Positions 1 through 64,000 of a stretch of DNA of 64,000 nt are shown here, piece by piece. Both the position numbers and the translations under genes were made by a program. The stretch spans positions 186,001 to 250,000 of the forward strand of contig JASANH010000510.1 in assembly GCA_030248295.1 (NCBI GenBank), given 5' to 3'. The notes beneath the pieces were generated by a model. That model worked only from the letters and a program-made list of their open reading frames with translations, did no database searches and was not told where the DNA came from. This DNA comes from Mesodorylaimus sp. YZB2_4. Lineage: Eukaryota; Nematoda; Enoplea; Dorylaimida; Dorylaimidae. Each line of letters begins with the position of its first letter. The stretch's first letter is position 1.

Positions 1-654
1 GAATTCCTACACTCGTTTATCGCATTCGCATCACCAGGTCACATCAAGCAAACATGTATTGCTCGAATCAATCAACAAGCGCGTATGTTTTCTGCAATCA
101 TTGCGTAGAAACATCCGTAAACGACCACCTACCCACCATATTTTTGAAAAACCGGTCCAATGTTTACTGGAACGTTCAACTTTTGAGGAAAATGAACGTT
201 CGCTGAACATCCTGTGGTGCAGTAAAATACGCAGTAGAACCCAATGCGATCCCACAGACATATCGAGTAGGAGCAAGTACTCCCAGCCATTACTATTACT
301 TGTCATTCCGATTCGCGCTTTCAAATGCCAAGCTTTACTATCGAAATCCATGTATGTGATATAAGTTCTTGCTAGCTGTCTGAGAAAGGGAATGGATATT
401 CGCAGCAAACAGGTGTGTTGACTTTTCTGGATAAGTCTATAATGTACATGAGGCATGACTAACTTCGACTTCTTAATTCCTGAGAAAGGCCGTGACGTAC
501 GTTAGCCGACCAGCATTTCTAACAAACTCCAACTCAACCACTCGCCCTGAAAGCTTGGAAGGTATATCATACACTTACAACAACTCTGTAGTTTAGTCGG
601 CTACATATCGAAACTTTGGAAATAACGTACCTGCGATTAGATAACATATTCAAT
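1..654. other. 5' flank of the first GT11 gene, no gene recognised
   Basis: Open frames of up to about 140 codons occur on both strands, but none has a recognisable domain or a convincing start. The window begins exactly with an EcoRI site (GAATTC), which may be chance or a clone end. Confidence 0.4.
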
Positions 655-1830
655 ATGCGGCATTTATACAAACTTGTTCTGGTCCTATTTTGTTCACCTG
701 TACTGGTCTACGTCTGTCTCTCGCTCACGGAATCAACAGATATCTTCACCAATGTTCACAAAACAATTTTTCTGAAACGAACCAGTAGTCAAGTGAAACT
801 GTCATTCAACTGGAAATTCTGGCAATCAATTGATACTCTGTCAGAAATAACTGGGACAACATTCGAACAATTGGTAGGTGGCGAAAATCATTCGACCATA
901 TTATCCACATGTGGACATTTAGTACGTTCACTTTGGGATGGTCGTCTTGGAAGCCAGATGTTCGTTTATGCGTCCTTTTATGGCATGGCGAAAGAGCAAG
1001 AAATGCAAGGAGCCAACAAGACGGCTTATATTCAAGTTTCCCAGATTCCATCTTCTCTTGATTATGTTTTCGAGAATTTAACAACACCTCGAAAAGTTCT
1101 CAATGATTCCTTTCTTATATCCAATGATTTTGTGCCTCTGATGGAAACAAAATGCTGTACTTTTGATAACAATGGATTGAAAGATCTGCGATGCGATGGC
1201 AAAAATTATTATGTTGCAGGATACAGGACGAATTACCGATATTTCTCAGCTTTTGCTGATGAAGTCAAACGAGAATTTATTTTTAAGCAACATATTCGAG
1301 AAAAAGCTTTGAAGCTGCTAAATCGAACTTTAACTCCGAGTAATGATTTAAATCGTGCTAATTCAATTTTGGTCGGCGTGCATTTGAGACGAGGAGATTT
1401 TTCGTTTCCTGAAAAAATTGAATATGGTCATTGGCCTGCGAGTAGAGACTACTTGAAAAAATCTCTGAGGCTTTTTGAAACTGTATTTCTAGATTACAAT
1501 AATAGTACACAAAAAAAGAATTTAGTTTTTCTTATTTTCGGAAACGATTATGAGTGGAACAAAAACGTCTCAAAATCGATCATTCTGAAACATCCGAATC
1601 ATACCCGACTGATTTTGACGAACTCGAAAACTTCTAGCCCAGCTGTTGATTTGTGCGCCATGAGCATGTGCGATCATATGATCATTTCGACGGGCACATT
1701 CAGCTGGTGGGCTGGATTTTTTAGTCCCGGGCTGGTAACTTATCAAAAGGAATTTGCGAGGCCTGGATCAAGCTTGTATGAAGAATTTAACGTGGAAGAA
1801 TATTTTCCTGAATCGTGGATTGCATTGTGA
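655..1830 (+). CDS. GT11 alpha-1,2-fucosyltransferase-like protein, gene 1
   Basis: A 391-residue type II Golgi glycosyltransferase of family GT11 (galactoside 2-alpha-L-fucosyltransferase type), expected to transfer fucose from GDP-fucose to glycans. The ATG at 655 is chosen because the longer frame begins at a TTG (616), and this ATG puts a hydrophobic signal anchor immediately after MRHLYK (residues about 5-24). GT11 hallmarks visible: WDGRLGSQMF near residue 100, the donor-binding motif HLRRGD at about 243-248, CDHMIISTGTFSWW from about 339, and a C-terminal FPESWIAL. Several N-glycosylation sequons are present. Unlike the other two intact GT11 genes here it shows no intron between anchor and catalytic domain. 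Family is confident; acceptor specificity is unknown. Confidence 0.88.
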   Translation: MRHLYKLVLVLFCSPVLVYVCLSLTESTDIFTNVHKTIFLKRTSSQVKLSFNWKFWQSIDTLSEITGTTFEQLVGGENHSTILSTCGHLVRSLWDGRLGSQMFVYASFYGMAKEQEMQGANKTAYIQVSQIPSSLDYVFENLTTPRKVLNDSFLISNDFVPLMETKCCTFDNNGLKDLRCDGKNYYVAGYRTNYRYFSAFADEVKREFIFKQHIREKALKLLNRTLTPSNDLNRANSILVGVHLRRGDFSFPEKIEYGHWPASRDYLKKSLRLFETVFLDYNNSTQKKNLVFLIFGNDYEWNKNVSKSIILKHPNHTRLILTNSKTSSPAVDLCAMSMCDHMIISTGTFSWWAGFFSPGLVTYQKEFARPGSSLYEEFNVEEYFPESWIAL

Positions 1831-2240
1831 AAAGATTTTTGTTTACTTTTTCACTAGATAAATTGTTTTGGCAGAACAAAATGCAAAATGCATGTCGGTG
1901 TTCGCAGAATCTGTTTTCACATACCCAGTTGCAAGTGAGGTCGTAATCACTAGGCACTGGCTTTAGTGCATCAATGCTGGGTTGGCCATTCTCGATGGTG
2001 CAGCAGCACTCAACATCATGCCTGTTGCCACTGCTCATTTATGCCCTGTCAGATAGAATAATGTTTTAGGCCTTTAGAAACTGCTGTGAGGTAATACCCC
2101 TGATTCCCTAGAAGTCGATTTCCTGTGGGTTAGGCGTGTGTCATGCCAGGTGCGCAGTCATGCCAGACCCAGTTTGTTCTAGGAAGCGGACGCGTTGGTG
2201 CAGCGCGGTCCATATTCGGCTCCCGGTTCCCATATCCATC
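1831..2240. other. intergenic, nothing recognised
   Basis: 3' flank of the first GT11 gene. No canonical AATAAA was seen close to the stop. No RNA gene or repeat recognised. Confidence 0.3.
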
Positions 2241-2405
2241 GGCCTCGTGGCCTGGTTGGTTTGGCGTCTGCCTCTCACGCCAGGTGCGCAGTTACGGGCG
2301 AGTGTTCGACTCGCGGGCCGGTAAATCATTTCGTGTAAAATGCGTCCCTTCACCCTCGAGTGCGCATAAGCGCTCGGTGATGTGGTAAAACATGAACATG
2401 AATGA
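2241..2405 (+). repeat. tRNA-derived SINE, copy 1
   Basis: The 5' part looks like a degenerate tRNA. It has an A-box-like TGGCCTGGTTGG about 2248-2260 and a B-box-like GTGTTCGACTCGC near 2302-2314, with a long Leu/Ser-style variable region between them. The tail ends in GTGGTAAAACATGAACATGA. A 5'-shortened copy lies at 3008-3147, an inverted relative at about 32103-32225 and a diverged relative at about 47125-47280, so this is a dispersed family and not a tRNA gene. Confidence 0.6.
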
Positions 2406-2545
2406 GATCGGACTCCATGCGGAATCCATGTTGGATCCAGCTTCATATGGATCCGCACGCCTTTCCAGGCTGCAACCCACAGTGGAACGGCTTGTTTTCC
2501 ATGAAACTCCAACATGGAAACATATCGATTCCACATAAGTCCGTC
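2405..2545. repeat. GGATCC/TGGAATCCA-rich palindromic patch 1
   Basis: Dense in short palindromic words such as TGGATCCA, ATGGATCC, GGAATCCATG and TCCATG. Four more patches of the same style lie at about 20595-20830, 27295-27510, 36490-36565 and 37285-37460. Confidence 0.5.
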
Positions 2546-3007
2546 TAGAATTTCCAACTCTCCCCCCCCCACCTAAATTTGTCCAAGCTAAACCACACCT
2601 TTAGAGTGTACCATTTTTGTTTATCCTTTTACATGATCGTACGACACAGTATGCAGCTAAAACAGCAGCTAAAATGCAGCTAAAACAGTATAAAGTTGGC
2701 GCTTATGGATCAAATGACGCTGAAATAAGTTCTTCTATCTAATAGAAAATTACTTTATATGATGCGCCATCGCAATCATGAGTGCTGACCAATTTCTGGC
2801 AAAAAAACTCGCGTCAGGACGTTTTGGATGTTTTTTGAGAGCCAAAAGCTTCTTCCGCCAATCCTGTTCTGCACCAGGATCATAGCCAGGTGGCTAAGGC
2901 GAAGTCGGCGACAAGACTGAGCGACCAAAGGAGGACTCCGTCCACCGATGGTATGGCCTGCCAAATATTATGGCTATACCCTGAGTGACACTAACAAAGA
3001 TGTTACT

Positions 3008-3147
3008 TACGGGCTACGTGCCAGGCGCGCAGTTACGGGCGAGTTTTCGACTCGCGGGCCGGTAAATCATTTCGTGTAAAATGTGTCCCTTCACCCTCGA
3101 GTGCGCATAAGCGTTTGGTGATGTGGTAAAACATGAACATGAACGTC
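3008..3147 (+). repeat. tRNA-derived SINE, copy 2 (5' truncated)
   Basis: Nearly identical to 2280-2405 from GCGCAGTTACGGGCGAGT through the GTGGTAAAACATGAACATGA tail. It lacks the A-box part of copy 1. Confidence 0.6.
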
Positions 3148-4290
3148 GTCGGCACTCAGTTCTCCAGTCGTTGATTGGACTTCACACTCCATCCAGCCGT
3201 TTATCCTTCTGATACACACTTGCGATTCCATGGAAAGCTGTGGAAGTCGAAATCTGAGACGCTACCATCACGTCACAAACCTTTGAGCAATGAAAAGTTG
3301 CGCCGACGACTAGACAGCAGTGCTCCAAGGAAGGTGGGATTGAGCTTGGCTGGAAGAACCTCACAATCAGGTAAGGAAGTTTGAAATTTACAATAATCGG
3401 AGTTACAAGGAATAAGTTCTTTCTGGGAAGGATTTAAAGCAATTTGTAAGTCCTCTGGGATGGTGGTTATAAAAACATTTGTACCAGTACTTTGCATATG
3501 TCATTGTGGACAAAGCATGTTCATGTTCTTGTTTCACTCACTCACTGATTATTGGTTTGTGGATGCGACGTCAGGGGGAATGGCACTTTTTACAGAGCAA
3601 ATTCGCTTTAAAAATTTTTTTCGAAAATCTGTTCTTAACTATTAAATAAACGTCAGCTACGCCTTTGCCCTCCCTTTTCAATAGCATATCACCTGCGGCT
3701 GCCCCAGTGCGATGGCACTGAGTATTTTGTAATTATTTGTCGCTCGTCGAGTCGTAGGAGATTCGGCCAGTGTGTGTTCCGAACCAGGATCCAGGATATC
3801 ATTCCGAACCGCACGCATAGTGGCCACTACTTAACGTTAAAAACGTTTCAGGTCTTTGGGTTTATTCTAATGGGGTATTTTCTCAGTGGAAATACTCAAA
3901 AAAACTTATTTACAGACTGCAAATAACTTATTTGTAGACTTCAAGTTTTAGGTAGTTCTGTCTTGGTACAATCGAAACTAAGAGTTGATATTCTAAGCTG
4001 TCTGACTCTGCAGTTGCCAATTGTCGCATCTTCAGAGTCTGTTAATGATTTCCATTACAGGATTAGCTGTTTCAGAACGGCTGTAAATATTCACTTGAAA
4101 ACTCAATTTAGATAGCCAGACCCATTACTTATAAGTAATGGCGCCACAGATTTAAAACGCTTCTCAGCGACTTGAGTGTACTTTCATGTTTTGCGCGCAT
4201 ACTGTACGATGGAAGGAATCTTTCTTCATGTGATCGAATCGTAAGCTTGGCCCAAGCAGACTAGCCAAAATTTCTCAGCCTGGGTAGTGT
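3148..4290. other. intergenic, nothing recognised
   Basis: AT-rich sequence with only short open frames of 60-75 codons on both strands. No family recognised. Confidence 0.3.
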
Positions 4291-4292
4291 TG

Positions 4293-4410
4293 GTAAACGC
4301 TAACCTTAGCAACGATTCTTAAACGCGCTAACGACATCTTTTCTTGCTAACGTTATTGACGGTAAAGATATTCATTTTCAGATAAAGCGGTATAATGGTA
4401 ACGTATATTT
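4293..4410. repeat. TTAACG/CGTTA repeat patch 1
   Basis: Many overlapping TAACG and CGTTA words (GCTAACG, TTATTGACGG, GGTAACG). The same style recurs at 36570-36722 and 37155-37290. Confidence 0.5.
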
Positions 4411-4794
4411 TGCATGCGAATATCCCGCGTTTTTCAAACCTAGGCAAGAAGCTCACGATTAGGTTATGCACAAAGTACTGAGCGCTGCAAAAAATTCACA
4501 GATTTAGGAAAGCTCCTTTATCCTCCTGTCCATCGAAACCATCTGCAAGCTTGCAGGTGCTATATTGCGATTCAGGGAGAAAGCTATACGGGTGGTGGGG
4601 GAAGGGCTGTTGTGATATAGTTAGTTTGTTTGTTCTAGGCCTCGCTGAACCACCCCAGCATATCGATTTTCAGGTGATCCAGTCACAATGGGTTGAATGT
4701 AGGTAGTTTTCCAGCTCGTCTTGATTATTTTTCCTCTGACAAGTTTTTATGCGTGGTCCTTACCAGATATTGTGTGTTCCCAACCAGTAGTCTC

Positions 4795-4826
4795 ATTTGC
4801 ATAGGGAGCTCAGACTTGTATATAAG
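4795..4826 (+). promoter_or_regulatory. octamer plus TATA box, candidate RNA polymerase II promoter
   Basis: ATTTGCAT, the classical octamer, lies at 4795-4802 and TATATAAG at 4819-4826. This spacing is typical of a strong core promoter with start of transcription around 4850. It sits just upstream of the candidate coding exon at 4877. No reporter or transcript evidence is available, so function is inferred. Confidence 0.4.
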
Positions 4827-4876
4827 TAGCGCGTTTGTGTGCGTTGATGCCAGAGTGTGTCTCTGAAGAAGTCAGT

Positions 4877-4937
4877 ATGCCACGCTTCGTAAATCGTCGT
4901 GATTATCGTTCGTCGCCCTATCGGTCTCATTCCATGA
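4877..4937 (+). CDS. candidate short first exon of an unidentified gene
   Basis: Downstream of the octamer/TATA pair, an ATG at 4877 (with an in-frame ATG at 4847) opens 20 codons rich in Arg, Ser and Tyr. They end at a good donor, A|GTAAGT, at 4937/4938. Possible continuation exons follow acceptors near 5896-5901, where about 30 codons are open in more than one frame, but phases do not settle which is used. I do not recognise the product. It could be a real small gene or a chance frame after a promoter-like sequence. Confidence 0.22.
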
Positions 4938-4939
4938 GT

Positions 4940-6416
4940 AAGTCGTATTGAGTGTAGGGAGTTCGGAGTAGGAAAAGCCCAATTTCGTTACACTGTATTC
5001 TTGAAGCCTTTCCTAGCATGAATTTTCGCGGGGATCCCCTGAAAAGTTTCCTTCGGTGTGAGCAATGGAAACTTGTTTGAGGCTCAGGGTTCTGATACCT
5101 GGATGTGCATCAGCCTTGACAGTAAATTTCCTTGACAGCTAGTTTCCTTGTCAGTTTTGCACCTCAGAAAAAAAAGAACGTATTGACACTCATTCATCGA
5201 ATGCATTTACAGTTGATGAACTCAATTGGTGCACTGTGCACTTATTAGGAAAAGTTTACGCAAGTTTTAGATTTCACAAGAGCTTTCTGGATTTATGCGA
5301 TCATAATCAGGGAAACCCGTAGGAGTCACGCCTCACTAGTCGAATTGCAAGGTTCCAGTCAATAATCAGTGGCTCTTCGCTTCTTGCATTGTAAGACCTC
5401 CTGCAGAACATCTTAAAATTCTGTAATTGATAAAGTCTTTTGAAAATGAGTGGTCACTTTAGTGTCCTGTTCAAAATCGAACCAATTTTGCTCTTGGTGT
5501 GCTGCAATAAAGCAGAAGCAATTGACAGAACTTGCCCTCCCCTCACGCAGTACGCGACTGGCGAAGTATAGTCCGCTAATTTTCTGCTAGTTAAAGTGGG
5601 ACTTCAATGGGGCAATCGGGATTTTTACACGCATAGGGACTGCGCAGCTTCTTAAAGATCCGATATCTTTTTTCGCGAACAATATCGACACAATTTAGAG
5701 AAATTGTGGCATAACAGATTACTGCTGCTTCTAGGAAAACGATCTTCGTGTATTGGAATGCGCTAGATCTGAGATGGTCTGAACGAAATAGACTTTTTCT
5801 GCAACTGAAATGATCTGTTCAACGGCGCAAGGCGCCACCATATATATATGCTCGAATATTTGTACAACCTACTTCTTTGTCCTTTTCATATTTCAGGTCA
5901 GATCCATTGAGGATCCGAAGGCGGCTTCGGTTAGATGTCTTAACCATCCGCCTGGAAATTTTCCTGCTGAATGGTTTTGTCGTTAAGATTTCAGTCTCTT
6001 AGATCTCTTATTGCTTGCAAGCTGCCATAGCTACAAAGCTTTCAAGTCTGTCAAGAATACCGCATGATAACACTCTTTACTGAGAAAACCAAGCTGTGTA
6101 TTATCACTGACCAGCTCTGATGGTATGCAACAGAATTGCTAGCAGATGCGGAAGTGTCTCCACGAGACTAACAACAACCCTCGAACAATCACCATCGTCA
6201 CGCTCTCAGCTCTGTAATTTAGCCATGGGGCCATCTTTTAGGGTTTTTTATCACCAGAAATGAGTTCTTGGCTGACTAAACGTCGTTATTGCAGGGCGAT
6301 ACATGCCTTAGTCAGGTCAGATAGAGACTACACGAATCTTTTTTAGGAACTTTCCGAAACAAAGAAACCAAAAGGTTATCATCTCACTGCGCCATTTCTG
6401 CATGTAACTGCCTATA
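4940..6416. other. intron or intergenic DNA
   Basis: May hold the rest of the gene starting near 4877 (polypyrimidine tract and acceptor near 5890-5901). Otherwise nothing recognised before the next GT11 gene. Confidence 0.25.
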
Positions 6417-7612
6417 ATGCCTAAATTTATCATATTTCTTATCGCGGTTGCGCTCACTGCTTTCATCGCGACAACGGTTACTTTTTTCAATATTTCGACG
6501 AAGGAATATTTTATGAGGTTCATTCCGCTCGCACAAATGACTGTAAGAATTACTCACTCAAACAAAGAAAAACGCTGAAAGTGTTTTCGCTTTTTCAGCA
6601 GTCCGCCAACAATGTAAGAGTGAAAGAAATTTCAGATCGCAACGTTCCGAATATGGGGAGCAGCCATGTATCCAGTCTCATCTCGCCTAAATCTTGCGGA
6701 CATTTAGTACGTTCATTTTGGGATGGTCGTCTTGGGAGCCAGATGTTCGTTTATGCGTCCTTTTATGGGATGGTGAAAGAGCAAGAAATGCAAGGGGCCA
6801 ACAAGACGGCTTATATTCAAGTTTCCCAGATTCCATCTTCTCTTGATTATGTTTTCGAGAATTTAACAACACCTCGAAAAGTTCTCAATGATTCCTTTCT
6901 TATATCCAATGATTTTGTGCCTCTGATGGAAACAAAATGCTGTACTTTTGATAACACTGGATTGAAAGATCTGCGATGCGATGGGAAAAATTTTTATGTC
7001 CAAGGGTATCGAGCGAATTTCCGGTATTTTTCAAAACTTTCTGATAAAATAAAAAGAGAATTTATTTTTAAGCAACGCATTCGAGAAGGAGCTTCCAAAC
7101 TGCTCAATTATACATTGACCATCAATGATTTAAATCGTGATAATTCCATTTTAGTTGGCGTACATTTGAGACGAGGTGATTTTGCGTTGCCTAGAAAAAT
7201 GGGATACGGCCACTGGCCTGCCAGTGAAAGCTACTTTAAAAAGTCTGTCAGATTTTTCGAAACAGTATATCTGGATTCTAAGAATAATAAACAGAATTTA
7301 AATTTAGTTTTTCTTATATTTGGGAATGACTATAAATGGAACAAAAACGCCACAAAATCGATCATCCTGAAACATCCGAATGATACCCGACTGATTTTAA
7401 TGAACCCGAAATATTCTAGCCCAGCTGTTGATTTGTGCGCCATGAGCATGTGCGATCATATGATCATTTCGACGGGCACATTCAGCTGGTGGGCTGGATT
7501 TTTTAGTCCTGGACTGGTAACTTATCAAAAGGAATTCGCGAGGCCTGGATCAAGCTTGTATGAAGAGTTTAACGTGGAAGAGTATTTTCCTGAATCGTGG
7601 ATTGCATTGTAA
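6417..7612 (+). CDS. GT11 alpha-1,2-fucosyltransferase-like protein, gene 2 (two exons)
   Basis: Exon 1 is 6417-6542 and exon 2 is 6599-7612, giving about 379 residues. Exon 1 starts at ATG (MPKFIIFLIAV) and encodes the cytoplasmic tip and signal anchor. It ends ACT|GTAAGA, phase 0. The 56-base intron ends TTTTTCAG|CAG, a tandem NAGNAG acceptor. Exon 2 carries the lumenal catalytic domain with WDGRLGSQMF, HLRRGD, CDHMIISTGTFSWW and a FPESWIAL end. The third GT11 gene has an intron at the same place and phase, which supports the model. Predicted GDP-fucose-dependent Golgi enzyme; acceptor unknown. Large blocks are almost identical to the first GT11 gene while the middle third differs. Confidence 0.85.
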
Positions 7613-7644
7613 AAAGATAATCCTTCATTTTACTTCACAAGATG

Positions 7645-7650
7645 AATAAA
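7645..7650 (+). terminator. polyadenylation signal of GT11 gene 2
   Basis: AATAAA 33 bases after the stop codon at 7612. A second AATAAA follows near 7693. Confidence 0.5.
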
Positions 7651-7992
7651 ATGCCATTAAGTTCGTGAAATCTTGTCACATGAGCAGTTGAGCAATAAAT
7701 ACAATTACAGTGGAAAGTTGAGCAGTAATTACTTGACATGGTCCTGCACCTCAATGCTGTTTATCCAAAGCAAATGATCTCCCATGTTTTTTCTGCTGTG
7801 TTCTACTGTAAGTGTCATTTCCTCCAGAATCACATGCCGTAGCTGGTTTGTTGGAGCTGGGTGTACCTGGATGTAGGCACCTTTTTACACCGACCATTTG
7901 CGAGCACGAGCGAGCGGCCTCCACGAGCGATGCTTCCCCCAATCGTCAAACTAAATAGGGCACACCCGAGTGAGTAGGTGCTATTTGAGCCA
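7651..7992. other. intergenic between GT11 gene 2 and the mini-Polinton
   Basis: No gene recognised. Short frames on the minus strand show no domain. Confidence 0.3.
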
Positions 7993-7998
7993 TTTATA
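7993..7998. repeat. left target site duplication TTTATA
   Basis: Identical to 11401-11406 immediately beyond the right end of the element. Confidence 0.75.
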
Positions 7999-8535
7999 AG
8001 TAGTAATAGGGCACCCCCCCTCTGCGAGTATCTTTTGTGGCACAATGGTTAAGCATAGGCAGTGTAAAGACTGTTACTGTCATGTTCAAACCTCCTGCAG
8101 TATCAAGGAGCAATTACAGCAATCATATGATCGTCAAAGGACAGAGACATCTTTTTAAAACTTTTTAACGGCAAAGGACTGACGAGTTGCTTTTTGCAAT
8201 TTTTTACAAACCAATGATGTGACTACCAAAATTAAAATATTATTTTTTTCCTGTTCAAGGAACTTTTGTCACGTTTTGTTTTTTCCTGACAAACTATAAC
8301 ATCGTTAAAGGACAGAAGAACTGTTTTTGATATATTTTATATCTTCGTTACATTTTGTTGTGTATTCTTATATGATCTTGTGGCAATCTGTTTTTCGTTT
8401 CTTTTTTTTAAATTGTACATTCGCTAAAAGTTTGTTAATTTTTTTCTGTCCGTTATGCAGTGTTGTATAATTTTTGTATCCTGCTTTTTTACTTCTGACA
8501 TTATGTTGCAAAAAAGCTGCGCATCAAATTTTAGT
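7999..8535 (+). repeat. left terminal inverted repeat of the mini-Polinton
   Basis: Matches the reverse complement of about 10850-11400 at roughly 75-80 percent by eye, with scattered indels in A/T runs. Shared stretches include CTTTTGTGGCACAATGGTTAA and AAAGGACTGAC. A tRNA-like pair, TGGCACAATGGTTAAGC (about 8039-8055) and TGTTCAAACCTCC (about 8083-8095), sits inside. Confidence 0.75.
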
Positions 8536-8706
8536 TTTTTAGGTTTTGCCCAAGGAAGTACTGCCGGCGACAGTCATGGTGAATGGAACTTGCATAGTAA
8601 GCATGGACGCATATCCTTCCTCGCCGGTAGCCATGACTGGATGTGCTGCTGATTTAGGGTTTCTTTTGTTCCTTATATCAAAAGCGAAAGCTCAGTAAAT
8701 ACAAGT

Positions 8707-10031
8707 TTAATGAGACATCAACATTTTCTGCGCATTGATTTTGATAATGCGATTAAAACGCAGCAAACATAGAATAACCAATGGTCTCTGTGATACAGCA
8801 CTGGTTTCGTAATCAATCTTCAAACGTAAGGGACCCAGCTCGTGCGTTGGTTTCAAAATACTAAAGCATTCGTCGAAACGTTCCAGATGAAAACACATGA
8901 TATTACTGTATATGCATTGGCATGATTTTCATAGTTGATTTCGGACATGCCCGCTTTGTCCAAGCAGCAGCCCGAATTCAAGAAATAGTCCAAGTACCGG
9001 GTCCAGGTCCGGGTCTTAGACCAGGTACATGCGCGCATAATTATTTTCACAAAGTCACACTGATAAGCAATCAACACACCATCCTTTTCTAAGGCCACGT
9101 TTTTCATGCGGAATGGTTGAAATTTGAACGGATTATTTAAAATTAGACCAGTAAATTCACTTGGTAATAAATGAACAATTTCCAAACGTGCTGGCGATAT
9201 GCCTTCGTAAATGCAGGCCTCCACTGTCGAGAAACCTTCGGGCGCGATGATCGGCTTCAGGACCGTGTCGGTGAACATGTACTGGGCTGGAGTCGTCATC
9301 AGAAGTCGTTCCATGGCCGCCAAGGATGCGTCGTGCAATCTGACACTACGTACATGCAGGTAGGCCCTTTCTATGGTCACAGTGAACTCTTCGTTGGTTT
9401 CTTCCCGCTTATACATTATGAATGTTTTTGGAATACGGCGGAACAAGCGGACGACCATTTCGATGCCCGGAATGATATACTCGCGCATTTTGTAGAAATC
9501 CAAGTGTATTGGTCCAATCAGATGGCCTATACCACTCTCAAAGTAAGGCTTGAATGCGTCTAACGATTCTTGCGACAGTCCATCCAAGCCACCATCGTAC
9601 CATCCACTGGTGCTCAACCAGGATTTTCTCTGATCATAGGGGCAGCCAGCCAGCACGTCCAAGTAAGCGCTCCATGGTAAGCAGTTGCTACTTTGGAGTA
9701 CCAATTCGTTATTGAACAATAAAGTGACACCAGAGAACATGGACATCAACACATTCCGAGCCAGGCCAATCTTTTTCGTTGTGGGGATACCTTTTGCAGC
9801 CTCTTTGTCGGCCGCATATTGAATTTTTTTATGCAATTCCAGAAGGGTGGGCGACAGATCAGTAAACCACGTGAGAGCACTCGGTATGCGAAATTCCCAT
9901 GACGAGTTGACGTCATCGTTTAGTAAGGGTAAGCTAAAGGGAATAGTCTCCATCCTACTTTCAGCGATACTGAGCTCTTCTGGCGGTTCTGAGAAAACAT
10001 CCAGGTCTGCCGTTGTATCTAATCGATTCAT
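8707..10031 (-). pseudogene. F54H12.2-like putative Polinton capsid protein, frame-broken
   Basis: An ATG at 10031 opens 392 codons ending at 8853. The reading frame that matches the family C-terminus instead continues in a shifted frame, about 8898 down to the stop at 8707. A one-base-class frameshift therefore lies around 8885-8905. The order of blocks (DLDVFSEPPEELSI; a WEFRIPS strand; DLSPTLLELHKKI; ELVLQSSNCLPWSAYLDVL; HLIGPIHLDF; NPFKFQPFRM; ANAYT; GPLRLKIDY in the shifted frame) resembles the animal F54H12.2-like family as I remember it. I believe that family is Maverick/adintovirus-type capsid (hexon-like double jelly roll), but could not verify it. About 440 residues over both frames would suit a double jelly-roll capsid. 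The gene lies centrally between the element's TIRs and shows no intron. Confidence 0.6.
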
Positions 10032-10849
10032 TTCCTCTTGTTTGACTAGATCTTCTTGTTTTTCTGGTTTTCAAGTTTCTTGGAATTTTGTTGAGGACTT
10101 TTCTTACTTTTACCAGCCTTTCCTAATAAAGAGAACAATTGCAATCGGTCGACAGTTCGGCTACTTCTACCGCATGGCTGATCCGCCATGACAACCATGA
10201 AAACCTGGATTCTTCAAGTCTATAAATTGCACTTTTCGGCCTCCAATGAAGTGAGAATGTGAGAAACAAGGGTGGCGTTCATCTAAGCTGACAAAATTCA
10301 ATGCATGTGATTATTAATGAGGGGATGAGACGCGAAAATTTCATGGGTCACCTCCTCGAAAACAGGATTGATTCAGTCTTAACCCCATTTTGTAGGTTCA
10401 TAAAAATCATGTGACGTAAACTTATACTCGTCATTGAATTTGTTACTCCATTTACTTTACACTATCCATAATAGGTTGTAACATTCATACAGACAACAGG
10501 AGGTGGACTGCTATCCACCAGCGATCTACTGCAAGACTAGCTTACTGTAAGTACAGCGCTGCTGTACACTTCATATTTCTCACTATACTTTACATAATCA
10601 GAATCAGCAGAAGGCTCTGTGAATTACTGTAACTTTGCACTGAATACAGTACACCATCCGTCATTGTTGAAGTTGATTACACACCAAAATACCCTGAATT
10701 CTTACAGTAGTTTACATCGTTCGCGTCAGCTGTCTTTGTGTTGGTTGCCGCAACTTTACACCTATCGTCAGTACAGTATACTGTCTGTCCCTGTACATAT
10801 ATTTCCTAGGTTGCACTCTGTAGCCTGCGATAATTTCAAAAAAATTCAC
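10032..10849. other. interior of the mini-Polinton upstream of the capsid-like gene
   Basis: No second gene recognised. About 10540-10800 is rich in short GTACAG/CTGTAC-type palindromic words. The capsid-like gene's promoter should be in this region. Confidence 0.3.
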
Positions 10850-11400
10850 ACTTGATATGCGTAGCTACTTTTCAACATAATTTTAGACGTAAAATAAATA
10901 AACAAGATACAAATGATTGTAAAAACACTGCACAAGCAAGAAAAAAAATTTAAAAACTTTCAGTAAATGCAAAATTTTTTTCAAAAAAAAAAGAAAACAG
11001 AATGCCACAAGAAAATATAATTGCACAACAAAATGTAACCAAGAAATTTCATATATATCAAAAACAGGTCGTCAGTTGATTCACATTTATTATTCAATGC
11101 AGAAAAAATTTAACAAAAGTTTTATGTACAGCTTTAACGAAATAACGAAAAAATGTTTCAAACTTCGCCAGTCATGGACACTATTAGTTCGCGGAAAAAT
11201 TTAAAAAAAAAACGTGTCAGTCCTTTACCGATAAAAAAATTAAAAAGCATCTCTTTGTTCTTTGACGAGTCTAGGATTACTGTAACTGCTCCAGGTTTGC
11301 TGTAGGTGGTTTCAACATGACAGCAACAGTCTTTAAACTGCCTATTTTTAACCATTGTGCCACAAAAGGTACTCTCTGAGGGGGGTACGCTATTACAACT
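10850..11400 (-). repeat. right terminal inverted repeat of the mini-Polinton
   Basis: Inverted counterpart of 7999-8535 and of similar length. The inner limit is approximate. Confidence 0.75.
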
Positions 11401-11406
11401 TTTATA
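11401..11406. repeat. right target site duplication TTTATA
   Basis: Identical to 7993-7998. Confidence 0.75.
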
Positions 11407-12349
11407 GAATATACATACTCTTTCCATCAGCAAGGACGAATCGATTATTGCAGACCAACTGCGAGGCGAGGGAAATCCAGAATTGAGGCATAAAACTTGG
11501 TGAATCGAAAACCAAGGGTTGCTAGACAGGAGTTACAGCACAGCAGTGCTGGTTGTCATGAGTGTTGTGGTACTGTGCACCAGATCCACCGAATCCCAGT
11601 TTAGTCCACAGCGCTGCTGGGTCCTGGAGCAGTCGCTTGACCCACGACAACCGCAGGCTCACCAAAATTGCACTTACGTTTCGTATATAGGCGCCTGGTC
11701 CACACAAGCTGTGGCAGCACACCCTAACGGATCTTAGGAACCACCGTCCCACGCAAAATCGAGGATTTAGAGCCCTATCCTTCGTAAGGTATCCGTAGTG
11801 GCTACAAGGTTTATCAATGAGCAAACCAGCACAGAGTCCAGCAGCTCATCCCACACTAGCATTCTCCCACCTTTGTCAGCCTTCTTTTACGCCAGTTATC
11901 TTGCTTCTCTTCCAAGGATTCGAACCTAATCGACTTCAGTTATTCCACCCGGTATCTCAGCCCTGAGGGACCGAGCACCGAGCGCCATGCAATCTGTTTT
12001 TTTTGCTTAACTTCGGCTCGAAATCCATCTTAAGTGGCTGACAATTTCTAGTGTGGCATCCGCCGCTTCCCTGTTTGCATGTTCCCTTCCCTGAAGGTGT
12101 GTTGTCTGCATATTTCCCTATTAGTACCACAGATCGCAATACCACGCACATCTGGACAACTTTCTCAACCTGGACAACCATAAAGTCGATGGCTCTGTAA
12201 ACAGATAGGGTGATATTGAGTATCCTTGACGAATGCCCCTGCCCAAGGCAATACGCTCAGAAACGAGTCCCTTATTAAGTACCTCGCTACTAGCGCCCCT
12301 GTGCAGAGTCTTGACTGCTCTGATAAAAGTCGGACTAAAGTTTCTTATT
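11407..12349. other. intergenic, probable repeat debris
   Basis: No protein family recognised. GGATTCGAACC near 11914 looks like a Pol III B box on the minus strand but lacks a matching A box and cloverleaf. Confidence 0.3.
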
Positions 12350-12725
12350 TCAATGCCAAGTGTAAGGGTCCCAATTTATCGTGTCAGAAGCTTTTTCAAT
12401 ATTGAGGGCAAATTCTTTTTCAATGACTGGAGCAAACCCGATCCATGCGCCGACGCCTGGCGCGTCTTCATCGATCGCAATACGAATATTCTCTCCGATA
12501 TACCTCCCAGCTAGGAACCCAATCTGATTCTCATGAACAAGGGCGCCCACATGCATTTTCAGCCTGTTAACTAAAGCCTTAGCCAAGATCTTGTAATCGC
12601 AATTTAGGAGAGTGATAGGCCTCCAGCCGCTAGGGTCAGTCAGATCTTTGCCGGCCTTTGGCAACAGCGAGATCACTCCTTGTGTCTGCGATGGCGACAA
12701 GTCACTCGCCTGCAGCACAAGAAAT
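12350..12725 (-). mobile_element. L1-like non-LTR reverse transcriptase fragment
   Basis: A minus-strand frame contains QTQGVISLLPKAGKD, DPSGWRPITLLNCDYKILAK, NRLKMHV and HENQIGFLAGRYIGENIR. These are the fingers region of an L1-clade reverse transcriptase. A jump then leads to FALNIEKASDTINWD, a degenerate form of the palm motif, so internal sequence is missing or altered. No intact catalytic DD motif or endonuclease remains. The hydrophobic upstream part of the same frame (to 12835) is not part of the family. Dead remnant. Confidence 0.7.
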
Positions 12726-13069
12726 AGGGCCAGCCCGACGCACAAAGGCAATGCACAATATAACGTCAAGAGAGCACAAGCCAGATACCAAAAAGCAAAA
12801 ACGAGAGCCTTCATGGTAAGATGCAGACCGCACACTTCATTGTCAGTTCAAAAAGAAAACATTTCCAATTTCCACTTAAAGTCAATATCCACTTATTGCT
12901 GAATACCAACTGAAGCATAGACCAATTGGTGCAGAAATTGATCTACGCGCCCTGGCAAAATCATATCGATTAGATGAAATGCAAACATGCCAACAGACAG
13001 ACCAAAAGACATGTATCTCACACTGCATCCTACTGTACCCTATGGTCTGGCCCTCGTCAATGCACTATA

Positions 13070-13215
13070 TTTATATAAAAAAATATGTTATCAGACAACG
13101 AAAGGTTAGCCCAGTCACCCTAGGGTAACCAAATCTGGTATACCTCCCAGCTAGGAACCCAATGCAAGGCGAGACGAGGTTGGCTGGGCTTCCTCGGCGG
13201 CACATGCTTGAGTAG
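13070..13215 (+). repeat. left-type terminal repeat of the TTATCAG MITE family, with filler insertion
   Basis: Begins GTTATCAGACAACGAAAGG and has the inner AGCCCAG..GGCTGGGCT inverted repeat, as at 46201-46320. It is interrupted by a 25-29 base insertion (13134-13162) identical to 12498-12522 of the L1-like remnant. With the inverted end at 15281-15370 it may bound one 2.3 kb composite element. Confidence 0.6.
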
Positions 13216-13319
13216 GTTATACTTATCTCTGCAGGGCGGTTATAGCTGGCCAGTTTTGTGTAAGGGACCAGGGTAGTCTGGGACACGAGCATACCCGCTG
13301 AAACACGTCAAAATCAAGA

Positions 13320-13690
13320 TATTTTATCAGCACATGATGGGTTGTAAAGCGGGCAAGGCCACCCTGGCCATGCAGGAATACTGGAAAGCAAAGTTAGGAA
13401 GTGGCTCAATTGATTTCGGGGCTTATTGGAAGCTAACCAGGACGAAGAATGTTGACGGGCTGACTCGTAGTTTGCACTTTCGTTTGCTGTATAAGGCTTT
13501 GTACACATGAAGGAGGGTTTCTAAATTTGCTGAGGTTGAAGCATATTGTAAATACTGCATGAATCACTATGCGCGTGATAACACAGAGGATGTTCACCAC
13601 GTTTTCGTCTCAAGTCCACGGGCAGTGGCATTTTGGAATAAAGTGGAGGATTTTCTTAAAAAGATAGATCCTCCAGCCCCCAGCCATTGA
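13320..13690 (+). mobile_element. C-terminal fragment of an L1-like retrotransposon ORF2
   Basis: The plus strand reads through LHFRLLYKALYT, a TGA, and then a C..C..H-type region (YCKYCMNHYARDNTEDVHHVF) before a W at AFWNKVEDF. This layout matches the cysteine-rich C-terminus of L1-type ORF2 proteins. One in-frame stop and no upstream reverse transcriptase. Orientation is opposite to the L1-like fragment at 12350-12725. Confidence 0.5.
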
Positions 13691-13779
13691 GTTGGGGGCT
13701 GAAAATAGGGTTTTCGGAATAGTAGGTTCGTCCAACAAGTTCATCACCTCAATTGAAAACTTAGTTGTGTCATCAGCAC

Positions 13780-13997
13780 AGAGGTGCATATGGTTTGCGA
13801 GGGTAGACTACTGGGGGGATAAAGAAAACTGGGGGAAACCCCTGTGGGGGGGCAAAAATTTTTAAAAAAAGAGGGGGGTACACCCCCCCCCGCTAACAGG
13901 AGAAAAACAACACTTCTTCCTCCCTTCCTTTTTTTTTTTTCTTTTTTTTGGTTTTTGGGGGGGTAAAATATAAAAAACAAAAAAAAAAAAAAAAAAA

Positions 13998-14070
<73 letters not shown>

Positions 14071-14100
14071 ACGAAAATAAAAAAAGTTGAAAATTTTTCG
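13780..14100. repeat. homopolymer-rich low-complexity tract
   Basis: Runs of G, C and T give way to about 90 bases that are almost only A (13979-14068). Open frames of poly-Lys or poly-Phe here are artefacts of composition. It could be a retrotransposon poly(A) tail plus poor-quality consensus. Confidence 0.7.
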
Positions 14101-14514
14101 GATGGAAAAAAATTTGCGAAGGTGCTTCTAATCATGAGAGGACTAATAGTGTATGTTGTCAGTCAGTGCATGCAGTTGCTAATGTGCGGATGGTTTTTTG
14201 GTTTGGTGAACAACAGACTTGACTGATTTATCCGACCAGGGAGGATGCGTACAGAGTTTTCTGACGCATAGGCGGGGAGATCAAACAGGTAATAATGGCC
14301 TGTATGGTCTGGTGCCATGTTTTTTTGACTGATGGCTTATCTTAGGTGGTTTCTCAGGACCACGAAAACAGAAATACTAATGAAGATAACAAAAATGATA
14401 AAGTGATGAATTGGGTCGATTTAGACGGTTCTTAAGGTTTTCGTTATTATATGCGCTCAAGGAAAAAATACACGTAAAAAAATTACTTATCTAGATGTGA
14501 TTAGTTTTCGTTCA

Positions 14515-15375
14515 GGGCCTCACAATCGCAGAGTTACACTCACCCATAATACATGCCTCTGTCATGTACTCGGTGCATCGTGGAGTCATGGGGTCGATTC
14601 TCAGTGAGGTTTTATTCTTTTTGTTGTTCACCTAAGGCTAGTACCCACATGAATATACTTATTCGTATTTTGAAGTAAGTTCGGACGTTTGGATATGGGA
14701 ATACGATTCCCTTTTGTTACCTTGAACTTACTTTGGAAAGAGCGAGGACGCTGCAGTTAGGTTGCATCTGCTGTGTAGCGAGAGCGGCGTTGTGGACGCG
14801 TAGTTGAAGAGAGCGACGAGAGAACCGACTGCTCAGGTCGGCCGGAAGAGAGAGACTGAATATATCACAACTTCGTTACACTCTCTTTTACGGACAAAGA
14901 TAAGCAGGCGACCACTCTGGTTGGAGACAGAACGAAGAGAGAATGAGCCACAGAAAGCGAACTAAGCATAAAAAGGAAAGAATCACATCGTAAAGTCACG
15001 GATCGACGATGCTTCTCCTGGGCTGTAATGTGAGCCTTGAAATCCATCGCGCTCCGTCGCGACATGCTGTGACAGCACGGGTACTTTATGTGTGGCACCT
15101 ACCCAGTGATACCACGTAGAGCAGGAAGTTGAGCTCCTGTGTAGCCAGAATGCTAATAGCTTCAGGCGTACAGCCTTCAGCACTAGAACGACCATGGCTG
15201 AGGTAGGGGACGCCCTGTTACACTTTTTATTACTGACAGTGTGGCCATTCTGTTTGATCAAAATTTTTCTACAAACGCCGCCGAGGTAGCCCAGCCAACT
15301 CGTCTTGCATTTGGTTATAGTAGGGTGGCTGGGCTAGCCTTTTCGTTATCTGATAGCAGATTTTTTTTGAAATAC
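14515..15375. mobile_element. TTATCAG-family element, longer copy with internal insertion
   Basis: 14515-14780 matches 46375-46635 (ACTCACCCATAAT..CATGCCTCTGT, GAATACGATTCCCTTTTGTTACC, GAGGAC..GTTGCATCTGC). 15218-15370 matches 46660-46810, ending in the inverted TIR. About 430 bases (14780-15215) are extra in this copy. No transposase frame is visible. Confidence 0.6.
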
Positions 15376-15379
15376 TAAT

Positions 15380-16675
15380 ACTTTTTTGTACCCACATTTG
15401 GGTTGGAAATTCAGAGAATAGATAGAAGAAATTTGTCGTCTTTTTATTGTTTTGATTTCTAAGTCCAAAATTTTTGAAAAATCCACTTGCGATCTGCATT
15501 CTCTAAGGAAAAGAAGATTTGGAGGAACTTGAGACCGTTTGCCGCCAGAAAATAACTCGAATGTTGAGTTTTTGCTAAGCAATTCACATTGATACTTTTG
15601 TGGTCAATACATTTTGTCTTTCTAAGAAAAAAATGCCGTGCAATTTTTTGGTTCAATGGTGATAGATCATGTGACATGAGAAAAAAATCTTTGCTAGAAT
15701 CTTGAGTGACTGTAAAGATTTTCATAGGAGACGCGAGGTAAAGCATTTTTTGTTTTTAAAGTAAAGCAAAAACTCCAACCAAACTGAACTAACAGAACTA
15801 GCAAAACACTTGTCTCTGCTAGTAGTTTTAAGAAAGGGCAACTACGGCAAACACCAACAGACAGACCACAAGACACGTATCTGCATCCTACTGTACCCTA
15901 TGGACTGGCCCTCGTCAATGCACTATTTATACGACTATCACTTTTTACCTGAGCGCTTGACGCCCACGCCTGACAATCCTTTCGACTAGGCTCTCTCGAA
16001 CTCCTTTATTCCTGCGATGTATGAACAAGCCGCATTGTTACAAACGATAAGACTCATGATAAAATTTAAAAAAAGGAATTCGGAAGTCGCTAATTTCTTT
16101 TTTTCGAAATGCACGATTTGAAAAAACCGTTACTTTTACGTAATGGGGAAAAAACAGTGTTGTGGGTAGCTTCCCTCTGTCGCTCGAATCGAATACCTTC
16201 CATTTACTCTGCAACAGGAAAGTCAGCTGTCGCAAAGTCAGCATGCCCATAGCTGACCTTTTGAGGACGGATTCCATTTTCAAAGGTCGCAACAAAAACG
16301 TTGCAAGGGCAAAACAAAAACAGAGAAAGTAGCCAATTACGAATACAAACTGATCGTGAGAACGGAACAGTGTCAAGAAGCCCAGATAGCAAAGTCATTC
16401 CTCGAATCTGGCTAAAATAGCTGTGAGGAATTGTCTGGATCGATCATCAGAAGCCCAGGAGCCATCGAAGCCCCGGCCATCAAGTAATTTTTGCAGTGAC
16501 GGCTGGGTCGTCAGATGCTGCGCAAGACCACCTTTCACTGTATCTCAAAAAAAAGTTTGGGGCACATATGGAAAAAAGCCTGTCAGTCTGTCTGTTTACT
16601 CGGTAGCCAAGCACTTGAAAGCGCACTAAAACGGCACCGCACATGTAGGATTATAAGCAAGAAAGAACACAACTA
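15380..16675. other. intergenic, nothing recognised
   Basis: Several open frames of 60-110 codons on the minus strand show no domain. A phrase near 15860-15920 is almost the same as 12995-13065, so repeat sequence is present. Confidence 0.3.
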
Positions 16676-16679
16676 TAGG

Positions 16680-18645
16680 AAAATTAAATTTATCATTTAC
16701 ATAAAACCCAGACGTGCTTTTTAAAATTATCCAATGAGTCCATTGCTTTGGTTCCAGGCTGTAATAGTCGAGTAAAGAAAGCTCTGTTTGAATGATTCAG
16801 TTCGAGGAGCTGGCGTGACTAGCTCATGAGGCTGAATGAAACGGCTGCTAAAACGCCGGCCACAGTCATCAAGGTGAATAAATGTTCGATTTCGAAAGAA
16901 TGCCCAGCCGTGATAAAATTTATAAAATTGCATGAGCTTCAGTTAGTCTCGCCTTTTCTTAAGCGATAAAAGATTCAGAGCACTTAACCCCGCATCGTAC
17001 TGAATGGCCCAATTATTCAGAATGGAACGTACCGCAAACTTTTGAGATCTCTCGAGGTCATCGATCAATGCCTTCTGCATGGGTGACCAAGAAGAGCAGC
17101 CGTAATCAAGCTTGGGTAGAACACATTGCATATATACCGTTTTTAATACTCCATTCGCATATTTACCGAATTGCCGTTTGAAGGCCCCAATCATCTTCCG
17201 GGCATGCGAGGCCACATAATGACAGTGTTCATTGAATTGCAAATTTGGCGAAAGAATCACGCCAAGATAAGTTACTGTTGCACTGAAAGCGATTTCTTGA
17301 CCACGAAACACCAAATTTGGCTTAGCGGGTTCCGTTCGACCAAGCCAAAATAAAATCGATTGAGTCTTCTGAACATTGAAATCGAGTCCTAATTCTTCGA
17401 CAAAGTCGCTAACAAAGTTCAAAGCGGGCTGAACACGCGATTCTAATTCAGACGAGGTTCTTGCAGGAACCAGGAGCGCAAGGTCATCTACAAATGCTTG
17501 TAATAGGTAGTCGGGGAATGTTCTCCTGAATTCTGATAGCAGCGGGTCAATCAGCGATATGAACAAAGACGGCCCTAGTACTGGTCCTTGGGGCACTCCA
17601 GAGGTAACGGCTGACGTAGCTGAGGCACAGTTTCCCAAAACACCGAGCTGGCTTCGACTTTCAAGATATGATCTCAGCCACCGCAGAAGCTTTGGACAAA
17701 GTTTGTGATAAGTATCCAGATTTTCTAGTTAGCGGAGATGGACCACTGTGTCGAAAGCTTTCCGTAAGTCGAAGAAAATTCCACCTACAAGACGGTAATC
17801 CTTGCCGTTTAGCCAGTCATGGGCCGTTTGCGTAAGATTGATCAAAGCCGTCGAGGTAGATCGACGGGGGCGAAAACCAAACTGGTTTTCGGACAGGCGC
17901 AGTCGAGGTTTTAATAAACAGTGTATATGCGATTCCGCCACTTTCGAAACAATAGGTAACAACGATATCGGCCGATAATTTTGGACCTGATTCCGTTTCC
18001 CTGGTTTAGGGATTGGAGTCACCTTCGCCAACTTCCAAGCGGCAGGATAGCATTCCTCAACAAGCGACCTGTTGATCAGTGCAGCAAGACCTGGGCTAAT
18101 AGAATCGACGATGCCACGCAATATAGGTGAAGTGAGGCCATCAATGCCGGGAGCACAGTTTTTCTTCAGGCGTAGGATGCTCTCCTTGACAAACGAAGCC
18201 GAGACTAAGTAATAGTTATAATCATCCAGATCAGACGGGGGCGGGATATAGTCTCCCGGAGGATTGAAGATGAAATTTTCTTCAAATGACCTGCGAAAGG
18301 CTTCTGCCTTTGATGCTGCTGTGTAGTGAGGACGATCGAAGTTATCAGTAAGAGGTGTATTGAACGTTCTTGCGGCTCGAATTTGCGGAACGCAGACCAA
18401 AATTCGCCCGGAGACTTCGCATTGCCAAAGATTTCCATAACACACCGACGCTTAGCAGTTCTGATATCCTTTTTAACCTTGGGCCTAGGGTTAAATGAAA
18501 TGTACTGTATAGGGGAAGACCCTTTTGCCCTTGCAGCCTTTTGTCGTGCGACCGTTTGCCCGCGATCTTGTGGTGACTGAATGTAGGGTTGGGTCTGGTA
18601 CAGCTTCCTGAATCTTTCTTATTTCTTGCCTTACTCGTATTCATG
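16680..18645 (-). mobile_element. Jockey/CR1-type non-LTR retrotransposon, 5'-truncated and frameshifted
   Basis: Minus-strand pieces in order: a linker with SPGEFWSAFRKF (about 18400), then reverse transcriptase with NCAPGIDGLTSPIL, NYRPISLLPIVSK, FGFRPRRSTSTAL and FFDLRKAFDTV (18445-17729). A shifted stretch with LLRWLRSYLESRSQLG follows (about 17730-17640), then SGVPQGPVLGPSLF and the catalytic FVDDLALL, thumb sequence to 16943. A shifted C-terminal piece ends near 16680 (RTFIHLD..RRFSSRF). At least three frame breaks exist and the endonuclease domain is missing. A dead copy of a reverse-transcriptase element that moves by target-primed reverse transcription. Confidence 0.85.
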
Positions 18646-19547
18646 GTTGCTCACATTCATTCGTTATTCCCATCCAAACACACGCGCAATCTGGGGATAA
18701 GAAACACAGTCGAACTAATGTGCATATAATGGACTTGATCATGTTTATCTAATGCGCATCCGCCAAACAAAGCATCGCCCCGTGTAACAGGTGCGACCCG
18801 GCTCGTGTACCCATGTATGTAGTTGATGTTTCAGCTTCGGAAAGTCTTTTTAGGCGTTTATTCTTCATGAATAGAACTTATCTTCTCCGGCTTTGTGTTG
18901 CCATCTCTCCCCTTGAATGGACCGGGCTGCTGAGGCAGAGGACGACCTGAGACACCGCTAGTCAGGACTCACAATTTCTGCTTTACAACGGCTCTCATTT
19001 TTTGTGCGTCGGTAAGTCATTGTCTCTATAGGGTCATTGTAAATACAAGGCGATTTTTTTGTGTATGTATCTCTAATGAGTGGTGAAACATCCTCGTATA
19101 TCTTTACATCACTTAGGCTTCCGTTTAAAGACCGGTTGCATAATGGAAGGGTCTTCGGTCCTTTCTTCCTTCTCTTTATCGATTTTCCTAACCAGAGTTT
19201 CTTGTGAATCTCGAACTCGTTCACACTACAGCTCTGGCCGAGGCATGCCTGATCCAGGCAACGCGCGCAACGTCTCGCTTACAATCAGTGGCAACAGATT
19301 TCAGTATTCAGTGCCACGGCAACAGATTTATTAGGTATTCATGTTACAGATCGGAATACCACGCACATCTGGACAACTTTCTAGCGCCGTTACTTTAAAG
19401 TCGATGGCTATTATAAACAGATAGGGTGATATTGGGAATTTGGCGGATGCCACTGCGCAAGGCTAAGGCCAGGTGCTGTTGCCACTGATTGTGAGCTAGA
19501 CAAGTTGACCCTTATACCCACCAACGCAGCACAAAGCCTGTGTCATG
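18646..19547. other. intergenic, nothing recognised
   Basis: Short frames only, with no family or RNA gene recognised. Phrases near 19345-19430 resemble 12115-12215 (ATACCACGCACATCTGGACAACTTTCT; GTCGATGGCT..ACAGATAGGGTGATATTG), showing another dispersed repeat. Confidence 0.35.
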
Positions 19548-20505
19548 ACGTAATGTGTCCGCCATCACAATGTCGAAATGTGTCTGGGGTTATCGTTATG
19601 TGTCCGACCAAAATAGACATTGTTTCTCCTCCATGACAACACGATTTGCCTTTTCCAAGCTTTTTATTGGTTATGTCTATCTAGTTATGAACTGTACTTC
19701 ACGTAGCTTGTCTCGGGTTTCTAAATTTATCCCTGCGTAACGTGCGAGCCGGCAGTGTGCCCATCGATTGGCACGAGTGGAACGTAGTCAACCTCTCGGG
19801 TTGATGTTTCACCAGTCTTACGACTAGTCGTTAGACTACTACTATAGGGCCCTGACATTTATGTGCAGTGCGTAAACTCCCGGCGGCACCACCTACGCGC
19901 CTCAAGTATTCGTCCGAAGGGAGTCAGGCGCTTAGACTCAGGAGGCGACACCAGGCAGGACGTAGGTGGTGGGCGCGTGTTACACCTGTGTTTAAAAAAG
20001 ATCACACTTATAAATAATCAGCAATCAGGTCAGAACTAATTGATATACGAGTATATGCTTCTGAATAACTCATTAGTATCAGTACTAGTTCACACTTTGC
20101 TGCAGCATATACTGCGCTCTACCACACTGTACAAAAAAGAAAAAACTTATTCCAGCGTTCTGGTGTTACAGCATTCTTGTTTTTAAAATGTCTAACAAGC
20201 CTTTTGAATAAGGAAATCGTCAAACGTGGCGATGTATCACAACTTATCCGTACAGATATTCCATTATTAAAATAAAGTCATTAATAAGTACTCATTCCAG
20301 GTTCAGTGCAATTTGGCTATGCCTTCGCTCTTTTATAATTCGACCTTCTCTGTGAGGCTTTTGGCATTCGTTTGATTTCCCTACTTTAGCAAGCGGACAC
20401 ATTCCGATGACCCCGGACTTATTGCGACAGGGGGTGACCCCGTGGTAATGCGTCCATCGGACACATTTTACCATGTCGTAAAGTGTCCGCCCGGACACAT
20501 TACGA
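19548..20505. mobile_element. MITE-like element with AATGTGTCCG terminal motifs
   Basis: The left end has ACGTAATGTGTCCG and repeats ATGTGTC(C/T)G three times within 60 bases. The right end ends CGGACACATTACGA and carries several inverted copies (20393-20505). About 960 bases, no transposase. Inverted ends with clustered subterminal motifs suggest a non-autonomous DNA transposon. Confidence 0.55.
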
Positions 20506-20594
20506 TCCAAACACTTTTTGACGCGACACCGGCAATGCATTCGAATCCGTCGTACCCGGACGACAGATCCTGGCTTACAAACTCCACAACACTT

Positions 20595-20830
20595 CAAAAT
20601 GGATCGATATGGAATGTTACAGCACCATGAATTCTCCAGAGAATAACATTACATACATAGTAGACCACGTGGAAACCACATGGGTCCATTTCGACCATGC
20701 GGAATCGCGGTGGTAACGCCAGGACTCCATAAAGGAATAGTTGGATTCCGCATGTGGAATTCAAGGTGTAGTTTTTCTGGACTCCACGAAAGTCCATGCG
20801 GATCCATGTGACTTCCAATCCTCCTCTGAA
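20595..20830. repeat. GGATCC/TGGAATCCA-rich palindromic patch 2
   Basis: Contains ATGGATCGATATGGAAT, CACGTGGAAACCACATGG, TTGGATTCCGCATGTGGAAT and GCGGATCCATG, in the same style as patch 1. Confidence 0.5.
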
Positions 20831-21930
20831 TCAATGCTGGAAATAGTTTGGCGAGAAACAGGAAATAAGCAATCAGCGCAGCAGTTGCAGCTCTAATTAT
20901 TAGCTTTTAACTAGCACCAAATCAATCGTGCTCAAAAGGCAATACATCAATGATTATTAACGCCAGAATTTTGGAAACGGGATCTCCTAGAATTATGCAT
21001 CTTTTTTTATGTCCCTAATTTTTTTACCTTGAACTGATGTCGAGATGCAGTTGGCCAGTCAACCTCTGTGTGTGCATAGGTTCAGCACAATATGAATGTA
21101 TCTAGCTAGATAGTCGACGTAGGAGCCGGTGCTACCTGCTCTATGAAAATACAGTGCTTTCTGTTTGCAGGATGGTTTTTTCGGCTCCATTCGTGATCCT
21201 CCTGATGAATTGCGATAATCTTTGGCTCGAGTATGCTTGGCATAGTATACGAGAACCGTACGATGGGGTTTCCAAAAGTTTAATCTGTTAGATAGATATC
21301 GATGAGCAATGTCATCTAAAAATTGGGCCCCTGTACTGCAGAATGGAGGTCCGCAAAGTTGACCAGGAAAGGAAACAGGCGATAGGTGCATGTTTGTTTC
21401 GTTCGTTTTTACTGGTTTTATAGTGGGTTTACTTACGATTCGCGGTTTACTCTTTAGTTCATTCCCCGATGGTACTTGTTTACTCAGAAGCCATCTGCGC
21501 TGTCGACTGTCGAGTTCGTAAGAGTCAATGCGAGAGTATGTACAGTATGTTTGCCGCTAGTTGGCAATACATATCATGAGATAAAAGGGCTTCTTTTTTC
21601 TTGCTCATACAATGCATCAGTCTGTGCTGGTGGAAGCAGCAGATATCCGAGTATGTTAGCCCACATCGTTAACCTCGAGATCGAAAGTGATGTGCTGCTT
21701 AATTCAAATATAAATACGCTTTAACTACTTTACCTAATATATTCTTCAATTCTGTACGTTTCACTTGCTTTCCGTGTAAGCCCCTCTGAATTTTTTTTGC
21801 GCGCTTGATCTATTTCGTCATGTCAGGCAGCGATCTGCGCGGCGCTTCAAAGTTTAGTATTCTGAAGTGAGAATTCTATTACTATTTTTTGGCCCATGAG
21901 TAATTTGGTATTCTAACAGTAACCCATCTT
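20831..21930. other. intergenic, nothing recognised
   Basis: Frames of 80-110 codons occur on each strand without recognisable domains. Confidence 0.3.
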
Positions 21931-22406
21931 ACCGTATTTCCTCGAAATCCTCCCCCTCTGGTTATTCTCCCCCGTCTAGACCCCGATCGAACTTTATTCT
22001 CCCCCCTCCGGAAATTCTTTCCTGGGGACGAATTTGAATTACCGCTCAAAATCATCAGGTGTGGGAAATCTGAAGGATATGAGTGTTCTTAGGGTGATGG
22101 AAAATGTTTTCTTTGAAGAGTCAGATGATGAAGATGATGTTGAAGACGAAGATATCGTGTATATTGATTGAATTAAGTTATGAGCAGCATGAATGGGAAG
22201 AGAAATATTGAAATAAACAAAGTTAGCCGTACTTGTTGGCAAGCTTTAGACTGTCTAACTTTCTATTACTGATATCTATGTGAAGAATAGTTACTTTCTG
22301 GCATCTGGAAAATGTTTGAGTTTTATTCTACTCCCTCTGGAAATCCTCCCCTCTGGGACCCGTTTAAAAAGTTTCTTCCCCGTAAAGAATTTCGAGGAAA
22401 TACGAC
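21931..22406. mobile_element. MITE-like element with CGTATTTCCTCGAAAT inverted ends
   Basis: The left end ACCGTATTTCCTCGAAAT and right end ATTTCGAGGAAATACG are inverted copies. A plus-strand frame ending at 22171 finishes in a run of Asp/Glu (FFEESDDEDDVEDED). Acidic tails of this kind end some DNA transposases, so this may be an internally deleted derivative. Confidence 0.55.
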
Positions 22407-22649
22407 ATCTACAAGCCATGAAAGGGCTGGACTGGAAATTGCTCCGCATCAAAAAAATGCCCCAGATTGTATCAGACAAAAACAGCAAGAAATTGTGCGT
22501 TTCTCGAATTTTTATGTAGACTTCAGAGTATGCCATATTTTATCTTTTCTTGCCACCTTTCTGAAGCTAATATTGGGTAATCATTCCACGAACCAACTAG
22601 AGCTTCCTCGCACTCTCCGCATCATATTTCTCAAAATTCTGTCATAAAA

Positions 22650-22750
22650 CACCGAAAAGGTCAGCCCAGCCACAGCTCTAACCAAATGAAAGGCGAGATC
22701 AGGTTGGCTGGACTCCCTGCGACGCACCCTTGAGTGGCTTATTTTTTTCT
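22650..22750 (+). repeat. diverged TTATCAG-family terminal repeat
   Basis: CCGAAAAGGTCAGCCCAGCCAC, then GGTTGGCTGGACTCCCTGCG and CTTGAGTGG, parallel 46215-46315. No second end seen nearby. Confidence 0.45.
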
Positions 22751-22791
22751 AGTAATACTATAATATGTTTCTTTGAGAATATACACGCCGT

Positions 22792-23115
22792 TCAGGTGCA
22801 GTGCCGCGTGTATTCCCAAACAGATAGTATGTACCTACGTTCGTGGTGCGTGCACTGCATGCATGTCTGCGTTACGCAATCCTCTTCAGTCATGGCGAAG
22901 CTCACCATCGTACTCTCGAACTCACCTGTAATGCATGCCCCTGTGGTGGAACTGTTGCATATTTGCCCAGAGTCGAAATGTCCAAGGATTGATTCCCAAG
23001 GGTTTTTACCACGTACTGCATGTACACCATTGACACTATGGCTAGTTCCACCATCTACTTGCAACACAACATGAATCGACTTGTTCGTACTCTGGAGGAC
23101 ATCAATGCCATATCG
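22792..23115 (-). CDS. unrecognised open frame, possible exon
   Basis: A minus-strand frame of about 105 codons with balanced composition runs from near 23110 to a stop at 22792. It has the phrase HVVLQVDGGTSHSVNGVHAV and six cysteines in its last 60 codons. No ATG start or flanking family is convincing. It could be an exon of a secreted protein or chance. The opposite strand also has a long frame (23020-23499), so strand is uncertain. Confidence 0.18.
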   Translation of the reverse strand, partial: RYGIDVLQSTNKSIHVVLQVDGGTSHSVNGVHAVRGKNPWESILGHFDSGQICNSSTTGACITGEFESTMVSFAMTEEDCVTQTCMQCTHHERRYILSVWEYTRHCT

Positions 23116-24170
23116 TGTTGTTACTTTTACCTAGTGGAAGGAAACAGTGAGGAAGTGTCAAGGAGATTCCATCTGTCGCTATGTTATGAGCCCTGTGTGT
23201 GTAGCACCTACAAATTTACACTAAAATGGGGAATTCAGCTTCCGCAAAGCCAATATGCACATAACACTACGTATGTGTATCTCTTGGCCAAAGACAAAGA
23301 CTCAGGTGTAGTCAAATTCAAAGAGCAAGCGAAATTCTTTTTTTCCAAAGAATTTTTAAAAAAATCATCTGGCGCATTTCATATGCCGCTGCTCATCATC
23401 ATATTTTCGTATATCATAAGAGTCCGTACAACTGTATGTTCCTATCTTCATACTGGCATCAGCTCCTACAATGCTTCTCGAAATTTGCAGTGGCAATGAG
23501 TCGATGCCAGAAAACAATTTGGGACAGACAAAATGTACTTTATTTATGTATTTTACGTGGTTTCACGGCTTTACTGTACGTTTTTAGCTTTTTTTAAAAA
23601 AGATTTCTCGCGAATTTCTGCAATGCGGTTGTCAAAAATTGAATAAAAGCAATAAGAGCAAAACGAAGATATCTCGTTGATAGGACAAATTTTCTCTACC
23701 AAACTGCTATGGCTATTTATTCCAATGCCAAACACTCAAAAGCACACCAGACGGCAAGGCGCACAAGGACACGCATAATAAGTGTGCTAGCTAAAATTGC
23801 TAGAAAAATCATGATGAAGAGTTGCGAACATGCTCAAAGATTGAAAACATGGTTCCTAATGTAAACTTTCTAATGAGCCCCAATATCGCCTGATAAAATG
23901 ACGATAAGACTTGCCCCAATCCACATTTTCACTAAAAATTATGAAAAAAGGTCTCGTAGTCTGGCCTAAAAGTGGCAGACCAGACTTCAATATCGGACTG
24001 TACTTCAATTAAGCTCTAGAAAAAGAACTCTATGGCAGCAAGCACGCTGGAATATCTGGTGTAAAAAGGACATCGTTTTACCTTCGAATCCCCCTACCTT
24101 TTCGTTTTTCTTGTCCCTGTGCCATAAGTCCACTGTACCACCGTACTGGCCGTACCGTAATGCCGCGCTG
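23116..24170. other. intergenic, nothing recognised
   Basis: AT-rich. The plus-strand frame to 23499 has no recognised domain. Confidence 0.25.
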
Positions 24171-24175
24171 GAGTG

Positions 24176-24300
24176 GCACAGTACGGTACGGGTGCGGCGC
24201 TGACAGTAGGCCAGTACTTATAATTTAGTGTTGAGGTACACTTTTTGCCTCACAGGGGCCACTTGGACGTATTTATATTCTCAAATAATCAGAAAGCCTT
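24176..24300 (+). repeat. direct repeat flanking GT11 gene 3, left copy
   Basis: GGTACGGG.TGCGGCGCTGA, then CTTTTTGCCTCACAGGGGCCA and CAAATAATCAGAAAGCC, correspond in order to 26348-26515. Confidence 0.55.
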
Positions 24301-24714
24301 AGTTCTGCACTGAAGTTGGTAAGTTTTATCTGTAGGTTTAGTGTTCGTGTCTCTTACCTCCAGAGTGCAAATTCGCGTTTAGGTACGAGTAAACTATGCT
24401 ATTAGTTCTGTTTCGAAAAAGGTTTTCCAATTTGCAATCTTCTCAAATTCTTGGCTGGTATGGGTACAGCACGGCCCGTACCAACAAACCGAACGACGTC
24501 GTATTTGAATGGCCCCACAGTCTTTCCGCCCTGCTCTTTACACTGCTCTCTCTCTTCCTCGCGTCGTCGCGACAAATACTAGGCCTGTTGACAAAACGCG
24601 CCCTGATCGAGTGTGATTATTTCAGGTTCCAAATTTCGGCTACGTATGCAAGGTTTTTGTTTAATTTGTCACCAGAAACGGAAACTTGGTGATCATTGCC
24701 TCAGGGCTGGCCAG

Positions 24715-26008
24715 ATGGAGCGCACGCAAATCGTTTCAAGCAACTCTCCGAAACAGAAGATTATCTCAACTACGTCCTTTCGGCGATTTAATGCAACGTC
24801 TAGTGGTAAATGTCGCACGCTTCTTGCTCTAGCTTTGCTAACGGGTATTATTCTTACATTTTTCGCCTTTTCTAATATTACTCCGAACGAATATTTCGCG
24901 ATCTTTATTCCGTTGAGTCTCTCACAAAGGACTGTAAGTACAAATCGCTATCAGCAAAAAATGATGCAAAAAATGTTTCCGTTTTTTTTAGCTGCCGAGT
25001 AACGCAGCGAAAATAGGGATTGTTTCAGACCCTGTGATTCCGATTACCAGAACCAGTCCTGCATCCAGTCCCATCTCACCCAAATCTCCGACTTGTGGAC
25101 ATTTAGTACGGTCATTATGGGATGGTCGTCTTGGAAGCCAGATGTTCGTTTATGCGTCCTTTTATGGGATGGTGAAAGAGCAAGAAATGCAAGGAGCCAA
25201 CAAGACGGCTTATATTCAAGTTTCCCAGATTCCATCTTCTCTGGATTATGTTTTCGAGAATTTAACAATCCCTCGGAAAATTCTCCATGATTCTTTTCTA
25301 ACATCAAAAAATTTCACAACTCTAAATGAAAAGAAATGCTGCACTTATGATGACACTGGATTGAAAGATCTGCGATGCGACGGGAAAAATTATTATATCC
25401 GAGGGTACCGAACGAATATTCTGTATTTTTCAAAATTTTCTGATCAAATTAAACGAGAATTTCAATTCAAGCAACATATTCGAGAAAAAGCTTGCGAAAT
25501 GCTAAAAAAAACTTTGGCCAACAATAATTTGAATCGCAGTAATTCCATTTTGGTCGGTGTACATATGCGACGAGGCGATTTTCTCGTACCGTACATAATG
25601 AAACGCGGTCACTGGCCCGCAAATAAAACTTACCTAAAAAAATCTGTCGGATTTTTTGAAACTGTATTTCTTAACTTAAGAAATACACAAAATTTAAGTT
25701 TAGTTTTTCTCATATTTGGAAACGATTATGAGTGGAACAGGAACGCCACAAAATCGATCATTCTGAAACATCCGAATCGCACCCGACTGATTTCGATGAA
25801 CTCAGAAAACTCTGAGCCAGCTGTTGATTTGTACGCTATGAGCATGTGCGATCATATGATCATCTCGACGGGCACATTCGGCTGGTGGGCTGGATTTTTT
25901 AGTCCAGGATTGGTTACGTATCAAAAGGAATTCGCGAGGCCCGGATCAAGCTTGTATGATGAGTTCAACGTGGAAGAATTTTTTCCTGAATCGTGGATTG
26001 GATTGTGA
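24715..26008 (+). CDS. GT11 alpha-1,2-fucosyltransferase-like protein, gene 3 (two exons)
   Basis: Exon 1 is 24715-24933 and exon 2 is 24992-26008, giving about 411 residues. The start at 24715 (MERTQIV) is the first ATG giving a short basic cytoplasmic tail before the anchor LLALALLTGIILTFFAF. An in-frame ATG at 24646 or an upstream exon (acceptor-like TTATTTCAG at 24625) is also possible. Exon 1 ends ACT|GTAAGT and the 58-base intron ends TTTTTTTAG. Position and phase 0 are the same as in GT11 gene 2. Catalytic hallmarks: WDGRLGSQMF, a VHMRRGDF variant of the donor motif, CDHMIISTGTFGWW, and FPESWIGL at the end. Predicted Golgi fucosyltransferase. It lies between direct repeats. Confidence 0.85.
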
Positions 26009-26347
26009 AATGGCAAGTGCTAAAAATTTTACTGTAGCGGCGGGATTTGTGTTTTGGATTTGGTCAGTGAAGAATTTGATCGTTGTCCTAGTCCTTTGGT
26101 GATGGGTTCTAGTTCCCAAGCACCCTGTATGGCGTGATATGCGCTCCGGCTTGCTCCATATAAACTCTTTTAAGAAATGTAATGAGATAAGGAGTTTTAG
26201 AAATAGTAGAAATGAACTTTTAAATCTGGTACCTGCTTGTACTCAGGGGACAGGAGCTGACATCGCTCCCTGGCACTGATCCCATGTAGCTTGATCGAGC
26301 AAGCTAACTAAGAAGCCAGGCTCGACCGTATCACCATACATGGGATG

Positions 26348-26515
26348 GTTCGGTACGGGTACGGCACTGAATTCTTGACCATTATATGGTCAGTATGGCC
26401 GGTATGGCCATACCGACTTTTATAATGATCTGTATGATAATTTGGTGTCGGCGTACATTTTTTGCTTCACAGGGGCCATTGGAACATATTTAAATTCCCA
26501 AATAGTCAGAAAGCC
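26348..26515 (+). repeat. direct repeat flanking GT11 gene 3, right copy
   Basis: Carries CGGTACGGGTACGGCACTGA, CACAGGGGCCATTGGA and AAATAGTCAGAAAGCC in the same order and orientation as 24176-24300. GGTACGG/CCGTACC words continue to about 26640. Confidence 0.55.
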
Positions 26516-26639
26516 ATCGTCCAGTATCAAACCGAACTTTTTAAAAAAAATTAATTTCTAGTTGGTTGGTACGGTACGGGCCGTACCAGGCCTCAGGTAC
26601 GGGTATGGTCATAAAAGTCGGTACGGTCGACTCGACCGA

Positions 26640-27290
26640 CTTCGAAAGCCAGCTATTCTGTCTGAGGACTGACTGCTGTTTAGTAGCCCGTTCTCAGAGC
26701 GCGAACTGCTCTGATAGTACGGCCTCGTATGTCCGTTGGCTCTGGATGACTCACCCAGCTGTTACGTTCATACACCATCTTGAGGACCACGTATGTTCTG
26801 TCTTTCGGCCTGTTCACTCTTCTTCAATAAGCCATCGTAACATTCGCAACTCAACCCAGCTGAACATTTGCACGACGTCCTTCTTTAATAAAACATTTTC
26901 AATATTACGCCCCCTTATCTGAAAAAGGAATAAACAGAAAAAATTTTCAAATTTTGTGTGCGAACAATGGCGGTTATGACAAAAGAGTGCAACTGAACGT
27001 GCGCACGTTTTTTACGTGATCCGACGCGTTGCATGCAGTCAGACATCGTGGGACATCCCTTCTACGCTGGTATTCTTCTGTCGAGGGACCACCCCCCGCA
27101 CCTCGTGTTCTTATCTACCGTCGACGTCAAGTGAAATCGGCCTCGAGGTTTTTAGGCCTTTCATCTGCTAGAGCTCGCGATTGTTGCAAATGACGACGGC
27201 TTTTTAATTTGACTTTAACGTGGCCCAAAAATTATTTTGACTCTGACTTTGACGGGCGAAACACGCTTGATTCCCAGATTCCCTAAAATA
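26640..27290. other. intergenic, nothing recognised
   Basis: One 118-codon frame on the plus strand (26566-26922) lacks a recognisable domain and overlaps the GGTACGG repeat. Confidence 0.3.
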
Positions 27291-27294
27291 TAGG

Positions 27295-27510
27295 TTCCAC
27301 CATGGATTCCTTTGCAAATCTCTATCCCTCCATGGAGATCCACACCGCTGTCCACATGGAATCCACCATGGAACAGCTGGTTTCCCACGTGGATCCTCAA
27401 TGGAAATGACGAATATCCGCCTGGATCCAACGAAGAACTATGGGGAATCCACATGGAATTGGTAACATTCCGTTTGGATCCATGGTGGTGCTCCCTGTTT
27501 CCATCTCCAC
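27295..27510. repeat. GGATCC/TGGAATCCA-rich palindromic patch 3
   Basis: Contains CATGGAATCCACCATGGAA, CCACGTGGATCC, ATCCACATGGAATT and TTTGGATCCATGG. Confidence 0.55.
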
Positions 27511-29080
27511 TCCTTCCTGCAGAAATTTGTATTCTGGACAAAAAAATCGTTTACTTTGCTTCCATGTAAACAAGCATCTAAATAAGACTAGATAGCACAT
27601 AACCTTGAATAAAACTCGAAGCATATATAAGACCAACCACCAGAGTCAAGTTATAGCTATGCATAAAATCGGTTCACAAAACTTTTGAGTGCACTTACAG
27701 ACGAAAGTGTGAAAAATTCATTGTCTGGACAGTCTAAATGCTTCTTCGCTATGGCCAGTAAGTGTTCACGCCGTTAGGTCTAGCGCTGCCGATTGTAATT
27801 ACCTGGCCCAGTGAGTTCTGATCATAAGCTTCCGAACGTTGACCTCGTCCGTTAAAGAACTCTGCAAGCAAACACTATCAGCACTGAGAAATCTAAAGAA
27901 CTCACTCTAAGCCTTACTGCATTGTATGCCGGCATTGACAGAGTCCCAGCATAACATTGACGAATCAAATATTGGGCACGAATCCCCACGCCACGAGCTC
28001 TGTTAGTCTAAAAATATATGAGCTATAAATTAGAAATGCTGATTGAGTGTTGTGAATGTATCGGATAAGGATTCCTCTCTGATGCAAGCCCAGTTTTGAA
28101 GAAGGCAGAGTGACATATCGGCCTGCAAAGATTATCTCGGCAAGGGATGGATCAGTTCCCAAACCCGATGAGTTCAATTCCCTTTTTTCTCTCATTTTCC
28201 CAACTTTTCCAGTGTTATATGACCCTGATGGAAGGTGACGTCTGAAAATGTGTTAAGGTGAACCAGCATTGTTTGGCCGATTCAATTTTTTGGACCTGTT
28301 TGCAAGTTTGTTTTAGTTTTTGCATACAGTAAACATATTTAAAAAAAGCTGTGAAATTATCCTTGCATTAATATAAAGCCTCGACTCTAAAAATTTTAGG
28401 GATAGACCTTCATGTTGCGGCAAAGCTTATGGACAAAGTCCAACCCAGCACTTGAAATTACAACTACACCACCTAGGCCGATTTTGCGCGTAGGACCCCA
28501 GTCAAGACTTACTTTTGCCAAGAAGATAACGCCCATAAATGACAACCGCAAAAAACGCCGAGCTAGCTGTGAAATAATATTGTACTACTGTAATTCAAGA
28601 CAGGATCGAAATCGAACTTATCGGATGCCGGAAATCGACACCTTTGAGCAGAACTTTCATGTTCCGTTTCAGAAATTTCATTCGATTCATCGAACTATAT
28701 ACCGAGTCGAATTCGCGCAGCCTGAAAAAAGAATTCAGGTCTCAAGGTAAAAGTAGACCATCAGAAATTTCGGCCTGCAGTGTACTTTACCTTCTTACAG
28801 CCGTCACAGATCTTGGCTCGGTGAATAACTTTCGCTTTTTTGTTGGTGTCCTGGCTGCAAACTGCACTTTCAAAATTAGGATCAGGAAATAATATTCGAA
28901 CACGATTCCTTGAATATGTACCTACATCTTTTTAAACCGATTTAGTACTAAAAGAAAGAAACTTATTGTGATATGTACATACCGTCGAACTTGCAAAAAG
29001 GTACCAAAGCTGGTTGAAAACATGGCGCACGAATATCACAAAAGGTGTGGGGTATCGTGGGGGGGCGGGTCACCTTCTTG
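27511..29080. other. intergenic, nothing recognised
   Basis: Frames of 76-112 codons without recognisable domains. Confidence 0.3.
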
Positions 29081-29690
29081 GTACTAAATAAAAAGCTGGA
29101 AAAGAATAATATCACCAAAATTTCTTAAAAATTTTTTTAAATAAAAATGGCGCTCAATTATTAACCTATTCGTTTCGATATAAAAGAAAATGAAAAGGAG
29201 GAGAGCCGAATACAATCCCCCCCCCCCCTTCCACCCCGCCACACGAAACCTCACCAAAATCCAAACCAAAGGCTGAAAACAAAAAAAAATCTCACACCCA
29301 TCATGCATCGAACAAAAACAATTATTAACAAAGAATACAAAAAAACAAAGAACATACACAATCTAATTCAATAAAAAAAAAAAAATAAAGAAAAAAACAA
29401 AAAAAAAAAAAAGAAAAAACAGAAATGCCAATCTGAATTAGTACGCACAAAACCAAAAACTACACAACACGCTACGCTTTCCTTTCCACATTACAAAATG
29501 TAGCAAAACAAAATAAATTAATTAAACTCACCCGACCTCGCTCTTCTCACCCTTCGTTCCACCCACCCGCCCGCCCCCCTCCCTCCCTCCATTCCCCAAC
29601 CCGTCACCTTCCTTCCCCCCCGCCCTTCAGATCAAACAACCGTCCACCTTGTTGGTCTCCCCCCCCCCCCCCCCCCCCCCCCCTACTGTA
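29080..29690. repeat. A/C-rich strand-asymmetric low-complexity tract
   Basis: The plus strand is dominated by A and C, with little G or T for about 500 bases. It includes A-runs (29370-29415) and C-runs (29217-29228, 29660-29682). No gene or tandem unit recognised. Confidence 0.6.
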
Positions 29691-30025
29691 GCTTCTTCTC
29701 CTTATACTTGCTCTTCGCTCTAACTAGTAACGATTCTGTAAAATACAAGAGGTGTTCGCAAGGGGAGAAATATCACAGCGCTCTGGTAGTACCTGAGTGC
29801 ATAGGTACTGTCGTGACTGGAACTGAACTGATCGAACTGTTGCCAACTGGTGTTCTGATCATGCTTGTCCATAACTGATGCACGAAGACTGCCAACAATA
29901 GGGAATTACGAAGAAGTGTAATGAGATCGCCAACTGTCCGCCCGGCTTGACCAGGGCAAAAGGTCGAATAGGGCCGAAGTGAACGGAGTGAGTGTTTTCG
30001 GCTGGACTCAAGCGTACACAGGGCA

Positions 30026-30140
30026 TTCGGACACTTCGTCCCCGCCATTTCGTCCCCGCCTTTCCGTCCCTGCCGTTTCGTCCCTGGCCATTTCGTCCCC
30101 GGCCTTTTTCGCCCCTGACCCACTTCGTCCCCGGCCAACA
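30026..30140 (+). repeat. minisatellite of TTTCGTCCCCGCC-type units
   Basis: Seven or so imperfect units of about 15-16 bases (CACTTCGTCCCCGCCA, TTTCGTCCCCGCC, TTTCCGTCCCTGCCG, TTTCGTCCCTGGCCA and so on). Confidence 0.7.
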
Positions 30141-32100
30141 TACGAGTATAAATAACCTCAGTGCTCTGCTGCAATGACTTTGTTATTGTTTCGAACTCAT
30201 TGTCAGTTTTACGGTGGGTGTTTTCTCATAAAATTTCTTCTAATATTTGTGCGTTGGCCTCTCTCAGTCGTCACGAAAATGGCGGACAGTGTCGTTTCAG
30301 TTCGTAACAAACGGAAACTGATCCATGAAAACCACGTCTTGTCCTGTCTTTCCCTTCTCTGTGATATCCCAATAGACACAGCAGGTGTATGCTCCTGCTT
30401 TCTCTGTAGACCGTTGCTGATACTCGATGCTTGATGCCTTCAGGGTTCGTGATGTATTCTTCACTTCGGTCAGCATTTGCTAAGAATGCTCTCGCAGCAG
30501 CGAAGGGGTCATAAGGGATTTAGACTCCGCCTCCTCCACTGATCACTTTCCCATCGATCGGACCCGATCAGACAATCACCGAACGCCGTTTCCATTCATT
30601 CCACCACCTGGGCAACGAGGGACCAACTGGGCAGCGAGCGTTCCCCCTAGCGGGAGAATCGCCCTCGAAGGCGTCCTGCCACAGATGGACTGATCGCTGG
30701 GCACCATCATATTTTTCTGGCAGGGAATACTGCATTCTCGCCACTCCTCACTGGCCTCGCAGCCTACTACGTATGGTACGTTCCCGCCACTTCACACTGC
30801 CCTCGCTGGTCCACCGCACTTTTGACACTTTACACTGTCTCGCGGCCAATACATATAATCGCGCTGCTGGCCGTACCTCGTCATTCCGATTGACTGCTCG
30901 TTCACGAATGATGGTCTTGACTGCACAAATGTGGGTCTTGTTGCCCACGCCTGTCAGTCCGTTGCCATCGCCAGTGAGCCAGTTGCCAGCGAATGTGGGT
31001 CTTGTTGCCCACGCCGGCTGGTCTCGTTGCAGTCGCCCACGAATGTTGGTCTCGACCAACGCCAGATGGGTCTGTGTATCGGAATGGCTGCGATGTGACG
31101 ACCTCCCCGTGGTGCAGCTGGAAACTGGTCTCCCGATCAGGCCAACGTCACGCAAGAAAGAAGAATCGACGAAGCGGCAATTGGATCGAAAGTCGAATTC
31201 AACGGGCGATGGATGAGACCAAGGGTAAGCATGGTTTACTCAGCAGACTGACTTCTCGTGCCTTAACTTTCAGGCCCGACTTCCGATGCGAGTGGCACAT
31301 AGCTGGATGAAGATGGTCTTGTTGGATTGATCTCCAAAGTGCTGGTCGACAATCAAGGGCTCGGTGAAGTAAGTTTGGTCTCTTCCGCTCCCTTGTCGCT
31401 CCTAACTTGTAGCTTGCTTTTCAGGTATCGAAGCTCAAGTCCCAACTCATTGGTGCGTCACGATGAGAACCTGAGCAGTCAAGCAGCGAATACTCGTACA
31501 GACAAGACTGAACCTACATGGCCAAACGAAACGATAAATCGAGCTCCAACTCTGCCGTCGACCATTAGGCATTTTGGTTGGACGGAGTTGCGATCGTCGG
31601 TGTGACATTCAGAGTGATCTTAATTGTGGCAACATATATATATCGTGTCATTGCTTGTATTGATCGCTGCCGTGTACGAAGTATTGGGTTCCTAGGAGAA
31701 GGGTGGGTCATGGGAGCGACGAGAAAACGATTATATGCCTTCAGAAGCGCGTTACCTCAAAAACAAGCAGGCCTACCCTCGTGAGCGAAAAACCAAGGTA
31801 TTCGCGGCTGTTGGCAGTTCAAACGAATCCTGGCCCTCTCCTGTCAGTTGTCGATGAACATCAGGCGGCGCGGTCGGTACCGACACCAGAACCTCAGCGA
31901 CCTTCCCCCTATCATATACAGTACGTCTTATAAAAAGGGTTTTTTTGCGACCTACAGTACTCGTCGTGGAGCTGTCCACAAGGGCACAGAAATAAGCTCT
32001 GTACGTTGCTGCTTTACGGCTTTATAGTGACAGCGCAGTGAGTGGTCATTCGAACCAGCAAGACCGGTGTAGGTACCCCGTACAGAGGGTGGACACCACC
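30141..32100. other. repeat-rich intergenic DNA
   Basis: 30930-31060 contains imperfect repeats of TGTGGGTCTTGTTGCCCACGCC. Open frames up to 147 codons exist on both strands but overlap each other and show no domain. Confidence 0.3.
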
Positions 32101-32102
32101 CT

Positions 32103-32225
32103 ATTTTAACACAGCAATGCGCGCAGGCATGGCACTCGAGGGTGAAGAAACGCATCATCGCGATCAGCCGTGAATCGAGCTCGCGCCGCCGAGTGTTCAC
32201 CTAGCTTGAGAGGCAGACGCGTAAT
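32103..32225 (-). repeat. tRNA-derived SINE, inverted diverged copy
   Basis: The reverse complement contains GCGTCTGCCTCTCAAGCTAGGTG and TTCACCCTCGAGTGC, matching segments of 2262-2370 in the same order. Confidence 0.45.
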
Positions 32226-32619
32226 CCTAAATGCACAACGCAAGCTAGTAAAGGCACCAGGACAACTCTTGCTAGCAGCTTTCGACTGCTGCTTCTGCAG
32301 ATTGCACCAAAGTGGGGTGAGGAATGTCCGCAAATAACAAGACCACGCACACAGCCGAAGGGCTTTCCCTTCGGAGTGTGTGGAATGAGTGAGACTGTGT
32401 ACACTTGCAGTTGTTTGTTTGTATTTTTGGACCCATCCTGGTGGGTCCAAGGGAGGGTCGATTTTTGGCCCTTTACCCGTGGGCTGGGGGGGGGGCTTGT
32501 TAAATGACCCTAACTTGCTATCGACTAGGGTCAATCCGGGATGCATGTCAGGCAAGGGCGCGTGTTAGTCGCTACCCCGCGATGTTGGCGGTTACCCCCC
32601 GGAGCAACCACACCCAGCG

Positions 32620-32850
32620 ACGGGACTTGGATTCGAGAGGCTCCCGCCCCGTAAGGCCTCTCCTCGTTTATCGACCCCGGGTATGCAGTGTGAGTCACCC
32701 ATCGCCAGGCGTGCAAGGCGCAGAGAGAACTTATAATAAGATTGGATTCAAGGGCCACCCGCCCCATAAGGCCTGTCCATGTTTATCGACCCCTGAGGGA
32801 TGGAGGGTAGATCACCTACTGCCAGGCGTGCAAGGCGCAGGAGAACTTCA
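32620..32850 (+). repeat. two-unit tandem duplication of about 115 bases
   Basis: Unit 1 (about 32622-32735) and unit 2 (about 32738-32850) share TTGGATTC.A..GGC..CCCGCCCC.TAAGGCCT, GTTTATCGACCCC and CGCCAGGCGTGCAAGGCGCAG. Confidence 0.65.
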
Positions 32851-32854
32851 CCAA

Positions 32855-32955
32855 GTTCTCAGACGGGCAGAGTTGAACTCAGGGCCGACCGGTTTCCAGC
32901 TCCGCCAAGCAATTTGTGACACACGCCCTTGACCGCTACACCACCCAGGCGGCAC
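32855..32955 (-). repeat. tRNA-like SINE head (Leu/Ser-like)
   Basis: On the minus strand the sequence begins GCCGCCTGGGTGGTGTAGCGG, with an A box GTGGTGTAGCGGTCA. After a long variable arm comes a B box GAGTTCAACTCTG. The 3' acceptor strand does not pair with the 5' GCCGCCT, so it is not a functional tRNA. It is likely the head of the repeat that includes the tandem duplication beside it. Confidence 0.5.
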
Positions 32956-35078
32956 TTGCAGTTATTGCTTGGTTTCTGTTGAGCAGGAGAGAATAGACAG
33001 TGGAACACAACACCGACAGGCCTGGACTTCACTTTTGACCTAGTCTTCCAGCGTGAAATACAATCTGACCAGTCCTAGGCTAGTCAGAGCCTCGCTCGCA
33101 GCGGACATGCGCGGCCTAATTGTAAACTGGTGCCCCCGAATTTGAAGGTCCTTGAGCTTGCCTGACCAGTATACTAGACACGAGGGTGGCGTGGACTGCG
33201 TGGGATCGTCTGTTGGCTGTCTCGTCTCTAACACAGTGGGTCCAAGGGTCGGTCAAGGCGACGGTATGGACTTGGTAGATGGAGGTATGGTTCGTTGTCT
33301 GACTCTGTACAGATACGGCAGCCATGTGTGCATCCATCATGGCAGCCATCATACCCTCATACCATGCTGCCTTTAGCCTTTATTGCCCTTCTGAATTCTT
33401 ATCGCCTGACTTTTCATACACATTTTCGATGTACCCGTATTGCCACTGGAAAAAATGGATACTCTGCAGCCACAATCTCTTTCGATTCATCACTTGCACA
33501 GATAAGCGTGCTAAATGTAGTTATAACTTGTACTTTGTCATCCCACTCATCCCCACCAACAAACACAGCCACTTCTGATCAGGGTGCTTACTCACATTCT
33601 ACACAGGCATATCCGCACTAGTTCACATTCAATATGACACACGCAGAAAAGGCAGGTAAGAAACGAGCAATTACGTCACTACAGAGCACTCACACTCACG
33701 TCAGTCCTGCATACCAGATGATAAAAAACGAAGGTGAAACACAGCTTGGCATGCAATAACGTGGACAAGTACATATGTACATAGGTGTTGCGGTCGATCG
33801 GATGTTGGGAGAAAGAACCTGCAAGCAAAGTAAAAACCATATCGTAGGACTTCGCCGCCAACTTGAGCAGAACTCATTTCGCCATTTTGTGCCTCACAAA
33901 TAAAACCGTATGGCGGGGGGGGGGGCGTGACAACTACCCTCAGTGCGTCTCCCTTTGGGGTCCCTCCACAAAATGAATGCCTCGCTTTGTACCATTGCGG
34001 GCGGGCCCTATACAATGCGGGTGCCCTACAGACGAGACTGTCCACTGGTTCGGCTTACGACTTTCCACTCGGAGCACCTCGACGGCACCAGGTTCTGTGC
34101 CCCACTCAGGCAATGGATCAGGGAGAAATAAAAAGGAAAACACACCCACTGAAACACAAGGAAGAAACTTTTACAAGGCCACTGCCTAAAAAAGGATGTT
34201 ACTAATCGTGAGCCAGCTGTTACGCCTGACGATAATGTGAACCCATATGACACTAGGAGGTGCAGCATGCAAGAAATGTTGAAATTACAGTACCTTGTTT
34301 CCGTTTTTTCTACAGTTCCTATACTATACGGTCGGTCGCCGAGTAACTCCACGCCAAGCTTCAATGTTTTCGATCACGGGTCCTAAAATCAGTCCAATTA
34401 CTTTTAGTAAAACATAAAGGCAACCAAGGTCCATGGAAAGAAAGGCTTACTGATTTCGTTTTGTGGCTTCCTTTTCACTGCAGGTTTTTTTACGATTGTT
34501 GTCTTGATTTAGCAGCGACTGGGAACACTTCCCAAATAAGAGCTGCGCTCAAGACTCGTATTATCTACGTACACTTGGCCAGCCGATTGATCGGCAGATC
34601 GAGCAGCCGAGTCTCACAATGAAAAGGTCACTGGACCCGGACCCGAAAGCTGGAGGGGGGGGGGGCACAACACGAAATTCCTTTTTTTACCTTTTTTTGA
34701 AGCAGAGCAGCATTTTTAGACATTGGCCACCAAAAAACCCCGTAAGCCATACGGATCAGATCCGTATGGCGTATTTTCATGGTCCCTTAATCACCTAAAT
34801 TTCCACTCAAAGGCCTACGATGCAAGGACCCGGCATTTTTGCTGAAAATTACAGTATTTACTAGAACCCGGAGCCGAAACTAAATGATCATAATTATCTG
34901 CACGTTTTGCTGATGCAAGAGACACGCTACATAAATGTTTGATTTCAAACGTAGAGACATTAAAGCGCGGAAATCATTAGATATACAGTAGGCCAAACCA
35001 TGATATTCCTATTACCCTCCGGGTCACAGGAGAAACTAGGTCCATCTACCTACGAAGATATCTCGACTCCCCATACGG
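32956..35078. other. intergenic, nothing recognised
   Basis: Overlapping frames of 60-114 codons with no domain. A phrase near 34575-34605 (CCGATTGATCGGCAGATCGAGCAGCCGA) resembles the interior of the element at 35080-35420. Confidence 0.3.
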
Positions 35079-35079
35079 T

Positions 35080-35420
35080 CGATACCAGCATCGACCGATC
35101 CGACCTTAGGCCTGGATCCTGATCCCGATCCGATCCAGCCGCTCCGCTTCCTCGCTGTCACACTTTCTGTCACTTTCTATCAGACCACTCCAAAGGACAT
35201 AGGAGAATTAACCATCGCCTAAAAAGGGATTAAATGCTGATTTAAGAGAACAAAAGGATTTTCTCATCATAATATGCCACTTTATCATTTTCTAGCAAAA
35301 AAACGCAGAAATTTTTAGTTAGCGATTCGGCCGATCGAGCAGTCGGATGGGATCGCGAACCAATCCTCCGCTCGGATTGGCGAATCGGTTCGGCCGGATC
35401 GGTCGATGCTAGGTTCGATA
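35080..35420. mobile_element. MITE-like element with AGCATCGACCGATCCG inverted ends
   Basis: AGCATCGACCGATCCGACC at 35087 is mirrored by GGCCGGATCGGTCGATGCT ending at 35410. About 325 bases, no coding potential. The interior repeats GATC-based words (CCGATCCGATCC, CGGCCGATCGAGCAG). Confidence 0.55.
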
Positions 35421-36485
35421 CACCCATTTGAACAGCTAGCCTTGCATGAACACGAGAAATTTTTTATCTTACCTGAATTATCCCGATTCATTCACGAACA
35501 TCACTCGCGCTCATCTCGTTACGAAGCCTATTGTGCAGTATCCCAAATGGCTTGTGGCTCGATATTTCTATTCGAATGCTAAGAAAGATCTCAAATTGCA
35601 GTTAGGTTATATGTACGGGAGACATATAACTTATACTGTATGCATTTGAAATAGGCAGGCGAAACTTTTTCATACAGGTGACTAGATGATAAATCCAGAC
35701 ACAAAGATGAAAGATAAATTATAGTTTCTATAGATATCGATAAATGCAGATATATCTATTACGATTAAGAGGATAGACACAGTATTGGATGAAAACAACT
35801 TCAAAATCTCCCCATACACAGTGTGGTGGTATTTAATAAGTCGAAAAAGCCACTTGTTATAGGAATATTTGATATAAGCAGCCTAAAAGTCATCCGCACA
35901 AGCTTTGCACAAAAATTGCAATCGCTTTTTGGAATGGCAGTTTGGCTTCCCCATACATAGTACGCTGTGTATACAAGGAAAAAAGCTAATTTAAAGAAAA
36001 AGCCGTGCACATATTCCCGTGAAAACTCAAAAACAGAACGCGATCATTTGCTTTTTTGCCATGTGTAAAAGAGGTTGGGGAAAATCCCCTCATACCTCCA
36101 CAAAATGGCAAAAACCTTCACCAAAACCTTCACAGGCCAGTCCCCTCCACAAAAACCTCCACTAGGCCAAAATCCCGTCTAAGATGACGGAAAACCTTCA
36201 CATCTGGCAACCCTGTTTAGATGATAGACACAGTGTTTATGGTAATTTCAATTTCAAAAGTTACTTTTACCACGCGCACAATCTCGAAATGTCTTGCGTT
36301 GTAACATTCGGAAAATAGGAAACTCGCTCCCCGCATCATTCGTTGACTGACACAATATGGTTCTTAGAGTCCAAGCCTATCTTGTACTGTTTGAATTCGC
36401 AAACGTCAAGCCTGGAACTATCAGCATGCAACATGCAGTAGCTTCGGGATATATATATACAATATCGGGATAAACCTAATGTTTT
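35421..36485. other. intergenic, nothing recognised
   Basis: AT-rich. 36090-36180 repeats ACCTTCAC(A/C)AAAACCTCCAC-like words. Confidence 0.3.
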
Positions 36486-36489
36486 CCGC

Positions 36490-36565
36490 TGTCGATCTGG
36501 ATGGATCCATCAGAATCCACATCTGGATCCATTGTGAATCCACTGTGGAATTCTCAGATGGAATT
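36490..36565. repeat. GGATCC/TGGAATCCA-rich palindromic patch 4
   Basis: Contains TGGATGGATCCATCAGAATCC, ATCTGGATCCATTGTGAATCC and TGTGGAATTC. It abuts the TTAACG patch at 36570. Confidence 0.5.
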
Positions 36566-36569
36566 AAAG

Positions 36570-36722
36570 TTGTTAACCGTTAACGCTATTAACGATATTT
36601 AACGCGTTAACGGCATCGTTTTTGGCTAACGTTATTAACGGTAACGATAACGATATATATTTTCAGAGAACGCGTTATAACGGTAACGGTATCTTTTTTG
36701 TGTCGAATAACGCGTTATTTGT
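36570..36722. repeat. TTAACG/CGTTA repeat patch 2
   Basis: Overlapping TTAACG, CGTTAAC, TAACGATA and AACGCGTTA words over about 150 bases. Confidence 0.6.
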
Positions 36723-37154
36723 GCATACACTACTACAGCGTCAAATTTAAAATCTGCCCTTGTTTCCAGCGATATAGCATGAGATGTCTGCTAATGGGGG
36801 GGGGGGGGGATGTTCCGCATCCGCGGACAGACAGTGTGAGTGTGTCAGTGATTATATGTATTTTTGTGTTTCGTCATTCGACGCCAGCGTGTCATTGGAT
36901 GTCGCCTGATTGGTTATCAGAAATTTCTTCATTAAGAAATTTTCGATATTGATATCCAAAATAATGTCGAATTTGGGAGTAGGAAATAATACTGATGACA
37001 AAGACTGTATTAATATAACAGATCCAGTCACTTTGTATGGCAGCACTTTTAATGAATATGCTCGTGGGACATTGTTGTGATAACACGCGCATATATGCTT
37101 TTTCGACCCAAGTAAAATGCAGTAAGCTTGATGTCACGCTGGGTTGATAATAAA
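36723..37154. other. sequence between two TTAACG patches
   Basis: Includes a poly-G run near 36797. No gene recognised. With the flanking patches it may be one repeat unit. Confidence 0.3.
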
Positions 37155-37290
37155 AATAACGATATTTAACGCGTTAACGATATATTTTGGAACGCGTTAA
37201 CGATTAACGGTAACGATATCTTTTTGGCAGGATATCGTTAACTGTAACGATAAACGATATCTTTTTTCGCTAACGATATCAACACTAGAT
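37155..37290. repeat. TTAACG/CGTTA repeat patch 3
   Basis: AACGATATTTAACGCGTTAACG, GGAACGCGTTAACG and GGATATCGTTAACTG continue the style of 36570-36722. Confidence 0.6.
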
Positions 37291-37460
37291 GGAATCCATG
37301 CAGCTCCACGGATTATCCACCTGATTCCAGTAGAGATCCACGTGGATGGATCTTGGATCCACGTGGATTTATTATGGAATGGCATGGATCCATGTGGAAT
37401 GCATGGAAATCAGTGGATTCATGGAGATATTGGTGGATCCACAAAGGAACTTGGTGGAGC
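37285..37460. repeat. GGATCC/TGGAATCCA-rich palindromic patch 5
   Basis: Contains ATCCACGTGGATGGATC, TTGGATCCACGTGGAT, GGCATGGATCCATGTGGAA and GGTGGATCCAC. It abuts TTAACG patch 3. Confidence 0.55.
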
Positions 37461-38516
37461 TGGGAATCTGGGTTTTGACATTGACTCAGAATTGGCCTTT
37501 CTTGAAAATTTAAAGAAAGCTCTGTGGACACGCCCCCTTGTCCCACCAGGTAGCTCGCATGCCGCTCCTTCTCTCCACAGCCTTCGCCCAAGGTTGGGAG
37601 GAGGAAGGCGACGGCTGAGCCCGCCTGTGTGAATATGACGATTTCCCGCGCTTGTCCAGTCTTGTTTTTTGACTCACATAGGGCTGACGTGTTGAAGTAA
37701 ACTGCATCTTTTTGAAACACTGAAACTTTAACTTGGACAAAAAGATCCTATACACAGTTTAATACGGTCTTTAGGTTATGTCGAGTTGAGAGTATTTTGA
37801 ATCGTACTGTGCAAATTTTTGCCAGGTAGGTAAGCGGTGAGACTTTGACAGCATTTCTGCAATTTTGACTGTGACAGGATTTAAAAATATACATACGAGT
37901 TTGACAGAATTTTGACTTTGACTGAAGTCAATTGCAACCCCACAGTCATCCCTTCTCGTCTACCACCATACTTGGCAGACACGCTTCTTTGGAGACGTCA
38001 GACTCGAGCAGGCGTGAGTGTTGCGCCTAACGGCCCCCCTCATCAGGTCATGACCTTACTAGCAACGGGTGTGTAGCCACATCGAGAGCCGAAGCAGGAC
38101 AAGATCAAACCAAAAAACGGTGTTAGCCACTCCAGCACCAGAGTCAGGGACTTACAGGCTACATATGAAGGCATGAGAAGGGCGTAGTGGAAGCAAGGCA
38201 ACACTCTATGGGACAAATTACTTGAACAAGTGTGTAAGATTGGTGGGGAAGAGGGAGAAGTTAGGTTGGTTAGAATGATAAGCTAATGCTGGCTGCACGC
38301 AAATTTATGTGAATGGTTTACATGCATCACTTTTAAAGTACCCTTGGCCCTGGCAGGAGTTGCCCTGTGCGAACTGTTTGTTGCATTACAACTTCGCCCA
38401 TTACCTCTCCTGGGAGTGGGACCAGAAATTACTTGCTGAGGATCCAGCAGAGCCCCGAAGAATTCCGCTTTTATTGTTATTTCGCAAAGCTTTCGTCCAA
38501 AGTTTGTCCAATTATG
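37461..38516. other. intergenic, nothing recognised
   Basis: Overlapping frames of 80-135 codons without recognisable domains. Confidence 0.3.
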
Positions 38517-39253
38517 ACTGGGGGCCATCCATAAACCGCGTCCACCAAAAAACGCGTTTTTTTGACTCCCCCTCCCCCTATCCACCTTATGTCCATTTCA
38601 GCTTGACCCCCTACGCCCCCCCCCTCGCCTCCGCAGCCAATACTCATTCTAAAAAATCATTTCTCCCAGCATCGACTAATCCGCTGAAATGATGGGCATG
38701 GGGTCTGTCTGATCCGAGTGCCACATCTCCCGGATTGACGACTAAAATTTTTCGCCTCGTAGTGCTTGAAGATTATTGATGTCTAACATACTACATGCAA
38801 TTGATAAATCAATTTTTCTCCCAAATTGGTATTGAATCCCGCTTCAGGAGCAGGTTAGTTCTTCATTTTTTCATTTTTTCTATTTTTGCACTGTCAGTCA
38901 GCGTGAAATAATACAAGGCCCTGGTTCGTTTGGATCTGGTTCAGTTCGGCAGCCTCGGTGGCGGTAATCGATCTTAGTATAGTGGTAAAAACTGAAATAT
39001 ATGTACTCGATCTTAGTCACCCGACGAGGATTTGTTGGATCAATGCTTGATGATTTAAATATTAGTAATTTTTTATCTAGAACCTTTTAACTCATGATAA
39101 TTTTGCTAATTTTCTGAGATATCTCCCACCAATTTTGTATAGTGGACGTCCACTTGGCGTTAGCCTCCTCCCTAACCCATCCACTTCCGTCCACTTTTCG
39201 CTGACCCCCATCCACTCCCGTAGGGCGGACGTCCTTTATGGATGACTCCCTAT
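38517..39253. mobile_element. MITE-like element with GGG..CATCCATAAA inverted ends
   Basis: The left end GGGGGCCATCCATAAACCGCGTCCACC (38520) is mirrored by GGCGGACGTCCTTTATGGATGACTCCC at 39224-39250, roughly 27-base imperfect inverted repeats. No transposase frame inside. The short minus-strand frame 39087-39269 is a shadow of the terminal repeat. Confidence 0.5.
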
Positions 39254-39845
39254 AGGATATGAATGCCATGGACTTCTAATCCTTTGTATCTCAATCGACG
39301 CTAGCACCTGAACACCTTTTCCTTGAATGTTTCTTGATTCCGTTTTTCTAGAGGATCATTTCTTGAAGATTAGCGACTATTTCTTGTACGCATATGCATG
39401 CTATCAGTTTGATCAGCAAAAATGGCACCAGGCAACGTAGATCCATAACAGTCATAAAACGATTCTTGCGCGAACATTTTGGCGCCTCATCAATCAAGAA
39501 AAAGAATCACCACTGGGCAAACGGCGAAGAGAGATTTAGAATCACGAAAAAAAGCAGCAGCGAGAACTTTTTTCAGACTACGCGGAAAACGAAAATTGAG
39601 ATGCTGACGTTCAAACGTAGGGCAAATTTGCCGAAGACGACTTCGCAACATGGGAGAGGATGAAAGATATACAATGGAGGATTCGCTCTTTTTCCAGCAA
39701 CAGGGCTGTCTATTTGATACAAATATTGGGTGACTTCTAGAATACATAACGTTATTTTGTGCCTGGGTAGCAAAATTTTTTAGGCCTGGCACCTTTTTTC
39801 GGTAATGCAATTTTTCTTACCTTCGCCTTTGCGTTGATACAGACC
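39254..39845. other. 5' flank of the GT11 pseudogene
   Basis: No other gene recognised. The two long frames here lie on opposite strands and show no domain. Confidence 0.3.
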
Positions 39846-40422
39846 ATGAGTCACGCAAGACAGAAGCTGTGTGGGCCATTCCTTGAATATTTTTGGTCAT
39901 GTAAAATCTTGCTCATGGTTTTATCCTTGTTATCACTTTTCTGTTTCTTTTTTTCTGATCGTAAGAACTTTGGACAAAGCTTACAGGCGTTTGCTTCCAC
40001 TGCTGTTGAAAAGGCGACCCGAACAACAACGGAATGTGGCTATCTAGTCAGGGCATTGTGTGGTGGACGATTGGGCAATCAAATGTTCGCTTATGCATCC
40101 TTTTATGGAACGGTCAAAGAACAAGAATTGCAAAATGCGAAAAAGACGCACTTTATTCGCGTTTCCCAAATTCCGTCCTTTATCCCAAACTCCCAATTAC
40201 GTGATCTTTGTTGATTTCAGGCTGTCGGAGCCAGCTCTTGATTTGTGCGCCATGAGTATGTGCGATCATATGATTATATCGACGGGTGCGTTAAGCTGGT
40301 GGGCTGGATTTTTCAGCTGCGGAATGGTTACTTCTCAAAATGAGTTTGCAAGGCCTGGATCGCGTCGTTTCTCGGAACATAACCAGGCCGAATATTTTCT
40401 TGACGACTGGATCCCACTATGA
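39846..40422 (+). pseudogene. GT11 fucosyltransferase pseudogene lacking its catalytic core
   Basis: From ATG 39846 the frame encodes a signal anchor (LLMVLSLLSLFCFFF), a short stem and the first GT11 block (GGRLGNQMFAYASFYG), and ends at TGA 40212-40214 just after RVSQIPSF. The C-terminal block then continues in the +1 frame (SEPALDLCAMSMCDHMI.., SWWAGFF, DDWIPL) to 40422. Roughly 180-190 residues present in the other GT11 copies are missing, including the HxRRGD donor motif, so no activity is expected. A short ATTTCAG acceptor-like sequence at the junction does not restore the frame with any nearby donor. It is diverged from the three intact copies (GNQMFAYA versus GSQMFVYA), so it is not a recent copy of any of them. 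Confidence 0.8.
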
Positions 40423-43135
40423 GACAATGTGATTTCCGGAATTTCTGCAGGCTTTGAAAAATTTCTGGGATACTGTATTCTACTTCAGAAATACATACTG
40501 TATGACGTTATTACAATCTGCGAAAGGCAAGCACCACGGTATCTGATAAAAAAGAGACAGGCGGATTCTGCAACTAAAGCAACTATGACACAGAAAACTT
40601 GTGCCAGAAAGTATATAATGCTTAAGAAATAAAAAACCTGCAAAAGATGCAAGGTTGCTTTGGATGGCGTTTGTTTTGTTCTCTTTATGTACGAGATCGA
40701 TTCATAAGTAATGAACAGTTTGGCAATAGATCCAGTTTCTTTAAAATGGTACGATGTAAGGAGCCCCATACAGGAATAATTACTCGCCTACGAGCGTTGG
40801 ATAAGATAATATCTTTTCAAAGAGAAGAGAAAGCAGATTTCAAACTATACTCTCTGGCCCCTCCACAGGTGCGAAATCTGAATCAAGAGCGACAGTAGAT
40901 ATGTTGGACTCACAAAAAGCAAGTTGAGATTTGAGGGTCATGACAGGCAGAATGAAGCAATAGCTAGCCGACTGCACAAGTTGTTCACATTATAGCAAGC
41001 TGATGTAATAGGCGGAATAGCCCTACATTGGAGAAGAGTTACAGAAACCTTCTCATATCTGTTTAACTCCAGTATTTGAGGAACACGCATGAGCATGGAG
41101 CCACACACAACCAACCCAAGCAGGTCACCTATAAATTATAAGATGTAACAACGACCAATTTTTCTGAGTAATTTCTTCTTGAGGAAGGGTCCATGTGTGT
41201 GGAGGCACGATAGGATTGCTGGATGTGGGCAGTGTAAAGTACAATTTCGCTGCTTCGGCTCATGTTCAAGGGTAAACTTTTTTATCTCCTTACATATTTC
41301 TGGTGGAATTTTGACGCACTTCCAATACAATGTCGCGAGATAAACCAGACCAGTTTTCTCTGCTAATCAAGGCAGGGTTCAAACTGCAAATGCAAAACTG
41401 CCTAGCATTGGAAATCAATTAGAAGATATATATTTAGGTAGTAGGAGGAGTTTGTATTGATTTGACCAGTATGGCAGCTGCAGACTCTGGCGAAGTAGTT
41501 TCCTTACTTACTAAACATTGGCTCGCCTACGTTGGCCCTGGACCAGGCGAGAAAGGGCCAAGGAGCAAAGGCGAAGCAAACGCTTTAGGTCGCTATTACA
41601 TCGTGGCATTAGAGCATGGCTCGAATGATGATTTAACAAAATCATGGAGTATTCGAGGCATATTTTATAATTTCTAGGATAAGTGATGACGATTTGTGCA
41701 TGAGTATGTACTTGTTCCTAGGCGAAGGCTCAAAATTTGAATAGTCGCAGTTTGTTTGCTCTGACGGTGGGGGATAAACGACACATTTGGGAGATGTCTC
41801 ACAATCATTATTTGGACCGGTTAAATCTTGCTAAAGACCTCAAAGAATTAATCTTATTTCATCTCATGCAACTTCAGCTGCTTATAACAAATTCGTGTCA
41901 ACCCGATTAGAAATTTCGGGTCAGGGACATTCGGGTCGGTGTCGGTCGAGCTAGGTCGTGTTGACCTGATCTGGAGTCTATTTACTGCACTGGCACAGAC
42001 CAGCAGAAACTGGGCGAACAAAAAGTAAGTAATACAAGATCATCAATCACGAATACTCTGTGAGCCCCCTCGTGATCTGTGGTTCTTATACAATAATATG
42101 GGTTCTTATCTGTGGTGGGTGTATGGGTTCGTAATCTGTGCTTCTTATATATAATATCAATACCTCAGAACTAGCTCGTTCGGATACATAGCGTTCGCTT
42201 TTAGGCTTTATACCATGGCGTGAATGCATCTTCGTCGCACCTGTAAGACTTATGTATGATATTAACTCGCGTGGGAGGATAAAGTTATGTGAGGAAAAAA
42301 TTTATCATTTCATAAGCCATATTTATTGCAAGTTTTCGTGCAGCGATTAGCCCTGATCTCCGATGTCCTTTCTCCTTATCGCAGGCCTTGGGCCTTCCTT
42401 TGTCCTTATCTCAGGCCTTCGGCACGTCCTTGCATCCACCTTGGCTACGTCGCTCTGTACCCTGTTATCTGTTGTAATCATAAAAACCATCAGAGGTAGT
42501 GCAGACATTTCAGGACCACATGACAATTGAGAGCCTTTTTCCAACAAAGCCCCTCATGACTTCATTGACTTTAAGGGGTGGTATGTGCTGTACGTGCGCG
42601 GTGCTTGACTGTTTGGCCGCGCATATGCCTATTTTGCATTGGTAGCGTAAGCTCCACCTACCGCCCACTCTGTCTTTACATTCTGTATGCCCGCATGATT
42701 TTGTGCACTTTCTTTGCATTCTGACTAGTAGTTTGGTGCTTGGTAAAATCGATTAGAACTCCGTGCCTTTTGACTGAACACCCATACGTAAGAGGGTGCC
42801 AACGTTGTTCTATTTAGACTTTGCATGCACTCCCATAAAAGCTTGAACGCCTGGAATAACATCGCATCGCACTTGTTTACTTACCTGGTGTCCAATGCCT
42901 CGGATGAGACGCGTGCACTAGAGGCTGGTACTCAACAAACAAAAAGCAGCCCTTGTGCGTTATCACCTGCTAGCTGCATTCAGCTTCTAACAACAGTTCG
43001 CTCCACAAAACAATTGACTTTTATACTCCTATTGGAAAGGATGGAGGCTTGAATCGCTCAGGTAGATCCAGGTCCCCTGGTGTTAGCAGTAGATCTTAAT
43101 TATTGAAATCCATCGCTGCAGAACTACGCAAAGCC
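40423..43135. other. intergenic, no confident gene
   Basis: AATAAA near 40627 could have served the GT11 pseudogene. A 70-codon frame from ATG 41471 (MAAADSGEVVSLLTK..) with GPGPGEKGP is unrecognised. 41190-41280 resembles part of the mini-Polinton TIR (GGCAGTGTAAAG, CATGTTCAA). 41915-41960 is rich in TCGGGTCGG words. Confidence 0.3.
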
Positions 43136-44215
43136 ATGAAGTCCAGCGATAACCTTTTGTCTTCAAGCGACTTACCTGAGGCCAAAGTACTTTTTAAGGC
43201 AGAAGCCCTTATTGGACGATTTTCCATAGGAAAAGCCAAAACGTCGTGTAAAACCCGGTTGCTGGTTGCTATCTTATTTGTGAGCTGCTTCTTCCTAGTA
43301 TTCTCATTTTTTGATATTTTACCACCCGAGTATTCCATCGGTTATATCAAATCCAAATCGAGAAAAGTAGTCTCAAACACCTCGAACTACATATTCTGCT
43401 ACCAACCGAGTAATTCCACAATAATTTTCATAGATGCCACTCCAGATAAGGACAATGAAACCCGGTGGCACTGGATGGAAAGGTGTTCCTTCATCACAGC
43501 CGCTTTTCACAACAGCGATATCGGAGTGTGCGTCTTGACCCGACGACTACAACTCATTGATTCATTCAACATATACGAGCCATTCCTATTTTCAAATTTG
43601 GAATTTGCGCCATTGAATTCTTCACTTATTTTCGAGAACACGTCTGCCTACGACTGGTATGTGGAATACGCATTGAATCAGAGTCGAGTATCGGCCCATA
43701 TCACGTACGAATTGAGTGATGCACTTCGTTACGCATACCTGTTCAAATATGGCGGCAGGTATATGGACACTGACTCGTGGACTCTGAGGAACCTGAGTGC
43801 ATTCATGAACGTTATGGGGTGGGCAGACAGCGGCACTATCGCCAACGGGCTGCTCTTTTTTGAGCAAGGACACCAGTTCATGAAAGCAGCTATAGATGGT
43901 ATTAAAAAATATTTTGTGCCTGGTCGATGGGGGTCGATCGGGCCGCAAATGATGCTAGCCATTCATCGAAGTAATGTGGTCGACAATACTACTTACAGCA
44001 TTGTACAGCCCAGAGTCTTCTTCCCCTCGCATTGGACGCAGTATAGATACGCACTGTCTCCAGACTGGCTTGATTACATGCATCGTGTTAGTAATGAGTC
44101 TTACACTTTGCATTTGTATGGCCGTATGTTAACTTTGAGTCATTTGTATGAGTCGCAACCGCCGAATAATAGTTTTGCTGGTGAAATATTTCATGATTAT
44201 TGCGAGCTGACTTAA
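43136..44215 (+). CDS. GT32 alpha-1,4-Gal/GlcNAc-transferase-like protein, gene 1
   Basis: A 359-residue type II membrane glycosyltransferase resembling A4GALT (Gb3 synthase) and A4GNT, Golgi enzymes using UDP-sugars. ATG 43136 is used because the longer frame begins at a TTG (43103). Order of features: basic cytoplasmic tail of about 35 residues, anchor RLLVAILFVSCFFLVFSFF, stem, STIIFIDATPDKDNETRWHW, then the catalytic signature SDALRYAYLFKYGGRYMDTD with the metal-binding DTD at about residues 211-213. GLLFFEQGHQFM and WGSIGP follow. Multiple N-glycosylation sequons. Single exon. Donor and acceptor sugars cannot be read from sequence. Confidence 0.85.
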   Translation: MKSSDNLLSSSDLPEAKVLFKAEALIGRFSIGKAKTSCKTRLLVAILFVSCFFLVFSFFDILPPEYSIGYIKSKSRKVVSNTSNYIFCYQPSNSTIIFIDATPDKDNETRWHWMERCSFITAAFHNSDIGVCVLTRRLQLIDSFNIYEPFLFSNLEFAPLNSSLIFENTSAYDWYVEYALNQSRVSAHITYELSDALRYAYLFKYGGRYMDTDSWTLRNLSAFMNVMGWADSGTIANGLLFFEQGHQFMKAAIDGIKKYFVPGRWGSIGPQMMLAIHRSNVVDNTTYSIVQPRVFFPSHWTQYRYALSPDWLDYMHRVSNESYTLHLYGRMLTLSHLYESQPPNNSFAGEIFHDYCELT

Positions 44216-46192
44216 ATTCTTACTGTGGAATGGTAAAAATGGTGGAGGTTGACGCTCAATACATAGCCCTTAAGAAAATTTCCAATAGAAGCTCTGCACG
44301 AACTACCTACTGCAATGTGAACTGACTGCTTCGCTTGTCAGAGCTCCTAACAGATCAGAGCAGCGAGTAGTCCTCGAAACGCTTCTTTGGCGCCGCCAAA
44401 GGGGATCATGTGGCACTTCAACCATGTTTGACCTTTATGTAGCAAACAAAATGTGGCCAAAGATGCTTCTGGTAACGCTCAATTACGATATACTAAAATG
44501 TAGGTAACAATAGACTCTTCTGCATGCACAGAACGTGCACCCACTATCGCATGTATAGTGGGCAAATATGGGTGGGTCAAGTAACGCATAGCTCACGATC
44601 TATTCCCGTAGAGCCTATGACGTTAGCAACGCCGCAGGTCTGAATTTATAAGAGACATCCGTATCTTATCAAGTGTCTTCGTTCGCTTGTTGACTTACTC
44701 GCGAAGTTTCAACATTTTTTCTATAAAAGCGCTAAAAATGTACAGCAAACTCTGCCCATTTTTGAAAATTTCATACTCTACATACACGTACTTTTGCTCC
44801 CGCATTGCAAAAGTTTAGGCTTTTCCCCGTGACTTTAGAAGTCTGCGGGCTCAGATTTCATGGATGATACAGTATGCAGTATGCACAGATTTACTTGCAT
44901 GGAATATTCGTGGTTGGTACTCGTATGCCAATGTAGGTTCAATGCTGATCACCAATGCCAGCACGATTACAGCTCAACACGGTGCTAGGTACGTATACAG
45001 CACATACCGGTACGTTTAGAAAGTCATAGGAGGTTTTACAATTTTCCCAGAGAGCAATGCAAATCGGCTGACATGTAACACACGCACAACATCGGGTGCT
45101 CGAAATGTCTGTCTTCCTTGAATTCACAGCAGCAGTGGATATCCACAAGTCGACCATTTAAATATGCCGAACCGGTCATTGCTGAAAACATGTGCCGTAG
45201 ATGGTTCATCAGGGAAAATCGAAGGACCCAAATAATTCAATGTAAATGGCATTCACATCTTCCTCAATGCCATCCATTGTTTTTCCCTGTAACGAGAATA
45301 AAGTAGACTGGCTTTTTCTAGCCATCTCTGAGCAGTCTTTCAGCCATAATCCTTTGACTTTCTGCAGGCTCGCAGTACTGCAGGTCCTACTGACGGGTAG
45401 TTACCTAATTATTGATACCTAACCAAAACTACACAATAGGAAGAGAGTGGCAAAAGAAATAGCGATGGGCGGTGTTGGAACATCAGAACGAAGAGTTGTG
45501 CGTCTTTTCATTATTAACCAGAAAGTATTCCTCGAACACATCTCTTTGGCTTATCTAACTGCAAAAATCAAAAATCATTTCTTGAACACTTACTAGTCAC
45601 AGATTAGAAACTCGTGGCAACCGCATTACACATTTGAAATTATTGTCAAGAATTCTCGCCTCGTGAGTCCCCGCGCATTTAATTTCTTTCGCCGGAATCG
45701 AAATTACAAGGAGCTTTATAGAATATCAGAGGGAGGTAGGTCGAAGTACGCAATACTTCATCCGGGTCCGTTGTCTTCCTATTTCCGATGACGTTAGTCA
45801 CAAGTGAAGTTCGAAAAATTAGTGCGAGGTAAGGATCGAAGAGTGGCAGAATGTGACTATGGGACAGCGGCGCCCACAGTAGCGGGTATAATGACTCGAG
45901 AGTTGTGTAGAGCTTGCTAGAAGCAAAACTGCGACGCCTGCTGGGCACCTCCTAACTTTTCTAATGACAAATCTAGCGGGCTTCCTTTGATCAAAGAGGA
46001 GTCAAGGTAGCACTTCAAAGTATTTCTTATCCGTGCAGAGGACTTTCTGAAAGCAGAAAAACCCAAGAGCAACAAGAGATAGACCTGACTCTGTTTCCTG
46101 ACTTGTGTACAATACTAGTCATGTGAGTCTGGCACCTCGTTATTGGTAATGCCCACATATGACCCCCATAATATCAGGAGTGGACACATAGT
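44216..46192. other. intergenic, nothing recognised
   Basis: Only scattered frames of 60-90 codons. No repeat family recognised. Confidence 0.3.
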
Positions 46193-46818
46193 AAATTTCT
46201 AAAAAGATCTGTTATCAGGCAACGAAAAGGTTAGCCCAGCCACCCTACTCTAACCAAATGCAAGACGAGACTAGGTTGGCTGGGCTCCCTCGGCGGCACA
46301 TGCTTGAGTGGGTTATACTTATGTGGACGTGATATATCTACGTTTATGTTGCATTCAAGGCGGGGCTTACAATCGTACTCCCACACTCACCCATAATGCA
46401 TGCCTCTGTGATGTATACTCGGTGCATCGTTGAGTCGTGGGGTCGACTCCCTGTGGGGCTTTATGTTTTCCCTTTCTCACCGAAGGCACACCCACACGAA
46501 TACACTTATTCGTATTTTGGAGTAAGTTAGGAAGTTGGTGGTTTTGGAATACGATTCCCTTTTGTTACCTCGAACTTACTTGGGAAACAGCGAGGACTTG
46601 CTGCAGTAGGGTTGCATCTGCCGTGACATTACGAGTACTGAATGTCTTGCACAAGCCTGTTACACTTTTAATTAGTGACAGTGTAGCCATTTTGTTTGAT
46701 CAAAATTACAAACGCCGCCGAAGGAGCCCAGCCAGCCTCGTCTCGCCTGGCATTTGGTCAGAATAAGGTGACTGGGCTAAACTTTTCGTTGTCTGATAAC
46801 AGATTTTTTTAGAAATAA
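46193..46818. mobile_element. TTATCAG-family non-autonomous DNA transposon, near-complete copy
   Basis: The left end ATCTGTTATCAGGCAACGAAAAGG.. and right end ..CTTTTCGTTGTCTGATAACAGAT are inverted, and similarity continues inward about 100 bases to CGGCGGC. Each terminal repeat contains its own inverted pair, AGCCCAGCCACC..GGTTGGCTGGGCT, so the ends can fold as hairpins. The interior (46375-46690) matches 14515-15260. GGGGTCGACTCCC near 46440 is B-box-like. No transposase. Confidence 0.7.
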
Positions 46819-47124
46819 TAGTACTTTTTCGCACCTACATTTGGGCTAGGAATTCAGAATAGATAGAATAAATTTGTCGTCTTCTCCCTCCTGAGCTGAC
46901 GCAAATTTCGTACAAAAAAAGTTGCCACGTTATTCTCTGTCACTAGCTTACTGCGAATAAGTTCCAGAGTGGCTGGGCTAAACAGGCAACTACCATGCCT
47001 GTCGATAGTGTTCCTGAATTGCACGGAATCAGACAGGCGATGCATTCGAGATGATATACGATATACGATAGAAATAGGGTGTAAGTCACCTGTGATGTCC
47101 ATCTGCTCGCTAGAACTACAAGTT

Positions 47125-47280
47125 AGAGCTCGTAGCTTGGCACATTAGGATGAGTATCTGGTTCTCGTCAACGCAAGCAAGCCAGTGTTCGACTGGCACT
47201 TGACTGTGTAATTTGTGTATATTGCGCACCCTCATTATCGCGTGTGCAGGCACCTGCGAGCGCGGTAAAACAGGAACATG
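47125..47280 (+). repeat. tRNA-derived SINE, diverged copy
   Basis: GAGCTCGTAGCTTGGCACATTAGG, then CAGTGTTCGACTGGCAC and a tail GCGGTAAAACAGGAACATGAG parallel the head, B box and tail of 2241-2405. A related head lies at about 53208-53290. Confidence 0.45.
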
Positions 47281-48060
47281 AGATTTGATAAGAAAAACTT
47301 TATGCATAATAATTTATGATATAATCGAGGAGAATACTGCTTTCGTCCTCCGTGATTGCCTGATACTTACAATAATAGCCTAGTGATTGTTCGAGCCATA
47401 GATTTTTCCGAATTCGAAGTTTGCGCCATTGAATTCTTCTCTTATTTTCGAGAACACGTCTGCCTACGACTGGTATGTGGAATACGCACTGAATCAGAGT
47501 CGAGTATCGGCCTATATCACGTACGAATTAAGTGATGCACTTCGTTACGCATACCTGTACAAATATGGCGGCAGGTATATGGACACTGACTCGTGGACTC
47601 TGAGGAACCTGAGTGCTTTCATGAACGTTATGGGGTGGGCGGACAGCGGCACTATCGCCAACGGGCTGCTCTTTTTTGAGCAAGGACACCAGTTCATGAA
47701 AGCAGCTATAGATGGTATTAAAAAATATTTTGTGGCTGGTCGATGGGGGTCGATCGGGCCGCGAATGATGAATGCCATCCACAAGAGTAATGCTGTCAAT
47801 AAAAAAACTTATAGAATTGTGCCTTCAAATTTGTTTTTCCTAGTTCATTGGTCTCAATATTGGTTACCCTTCACCCCAGAACAGATTCATTACATGCACC
47901 GCGCTGCCAATCAGTCGTACACGTTGCATGTATATGGGTATATGGTAGCCAGTAACAACTTGTAATCAACAAAGCCGCCAAGTGATATCTTTGCTGGACA
48001 AATATTGCAGACGCATTGCGAATGGAAGATATGTATGCTATGGTATGCTTGGAAAGTTAG
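47281..48060 (+). pseudogene. GT32 pseudogene, internally deleted duplicate of the gene at 54349
   Basis: 47281-47395 matches the 5' flank of the intact gene (54011-54125: GAGATTTGA, CGAGGA(A/G)AATACTGCTT, AATGATAGCCT-like). At about 47400 the sequence jumps to the middle of the coding region (FAPLNSSLIFENTSAYDW). About 650 bases holding the start codon, anchor and stem are missing. The rest reads in frame through SDALRYAYLYKYGGRYMDTD to TAA at 47963-47965, where the intact copy has TAT. The old stop has changed from TGA to TGG, and 3' flank similarity continues (GTATGCTTGGAAAGTT). No ATG can restore a type II enzyme. Confidence 0.82.
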
Positions 48061-49880
48061 AGGCAGACGCATTAATTCAGATCACACTGTTTTAGAAATT
48101 TACTAGCTGGTGAAATTTACAGTTTTAATTCTATAAAATAGTATGTGTTATATTTACGTCGGCTTATATTTCGCAATCTTTACTTGTTGGAAAGAGATGA
48201 GAAATTTTTAAGACCTTTTCGTTTGTATTTCGTTTGTATAGTTTATTGTTGCATTGCGGGATTTTTTTATTGTTGCATTGCGTAGTCATGCTGACGTATT
48301 AGTACTGTACTGGACAGCTGCTGTACTTTCCAGGGGACACTATCATGTTCAGGCGCCGTCATAGTTGTGGATTCACGCCCACACTCGCTCACACCCAGAA
48401 GCGGTAAGTTTTCTCCTGTCGACTTTTGTTACTTTACTTTACTTTACTGTTACTTTTGACTTTTGTTGCTTTTATTTCGACTTTTATTATGTCTTTAGAG
48501 GCGTCGTAAAAAGCTCCTTGTTTGTACAAGGGCACAAAAAGGTTTTCTAAGGTCTGTTTAACGGGATACATATAGCGTATATAATACTTACCAGCCAATG
48601 GTTCTCGTATCTCCGAACCGAAGCATATTTAATATGCTACGGAGATTGTGAAAATGAAAGAGTTTTTGTCATGCATTAGCTAGATCAAATATTTCTATTC
48701 CTCATATTTGGAGTTGGAAAGCCTCTCTTATCAGCTCCTCGAGATCTTGATGGGATGACTTGCTTGATAACTTGCTGGGATGATAAGGATAATCTAGCCC
48801 TGTTAGACAATGCTGCACAGTATGCCTATAGCTACGCAACGCCATCATTCTGACCAGGGCCAGGTTTCACCAAGTTACAAGCAATACAATTCACAAGTCC
48901 ACAAGCGACTCTAGTTTCGCTAAAACTGAATAATCCATAGACAGCCCCTAGACTTACAAGACTTGTTACAAGAGCACGTAGGACGACTACGAGTTATTTG
49001 GTTTAATGAACTTAAAAGCGATCAGAAAAAGTATATGGAGACACATAGATAATTTTCTTTGAGTCAGACGAGACTGGTAGACTTGTAACATTGCTGGTTT
49101 TCATCTATTCGCTCTATGTTTTTGCTGCAGATTTATTTCGTTCCATCTTTTGCAGGCAAGTCATGATGGCCGGTAACCAGAATTTGTCTGCCCTGCGAAA
49201 GGGACTTCATTTATCAAAGCAACTTGCCACTCACCATTCCCGCTGATGTCTTCTAAATTTGAGCTCCTTTACAATTTCTGCCTCGATCCTTAACAAGTTT
49301 TTTATAAGGGCTGGAAAAGTCGTGGTGAAAGGCTCGTCCGGCGGATTTGTGACTTGTTGTCTGTATTTCTTCATACTTGCAACGTATTTCTACTAAACAG
49401 CTCGCAGGCTCCTTGTAACCAGGCATCTCTCACCCTCGTCTTTCTAACTTGTGAGTATGCTTGTGGTGAAACGCAGATATTCGTGAAATAGAAACTTGTG
49501 GCGCTTCAAACACTTCGAAGCATGGATATACTATACGTTTAGTATATCCATATTCCATGCTTTAAAGTTCCTCGGTGAAACTGGGTCCAGGGTTTCATAA
49601 GATAAACCCCTGGACCATAGGCCCGGAAGGGGGCGGGGCATTGATCTAATCATTACAATACTTTCGGAAAGCCGGATTCAAAAAATGTGTGGCATCGTAG
49701 CATTCTCATTTCCAAAATGTGCAGTGTTCGTGCTTCCTGGTCGTGCGACAATAATCCGATCCATACAGAGCAGTAGAGAGAATATCTGATACCAATAAGA
49801 CCCATAAGAGAACATGTAAAAGCCTGTTTTTCTTGCGAATCAACCAATGACTCTGTGACACCTAGACTGAATTCTTATTA
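48061..49880. other. intergenic, nothing recognised
   Basis: Near 48420-48480 there are CTTTACTTTACTTTACTG-type repeats. 49520-49560 contains the inverted pair GCATGGATATACTATACG / AGTATATCCATATTCCATGC. No gene recognised. Confidence 0.3.
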
Positions 49881-50400
49881 GTATTATCAGGTGTTTGTCA
49901 ACGGGGGACAGTTCACCCGTGGCACATACACAGGTCGCAGGGACACCGTGCGACCTGAGGGCATATCAGATCAGGTCGTGCTCGAGCCTTTCGATCTCTT
50001 TTTAAGTCCACGAAGGCTATGCGCGTTGTCTACCTTTTCTCAAAGTTCAGACATCAGCAAGTAAGCCGCGTGTGTAGAAGCTGTAGTTCCCATAGCTTTC
50101 ACGAATCCACATTGGTTTGGCGAGATTGACGCTATGCTGCAGATGCGATCGTCCAGTACTCGCTCGAAGATTTTCACGTACAGGGGACGGATTGAACAGT
50201 AGTTGGCACAGTCCCTGACATCCCCTTTGCCTTTGTAAATTGGGGCAGGGTACTGTCCTCTGGATAGCATTGCGCTCTGATCTTGTTGAACACTGACGCC
50301 AGCAACTCCTCAGATCCCAGTACCCTCCATACATTCACAGGGACGTCATCCTTCCCCGGACTCTTCATCTTGCGGTTTGCCTCAGTGATTCTTTGACTGT
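49880..50400 (-). mobile_element. RTE-type non-LTR reverse transcriptase fragment
   Basis: Minus-strand pieces in order: KSPGKDDVPVNVWRVLG (50368), a shifted frame with PAPIYKGKGDVRDCANYCSIRPL and KIFERVLDDRI, SPNQCGFVKAMGTTAS and HAAYLLMSEL. A degenerate palm stretch (FVDLKR..) and ALRSHGVP follow further down. This order is that of RTE-clade reverse transcriptases. Several frameshifts; the catalytic DD and the endonuclease are not seen. Dead remnant. Confidence 0.75.
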
Positions 50401-51177
50401 AGTTTGTTGAACTGGGCCAGAGACTTGCTGACTCAGAAAAATTGTTTTGGTAAATGATATTGACGATGAAATGTGCAATACGATATTGTCGCTACGCCGC
50501 AGTGTGATTTATATTCATGTCGGATGATACACCACCCGGATATCTTAATTTTTGCACAAGTGGTGACATTTTTTCAAATTTTTTTACATGTTATTTTGGA
50601 AGTTAGTGAACAGGAGCAGTTTATAGATACTGTAGGGTTATAGATTCTTATTCGTTTTAGTGCAGCACCTCTTAACAATTCTCTACTTTGGGTAACGTAG
50701 TGAATTTGTGGAAAAGCAGGCAATTAGCTGGGTTCTCAGAAGAATTGATGTTGTTGATCGTTACCCTTGAAGCATGAGAAAATGCAAGGCTATCCCCAAA
50801 CCTTTATTTCAATAGGTGTAGGAGAGCCAAGAATGAGTAGACTGGTTCATTCCGAATGGATATGTTCAACAAATTCATGTGTTCTTTGCTCTTTGCGGAC
50901 ATAATGAAGTTTAGAGTCGAGTTTATGACCATGGCTCTAGGCAACCTCATTGACCGATATATTTGTAAAACATCGAAGAGACTTGTCTAACAATTTTCTG
51001 TCGATCGCATAACACAATATATGTTTATTTTTGCATAATGAAAAAAGCAAACAGGCCATGATCATTTCTTTTGGATGATGATATAACGAGTTCGCAGGAC
51101 AAGGTTAACTGGCGTTTTTTGATAAGGAAGTTACTCACCTGGCAGCTACGTAACGGCACCGCTTTGACCAGGTTGAG
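50401..51177. other. 5' flank of the K2P gene at 51178
   Basis: The N-terminal exon of that channel should be here or further upstream, but I could not identify it. Confidence 0.3.
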
Positions 51178-52675
51178 GCCAGATTAAAACGGATGGCCAG
51201 ATTAAAAAGTATGTACCGTATCTTCTGTCCATATCTTTCACGTTGCTTTCTGCGTTCTTCTTTCTTATTGCGGAAAATAGTACAAGTAAGATACAGGTGA
51301 TACTGTATTTGAGCAAAAGCAGCACCTGCCTGTAATTCTGTTTAGGGAAATCTAGTAGACAAATATTGGAAGAAAATGGTTCAAGTGTGAGTGAAAATGA
51401 TTGCGAAAAGATGTTGACTTATGGACAAGCATTGCATTTTGCATTGATGGTAACTACGACAATTGGTAAGAGATGGAATGCATATAAATCGCGTTGAAGG
51501 CGTCTAAATGTTTGTTGATGGTCCCTGCATTGAAGTGCATATTGATATGCCATTAGTGGTCTCAGCGCATGGCTTAAGTTGACAAAAATGTATTAACTTT
51601 TCAACACATTTACAGTCCACAGTACTGACCGCCGATATGCTAAATTTGTCCTCTCTCACTGTACTGTGCTTTGTTTACAGGCTATGGCGATATCTATCCA
51701 TGCAGCACATGGGGTCAAGTCGTCGCTGTCATTACCAGCCTTATCGGCGTGCCACTAATTGTATGGAGTCTCGCTAGACTAGGCATAGTGTTTGAAGACA
51801 CCCTTAATTCGATCTGGATCAAGGCCAAGCGCATCCGTTGCAGACGATGCATCAAACCTGTGGGAAAACAGTCTTATGCTAACCATATGGTCGCACCCGA
51901 TAATATCGCTCCTGTGTATTTTGGAATTTTTATAACGTTGTTTTGGATTATGCTAACCTCGACATACTTTTATTTCACTTTGAGTATATATTATGAGGAC
52001 AATGATCAAGCTCTACCATGGAATATATTCAGCTCATTTTACTTCGTAGTGGTTTCGTTGGCATCGATCGGTTACGGCGATATATCTCTACTTACATATA
52101 ATTTAGTAGTGCCCAATTATGTCTTCATATTTGTGGGATTAGCCCTGATAACGATGTGCATAACCATTTTTGAGCGCAAAGTGGAACTGTTATTCGAGGA
52201 AGCTGTGCAGATGATAGAAGACCAGTATGTCGCGGTCCTACAAGATTCCAGACACAATGGGCAGCACGAAGTTGAAATTGATTCAGACTGTGGCGAAACC
52301 AAACCTGTTCGGGCGCAGGACTTCATCCACAGGCTGCCTTATTGCTACCGATTTTTATCGAATTTTTGACTGCTCATGATATGAAACTTAGATCAGCTGT
52401 GCGAAGAGAAGTCGCATATGATCAATGGTGAAGTGCAGACTGATAACTTGGATAGAGAGGCCGCAGTACAAGCTACAGTCGACATGGTTGATTGTGATAT
52501 GACGGCGACCGTATTTAAGACAGATGCCTACTGTCAGCATTTTGCCAAGAACGCAAAAGATGCTAGTATGCAAACAGATCCTATAATGGAAGCAACACAA
52601 GACGCGCCACCACCGGCAGCTCCCCTTAAGCCGAAGCTAAAAGCTACAGGTAAACGATCGAAATGGCGGTATTGA
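51178..52675 (+). CDS. two-pore-domain (K2P/TWK) potassium channel, gene 1; partial model with disrupted C-tail
   Basis: Exons: 51178-51285 (TM1, YVPYLLSISFTLLSAFFFLI; 5' limit uncertain), 51346-51465 (short extracellular loop and pore helix 1), and 51681 onward. The last exon starts inside the first selectivity filter (ATT G|GC TAT GGC, giving IGYGD), followed by TM2, TM3, second filter GYGD and TM4. Both introns are phase 1 with good GTAAG donors, and the split-filter intron is a conserved animal K2P feature. A TGA at 52367 ends the main frame. The tail matching the K2P gene at 58909 (FLTAHDM-like, then HMINGEVQTD, ending KWRY at 52675) is interrupted by about 25 out-of-frame bases, implying two compensating indels. 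The first exon is not found. The product would be a leak channel subunit that dimerises. Confidence 0.72.
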
Positions 52676-54010
52676 ATGTCTGTCAAGTCTACTTGGATAG
52701 GTGACGCCTTTGTGCTCACTCCCTACACATCAATAAGCACTATTGTCTATGTGATACGACGAGATTGACATTATTATTGACAAGATTGGGATTATGTATG
52801 TATCAGTTCTGTCCATAAATGTTTCGATCTCTGTTTTCATCTACACAACATACCGCCATTAAAATCTGTTCTGAGCCCACCTTTCCCGTCGTCTGCCAGC
52901 ATAAACGCCGCTAGGCTTGTCAGTATGTCCATGGGCTAGAAGGTGGGAATAAACAATTAAAAAGTAAAAGGATGGGACAGTGACTGTTTATCATGCATGT
53001 GTAAAAGTGAGTCTTCCTAAACCTGTATGATACGTAATGCATGCCGTGGTGTAATTACATACTGTAAGTTAATCTGGGACGTAGCAGCGTTTTATCTACA
53101 ACCATACACAGCCCGTGGTGTCGGCACACAGTGCTTCTGAAGACCCAGACAGGAGCCACAGTTGAGATGAAATTCTGGGAAAACACATATATGTATCGAG
53201 GATAGGTACAGAGCTCGTAGCCTGACGATGCCTGGGTGCCTGGGTCTCGTCATTGTCCACTCACTCATCGCCCGAGGTCGACTGTCGTCTAATTGTAAGT
53301 AGTTATTGGATAATGTATCATATCCCAGGTCCGACATTGGGTCCCAAAACCCAACCCAACCCATTTTTTTTGGGTTTTTGGGCTGGGTTGGGTCGGGTTT
53401 TTAGAGAGGGTGGTTTGGGGATGTAGAGGTTGACCTTTTTCCAAACCCAACAAAAAAAACCACTTTTCCGCTTGGAGTCAGCGCGAGCATGTGGATATGT
53501 GCATGAGATCATTCCCGTGATCCAAGACCTTAGCGTTTAGAGTGCCCAGTGCCCTCAGTTAGTCTGATTCGACATGTCAGATTACTGCGACAGAACTGGA
53601 TATCTAAGACCGTCCCAGGATGATACTCGGCGAGAAGGGAGGGACCTTCCCGACCAGTGCTCCCTAATTTTGTTGTTTGTCCCTAAGTTTGTCCCTATAC
53701 TTGTTTGGCGTCCGCCACTTGACGGTGCCTGATCAGTCGCAAAGAGCCAGGTAAGCAAGGCCAGCAACGAACCACTAAATCGCCGTCGGAGACCACCTCC
53801 CATTGTAGAGGCTCGACTGGCAATCGATACTCTGCACGGCGCCGGCAGCTGGGAGCGTCAGCTGGGAAGACTTGCTAGGCTGCCCTGGTTTTTTTGCCTC
53901 GCGCAAAAGCTCTACTGGTCACTCCATCCAGTAATACGGAGCCACCGCAGCTCCAGCGACTCATGCTTCTCTAAAAAAGCCATCGACATGCATGCAGAAT
54001 ATGGCAAACC
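52676..54010. other. intergenic, nothing recognised
   Basis: AATAAA near 52947 could serve the K2P gene. 53340-53465 has repeated CCCAACCC/GGGTTGGG words. 53208-53290 resembles a SINE head. Confidence 0.3.
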
Positions 54011-54348
54011 ATGAGATTTGACTAGAGAAGCTTGGGGCAATAATTTAAGATATACTCGAGGAAAATACTGCTTCCATCCTCATTGATTTCAAGATGAACC
54101 TAATGATAGCCTGGGCACTAACACTAGATTAGGAATCCAATATATCGCTATGCAACCAGGAAGTATTTCTATAGCGCTCAAACAGTGCCAATCAACACGG
54201 TATATATTGTGTGCCGTCATGGTCCAAATAAGGGGGAGGCAGATCGTTGACAATCATTTAAGCTCTTCAATCAGCTCAAGGATTAATCCTGCTCGTCCCG
54301 ATACAAAAGCAGTGGGGTTACCTACTCGTATTTTGCTGTGGCTAGAAA

Positions 54349-55389
54349 ATGGAGCACTGGAACTTGTTTTCGCATAGCTTTCCTAATCCGCCAGTAATCT
54401 TGAGACAAAATCCACGATTAAAATCCGCAAAATCTAAGACGCGTTCACTTTTTGCTGTCACTTTTCTCGTTGGTTTTACTGTGATATTTGTGTCTTATTT
54501 ACAACGCGATAATATAATCAGATTACTACCCAGTCCTCAATTGAGCCCTGGCATAACCCCGTCTGCATACAGATTCTGCTATACACCTAACAATTCCACA
54601 ATCATTTTTATTGATACCACTCCAGATAAGGACAATGAAACCCATTGGCACTGGATGCAACGGTGCTCCTTCATCACAGCCGCCTTTCACAACAGCGATA
54701 TCGGGGTCTGCGTCTTGACTCGACGACTACAACTCATTGACTCATTCAAATTGTTCGAGCCTTTGGTTTTCCCGAATTTGGAATTTGCGCCATTGAATTC
54801 TTCACTTATTTTCGAGAACACGTCTGCCTACGACTGGTATGTGGAATACGCACTGAATCAGAGTCGAGTATCGGCCTATATCACGTACGAATTGAGTGAT
54901 GCACTTCGTTACGCATACCTGTACAAATATGGCGGCAGGTATATGGACACTGACTCGTGGACTCTGAGGAACCTGAGTGCCTTCATGAACGTTATGGGGT
55001 GGGCGGACAGCGGCACTATCGCCAACGGGCTGCTCTTTTTTGAGCAAGGACACCAGTTCATGAAAGCAGCTATAGATGGTATTAAAAAATATTTTGTGCC
55101 TGGTCGATGGGGGTCGATCGGGCCGCGAATGATGAATGCCATCCATAAGAGTAATGCTGTCAATAAAAACACTTATAGCATTGTGCCTTCAAATTTGTTT
55201 TTCCCAGTTCATTGGTCTCAATATTGGTTACCCTTCACCCCAAAACAGATTCATCACATGCACCGTGCTGCCAATAAGTCTTACACGTTGCATTTATATG
55301 GGTATATGATAAGTCGCAGCAAGTTATATTCATCAAAACCGCCGAATGGCAGTTTTGCTGGGGAAATATTGCAGACGTATTGCGAATGA
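54349..55389 (+). CDS. GT32 alpha-1,4-Gal/GlcNAc-transferase-like protein, gene 2
   Basis: A 346-residue intact homologue of the gene at 43136, starting at a true ATG. A cytoplasmic tail of about 30 residues precedes the anchor SLFAVTFLVGFTVIFVSYL and a short stem. Then come STIIFIDTTPDKDNETHWHW, the nucleotide-sugar/metal site SDALRYAYLYKYGGRYMDTD (DTD at about 200-202), GLLFFEQGHQFM and WGSIGP. Predicted Golgi lumenal UDP-sugar transferase of the A4GALT/A4GNT type. The central part of about 350 bases is nearly identical in DNA to both 43590-43940 and 47410-47760, while the ends differ more. The upstream 340 bases are also shared in part with the pseudogene locus. Confidence 0.87.
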   Translation: MEHWNLFSHSFPNPPVILRQNPRLKSAKSKTRSLFAVTFLVGFTVIFVSYLQRDNIIRLLPSPQLSPGITPSAYRFCYTPNNSTIIFIDTTPDKDNETHWHWMQRCSFITAAFHNSDIGVCVLTRRLQLIDSFKLFEPLVFPNLEFAPLNSSLIFENTSAYDWYVEYALNQSRVSAYITYELSDALRYAYLYKYGGRYMDTDSWTLRNLSAFMNVMGWADSGTIANGLLFFEQGHQFMKAAIDGIKKYFVPGRWGSIGPRMMNAIHKSNAVNKNTYSIVPSNLFFPVHWSQYWLPFTPKQIHHMHRAANKSYTLHLYGYMISRSKLYSSKPPNGSFAGEILQTYCE

Positions 55390-55619
55390 AAGTTATGTAT
55401 GGTATGCTTGGAAAGTTTTGAGGCGGACGCATTAATTCGATCGCAATTTCAAACTTGCTTGCAGGTGAATTGTCTATCATTGTATTTGTCAAAGTGTGAT
55501 TCATATTTACGTCAGTTGATATCCCTCAAATACACCTTTGTTGGAAACTTTGTCGTTTTTTGACATGATACTGTAGTTTTAATGTAAGCGGAAAGTAACT
55601 TTCCGCAAAGACTGTGGTA
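55390..55619. other. 3' flank of GT32 gene 2
   Basis: Shares GTATGCTTGGAAAGTT, GACGCATTAATTC and ATATTTACGTC(A/G) with 48030-48165, showing that the duplicated segment extends past the gene. Confidence 0.5.
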
Positions 55620-55735
55620 CTGTGTTGCGTCTTGCTAGACTAGGCGTAACATTCGACACAACTATGGTCACACGTGGTCATATAGTTTCTGTGGAATTTT
55701 TATAACCTCCTCTTAGGATATACTAACCATGGAAT
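55620..55735 (+). pseudogene. K2P channel relic
   Basis: CTTGCTAGACTAGGCGTAACATTCGA matches the TM2 end of the intact K2P gene (51770-51800), and GGAATTTTTATAAC followed by GGATATACTAACC matches its TM3 start (51920-51960). About 130 bases between the two are absent. It lies right after GT32 gene 2, as the intact K2P gene lies after the GT32 pseudogene. Confidence 0.7.
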
Positions 55736-56488
55736 AATTTTGTTGCATTACGGTTTTTAAAGCCAATAAAAAGAGTATTTCAGCGCCGCAGTGAAGTGAA
55801 ATGAAGTAAAATGTATGTTGTTTTTGAAAAGAGAAGTGCGAATAAAGAAAGAGGAATAGTGTTTCACACCTGCTGTGATTCTTGTAAGAGCATGGCTTGT
55901 CTTCGCAAGATCTTGTCAACAAATGTGCAAAGGACTTGCTAGCTAAGTACTCGCAAAACTTTTAGGCGGGATCTTGTCAAAGACTCCTTGGTTTGGGAAA
56001 TGCAGGTACATTTTATAACAGCAGAGTCAACACACACCTGGGATATCGGTCAATGACTTTACTAGATACAATGCGCATGTGTTGTGCAAGCTACTCAATA
56101 GCCACTGGCTCAAGTGGCTCAAATATTGTCTCTGCGGGACTAGTTGAGACCTGAGCTTCCTACGACAGGTTTGCTCCAATTATGTTTTACAGGAAGGTCG
56201 ACTCTCGACTCAGTGGTCTGCGAGTATCGATCCAAAAGCAAATGGAAGGTTTACTGCATTTATTGCCCGCAGCATGAAATTCTTCAAAAACTACCAATGC
56301 TACTTACAATTTATTTTAAATCTTCTGCCCTTCGGCGAAACACAATGCAATGGTACATATGAGTGTACAGGTGCATTTTTCCAGAAGCCTTGAATTTTTG
56401 TCTGTCAAATTCTCTTGTCACTTGATTTATTTACCAGCAAATATATGTTGATTTAATTTTCCCCGCTTCGCAAGCCTTCATATTCGCG
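55736..56488. other. intergenic, nothing recognised
   Basis: AATAAAGAAAG near 55841 is the only poly(A)-like signal noted. No gene seen. Confidence 0.3.
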
Positions 56489-57934
56489 CTATAACGCATC
56501 TAATCCGCATTGCGTTTGCGTTTCCACATCCATTTTCATATAATTCTGTTTCTGTCGTTTTAATAATTTCCTCAGGCACTGATCTTCCATCAGTCTAGAT
56601 AACGACAGGCATTCAGCATCGTTTTCAAGCAGCTCATGTAATAGGCGATGGCATAAGAGTGCCTTGGCGTTGATCTCGGTAGCGACGCTACTTGACTTTG
56701 TGACATACCCCGCAGATACAGCTTCTGATTTCGTTTTATTTGAACGATTTAGCGTTAAATATTGCAGCATTGTGAACAGTTGGTCGAGTCTGGTCTGCAG
56801 AATATTCACACACAGTACCGACAGCGCTAGACCAACAATCGTGAATAACATCGTAAGCAGCACAAATTCATATTCGACTGGTGCGATTTCGCCTAATCCA
56901 ATGGTTAAGAATGTGATTATACATAAATACATGGCCATAGGCAGTGTCCAAACAAGTTCGTCGTTTGGGTTGTTCAAATAGAATGGTAACAGGCAATAAT
57001 AAAAATAAACAGAAGTGATTAGGAACCAAACGGCTAATAAAACGAATGCTAAGATTTGAAAGGACGTTCCTTCTGTATTCTTATTGCTTTCGTCTTTTGC
57101 ACGCACTTTTCTGCTTTCCCTCAAAAAGAGCCCGCAGCAATGTTGAAAATATGGCACAATCTCTGATATTAGATGTTTGATATAATTGCCGATTCGATGA
57201 ACACAAAGGAAAGTTAAGGGAACCCCCATGATCGAGAACAAAACACTCAGCCAGCGTCCAGTTGACGTGCATGGTGATATGTCACCGTAGCCTGAAAATA
57301 AAGTGGCTGATGCGGCATTCTTCGAGGAAGGCTCTAATAGACAAAGCAGCTGTGCAACCTCACTGAACTATTCATGCAACTTGACCAAACGATGTTAGCG
57401 CAGTAGGTTTCAAATGGTCTTACCAATTGTGGTTTCCAAAATGAAAATGTAATGCACGGCGGTCCAATATGAGAAATTCAATCCTCTTGATCTAAGATCT
57501 GAAAAACTGTGGTGATTGAGGACAGGCCAGCGAGATAAATATATTACCTTTATGAGCGCACTCACTCTCCACAACAAAATATGCTCCAGCAGCACTGATT
57601 GTAAAGATAGATAAGACGAGGAAAGGTAACAATGCAAATATCACTGTATTGCATTTCCCTGGTTTTTCATTTGTGTTTCCGGATGTGAAAAAGCAAGGTG
57701 CTTCAGAGAATACAGTCGAAATACCACTGCAAGCCGAGAATGTGGGCTGTTTGGTGAAATCTGAAAATGTAAGAGATCTTCTTGCTGATCAAGGTTTGAT
57801 ATCGACTGTATTAACACTGGATGTATAGTAAGGGGGAATTGCTTCCATGAATTTCCTAAGCACTAACCTTGCACCGCGGTACTGACGTCGGTCCCGACGC
57901 TTCGACTTTCTTTGCCTAATTGGATAGCTTCCAT
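56489..57934 (-). CDS. two-pore-domain (K2P/TWK) potassium channel, gene 2 (four exons)
   Basis: Complement of four exons: 57868-57934, 57548-57760, 57424-57498 and 56489-57291, giving 385 residues with all junctions phase 1 and GT..AG. It starts at ATG 57934 (MEAIQLGKE). TM1 is about 62-86 (VIFALLPFLVLSIFTISAAGAYF). Only about 14 residues precede pore helix 1, so the usual K2P extracellular cap is essentially absent. Filter 1 is GYGD (119-122), split by an intron in its first glycine codon. TM2, TM3 and TM4 are clear. Filter 2 is GLGE (250-253), with Glu in place of the usual Asp. The C-terminus contains VETQTQC, similar to an LC8 dynein light chain binding motif. Predicted leak potassium channel subunit, possibly with altered selectivity or gating. 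Confidence 0.85.
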
Positions 57935-58427
57935 TGTCGTCTATTCAACGGGCCCTTGGATACTTGTCGATCGATATGAGGCATATGCAGTAGCTGGATG
58001 AGAAGCAAGGCTTCCTACAAAGTTGGCATCAGGGTAGGACAAAAAATGTAAGGTCACTAGTTGAAAGAAGGCGAGAAGCAGAAATCTTCTATCTTTTTAT
58101 ACCTGCCTTGCTTTGTTGGGTTGGGTTGGGCCAGGTGGAAAATTTTGTGAAACATATGCAGATAAAACTAATATTTTGCCTGATAAGATAAAAATGGGCG
58201 TAGATTTGCAGACTGGTGTGAATTTATGAGCCGAACTTGTGTTAGTATAATGTGAACGCCTGCTAAAAGGCCTGGGTTCGTGTGAAACTTGTCAGCACCC
58301 GTACAGCAGTAGGCGTATGCCGTAAATTTCCAGTGAAAATTTACGTATGTATCGCCACTGCGAGCCGACGGAAAAGCAAGAAGGCAAGCAAATTCAGTTG
58401 GTGAAAGATCGAAAAAGTATGCCCTAA
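57935..58427. other. intergenic between K2P gene 2 and a K2P relic
   Basis: GGGTTGGGTTGGG near 58120. The promoter of K2P gene 2 should lie within it. No other gene seen. Confidence 0.3.
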
Positions 58428-58429
58428 AA

Positions 58430-58645
58430 CCCAATGAACACAGTCTTAGGCTTCCACAAACTCTGCGGACAACAAAGGTTGATAATGCATGCCGCCGGGC
58501 TGGACAATGACAAAGACCACACAATCGACAATACATCAGAGATGATCTGTGAGTTGCAAGGAAGTCGTTTTTCATGGGGTAGAAGTCGCCAGCCTGAAAG
58601 ATCGTAAATGCGTGAGATGTGTGCATGCACTCATAACAGGAGTCA
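58430..58645 (-). pseudogene. relic of a K2P P1-TM2 exon
   Basis: On the minus strand a CTTTCAG acceptor is followed by GCTGGCGACTTCTACCC, where the intact neighbour has GCTATGGCGACTTCTACCC (59912). Two bases of the GYGD codons are lost. Degenerate TM2 sequence follows (ISDVLSIVWSL in a shifted frame). The intron side also matches (GTGAGAT.TGTGCATGCA.. at 58612 versus 59930). A dead duplicated exon. Confidence 0.7.
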
Positions 58646-58908
58646 GTCATTCACACGCGCCTGAAACTATATTTTATCATACAAGAACGATAGCCAGTGG
58701 AACACATAAGTGATTCGGCAATCTCCATTTCCCTGTAATCTGACATCTATATTTTACTGCCTCATACAAAGTCAGCGTTCTCCTTTGAACAATACCAACT
58801 ATTTACACGTTTTTCATGACGTGTGACCTCGGGAAAACTGTTGGTCAGTCGATATCCCAAAAACAAGCTACAGTGAAATGACTGCTACAAAAGCAACACA
58901 GAATATTG

Positions 58909-61031
58909 CTAATAACGCCATGGGAGAAATCCATGCTGCGTGCGTGTGACGGTTGTTTGGAATGAGCCAACACCTGATTTTTTATTCTTTGTATCACTGT
59001 GGCTTCTCTCGACCCTTGTTTGGATAATTCTCCCACAGTTGGCGCAGACTGCATTGATAGTCTCGTAATCGTCCTCCCTGGGTTTTTCTTCGTCGCCTTC
59101 TTTTTCCTTTTCCGTGTTCATCGCAATTTCTATCATTTCTTTCTGAATAGTTTGAGTTTGTCGGTTGACCATATGACAGTCTTTTTTGTATTGTTCAACC
59201 AATCGAGCCATATCTCTGTCGCTGAGGAAGCTACGGAGCCAGGTAGGTGCTCGTTTTTGGAGCATTAGTTTCACATCTTTTCGATAATTCTCATCCTCAG
59301 GTGCCAGTGGGGTGTCGACTCCTTGCTGCAATAATTTTGACGCATATTCTTGTCTTATCATTTTCTCAGTATTATCAAAAAGGTGTTCGAGCTTGGTTTG
59401 AATAATAGTTATGCACATTGTGACAAAAGCTAAACCAAAAATCATAAAAAAGAAGTTTATAAAAACATAATCATAGTGTTTTGGTGCCACATCGCCGAGG
59501 CCAATTGTCAAGTATGAAATCATAGTAAAATAAAATGCCATGAAAAAATCCCATTTAAAATCAACTGTATTATTATTTTCATAAACTGATTTTAAAGAAA
59601 AATAAAAATAACATGTGGAAAATAAAATCCATAAAACGGCAAAGAATATAGCAAAGCTTATTGGAACATCTTCGTCCTCATCAATGTAGCTGGCATTGGC
59701 ATTGTTTGGTTTTGAACTTTGTGGAGCCACGATGTGATTTTTTTGCATATTTCGCCACGAATGTCTTATTGCCTGCCAGAGTGCTGTGACAGCTCTTTCC
59801 AGCCAATGGCCCATCCGTTCCAGGCAAACCAAAGTTAACGGCAGGCCGATGAGACCAAACACAATGGTTAGAATACGACCGATCACACTGCACGGGTAGA
59901 AGTCGCCATAGCCTGAAAGATCGTTATTACGTGAGATATGTGCATGCATGCTTATGATAGGAGCCAAAGGATTCGAAAACATTCGTATTTGCGCTTCTGC
60001 CATGTTGGCTGCAGGTTTTACTCCATGTGCAGGGGCTAAAAATGTTTTCTAAATTTTAGAATGTGCAGAATTCATGTATGCCATTTACTGTACATTCGTT
60101 ACATTTTTACATATTTGGTCATCAAAGGACTGTAAATTCGTTACGTAGTTTCCGCTCAAATATCTCTAAAATATGACTTTATAATTTTTCTAATGTAGTT
60201 ACCCATAGTATAGGGCACTTATTCAGTGCGCTCTGAGACAGCGTGACCACCCCGTTAATGTTTTTGACAGAGAAAACAGTAGAAGCGGAAGGAACTGCTG
60301 ATCGAGTAACTACGTGTTGTACAAGGGTGCCCAGAGTTTAGGAAATAAAAAACGCAGCACCAGCTTCCTGGTTCCAAGCTTGGATACCAAACTTTAAGCC
60401 AAACTTGGGTGTTGGAAGTTTTAATTTCATCTCAGCTAGTTCCCCCAATAATTTTGCAAGGACACTGAGTAGGTATATCTTGTGGTGCAAGCTAGGTGTA
60501 CAATATGTCTTATCGTTATTCCGAAACACCATTCTTCCCTTTATTTCATGGATTTTGCGAGCCTATCACGGGCCATTTAGATTTTAGCATAAAATATTCA
60601 TGGAAACATTTTCATACCAATTGTAGTTTCAATGCTGGCGATGAAATGAAATGAGGACCAAAATGACAACTTCTCCTTGTTACCGTCAGATGCTACAAAT
60701 ATATAAAATTTGGTAAAAACAAAAACTGTCATTTTCAACCTATGTATATTCTACCGCATTCTTTTTCCACAGCGTAATAGATGCCCGCAGTTCCAGCCGT
60801 ATATCCGATCAGTGCGAGAAATGGGACAACATTTTTTAGCAATCTTTTCCACCATCGACCGGAGCCAGATTTTTTTCGTCTCTTGTTGACAGCTATTTCT
60901 GTATGCAAAGCCATGGGCATAACTTTACCGCGAGAGTTACGGTTGGCGCAAACGGTCAAATATTGCCAACTAAGGTATAGCTCGATGATTGGGCACTCTT
61001 GTTCGACACTGCAGCGGGTCGCACAGTACAT
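58909..61031 (-). CDS. two-pore-domain (K2P/TWK) potassium channel, gene 3 (three exons modelled)
   Basis: Complement of 60755-61031, 60618-60692 and 58909-59912, 451 residues if ATG 61031 is used. An in-frame ATG at 60920, or an upstream exon spliced to the acceptor at 60899 (phase 1), are alternatives. TM1 is about 66-87 (NVVPFLALIGYTAGTAGIYY), followed by a short loop and pore helix 1. Filter 1 GYGD at about 118-121 is split by a phase-1 intron. TM2, an acidic loop (YIDEDEDV), TM3, filter 2 GLGD at about 255-258 and TM4 follow. The long cytoplasmic tail has HMVNRQTQTIQ (R-x-TQT, LC8-type), CANCG and a C-terminal PWRY. Exon junctions match those of the other two K2P genes. Predicted plasma-membrane leak potassium channel. 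Confidence 0.83.
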
Positions 61032-61781
61032 TCAGAGCTAGCAAGATCTCAGGTAATCTGGGGCTGATATTTGCAAGGTTGCTAACCTATAACGTAGTCT
61101 AGCAGCTTCTCTTTAAAAGGCCTGAAATCCTCCATAAGTTCTCGCCATGTATAGTTCCTAAGTGACTAATGATTCCTAAAGGTCTCTATTGACGCACACT
61201 GCAATTATCTGGCATCGACATTCCCGCTGCCACACTCCATGGAATAGGGAAGCCTAAAAAAATAATTCAAGTCTTCTTCCGCGACCGTTGGGGCACAATG
61301 AATAGGTGCATAGTTGAAGACTGAGTCAGAAATACTATGAATCCTCACGTGTAACCCCTGAGGGGGGGGGGGGTAAAACCAATGTGTGAAATAGGAATCA
61401 TGAAATACATTTTGAGCACCCATTGTTTTGTTCTTTTTTATAATTTTGTACTTCCATCGCTATGTTTTTTGGCTATCATTCCTAAACCTGTTCCAGCAAC
61501 AATCTAGACCTACATGCCAGTATGGAGGCTATAATAGTTACTTTTGAGCAGGAGCGCGGACCTGCTGTGTGCACTGAAGACTAGGGTCTCATTGTGTGAG
61601 CTTATCAAGGGGCGGTGGGTGCCTTTAAGAGGTTAGACTCATGGCTTATCAGTGCCTTCTATATTTTTAGTTTTCTGCTTTGATAAAAATGCAACTCACC
61701 AAAATTTTTTAAACCGGGTGAGCCGACACACACAGCGAACTACAAAGGCTGAAATAAGAGCGATAAGTGGCCAGAGATGTC
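61032..61781. other. intergenic, nothing recognised
   Basis: Contains a poly-G run near 61362. A possible N-terminal exon of K2P gene 3 could lie here. Confidence 0.3.
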
Positions 61782-62944
61782 TCAATTCACGTTTTCAGAT
61801 TGAGTGCCGTCTTTGCGAACGCATCCACGCTCTGTCACATCCCCTCCTTCCAAATCGTATAAGGCGGGTGTCTTTTGATAGTAGAGCTTTATCTCAGATT
61901 CTACTTGGAAAGCGTACCATCCACTGAACCCAGTGTCACTAGGTTGAACAACCACACGATTGGTCGTGGTTGCCTGGCAAGAAGCTAATGCCGAGTCGTA
62001 ATCAGACGCTTCAACAATGAATGCAGTCAGCTCATAATAGGAACAATTGTATTTGATCCACTTGCCCGGTATTTCTAAGTTTTTTCCACTGGAATCCTTG
62101 ATAAATTCAGCTTGAGGCTTTTCAGACGTGAAGGACGTTTTTGCGCGGTGCGTTGGAATACAGACGACGAATGTAGTTGTGCCTGAAAGATAATACTGTG
62201 GCCTGGAAAACGCAGCTTCTAGCATACGGATGAGCCACCAAGGGAATATTATGATCAAGAAGTAATTGTGCTCGCAGATTAGGCACACGGGCAATTATTA
62301 GAAAATTCAGTCACCTTTTTCCAGACCGTGGGACAAGATATTGATTGAACTGGTGATACAAAGATACATAGTCTTACGAAATCGAATACTGTCAAAATTC
62401 CTTACCCGATAATGACATTTCTTTGACGTTGCTGCTGTTGACTGACGATTGCCATAAATTTGGAGCTCCAGAATGTGTCAAATTATTGGACCCCGCATCA
62501 GTGTCCCTATCCGCCCTAAACATTAGAGCTGATCAAGTTATAGCAAGATTCACCAAGAATAATCTGGCTCAATACTCTGAAGTATTTTTAGTATCGATGC
62601 CACCACTAATCACAGCTTCACTGGGGCTGGCTATGGGCTGACCATGGTCTGTCTTTTTTCTTAAACAACGGCATCGAAGTGTCGGAGGGACCACATTGTT
62701 GTCTATCGGGTGGCATTCGCACGAGTAATTCTTTTCTGTTTTCTCGACTTCCCGACCATTGCTGATTGTGAGGGAAGCTACAATTGGATGGGAGCAGGCT
62801 GATTTTTCTTAAGAACGGTATATAATGTATCATTACTGCCAAACTTGAAAGCTAAATTTCTATTCAAAATTTGGCTAAGCAGATAGAAGATAACTTACAT
62901 AAAAATGAACAGACGATTGCCACTAAGCAGACCTTATTGATCAT
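61782..62944 (-). CDS. small secreted protein of an unrecognised family, copy 1 (two exons)
   Basis: Complement of 62899-62944 and 61782-62182, 148 residues. Exon 1 (ATG 62944) encodes a hydrophobic signal-peptide-like start, MINKVCLVAIVCSFL, ending T|GTAAGT. The intron is about 716 bases and exon 2 begins after TATCTTTCAG; both sides are phase 1. The exon 2 side is well supported by its paralogue; the exon 1 link is an inference. A nearer donor near 62409 is also in phase but gives no signal peptide. The mature part has GKWIKYNCSYYELTAFI, a second Cys 29 residues later (SALASCQ), then FSGWYAFQVESEIKLYY and a last Cys. The Cys pairs probably form disulfides. I recognise no domain. Confidence 0.55.
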
Positions 62945-63753
62945 TTTCGACTCCCTTGCTGTGCTAACAAGTCAATGCTGCTTTCAATTCGCAACGTGGA
63001 TATGCTTTTTCTGCGCTACTTTTTTTCAAGCAACTGGTTTGTAGTCGATCTTCAATCGGTCTGCACTAAAGTAGGTTAACTACTATGTGAGTAAATGGGT
63101 GTACAATCTGGGAGAAGGAATGTTTAGGTTGAGAAACAGGATTTGATATTTGTACACACACCATTGTTCCGCTCCAGGAATCTTCTCCCAGTTTGACATC
63201 TCCCGGGATTTTTGCAAATGGCTCCCAGGGAAAATTTTACTCATGAACGTGTACAATACATCACACTATGACAATAAACAAGCTGCACCCTACTATTTCG
63301 GCCTCTCCCGCCCTGACTGCATCCTAACAATGGCAAGCCTTCTTTTTTCGTACAGTACGAGTACAAGGCTCCTATCTCAAATCATGTCTGGCAAAGAAGC
63401 GGGTGTCCGGGCGACCTTGAGACACATCACAACCCCCGAAGAGCGAGAGTCTATTTCTTCAAAGCACAATGTGAAAATGGCTGATATCGCTACTGGCACT
63501 GCGAATGCACTTGTTTGAAGAGGGTCAATGTGAAACTGTAACAATGCATGTGTTCTTGTAGGTTTTTGATACTGCTAAATTAAGAACAAGTTAACTAGTA
63601 ATATCTATTTTTAGCACAACCCAATGCTTCGTCAAAGTCTGCTAACCTGGACTTGAATCAGTGGAATGCACTCATATTCTAATCCTGACATAGCCTTTCA
63701 CCTTTATGATCCCCAAAGCATAGCTCTCACTACTCGTTCACATTGCATCTTCT
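62945..63753. other. intergenic between the two secreted-protein genes
   Basis: A 122-codon frame on the plus strand (63150-63518) has no recognisable domain and its start is unconvincing. Confidence 0.3.
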
Positions 63754-64000
63754 TTAGCAAGCATTTGCGGGCCTATCACCACGTAGTTCGAAGCGACCAG
63801 GGGCCTGCTCGTAATGCAACTTAATTTCATCTCGGGTCTCGAATCCGTACCATCCATTGAAGCCGAGACTGTTCGGCTGAGCTATGACAGGAATCGTGCT
63901 GTTGCCATTGCATGCAGTATGCGCTACATTGTAACTATCGGATGAGACAGAGAATACGAGCTCCTCGCCATATGTGCAGCCGAGTTTGGTCCACTCGCCA
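63754..64000 (-). CDS. small secreted protein family, copy 2 (5' part outside the window)
   Basis: A minus-strand frame enters from the window edge and ends at TAA 63754-63756. It aligns throughout with the neighbour at 61782: GEWTKLGCTYGEEL versus GKWIKYNCSYYELT, a Cys in the same place (HTACNGN / LASCQAT), LGFNGWYGFETRDEIKLHYE versus FSGWYAFQVESEIKLYY, and a final Cys. A tandem paralogue in the same orientation. The start and signal peptide lie beyond 64000. Confidence 0.6.
   Translation of the reverse strand, partial: GEWTKLGCTYGEELVFSVSSDSYNVAHTACNGNSTIPVIAQPNSLGFNGWYGFETRDEIKLHYEQAPGRFELRGDRPANAC

What the first reader, a model, noticed from the sequence alone, without database searches (positions are those of the whole stretch)
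7999..11400. Miniature Maverick/Polinton-like element whose only visible gene is a capsid-like gene
Seen: ends AGTAGTAATAG..CTATTACAACT, inverted repeats of about 540 bases, perfect TTTATA target duplication outside both ends, total 3402 bases, one large gene on the minus strand in the middle. Known: Polintons have 6-base target duplications, AG termini and long TIRs but are usually 15-20 kb with polymerase, integrase, ATPase, protease and capsid genes. Inference: this is a non-autonomous derivative that kept only a capsid-type gene. A capsid-only element is unusual and could represent a family that exploits full Mavericks or virions.
Basis: partly seen in the sequence, partly recalled or inferred. 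Interest (0 to 1): 0.9.

Follow-up and report, generated by a model that had tools for sequence, protein, structure and literature searches.

The report
Stripped-down remnant of a virus-like transposon
This 3.4-kb stretch of an animal-type genome is a worn-out, cut-down copy of a virus-like jumping element that kept only its (now broken) capsid gene, probably because that gene lay next to the surviving end; it is a dependent fossil rather than a capsid-making parasite, though its relatives in the same genome form a curious group in which no integration gene was found.

Summary
The element (7999-11400) has the stated ends, homologous inverted repeats of 542 and 562 nt, and a perfect TTTATA duplication; 9 of 9 fetched paralogous empty sites (of 13 matched) read through the junction with one hexamer. 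The minus-strand gene is a Polinton/Maverick-type major capsid gene (MCP); larger relatives in the same 145-Mb genome carry PolB, integrase and A32-like ATPase genes. It is not an intact capsid-only element: the MCP frame is broken, and the ATPase survives only as about its first 34 residues, cut where the left repeat begins. No other listed copy has that junction (40 of 189 candidates scored). Best reading: an internal-deletion derivative, mobilised by a helper integrase, that kept the MCP by position. Its MCP belongs to a clade of 20 sampled copies; no integrase was found beside the MCP where looked for. Codon-position data suggest partial constraint on MCP and ATPase while the clade spread. 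The two ends differ more than decay predicts and may come from two elements. The jelly-roll fold was not tested: the structure job never finished.

The parts
7993..7998 (.). left copy of the 6-bp target site duplication TTTATA
   Evidence: single hexamer in 9 of 9 fetched paralogous empty sites
7999..8540 (+). left terminal inverted repeat (542 nt); nearer to 20 of 22 other Polinton ends compared than to the right repeat
8540..8664 (-). remnant of the packaging-ATPase gene: about residues 1-34 of about 220, cut where the left inverted repeat begins (just after the Walker A-like GKT)
   Evidence: tblastn with L025 ATPase, E 3e-7; C96:194539-194637, 82% identity; blastn 92.9% to L009 ATPase
8710..8898 (-). 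3' end of the MCP gene (about the last 60 codons), in a different frame from the rest
   Evidence: frameshift
8853..10031 (-). open part of the major-capsid-type gene (392 codons), with an internal insertion and out of frame at its end
10032..10340 (.). upstream region of the MCP gene shared with relatives; in several relatives another repeat type begins within a few bases of 10340 (element coordinate 2342)
10386..10858 (.). subterminal segment that in larger elements of this genome belongs to the end region; here it follows the MCP upstream region, with no match to the o136-type gene or integrase in between
10839..11400 (-). right terminal inverted repeat (562 nt), nearest to the ends of the C177 element
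11401..11406 (.). right copy of the 6-bp target site duplication TTTATA

Best explanation
A non-autonomous internal-deletion derivative of a Polinton/Maverick. An ancestor first lost the genes between the MCP and the integrase-side end, which left the MCP next to that end. A second deletion, seen only in this copy, ran from the inner edge of the left inverted repeat into about codon 34 of the ATPase gene. The remaining 3.4-kb unit still had both terminal signals and was inserted, by integrase supplied from an intact Polinton, into a copy of another repeat with a 6-bp duplication. It then decayed without selection. The MCP was kept because it lies beside the surviving end. Shown: ends, duplication, empty sites, MCP kinship, truncated ATPase, broken frame, no other listed copy with the same junction, larger relatives in the genome. 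Inferred: integrase in trans, order of the deletions, movement as the small form, neutral decay. A deletion derivative of some kind, moved or cut in place, I hold at about 0.95; the confidence given is for the whole account. That the two ends came from two elements is a separate, compatible question, listed first among the rivals for clarity.
For: Ends, TSD and empty sites. MCP kinship: 108 matches in the own genome, 105 of 207 candidates scored; a profile search reaches 11 proteins, among them P0010 at 8e-22, a sequence type that I recall as the Polinton MCP. Larger relatives: L025, L026, L027 and L028 each have integrase, ATPase and MCP matches in one 10-kb piece, 3 of 4 also PolB; the L025 integrase matches rve and Chromo, its ATPase Pox_A32; 7 of 13 public relatives of the PolB carry PF03175. 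ATPase remnant ends at the repeat. In one search (76 matches, 40 of 189 candidates scored) alignments coming from the inside stop at element coordinate 542 or short of it, those of the repeat stop at 526 or before except the window's own two repeats, and none but the window's own element crosses 542. Decay: window-only differences by codon position 10/13/15; internal insertion and frameshift. MCP kept by position: C175 and C678 keep MCP residues 4-193, C157 4-347.
Against: No integrase activity was tested, and nothing dates the deletion relative to the insertion. The two repeats are 81.5% alike over 524 ungapped sites, lower than in 6 other elements measured (88-97%; three of those over part of the repeat only), which a simple deletion from one parent does not explain. 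No parent with the exact two ends was found. Genome searches score only the best candidates, so a second copy with the same junction could be missed.
Confidence: 0.65

Rival explanations
1. Chimeric element (compatible with the best explanation): left end from one Polinton, ATPase-MCP-right end from another, joined during replication or repair before insertion.
For: The left repeat is closer to 20 of 22 other repeats than to the right one; the right repeat is closest to C177. An AU test disfavours the two as sisters, p 0.025. MCP end branch is only 0.051.
Against: The AU test used a multiple alignment that gave a lower left/right identity (71.6%) than the pairwise one (81.5%). AT-rich repeats may decay faster or align badly. 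The branch separating the two has support 93/89 and is short. Other class B elements also have fairly unlike repeats (C745 88%, C157 90%).
Confidence: 0.5
2. Deletion in place: a larger Polinton inserted here and lost its middle later, so the 3.4-kb form itself never moved.
For: The ATPase remnant shows that a deletion happened; the TSD would look the same.
Against: The break lies where the left/right repeat homology ends, an odd place for a random host deletion, but this is weak evidence. It does not explain the unlike ends.
Confidence: 0.3
3. A member of a helper-dependent, integrase-less Polinton family that kept capsid and packaging genes for its own packaging, i.e. a satellite (about class B as a whole, not this broken copy).
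For: Class B: 20 sampled copies; no integrase match in 15 of 15 ten-kb pieces, L009-L019 and L021-L024. Shared-site codon positions 63/44/115 for MCP and 17/15/35 for ATPase.
Against: All 20 class B MCP rows are broken by frameshift, stop or large insertion. In the pieces held, no pair of class B ends with matching hexamers was found apart from C157 at 5 of 6; in several the other end was truncated or outside the piece. Transversion-only shared sites give 17/7/20, a weaker bias. Selection could date from before the integrase side was lost.
Confidence: 0.25
4. Chance inverted repeats around an unrelated or domesticated host gene.
For: Only one large ORF inside.
Against: Repeat score far beyond shuffles, empty sites, dozens of related ends, gene broken.
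Confidence: 0.01

Closest known systems
Polinton/Maverick elements (polintoviruses)
   Same: 6-bp TSD, terminal AGT repeat at the left end, long inverted repeats, MCP homologue, ATPase remnant; PMC8097293 (passages read) names 5'-(AGT)2//(ACT)2-3' end motifs and 6-bp TSDs for vertebrate Mavericks
   Different: 3.4 kb instead of the 15-20 kb given in PMC4028283 (passages read); no PolB or integrase match; ATPase truncated; MCP broken; the two repeats unlike each other
Larger Polintons of the same genome (L025/C604, L026/C657, L027/C255, L028/C225)
   Same: MCP and ATPase side by side; MCP 69-70% DNA identity for the first three
   Different: they carry integrase and, in 3 of 4 pieces, PolB; their MCP frames are open
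Class B reduced elements of the same genome (for example C41, C365, C745, C258)
   Same: MCP 82-86% DNA identity for the four named; one clade with the window copy, 100/100; no integrase match beside them
   Different: these four keep much or all of the ATPase gene, and three (C41, C745, C258) an o182-like gene; they have a different ~0.9-kb repeat type
Virophages and other satellite viruses (recalled; papers seen in the listing only)
   Same: capsid-coding and helper-dependent in concept
   Different: no sign that the window element could make a capsid or be packaged

Membership tests
Autonomous Polinton/Maverick | 6-bp target site duplication | tested here: met
   TTTATA on both sides; 9 of 9 fetched empty sites
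Autonomous Polinton/Maverick | terminal (AGT)2 motif and long inverted repeats | tested here: met
   AGTAGT at the left end; AGTTGT, one mismatch, at the right; 542/562 nt repeats; motif from PMC8097293
Autonomous Polinton/Maverick | protein-primed PolB gene | tested here: not met
   no PolB match at 1e-4 in window 4001-16000
Autonomous Polinton/Maverick | RVE integrase gene | tested here: not met
   no integrase match at 1e-4 in window 4001-16000
Autonomous Polinton/Maverick | packaging ATPase gene | tested here: not met
   only about the first 34 residues remain
Autonomous Polinton/Maverick | intact major capsid gene | tested here: not met
   homologue present but frame broken
Autonomous Polinton/Maverick | double jelly-roll fold of the MCP | not tested
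Autonomous Polinton/Maverick | protease gene | not tested
   no protease query was made
Non-autonomous Polinton derivative | ends and TSD of the autonomous family | tested here: met
Non-autonomous Polinton derivative | internal sequence derived from it, with replication and integration genes missing | tested here: met
Non-autonomous Polinton derivative | mobilised in trans by an autonomous relative | not testable with these tools
   open integrase frames exist in the genome; activity not measured
Integrase-less capsid satellite | functional capsid and packaging genes in the element | tested here: not met
   window MCP and ATPase both broken
Integrase-less capsid satellite | amplified lineage with constrained capsid genes | tested here: inconclusive
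   codon-position bias at shared sites, but no intact class B MCP row and weaker bias for transversions

The most novel reading that the evidence does not exclude
Class B, the clade that contains the window's MCP, was an integrase-less Polinton lineage that spread with helper integrase while its capsid and packaging-ATPase genes stayed under selection. It would be a capsid-coding satellite of Polintons inside an animal genome, and the window element a broken, end-swapped offshoot of it.
Probability: 0.25. Interest if true: 0.72.

Novelty: new variant of a known kind. Interest (0 to 1): 0.42.

Why it matters
Whether Polintons form virions was still open in PMC8097293 (2021; passages read), which says that no particles had been seen. 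Dependent lineages that keep capsid genes but lose integrase would show that capsid genes are useful separately from integration, and would give a natural test. The window element itself mainly shows how small capsid-gene fossils can arise: by position and deletion, without selection for the capsid.

Tried and rejected
Pol III promoter in the repeats: the left repeat has A-box-like and B-box-like words (motifs recalled), but ARAGORN and Rfam found nothing and the pair is not conserved across 24 repeats; dropped. Viral contigs: 42 stretches matched a pattern, none confirmed. PDB by sequence: two weak matches for the ORF (E 0.043 and 1.7), judged chance; none for the MCP profile or PolB. Pfam gave nothing for the MCP or PolB, and PHROGs and NCBIfam nothing convincing for these two. 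Gapped left/right identity of 72% was at first read as strong proof of unlike ends; pairwise re-alignment gave 81.5% of ungapped sites, so that claim was weakened. C745 as a clean class B element with TSD: its end hexamers do not match. Host species was not identified; one paper search with a guess found nothing useful.

Full report
WHAT IS THERE. The element spans 7999-11400 (3402 bp). Its ends read AGTAGTAATAG and CTATTACAACT, and TTTATA stands on both sides. The left 542 nt and the right 562 nt are homologous inverted repeats; the score of 355 compares with a maximum of 36 in 200 mononucleotide shuffles. The window is G000:C96:186001-250000 of a 145-Mb genome of 1067 contigs, animal by its genes (inference; species not identified).

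EMPTY SITE. The flanks, joined with one hexamer, match 13 other places across the junction. Nine of the 13 were fetched, and 9 of 9 run straight through with one hexamer, GTCATA. This confirms a precise insertion with a 6-bp duplication into a copy of another repeat.

THE GENE. The 392-codon minus-strand ORF (8853-10031) has 108 matches in the own genome, itself included; 105 of 207 candidates were scored, so this is a lower bound. A public protein search gave 6 relatives and a profile search 11. One of these, P0010 (E 8e-22), is of a type that I recall as the Polinton major capsid protein. No Pfam match and no convincing PDB match was found. The frame is broken: against an intact relative there are an internal insertion and a frameshift before about the last 60 codons, which continue in another frame. 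The fold was not tested.

THE SECOND GENE. On the same strand, downstream of the MCP, about the first 34 residues of the packaging ATPase remain (about 8540-8664). They stop where the left inverted repeat begins. The relatives' ATPase matches Pox_A32. In the whole-element search (76 matches, 40 of 189 candidates scored) many copies align from element coordinate 542, or a little further in, inward, and none but the window's own element crosses 542. The junction is therefore private to this copy among those listed.

RELATIVES WITH MORE GENES. Four 10-kb pieces (L025-L028) were examined with 12 protein queries taken from L025. All four hold MCP, ATPase and integrase matches, and three hold PolB. 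The L025 integrase matches rve (6.4e-7, just under its cut-off) and Chromo. PolB matches no Pfam model directly, but 7 of its 13 public relatives carry PF03175. C316 has PolB and MCP between two ends 96% identical over 0.9 kb; no integrase is listed between them, which shows either a loss there too or the limit of a capped list.

CLASS B. An MCP DNA tree of 26 rows puts the window copy in a clade of 20 rows (support 100/100) apart from 6 rows of the larger-element class. In 15 of 15 ten-kb pieces with class B copies (L009-L019, L021-L024) no integrase, o136 or ZnF query matched at 1e-4. L020 matches integrase and o136, but beside a different MCP (36% identical) about 2 kb from the class B fragment. 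Four class B rows (L049-L052) were held only in short pieces and were not tested in this way. In the genome-wide integrase list, C678 (the contig of L020) is the only one of the 18 other class B contigs that appears (110 of 448 candidates scored). PolB lies near class B MCP fragments in C175 and C678, and on C24 about 320 kb away (71 of 299 candidates scored). An ATPase match is found beside the MCP in L009, L010, L012, L014, L015, L017, L021, L022, L024 and L049; a short piece is found in L016; none in L013, L018, L019, L020 and L023. On the integrase side, alignments stop at element coordinate 2342 in C41, C234, C745, C754 and C208, and run across it into the subterminal segment in C846, C161, C175 and C678. 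In C41, C234, C745 and C754 another repeat type of about 0.9 kb abuts within a few bases of that point. I infer that the integrase side was lost before class B spread.

WHY ONLY THE CAPSID GENE. With the integrase side gone, the MCP is the gene next to that end. Other short copies keep it too, cut at other places: residues 4-193 in C175 and C678, 4-151 in the second C175 copy, 4-347 in C157. The C157 element is about 3.25 kb with hexamers TAAGTA and CAAGTA, 5 of 6 alike, its right end read by eye. Retention by position therefore suffices; selection for a capsid-only element is not needed.

DECAY AND SELECTION. Sites where only the window copy differs fall 10/13/15 on codon positions 1/2/3, as expected without selection. 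Shared variable sites in class B fall 63/44/115 for the MCP (binomial p 1.9e-8 against one third) and 17/15/35 for the ATPase (p 0.0017), with singletons at 166/163/202 and 49/48/68. In the 6 larger-class rows shared sites fall 9/5/43. Transversion-only shared MCP sites in the 13 near-complete rows fall 17/7/20, a weaker bias. So there was some constraint while class B spread and little or none in this copy. Against a live satellite, 0 of 20 class B MCP rows is free of frameshift, stop or large insertion, while 4 of 6 larger-class rows are, one of them the reference itself. These counts rest on rows projected on an intact copy.

UNLIKE ENDS. By pairwise alignment the two repeats agree at 81.5% of 524 ungapped sites, against 88-97% in 6 other elements measured (C745, C41, C157, C258, C177, C316; parts of the repeat only in C745, C41 and C258). 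The left repeat is closer to 20 of 22 other repeats than to its partner, and the right repeat is closest to C177. The MCP end branch is 0.051, so decay since insertion should leave the repeats at about 90% or more (inference). An AU test disfavours the two as sisters (p 0.025), but on a multiple alignment that gave a lower identity (71.6%). I take end-swapping before insertion as about even odds.

MECHANISM. Shown: insertion with a 6-bp duplication, Polinton-type ends, deletion into the ATPase, broken MCP, relatives with integrase. Inferred: integrase in trans, movement as the small form, the order of deletions, joining of two ends by recombination or template switching. Deletion in place after insertion of a larger element is not excluded (0.3).

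LITERATURE. PMC8097293 (passages) gives the (AGT)2//(ACT)2 end motif, 6-bp TSDs, and a vast majority of degraded elements. PMC4028283 (passages) gives 15-20 kb and the gene set; [quoted passage not shown] PMC6431247, PMC11071308, PMC2871265 and PMC9341512 were read in passages only, and those passages describe no such element. Searches listed no paper that I recognised as describing capsid-bearing non-autonomous Polintons; other papers in the lists were not opened, and Repbase, which I recall as holding non-autonomous Polintons, could not be searched.

VERDICT. A real element, correctly seen, and a decayed deletion derivative more than a capsid-only unit. The reduced clade around it is the more interesting part and deserves a comparison across species.

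Noticed in passing
L032:630-4112 (C177): A 3.48-kb element with Polinton-type ends (93% alike, ungapped) and no clear Polinton gene (best tblastn E 0.007), but with an ORF matching FAD-dependent oxidoreductase DAO (9.2e-9): perhaps a captured host gene fragment. No matching end hexamers were seen.
   Followed up: partly
G000:C602, near 11080, 19658 and 28238: Three copies of the repeat in the same orientation about 8.58 kb apart: a tandem array of Polinton-like units or an assembly artefact.
   Followed up: no
L010/L011 (C234) and L016 (C754): Long inverted repeats of 97-98% identity; the end-flanking hexamers are reverse complements of each other: hairpin-like duplications or assembly artefacts.
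   Followed up: no
L018:4356-9445 (C175) and L020:4906-9698 (C678): Related derivatives in two places that share one MCP breakpoint and a nearby degraded PolB.
   Followed up: partly
L009:8310-8441 and 8704-8805: The repeat of this class B copy contains tandem units of about 32 bp.
   Followed up: no
7759-7998 and 11407-11646: The insertion target is itself a copy of another interspersed repeat with 13 further places matched across the junction.
   Followed up: partly
616-1830, 6581-7612, 25034-26008: Three open frames of glycosyl transferase family 11 in the window.
   Followed up: no
43103-44215 and 54349-55389: Two alpha-1,4-glycosyltransferase-like (Gb3_synth) genes; a third similar frame at 47429-47965 was not scanned.
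   Followed up: no
51671-52369 and 58909-60003: Ion-channel gene pieces (Ion_trans_2, two stretches each); a similar frame at 56489-57241 was not scanned.
   Followed up: no
12350-12835 and 17729-18445: Reverse transcriptase pieces of retroelements.
   Followed up: no
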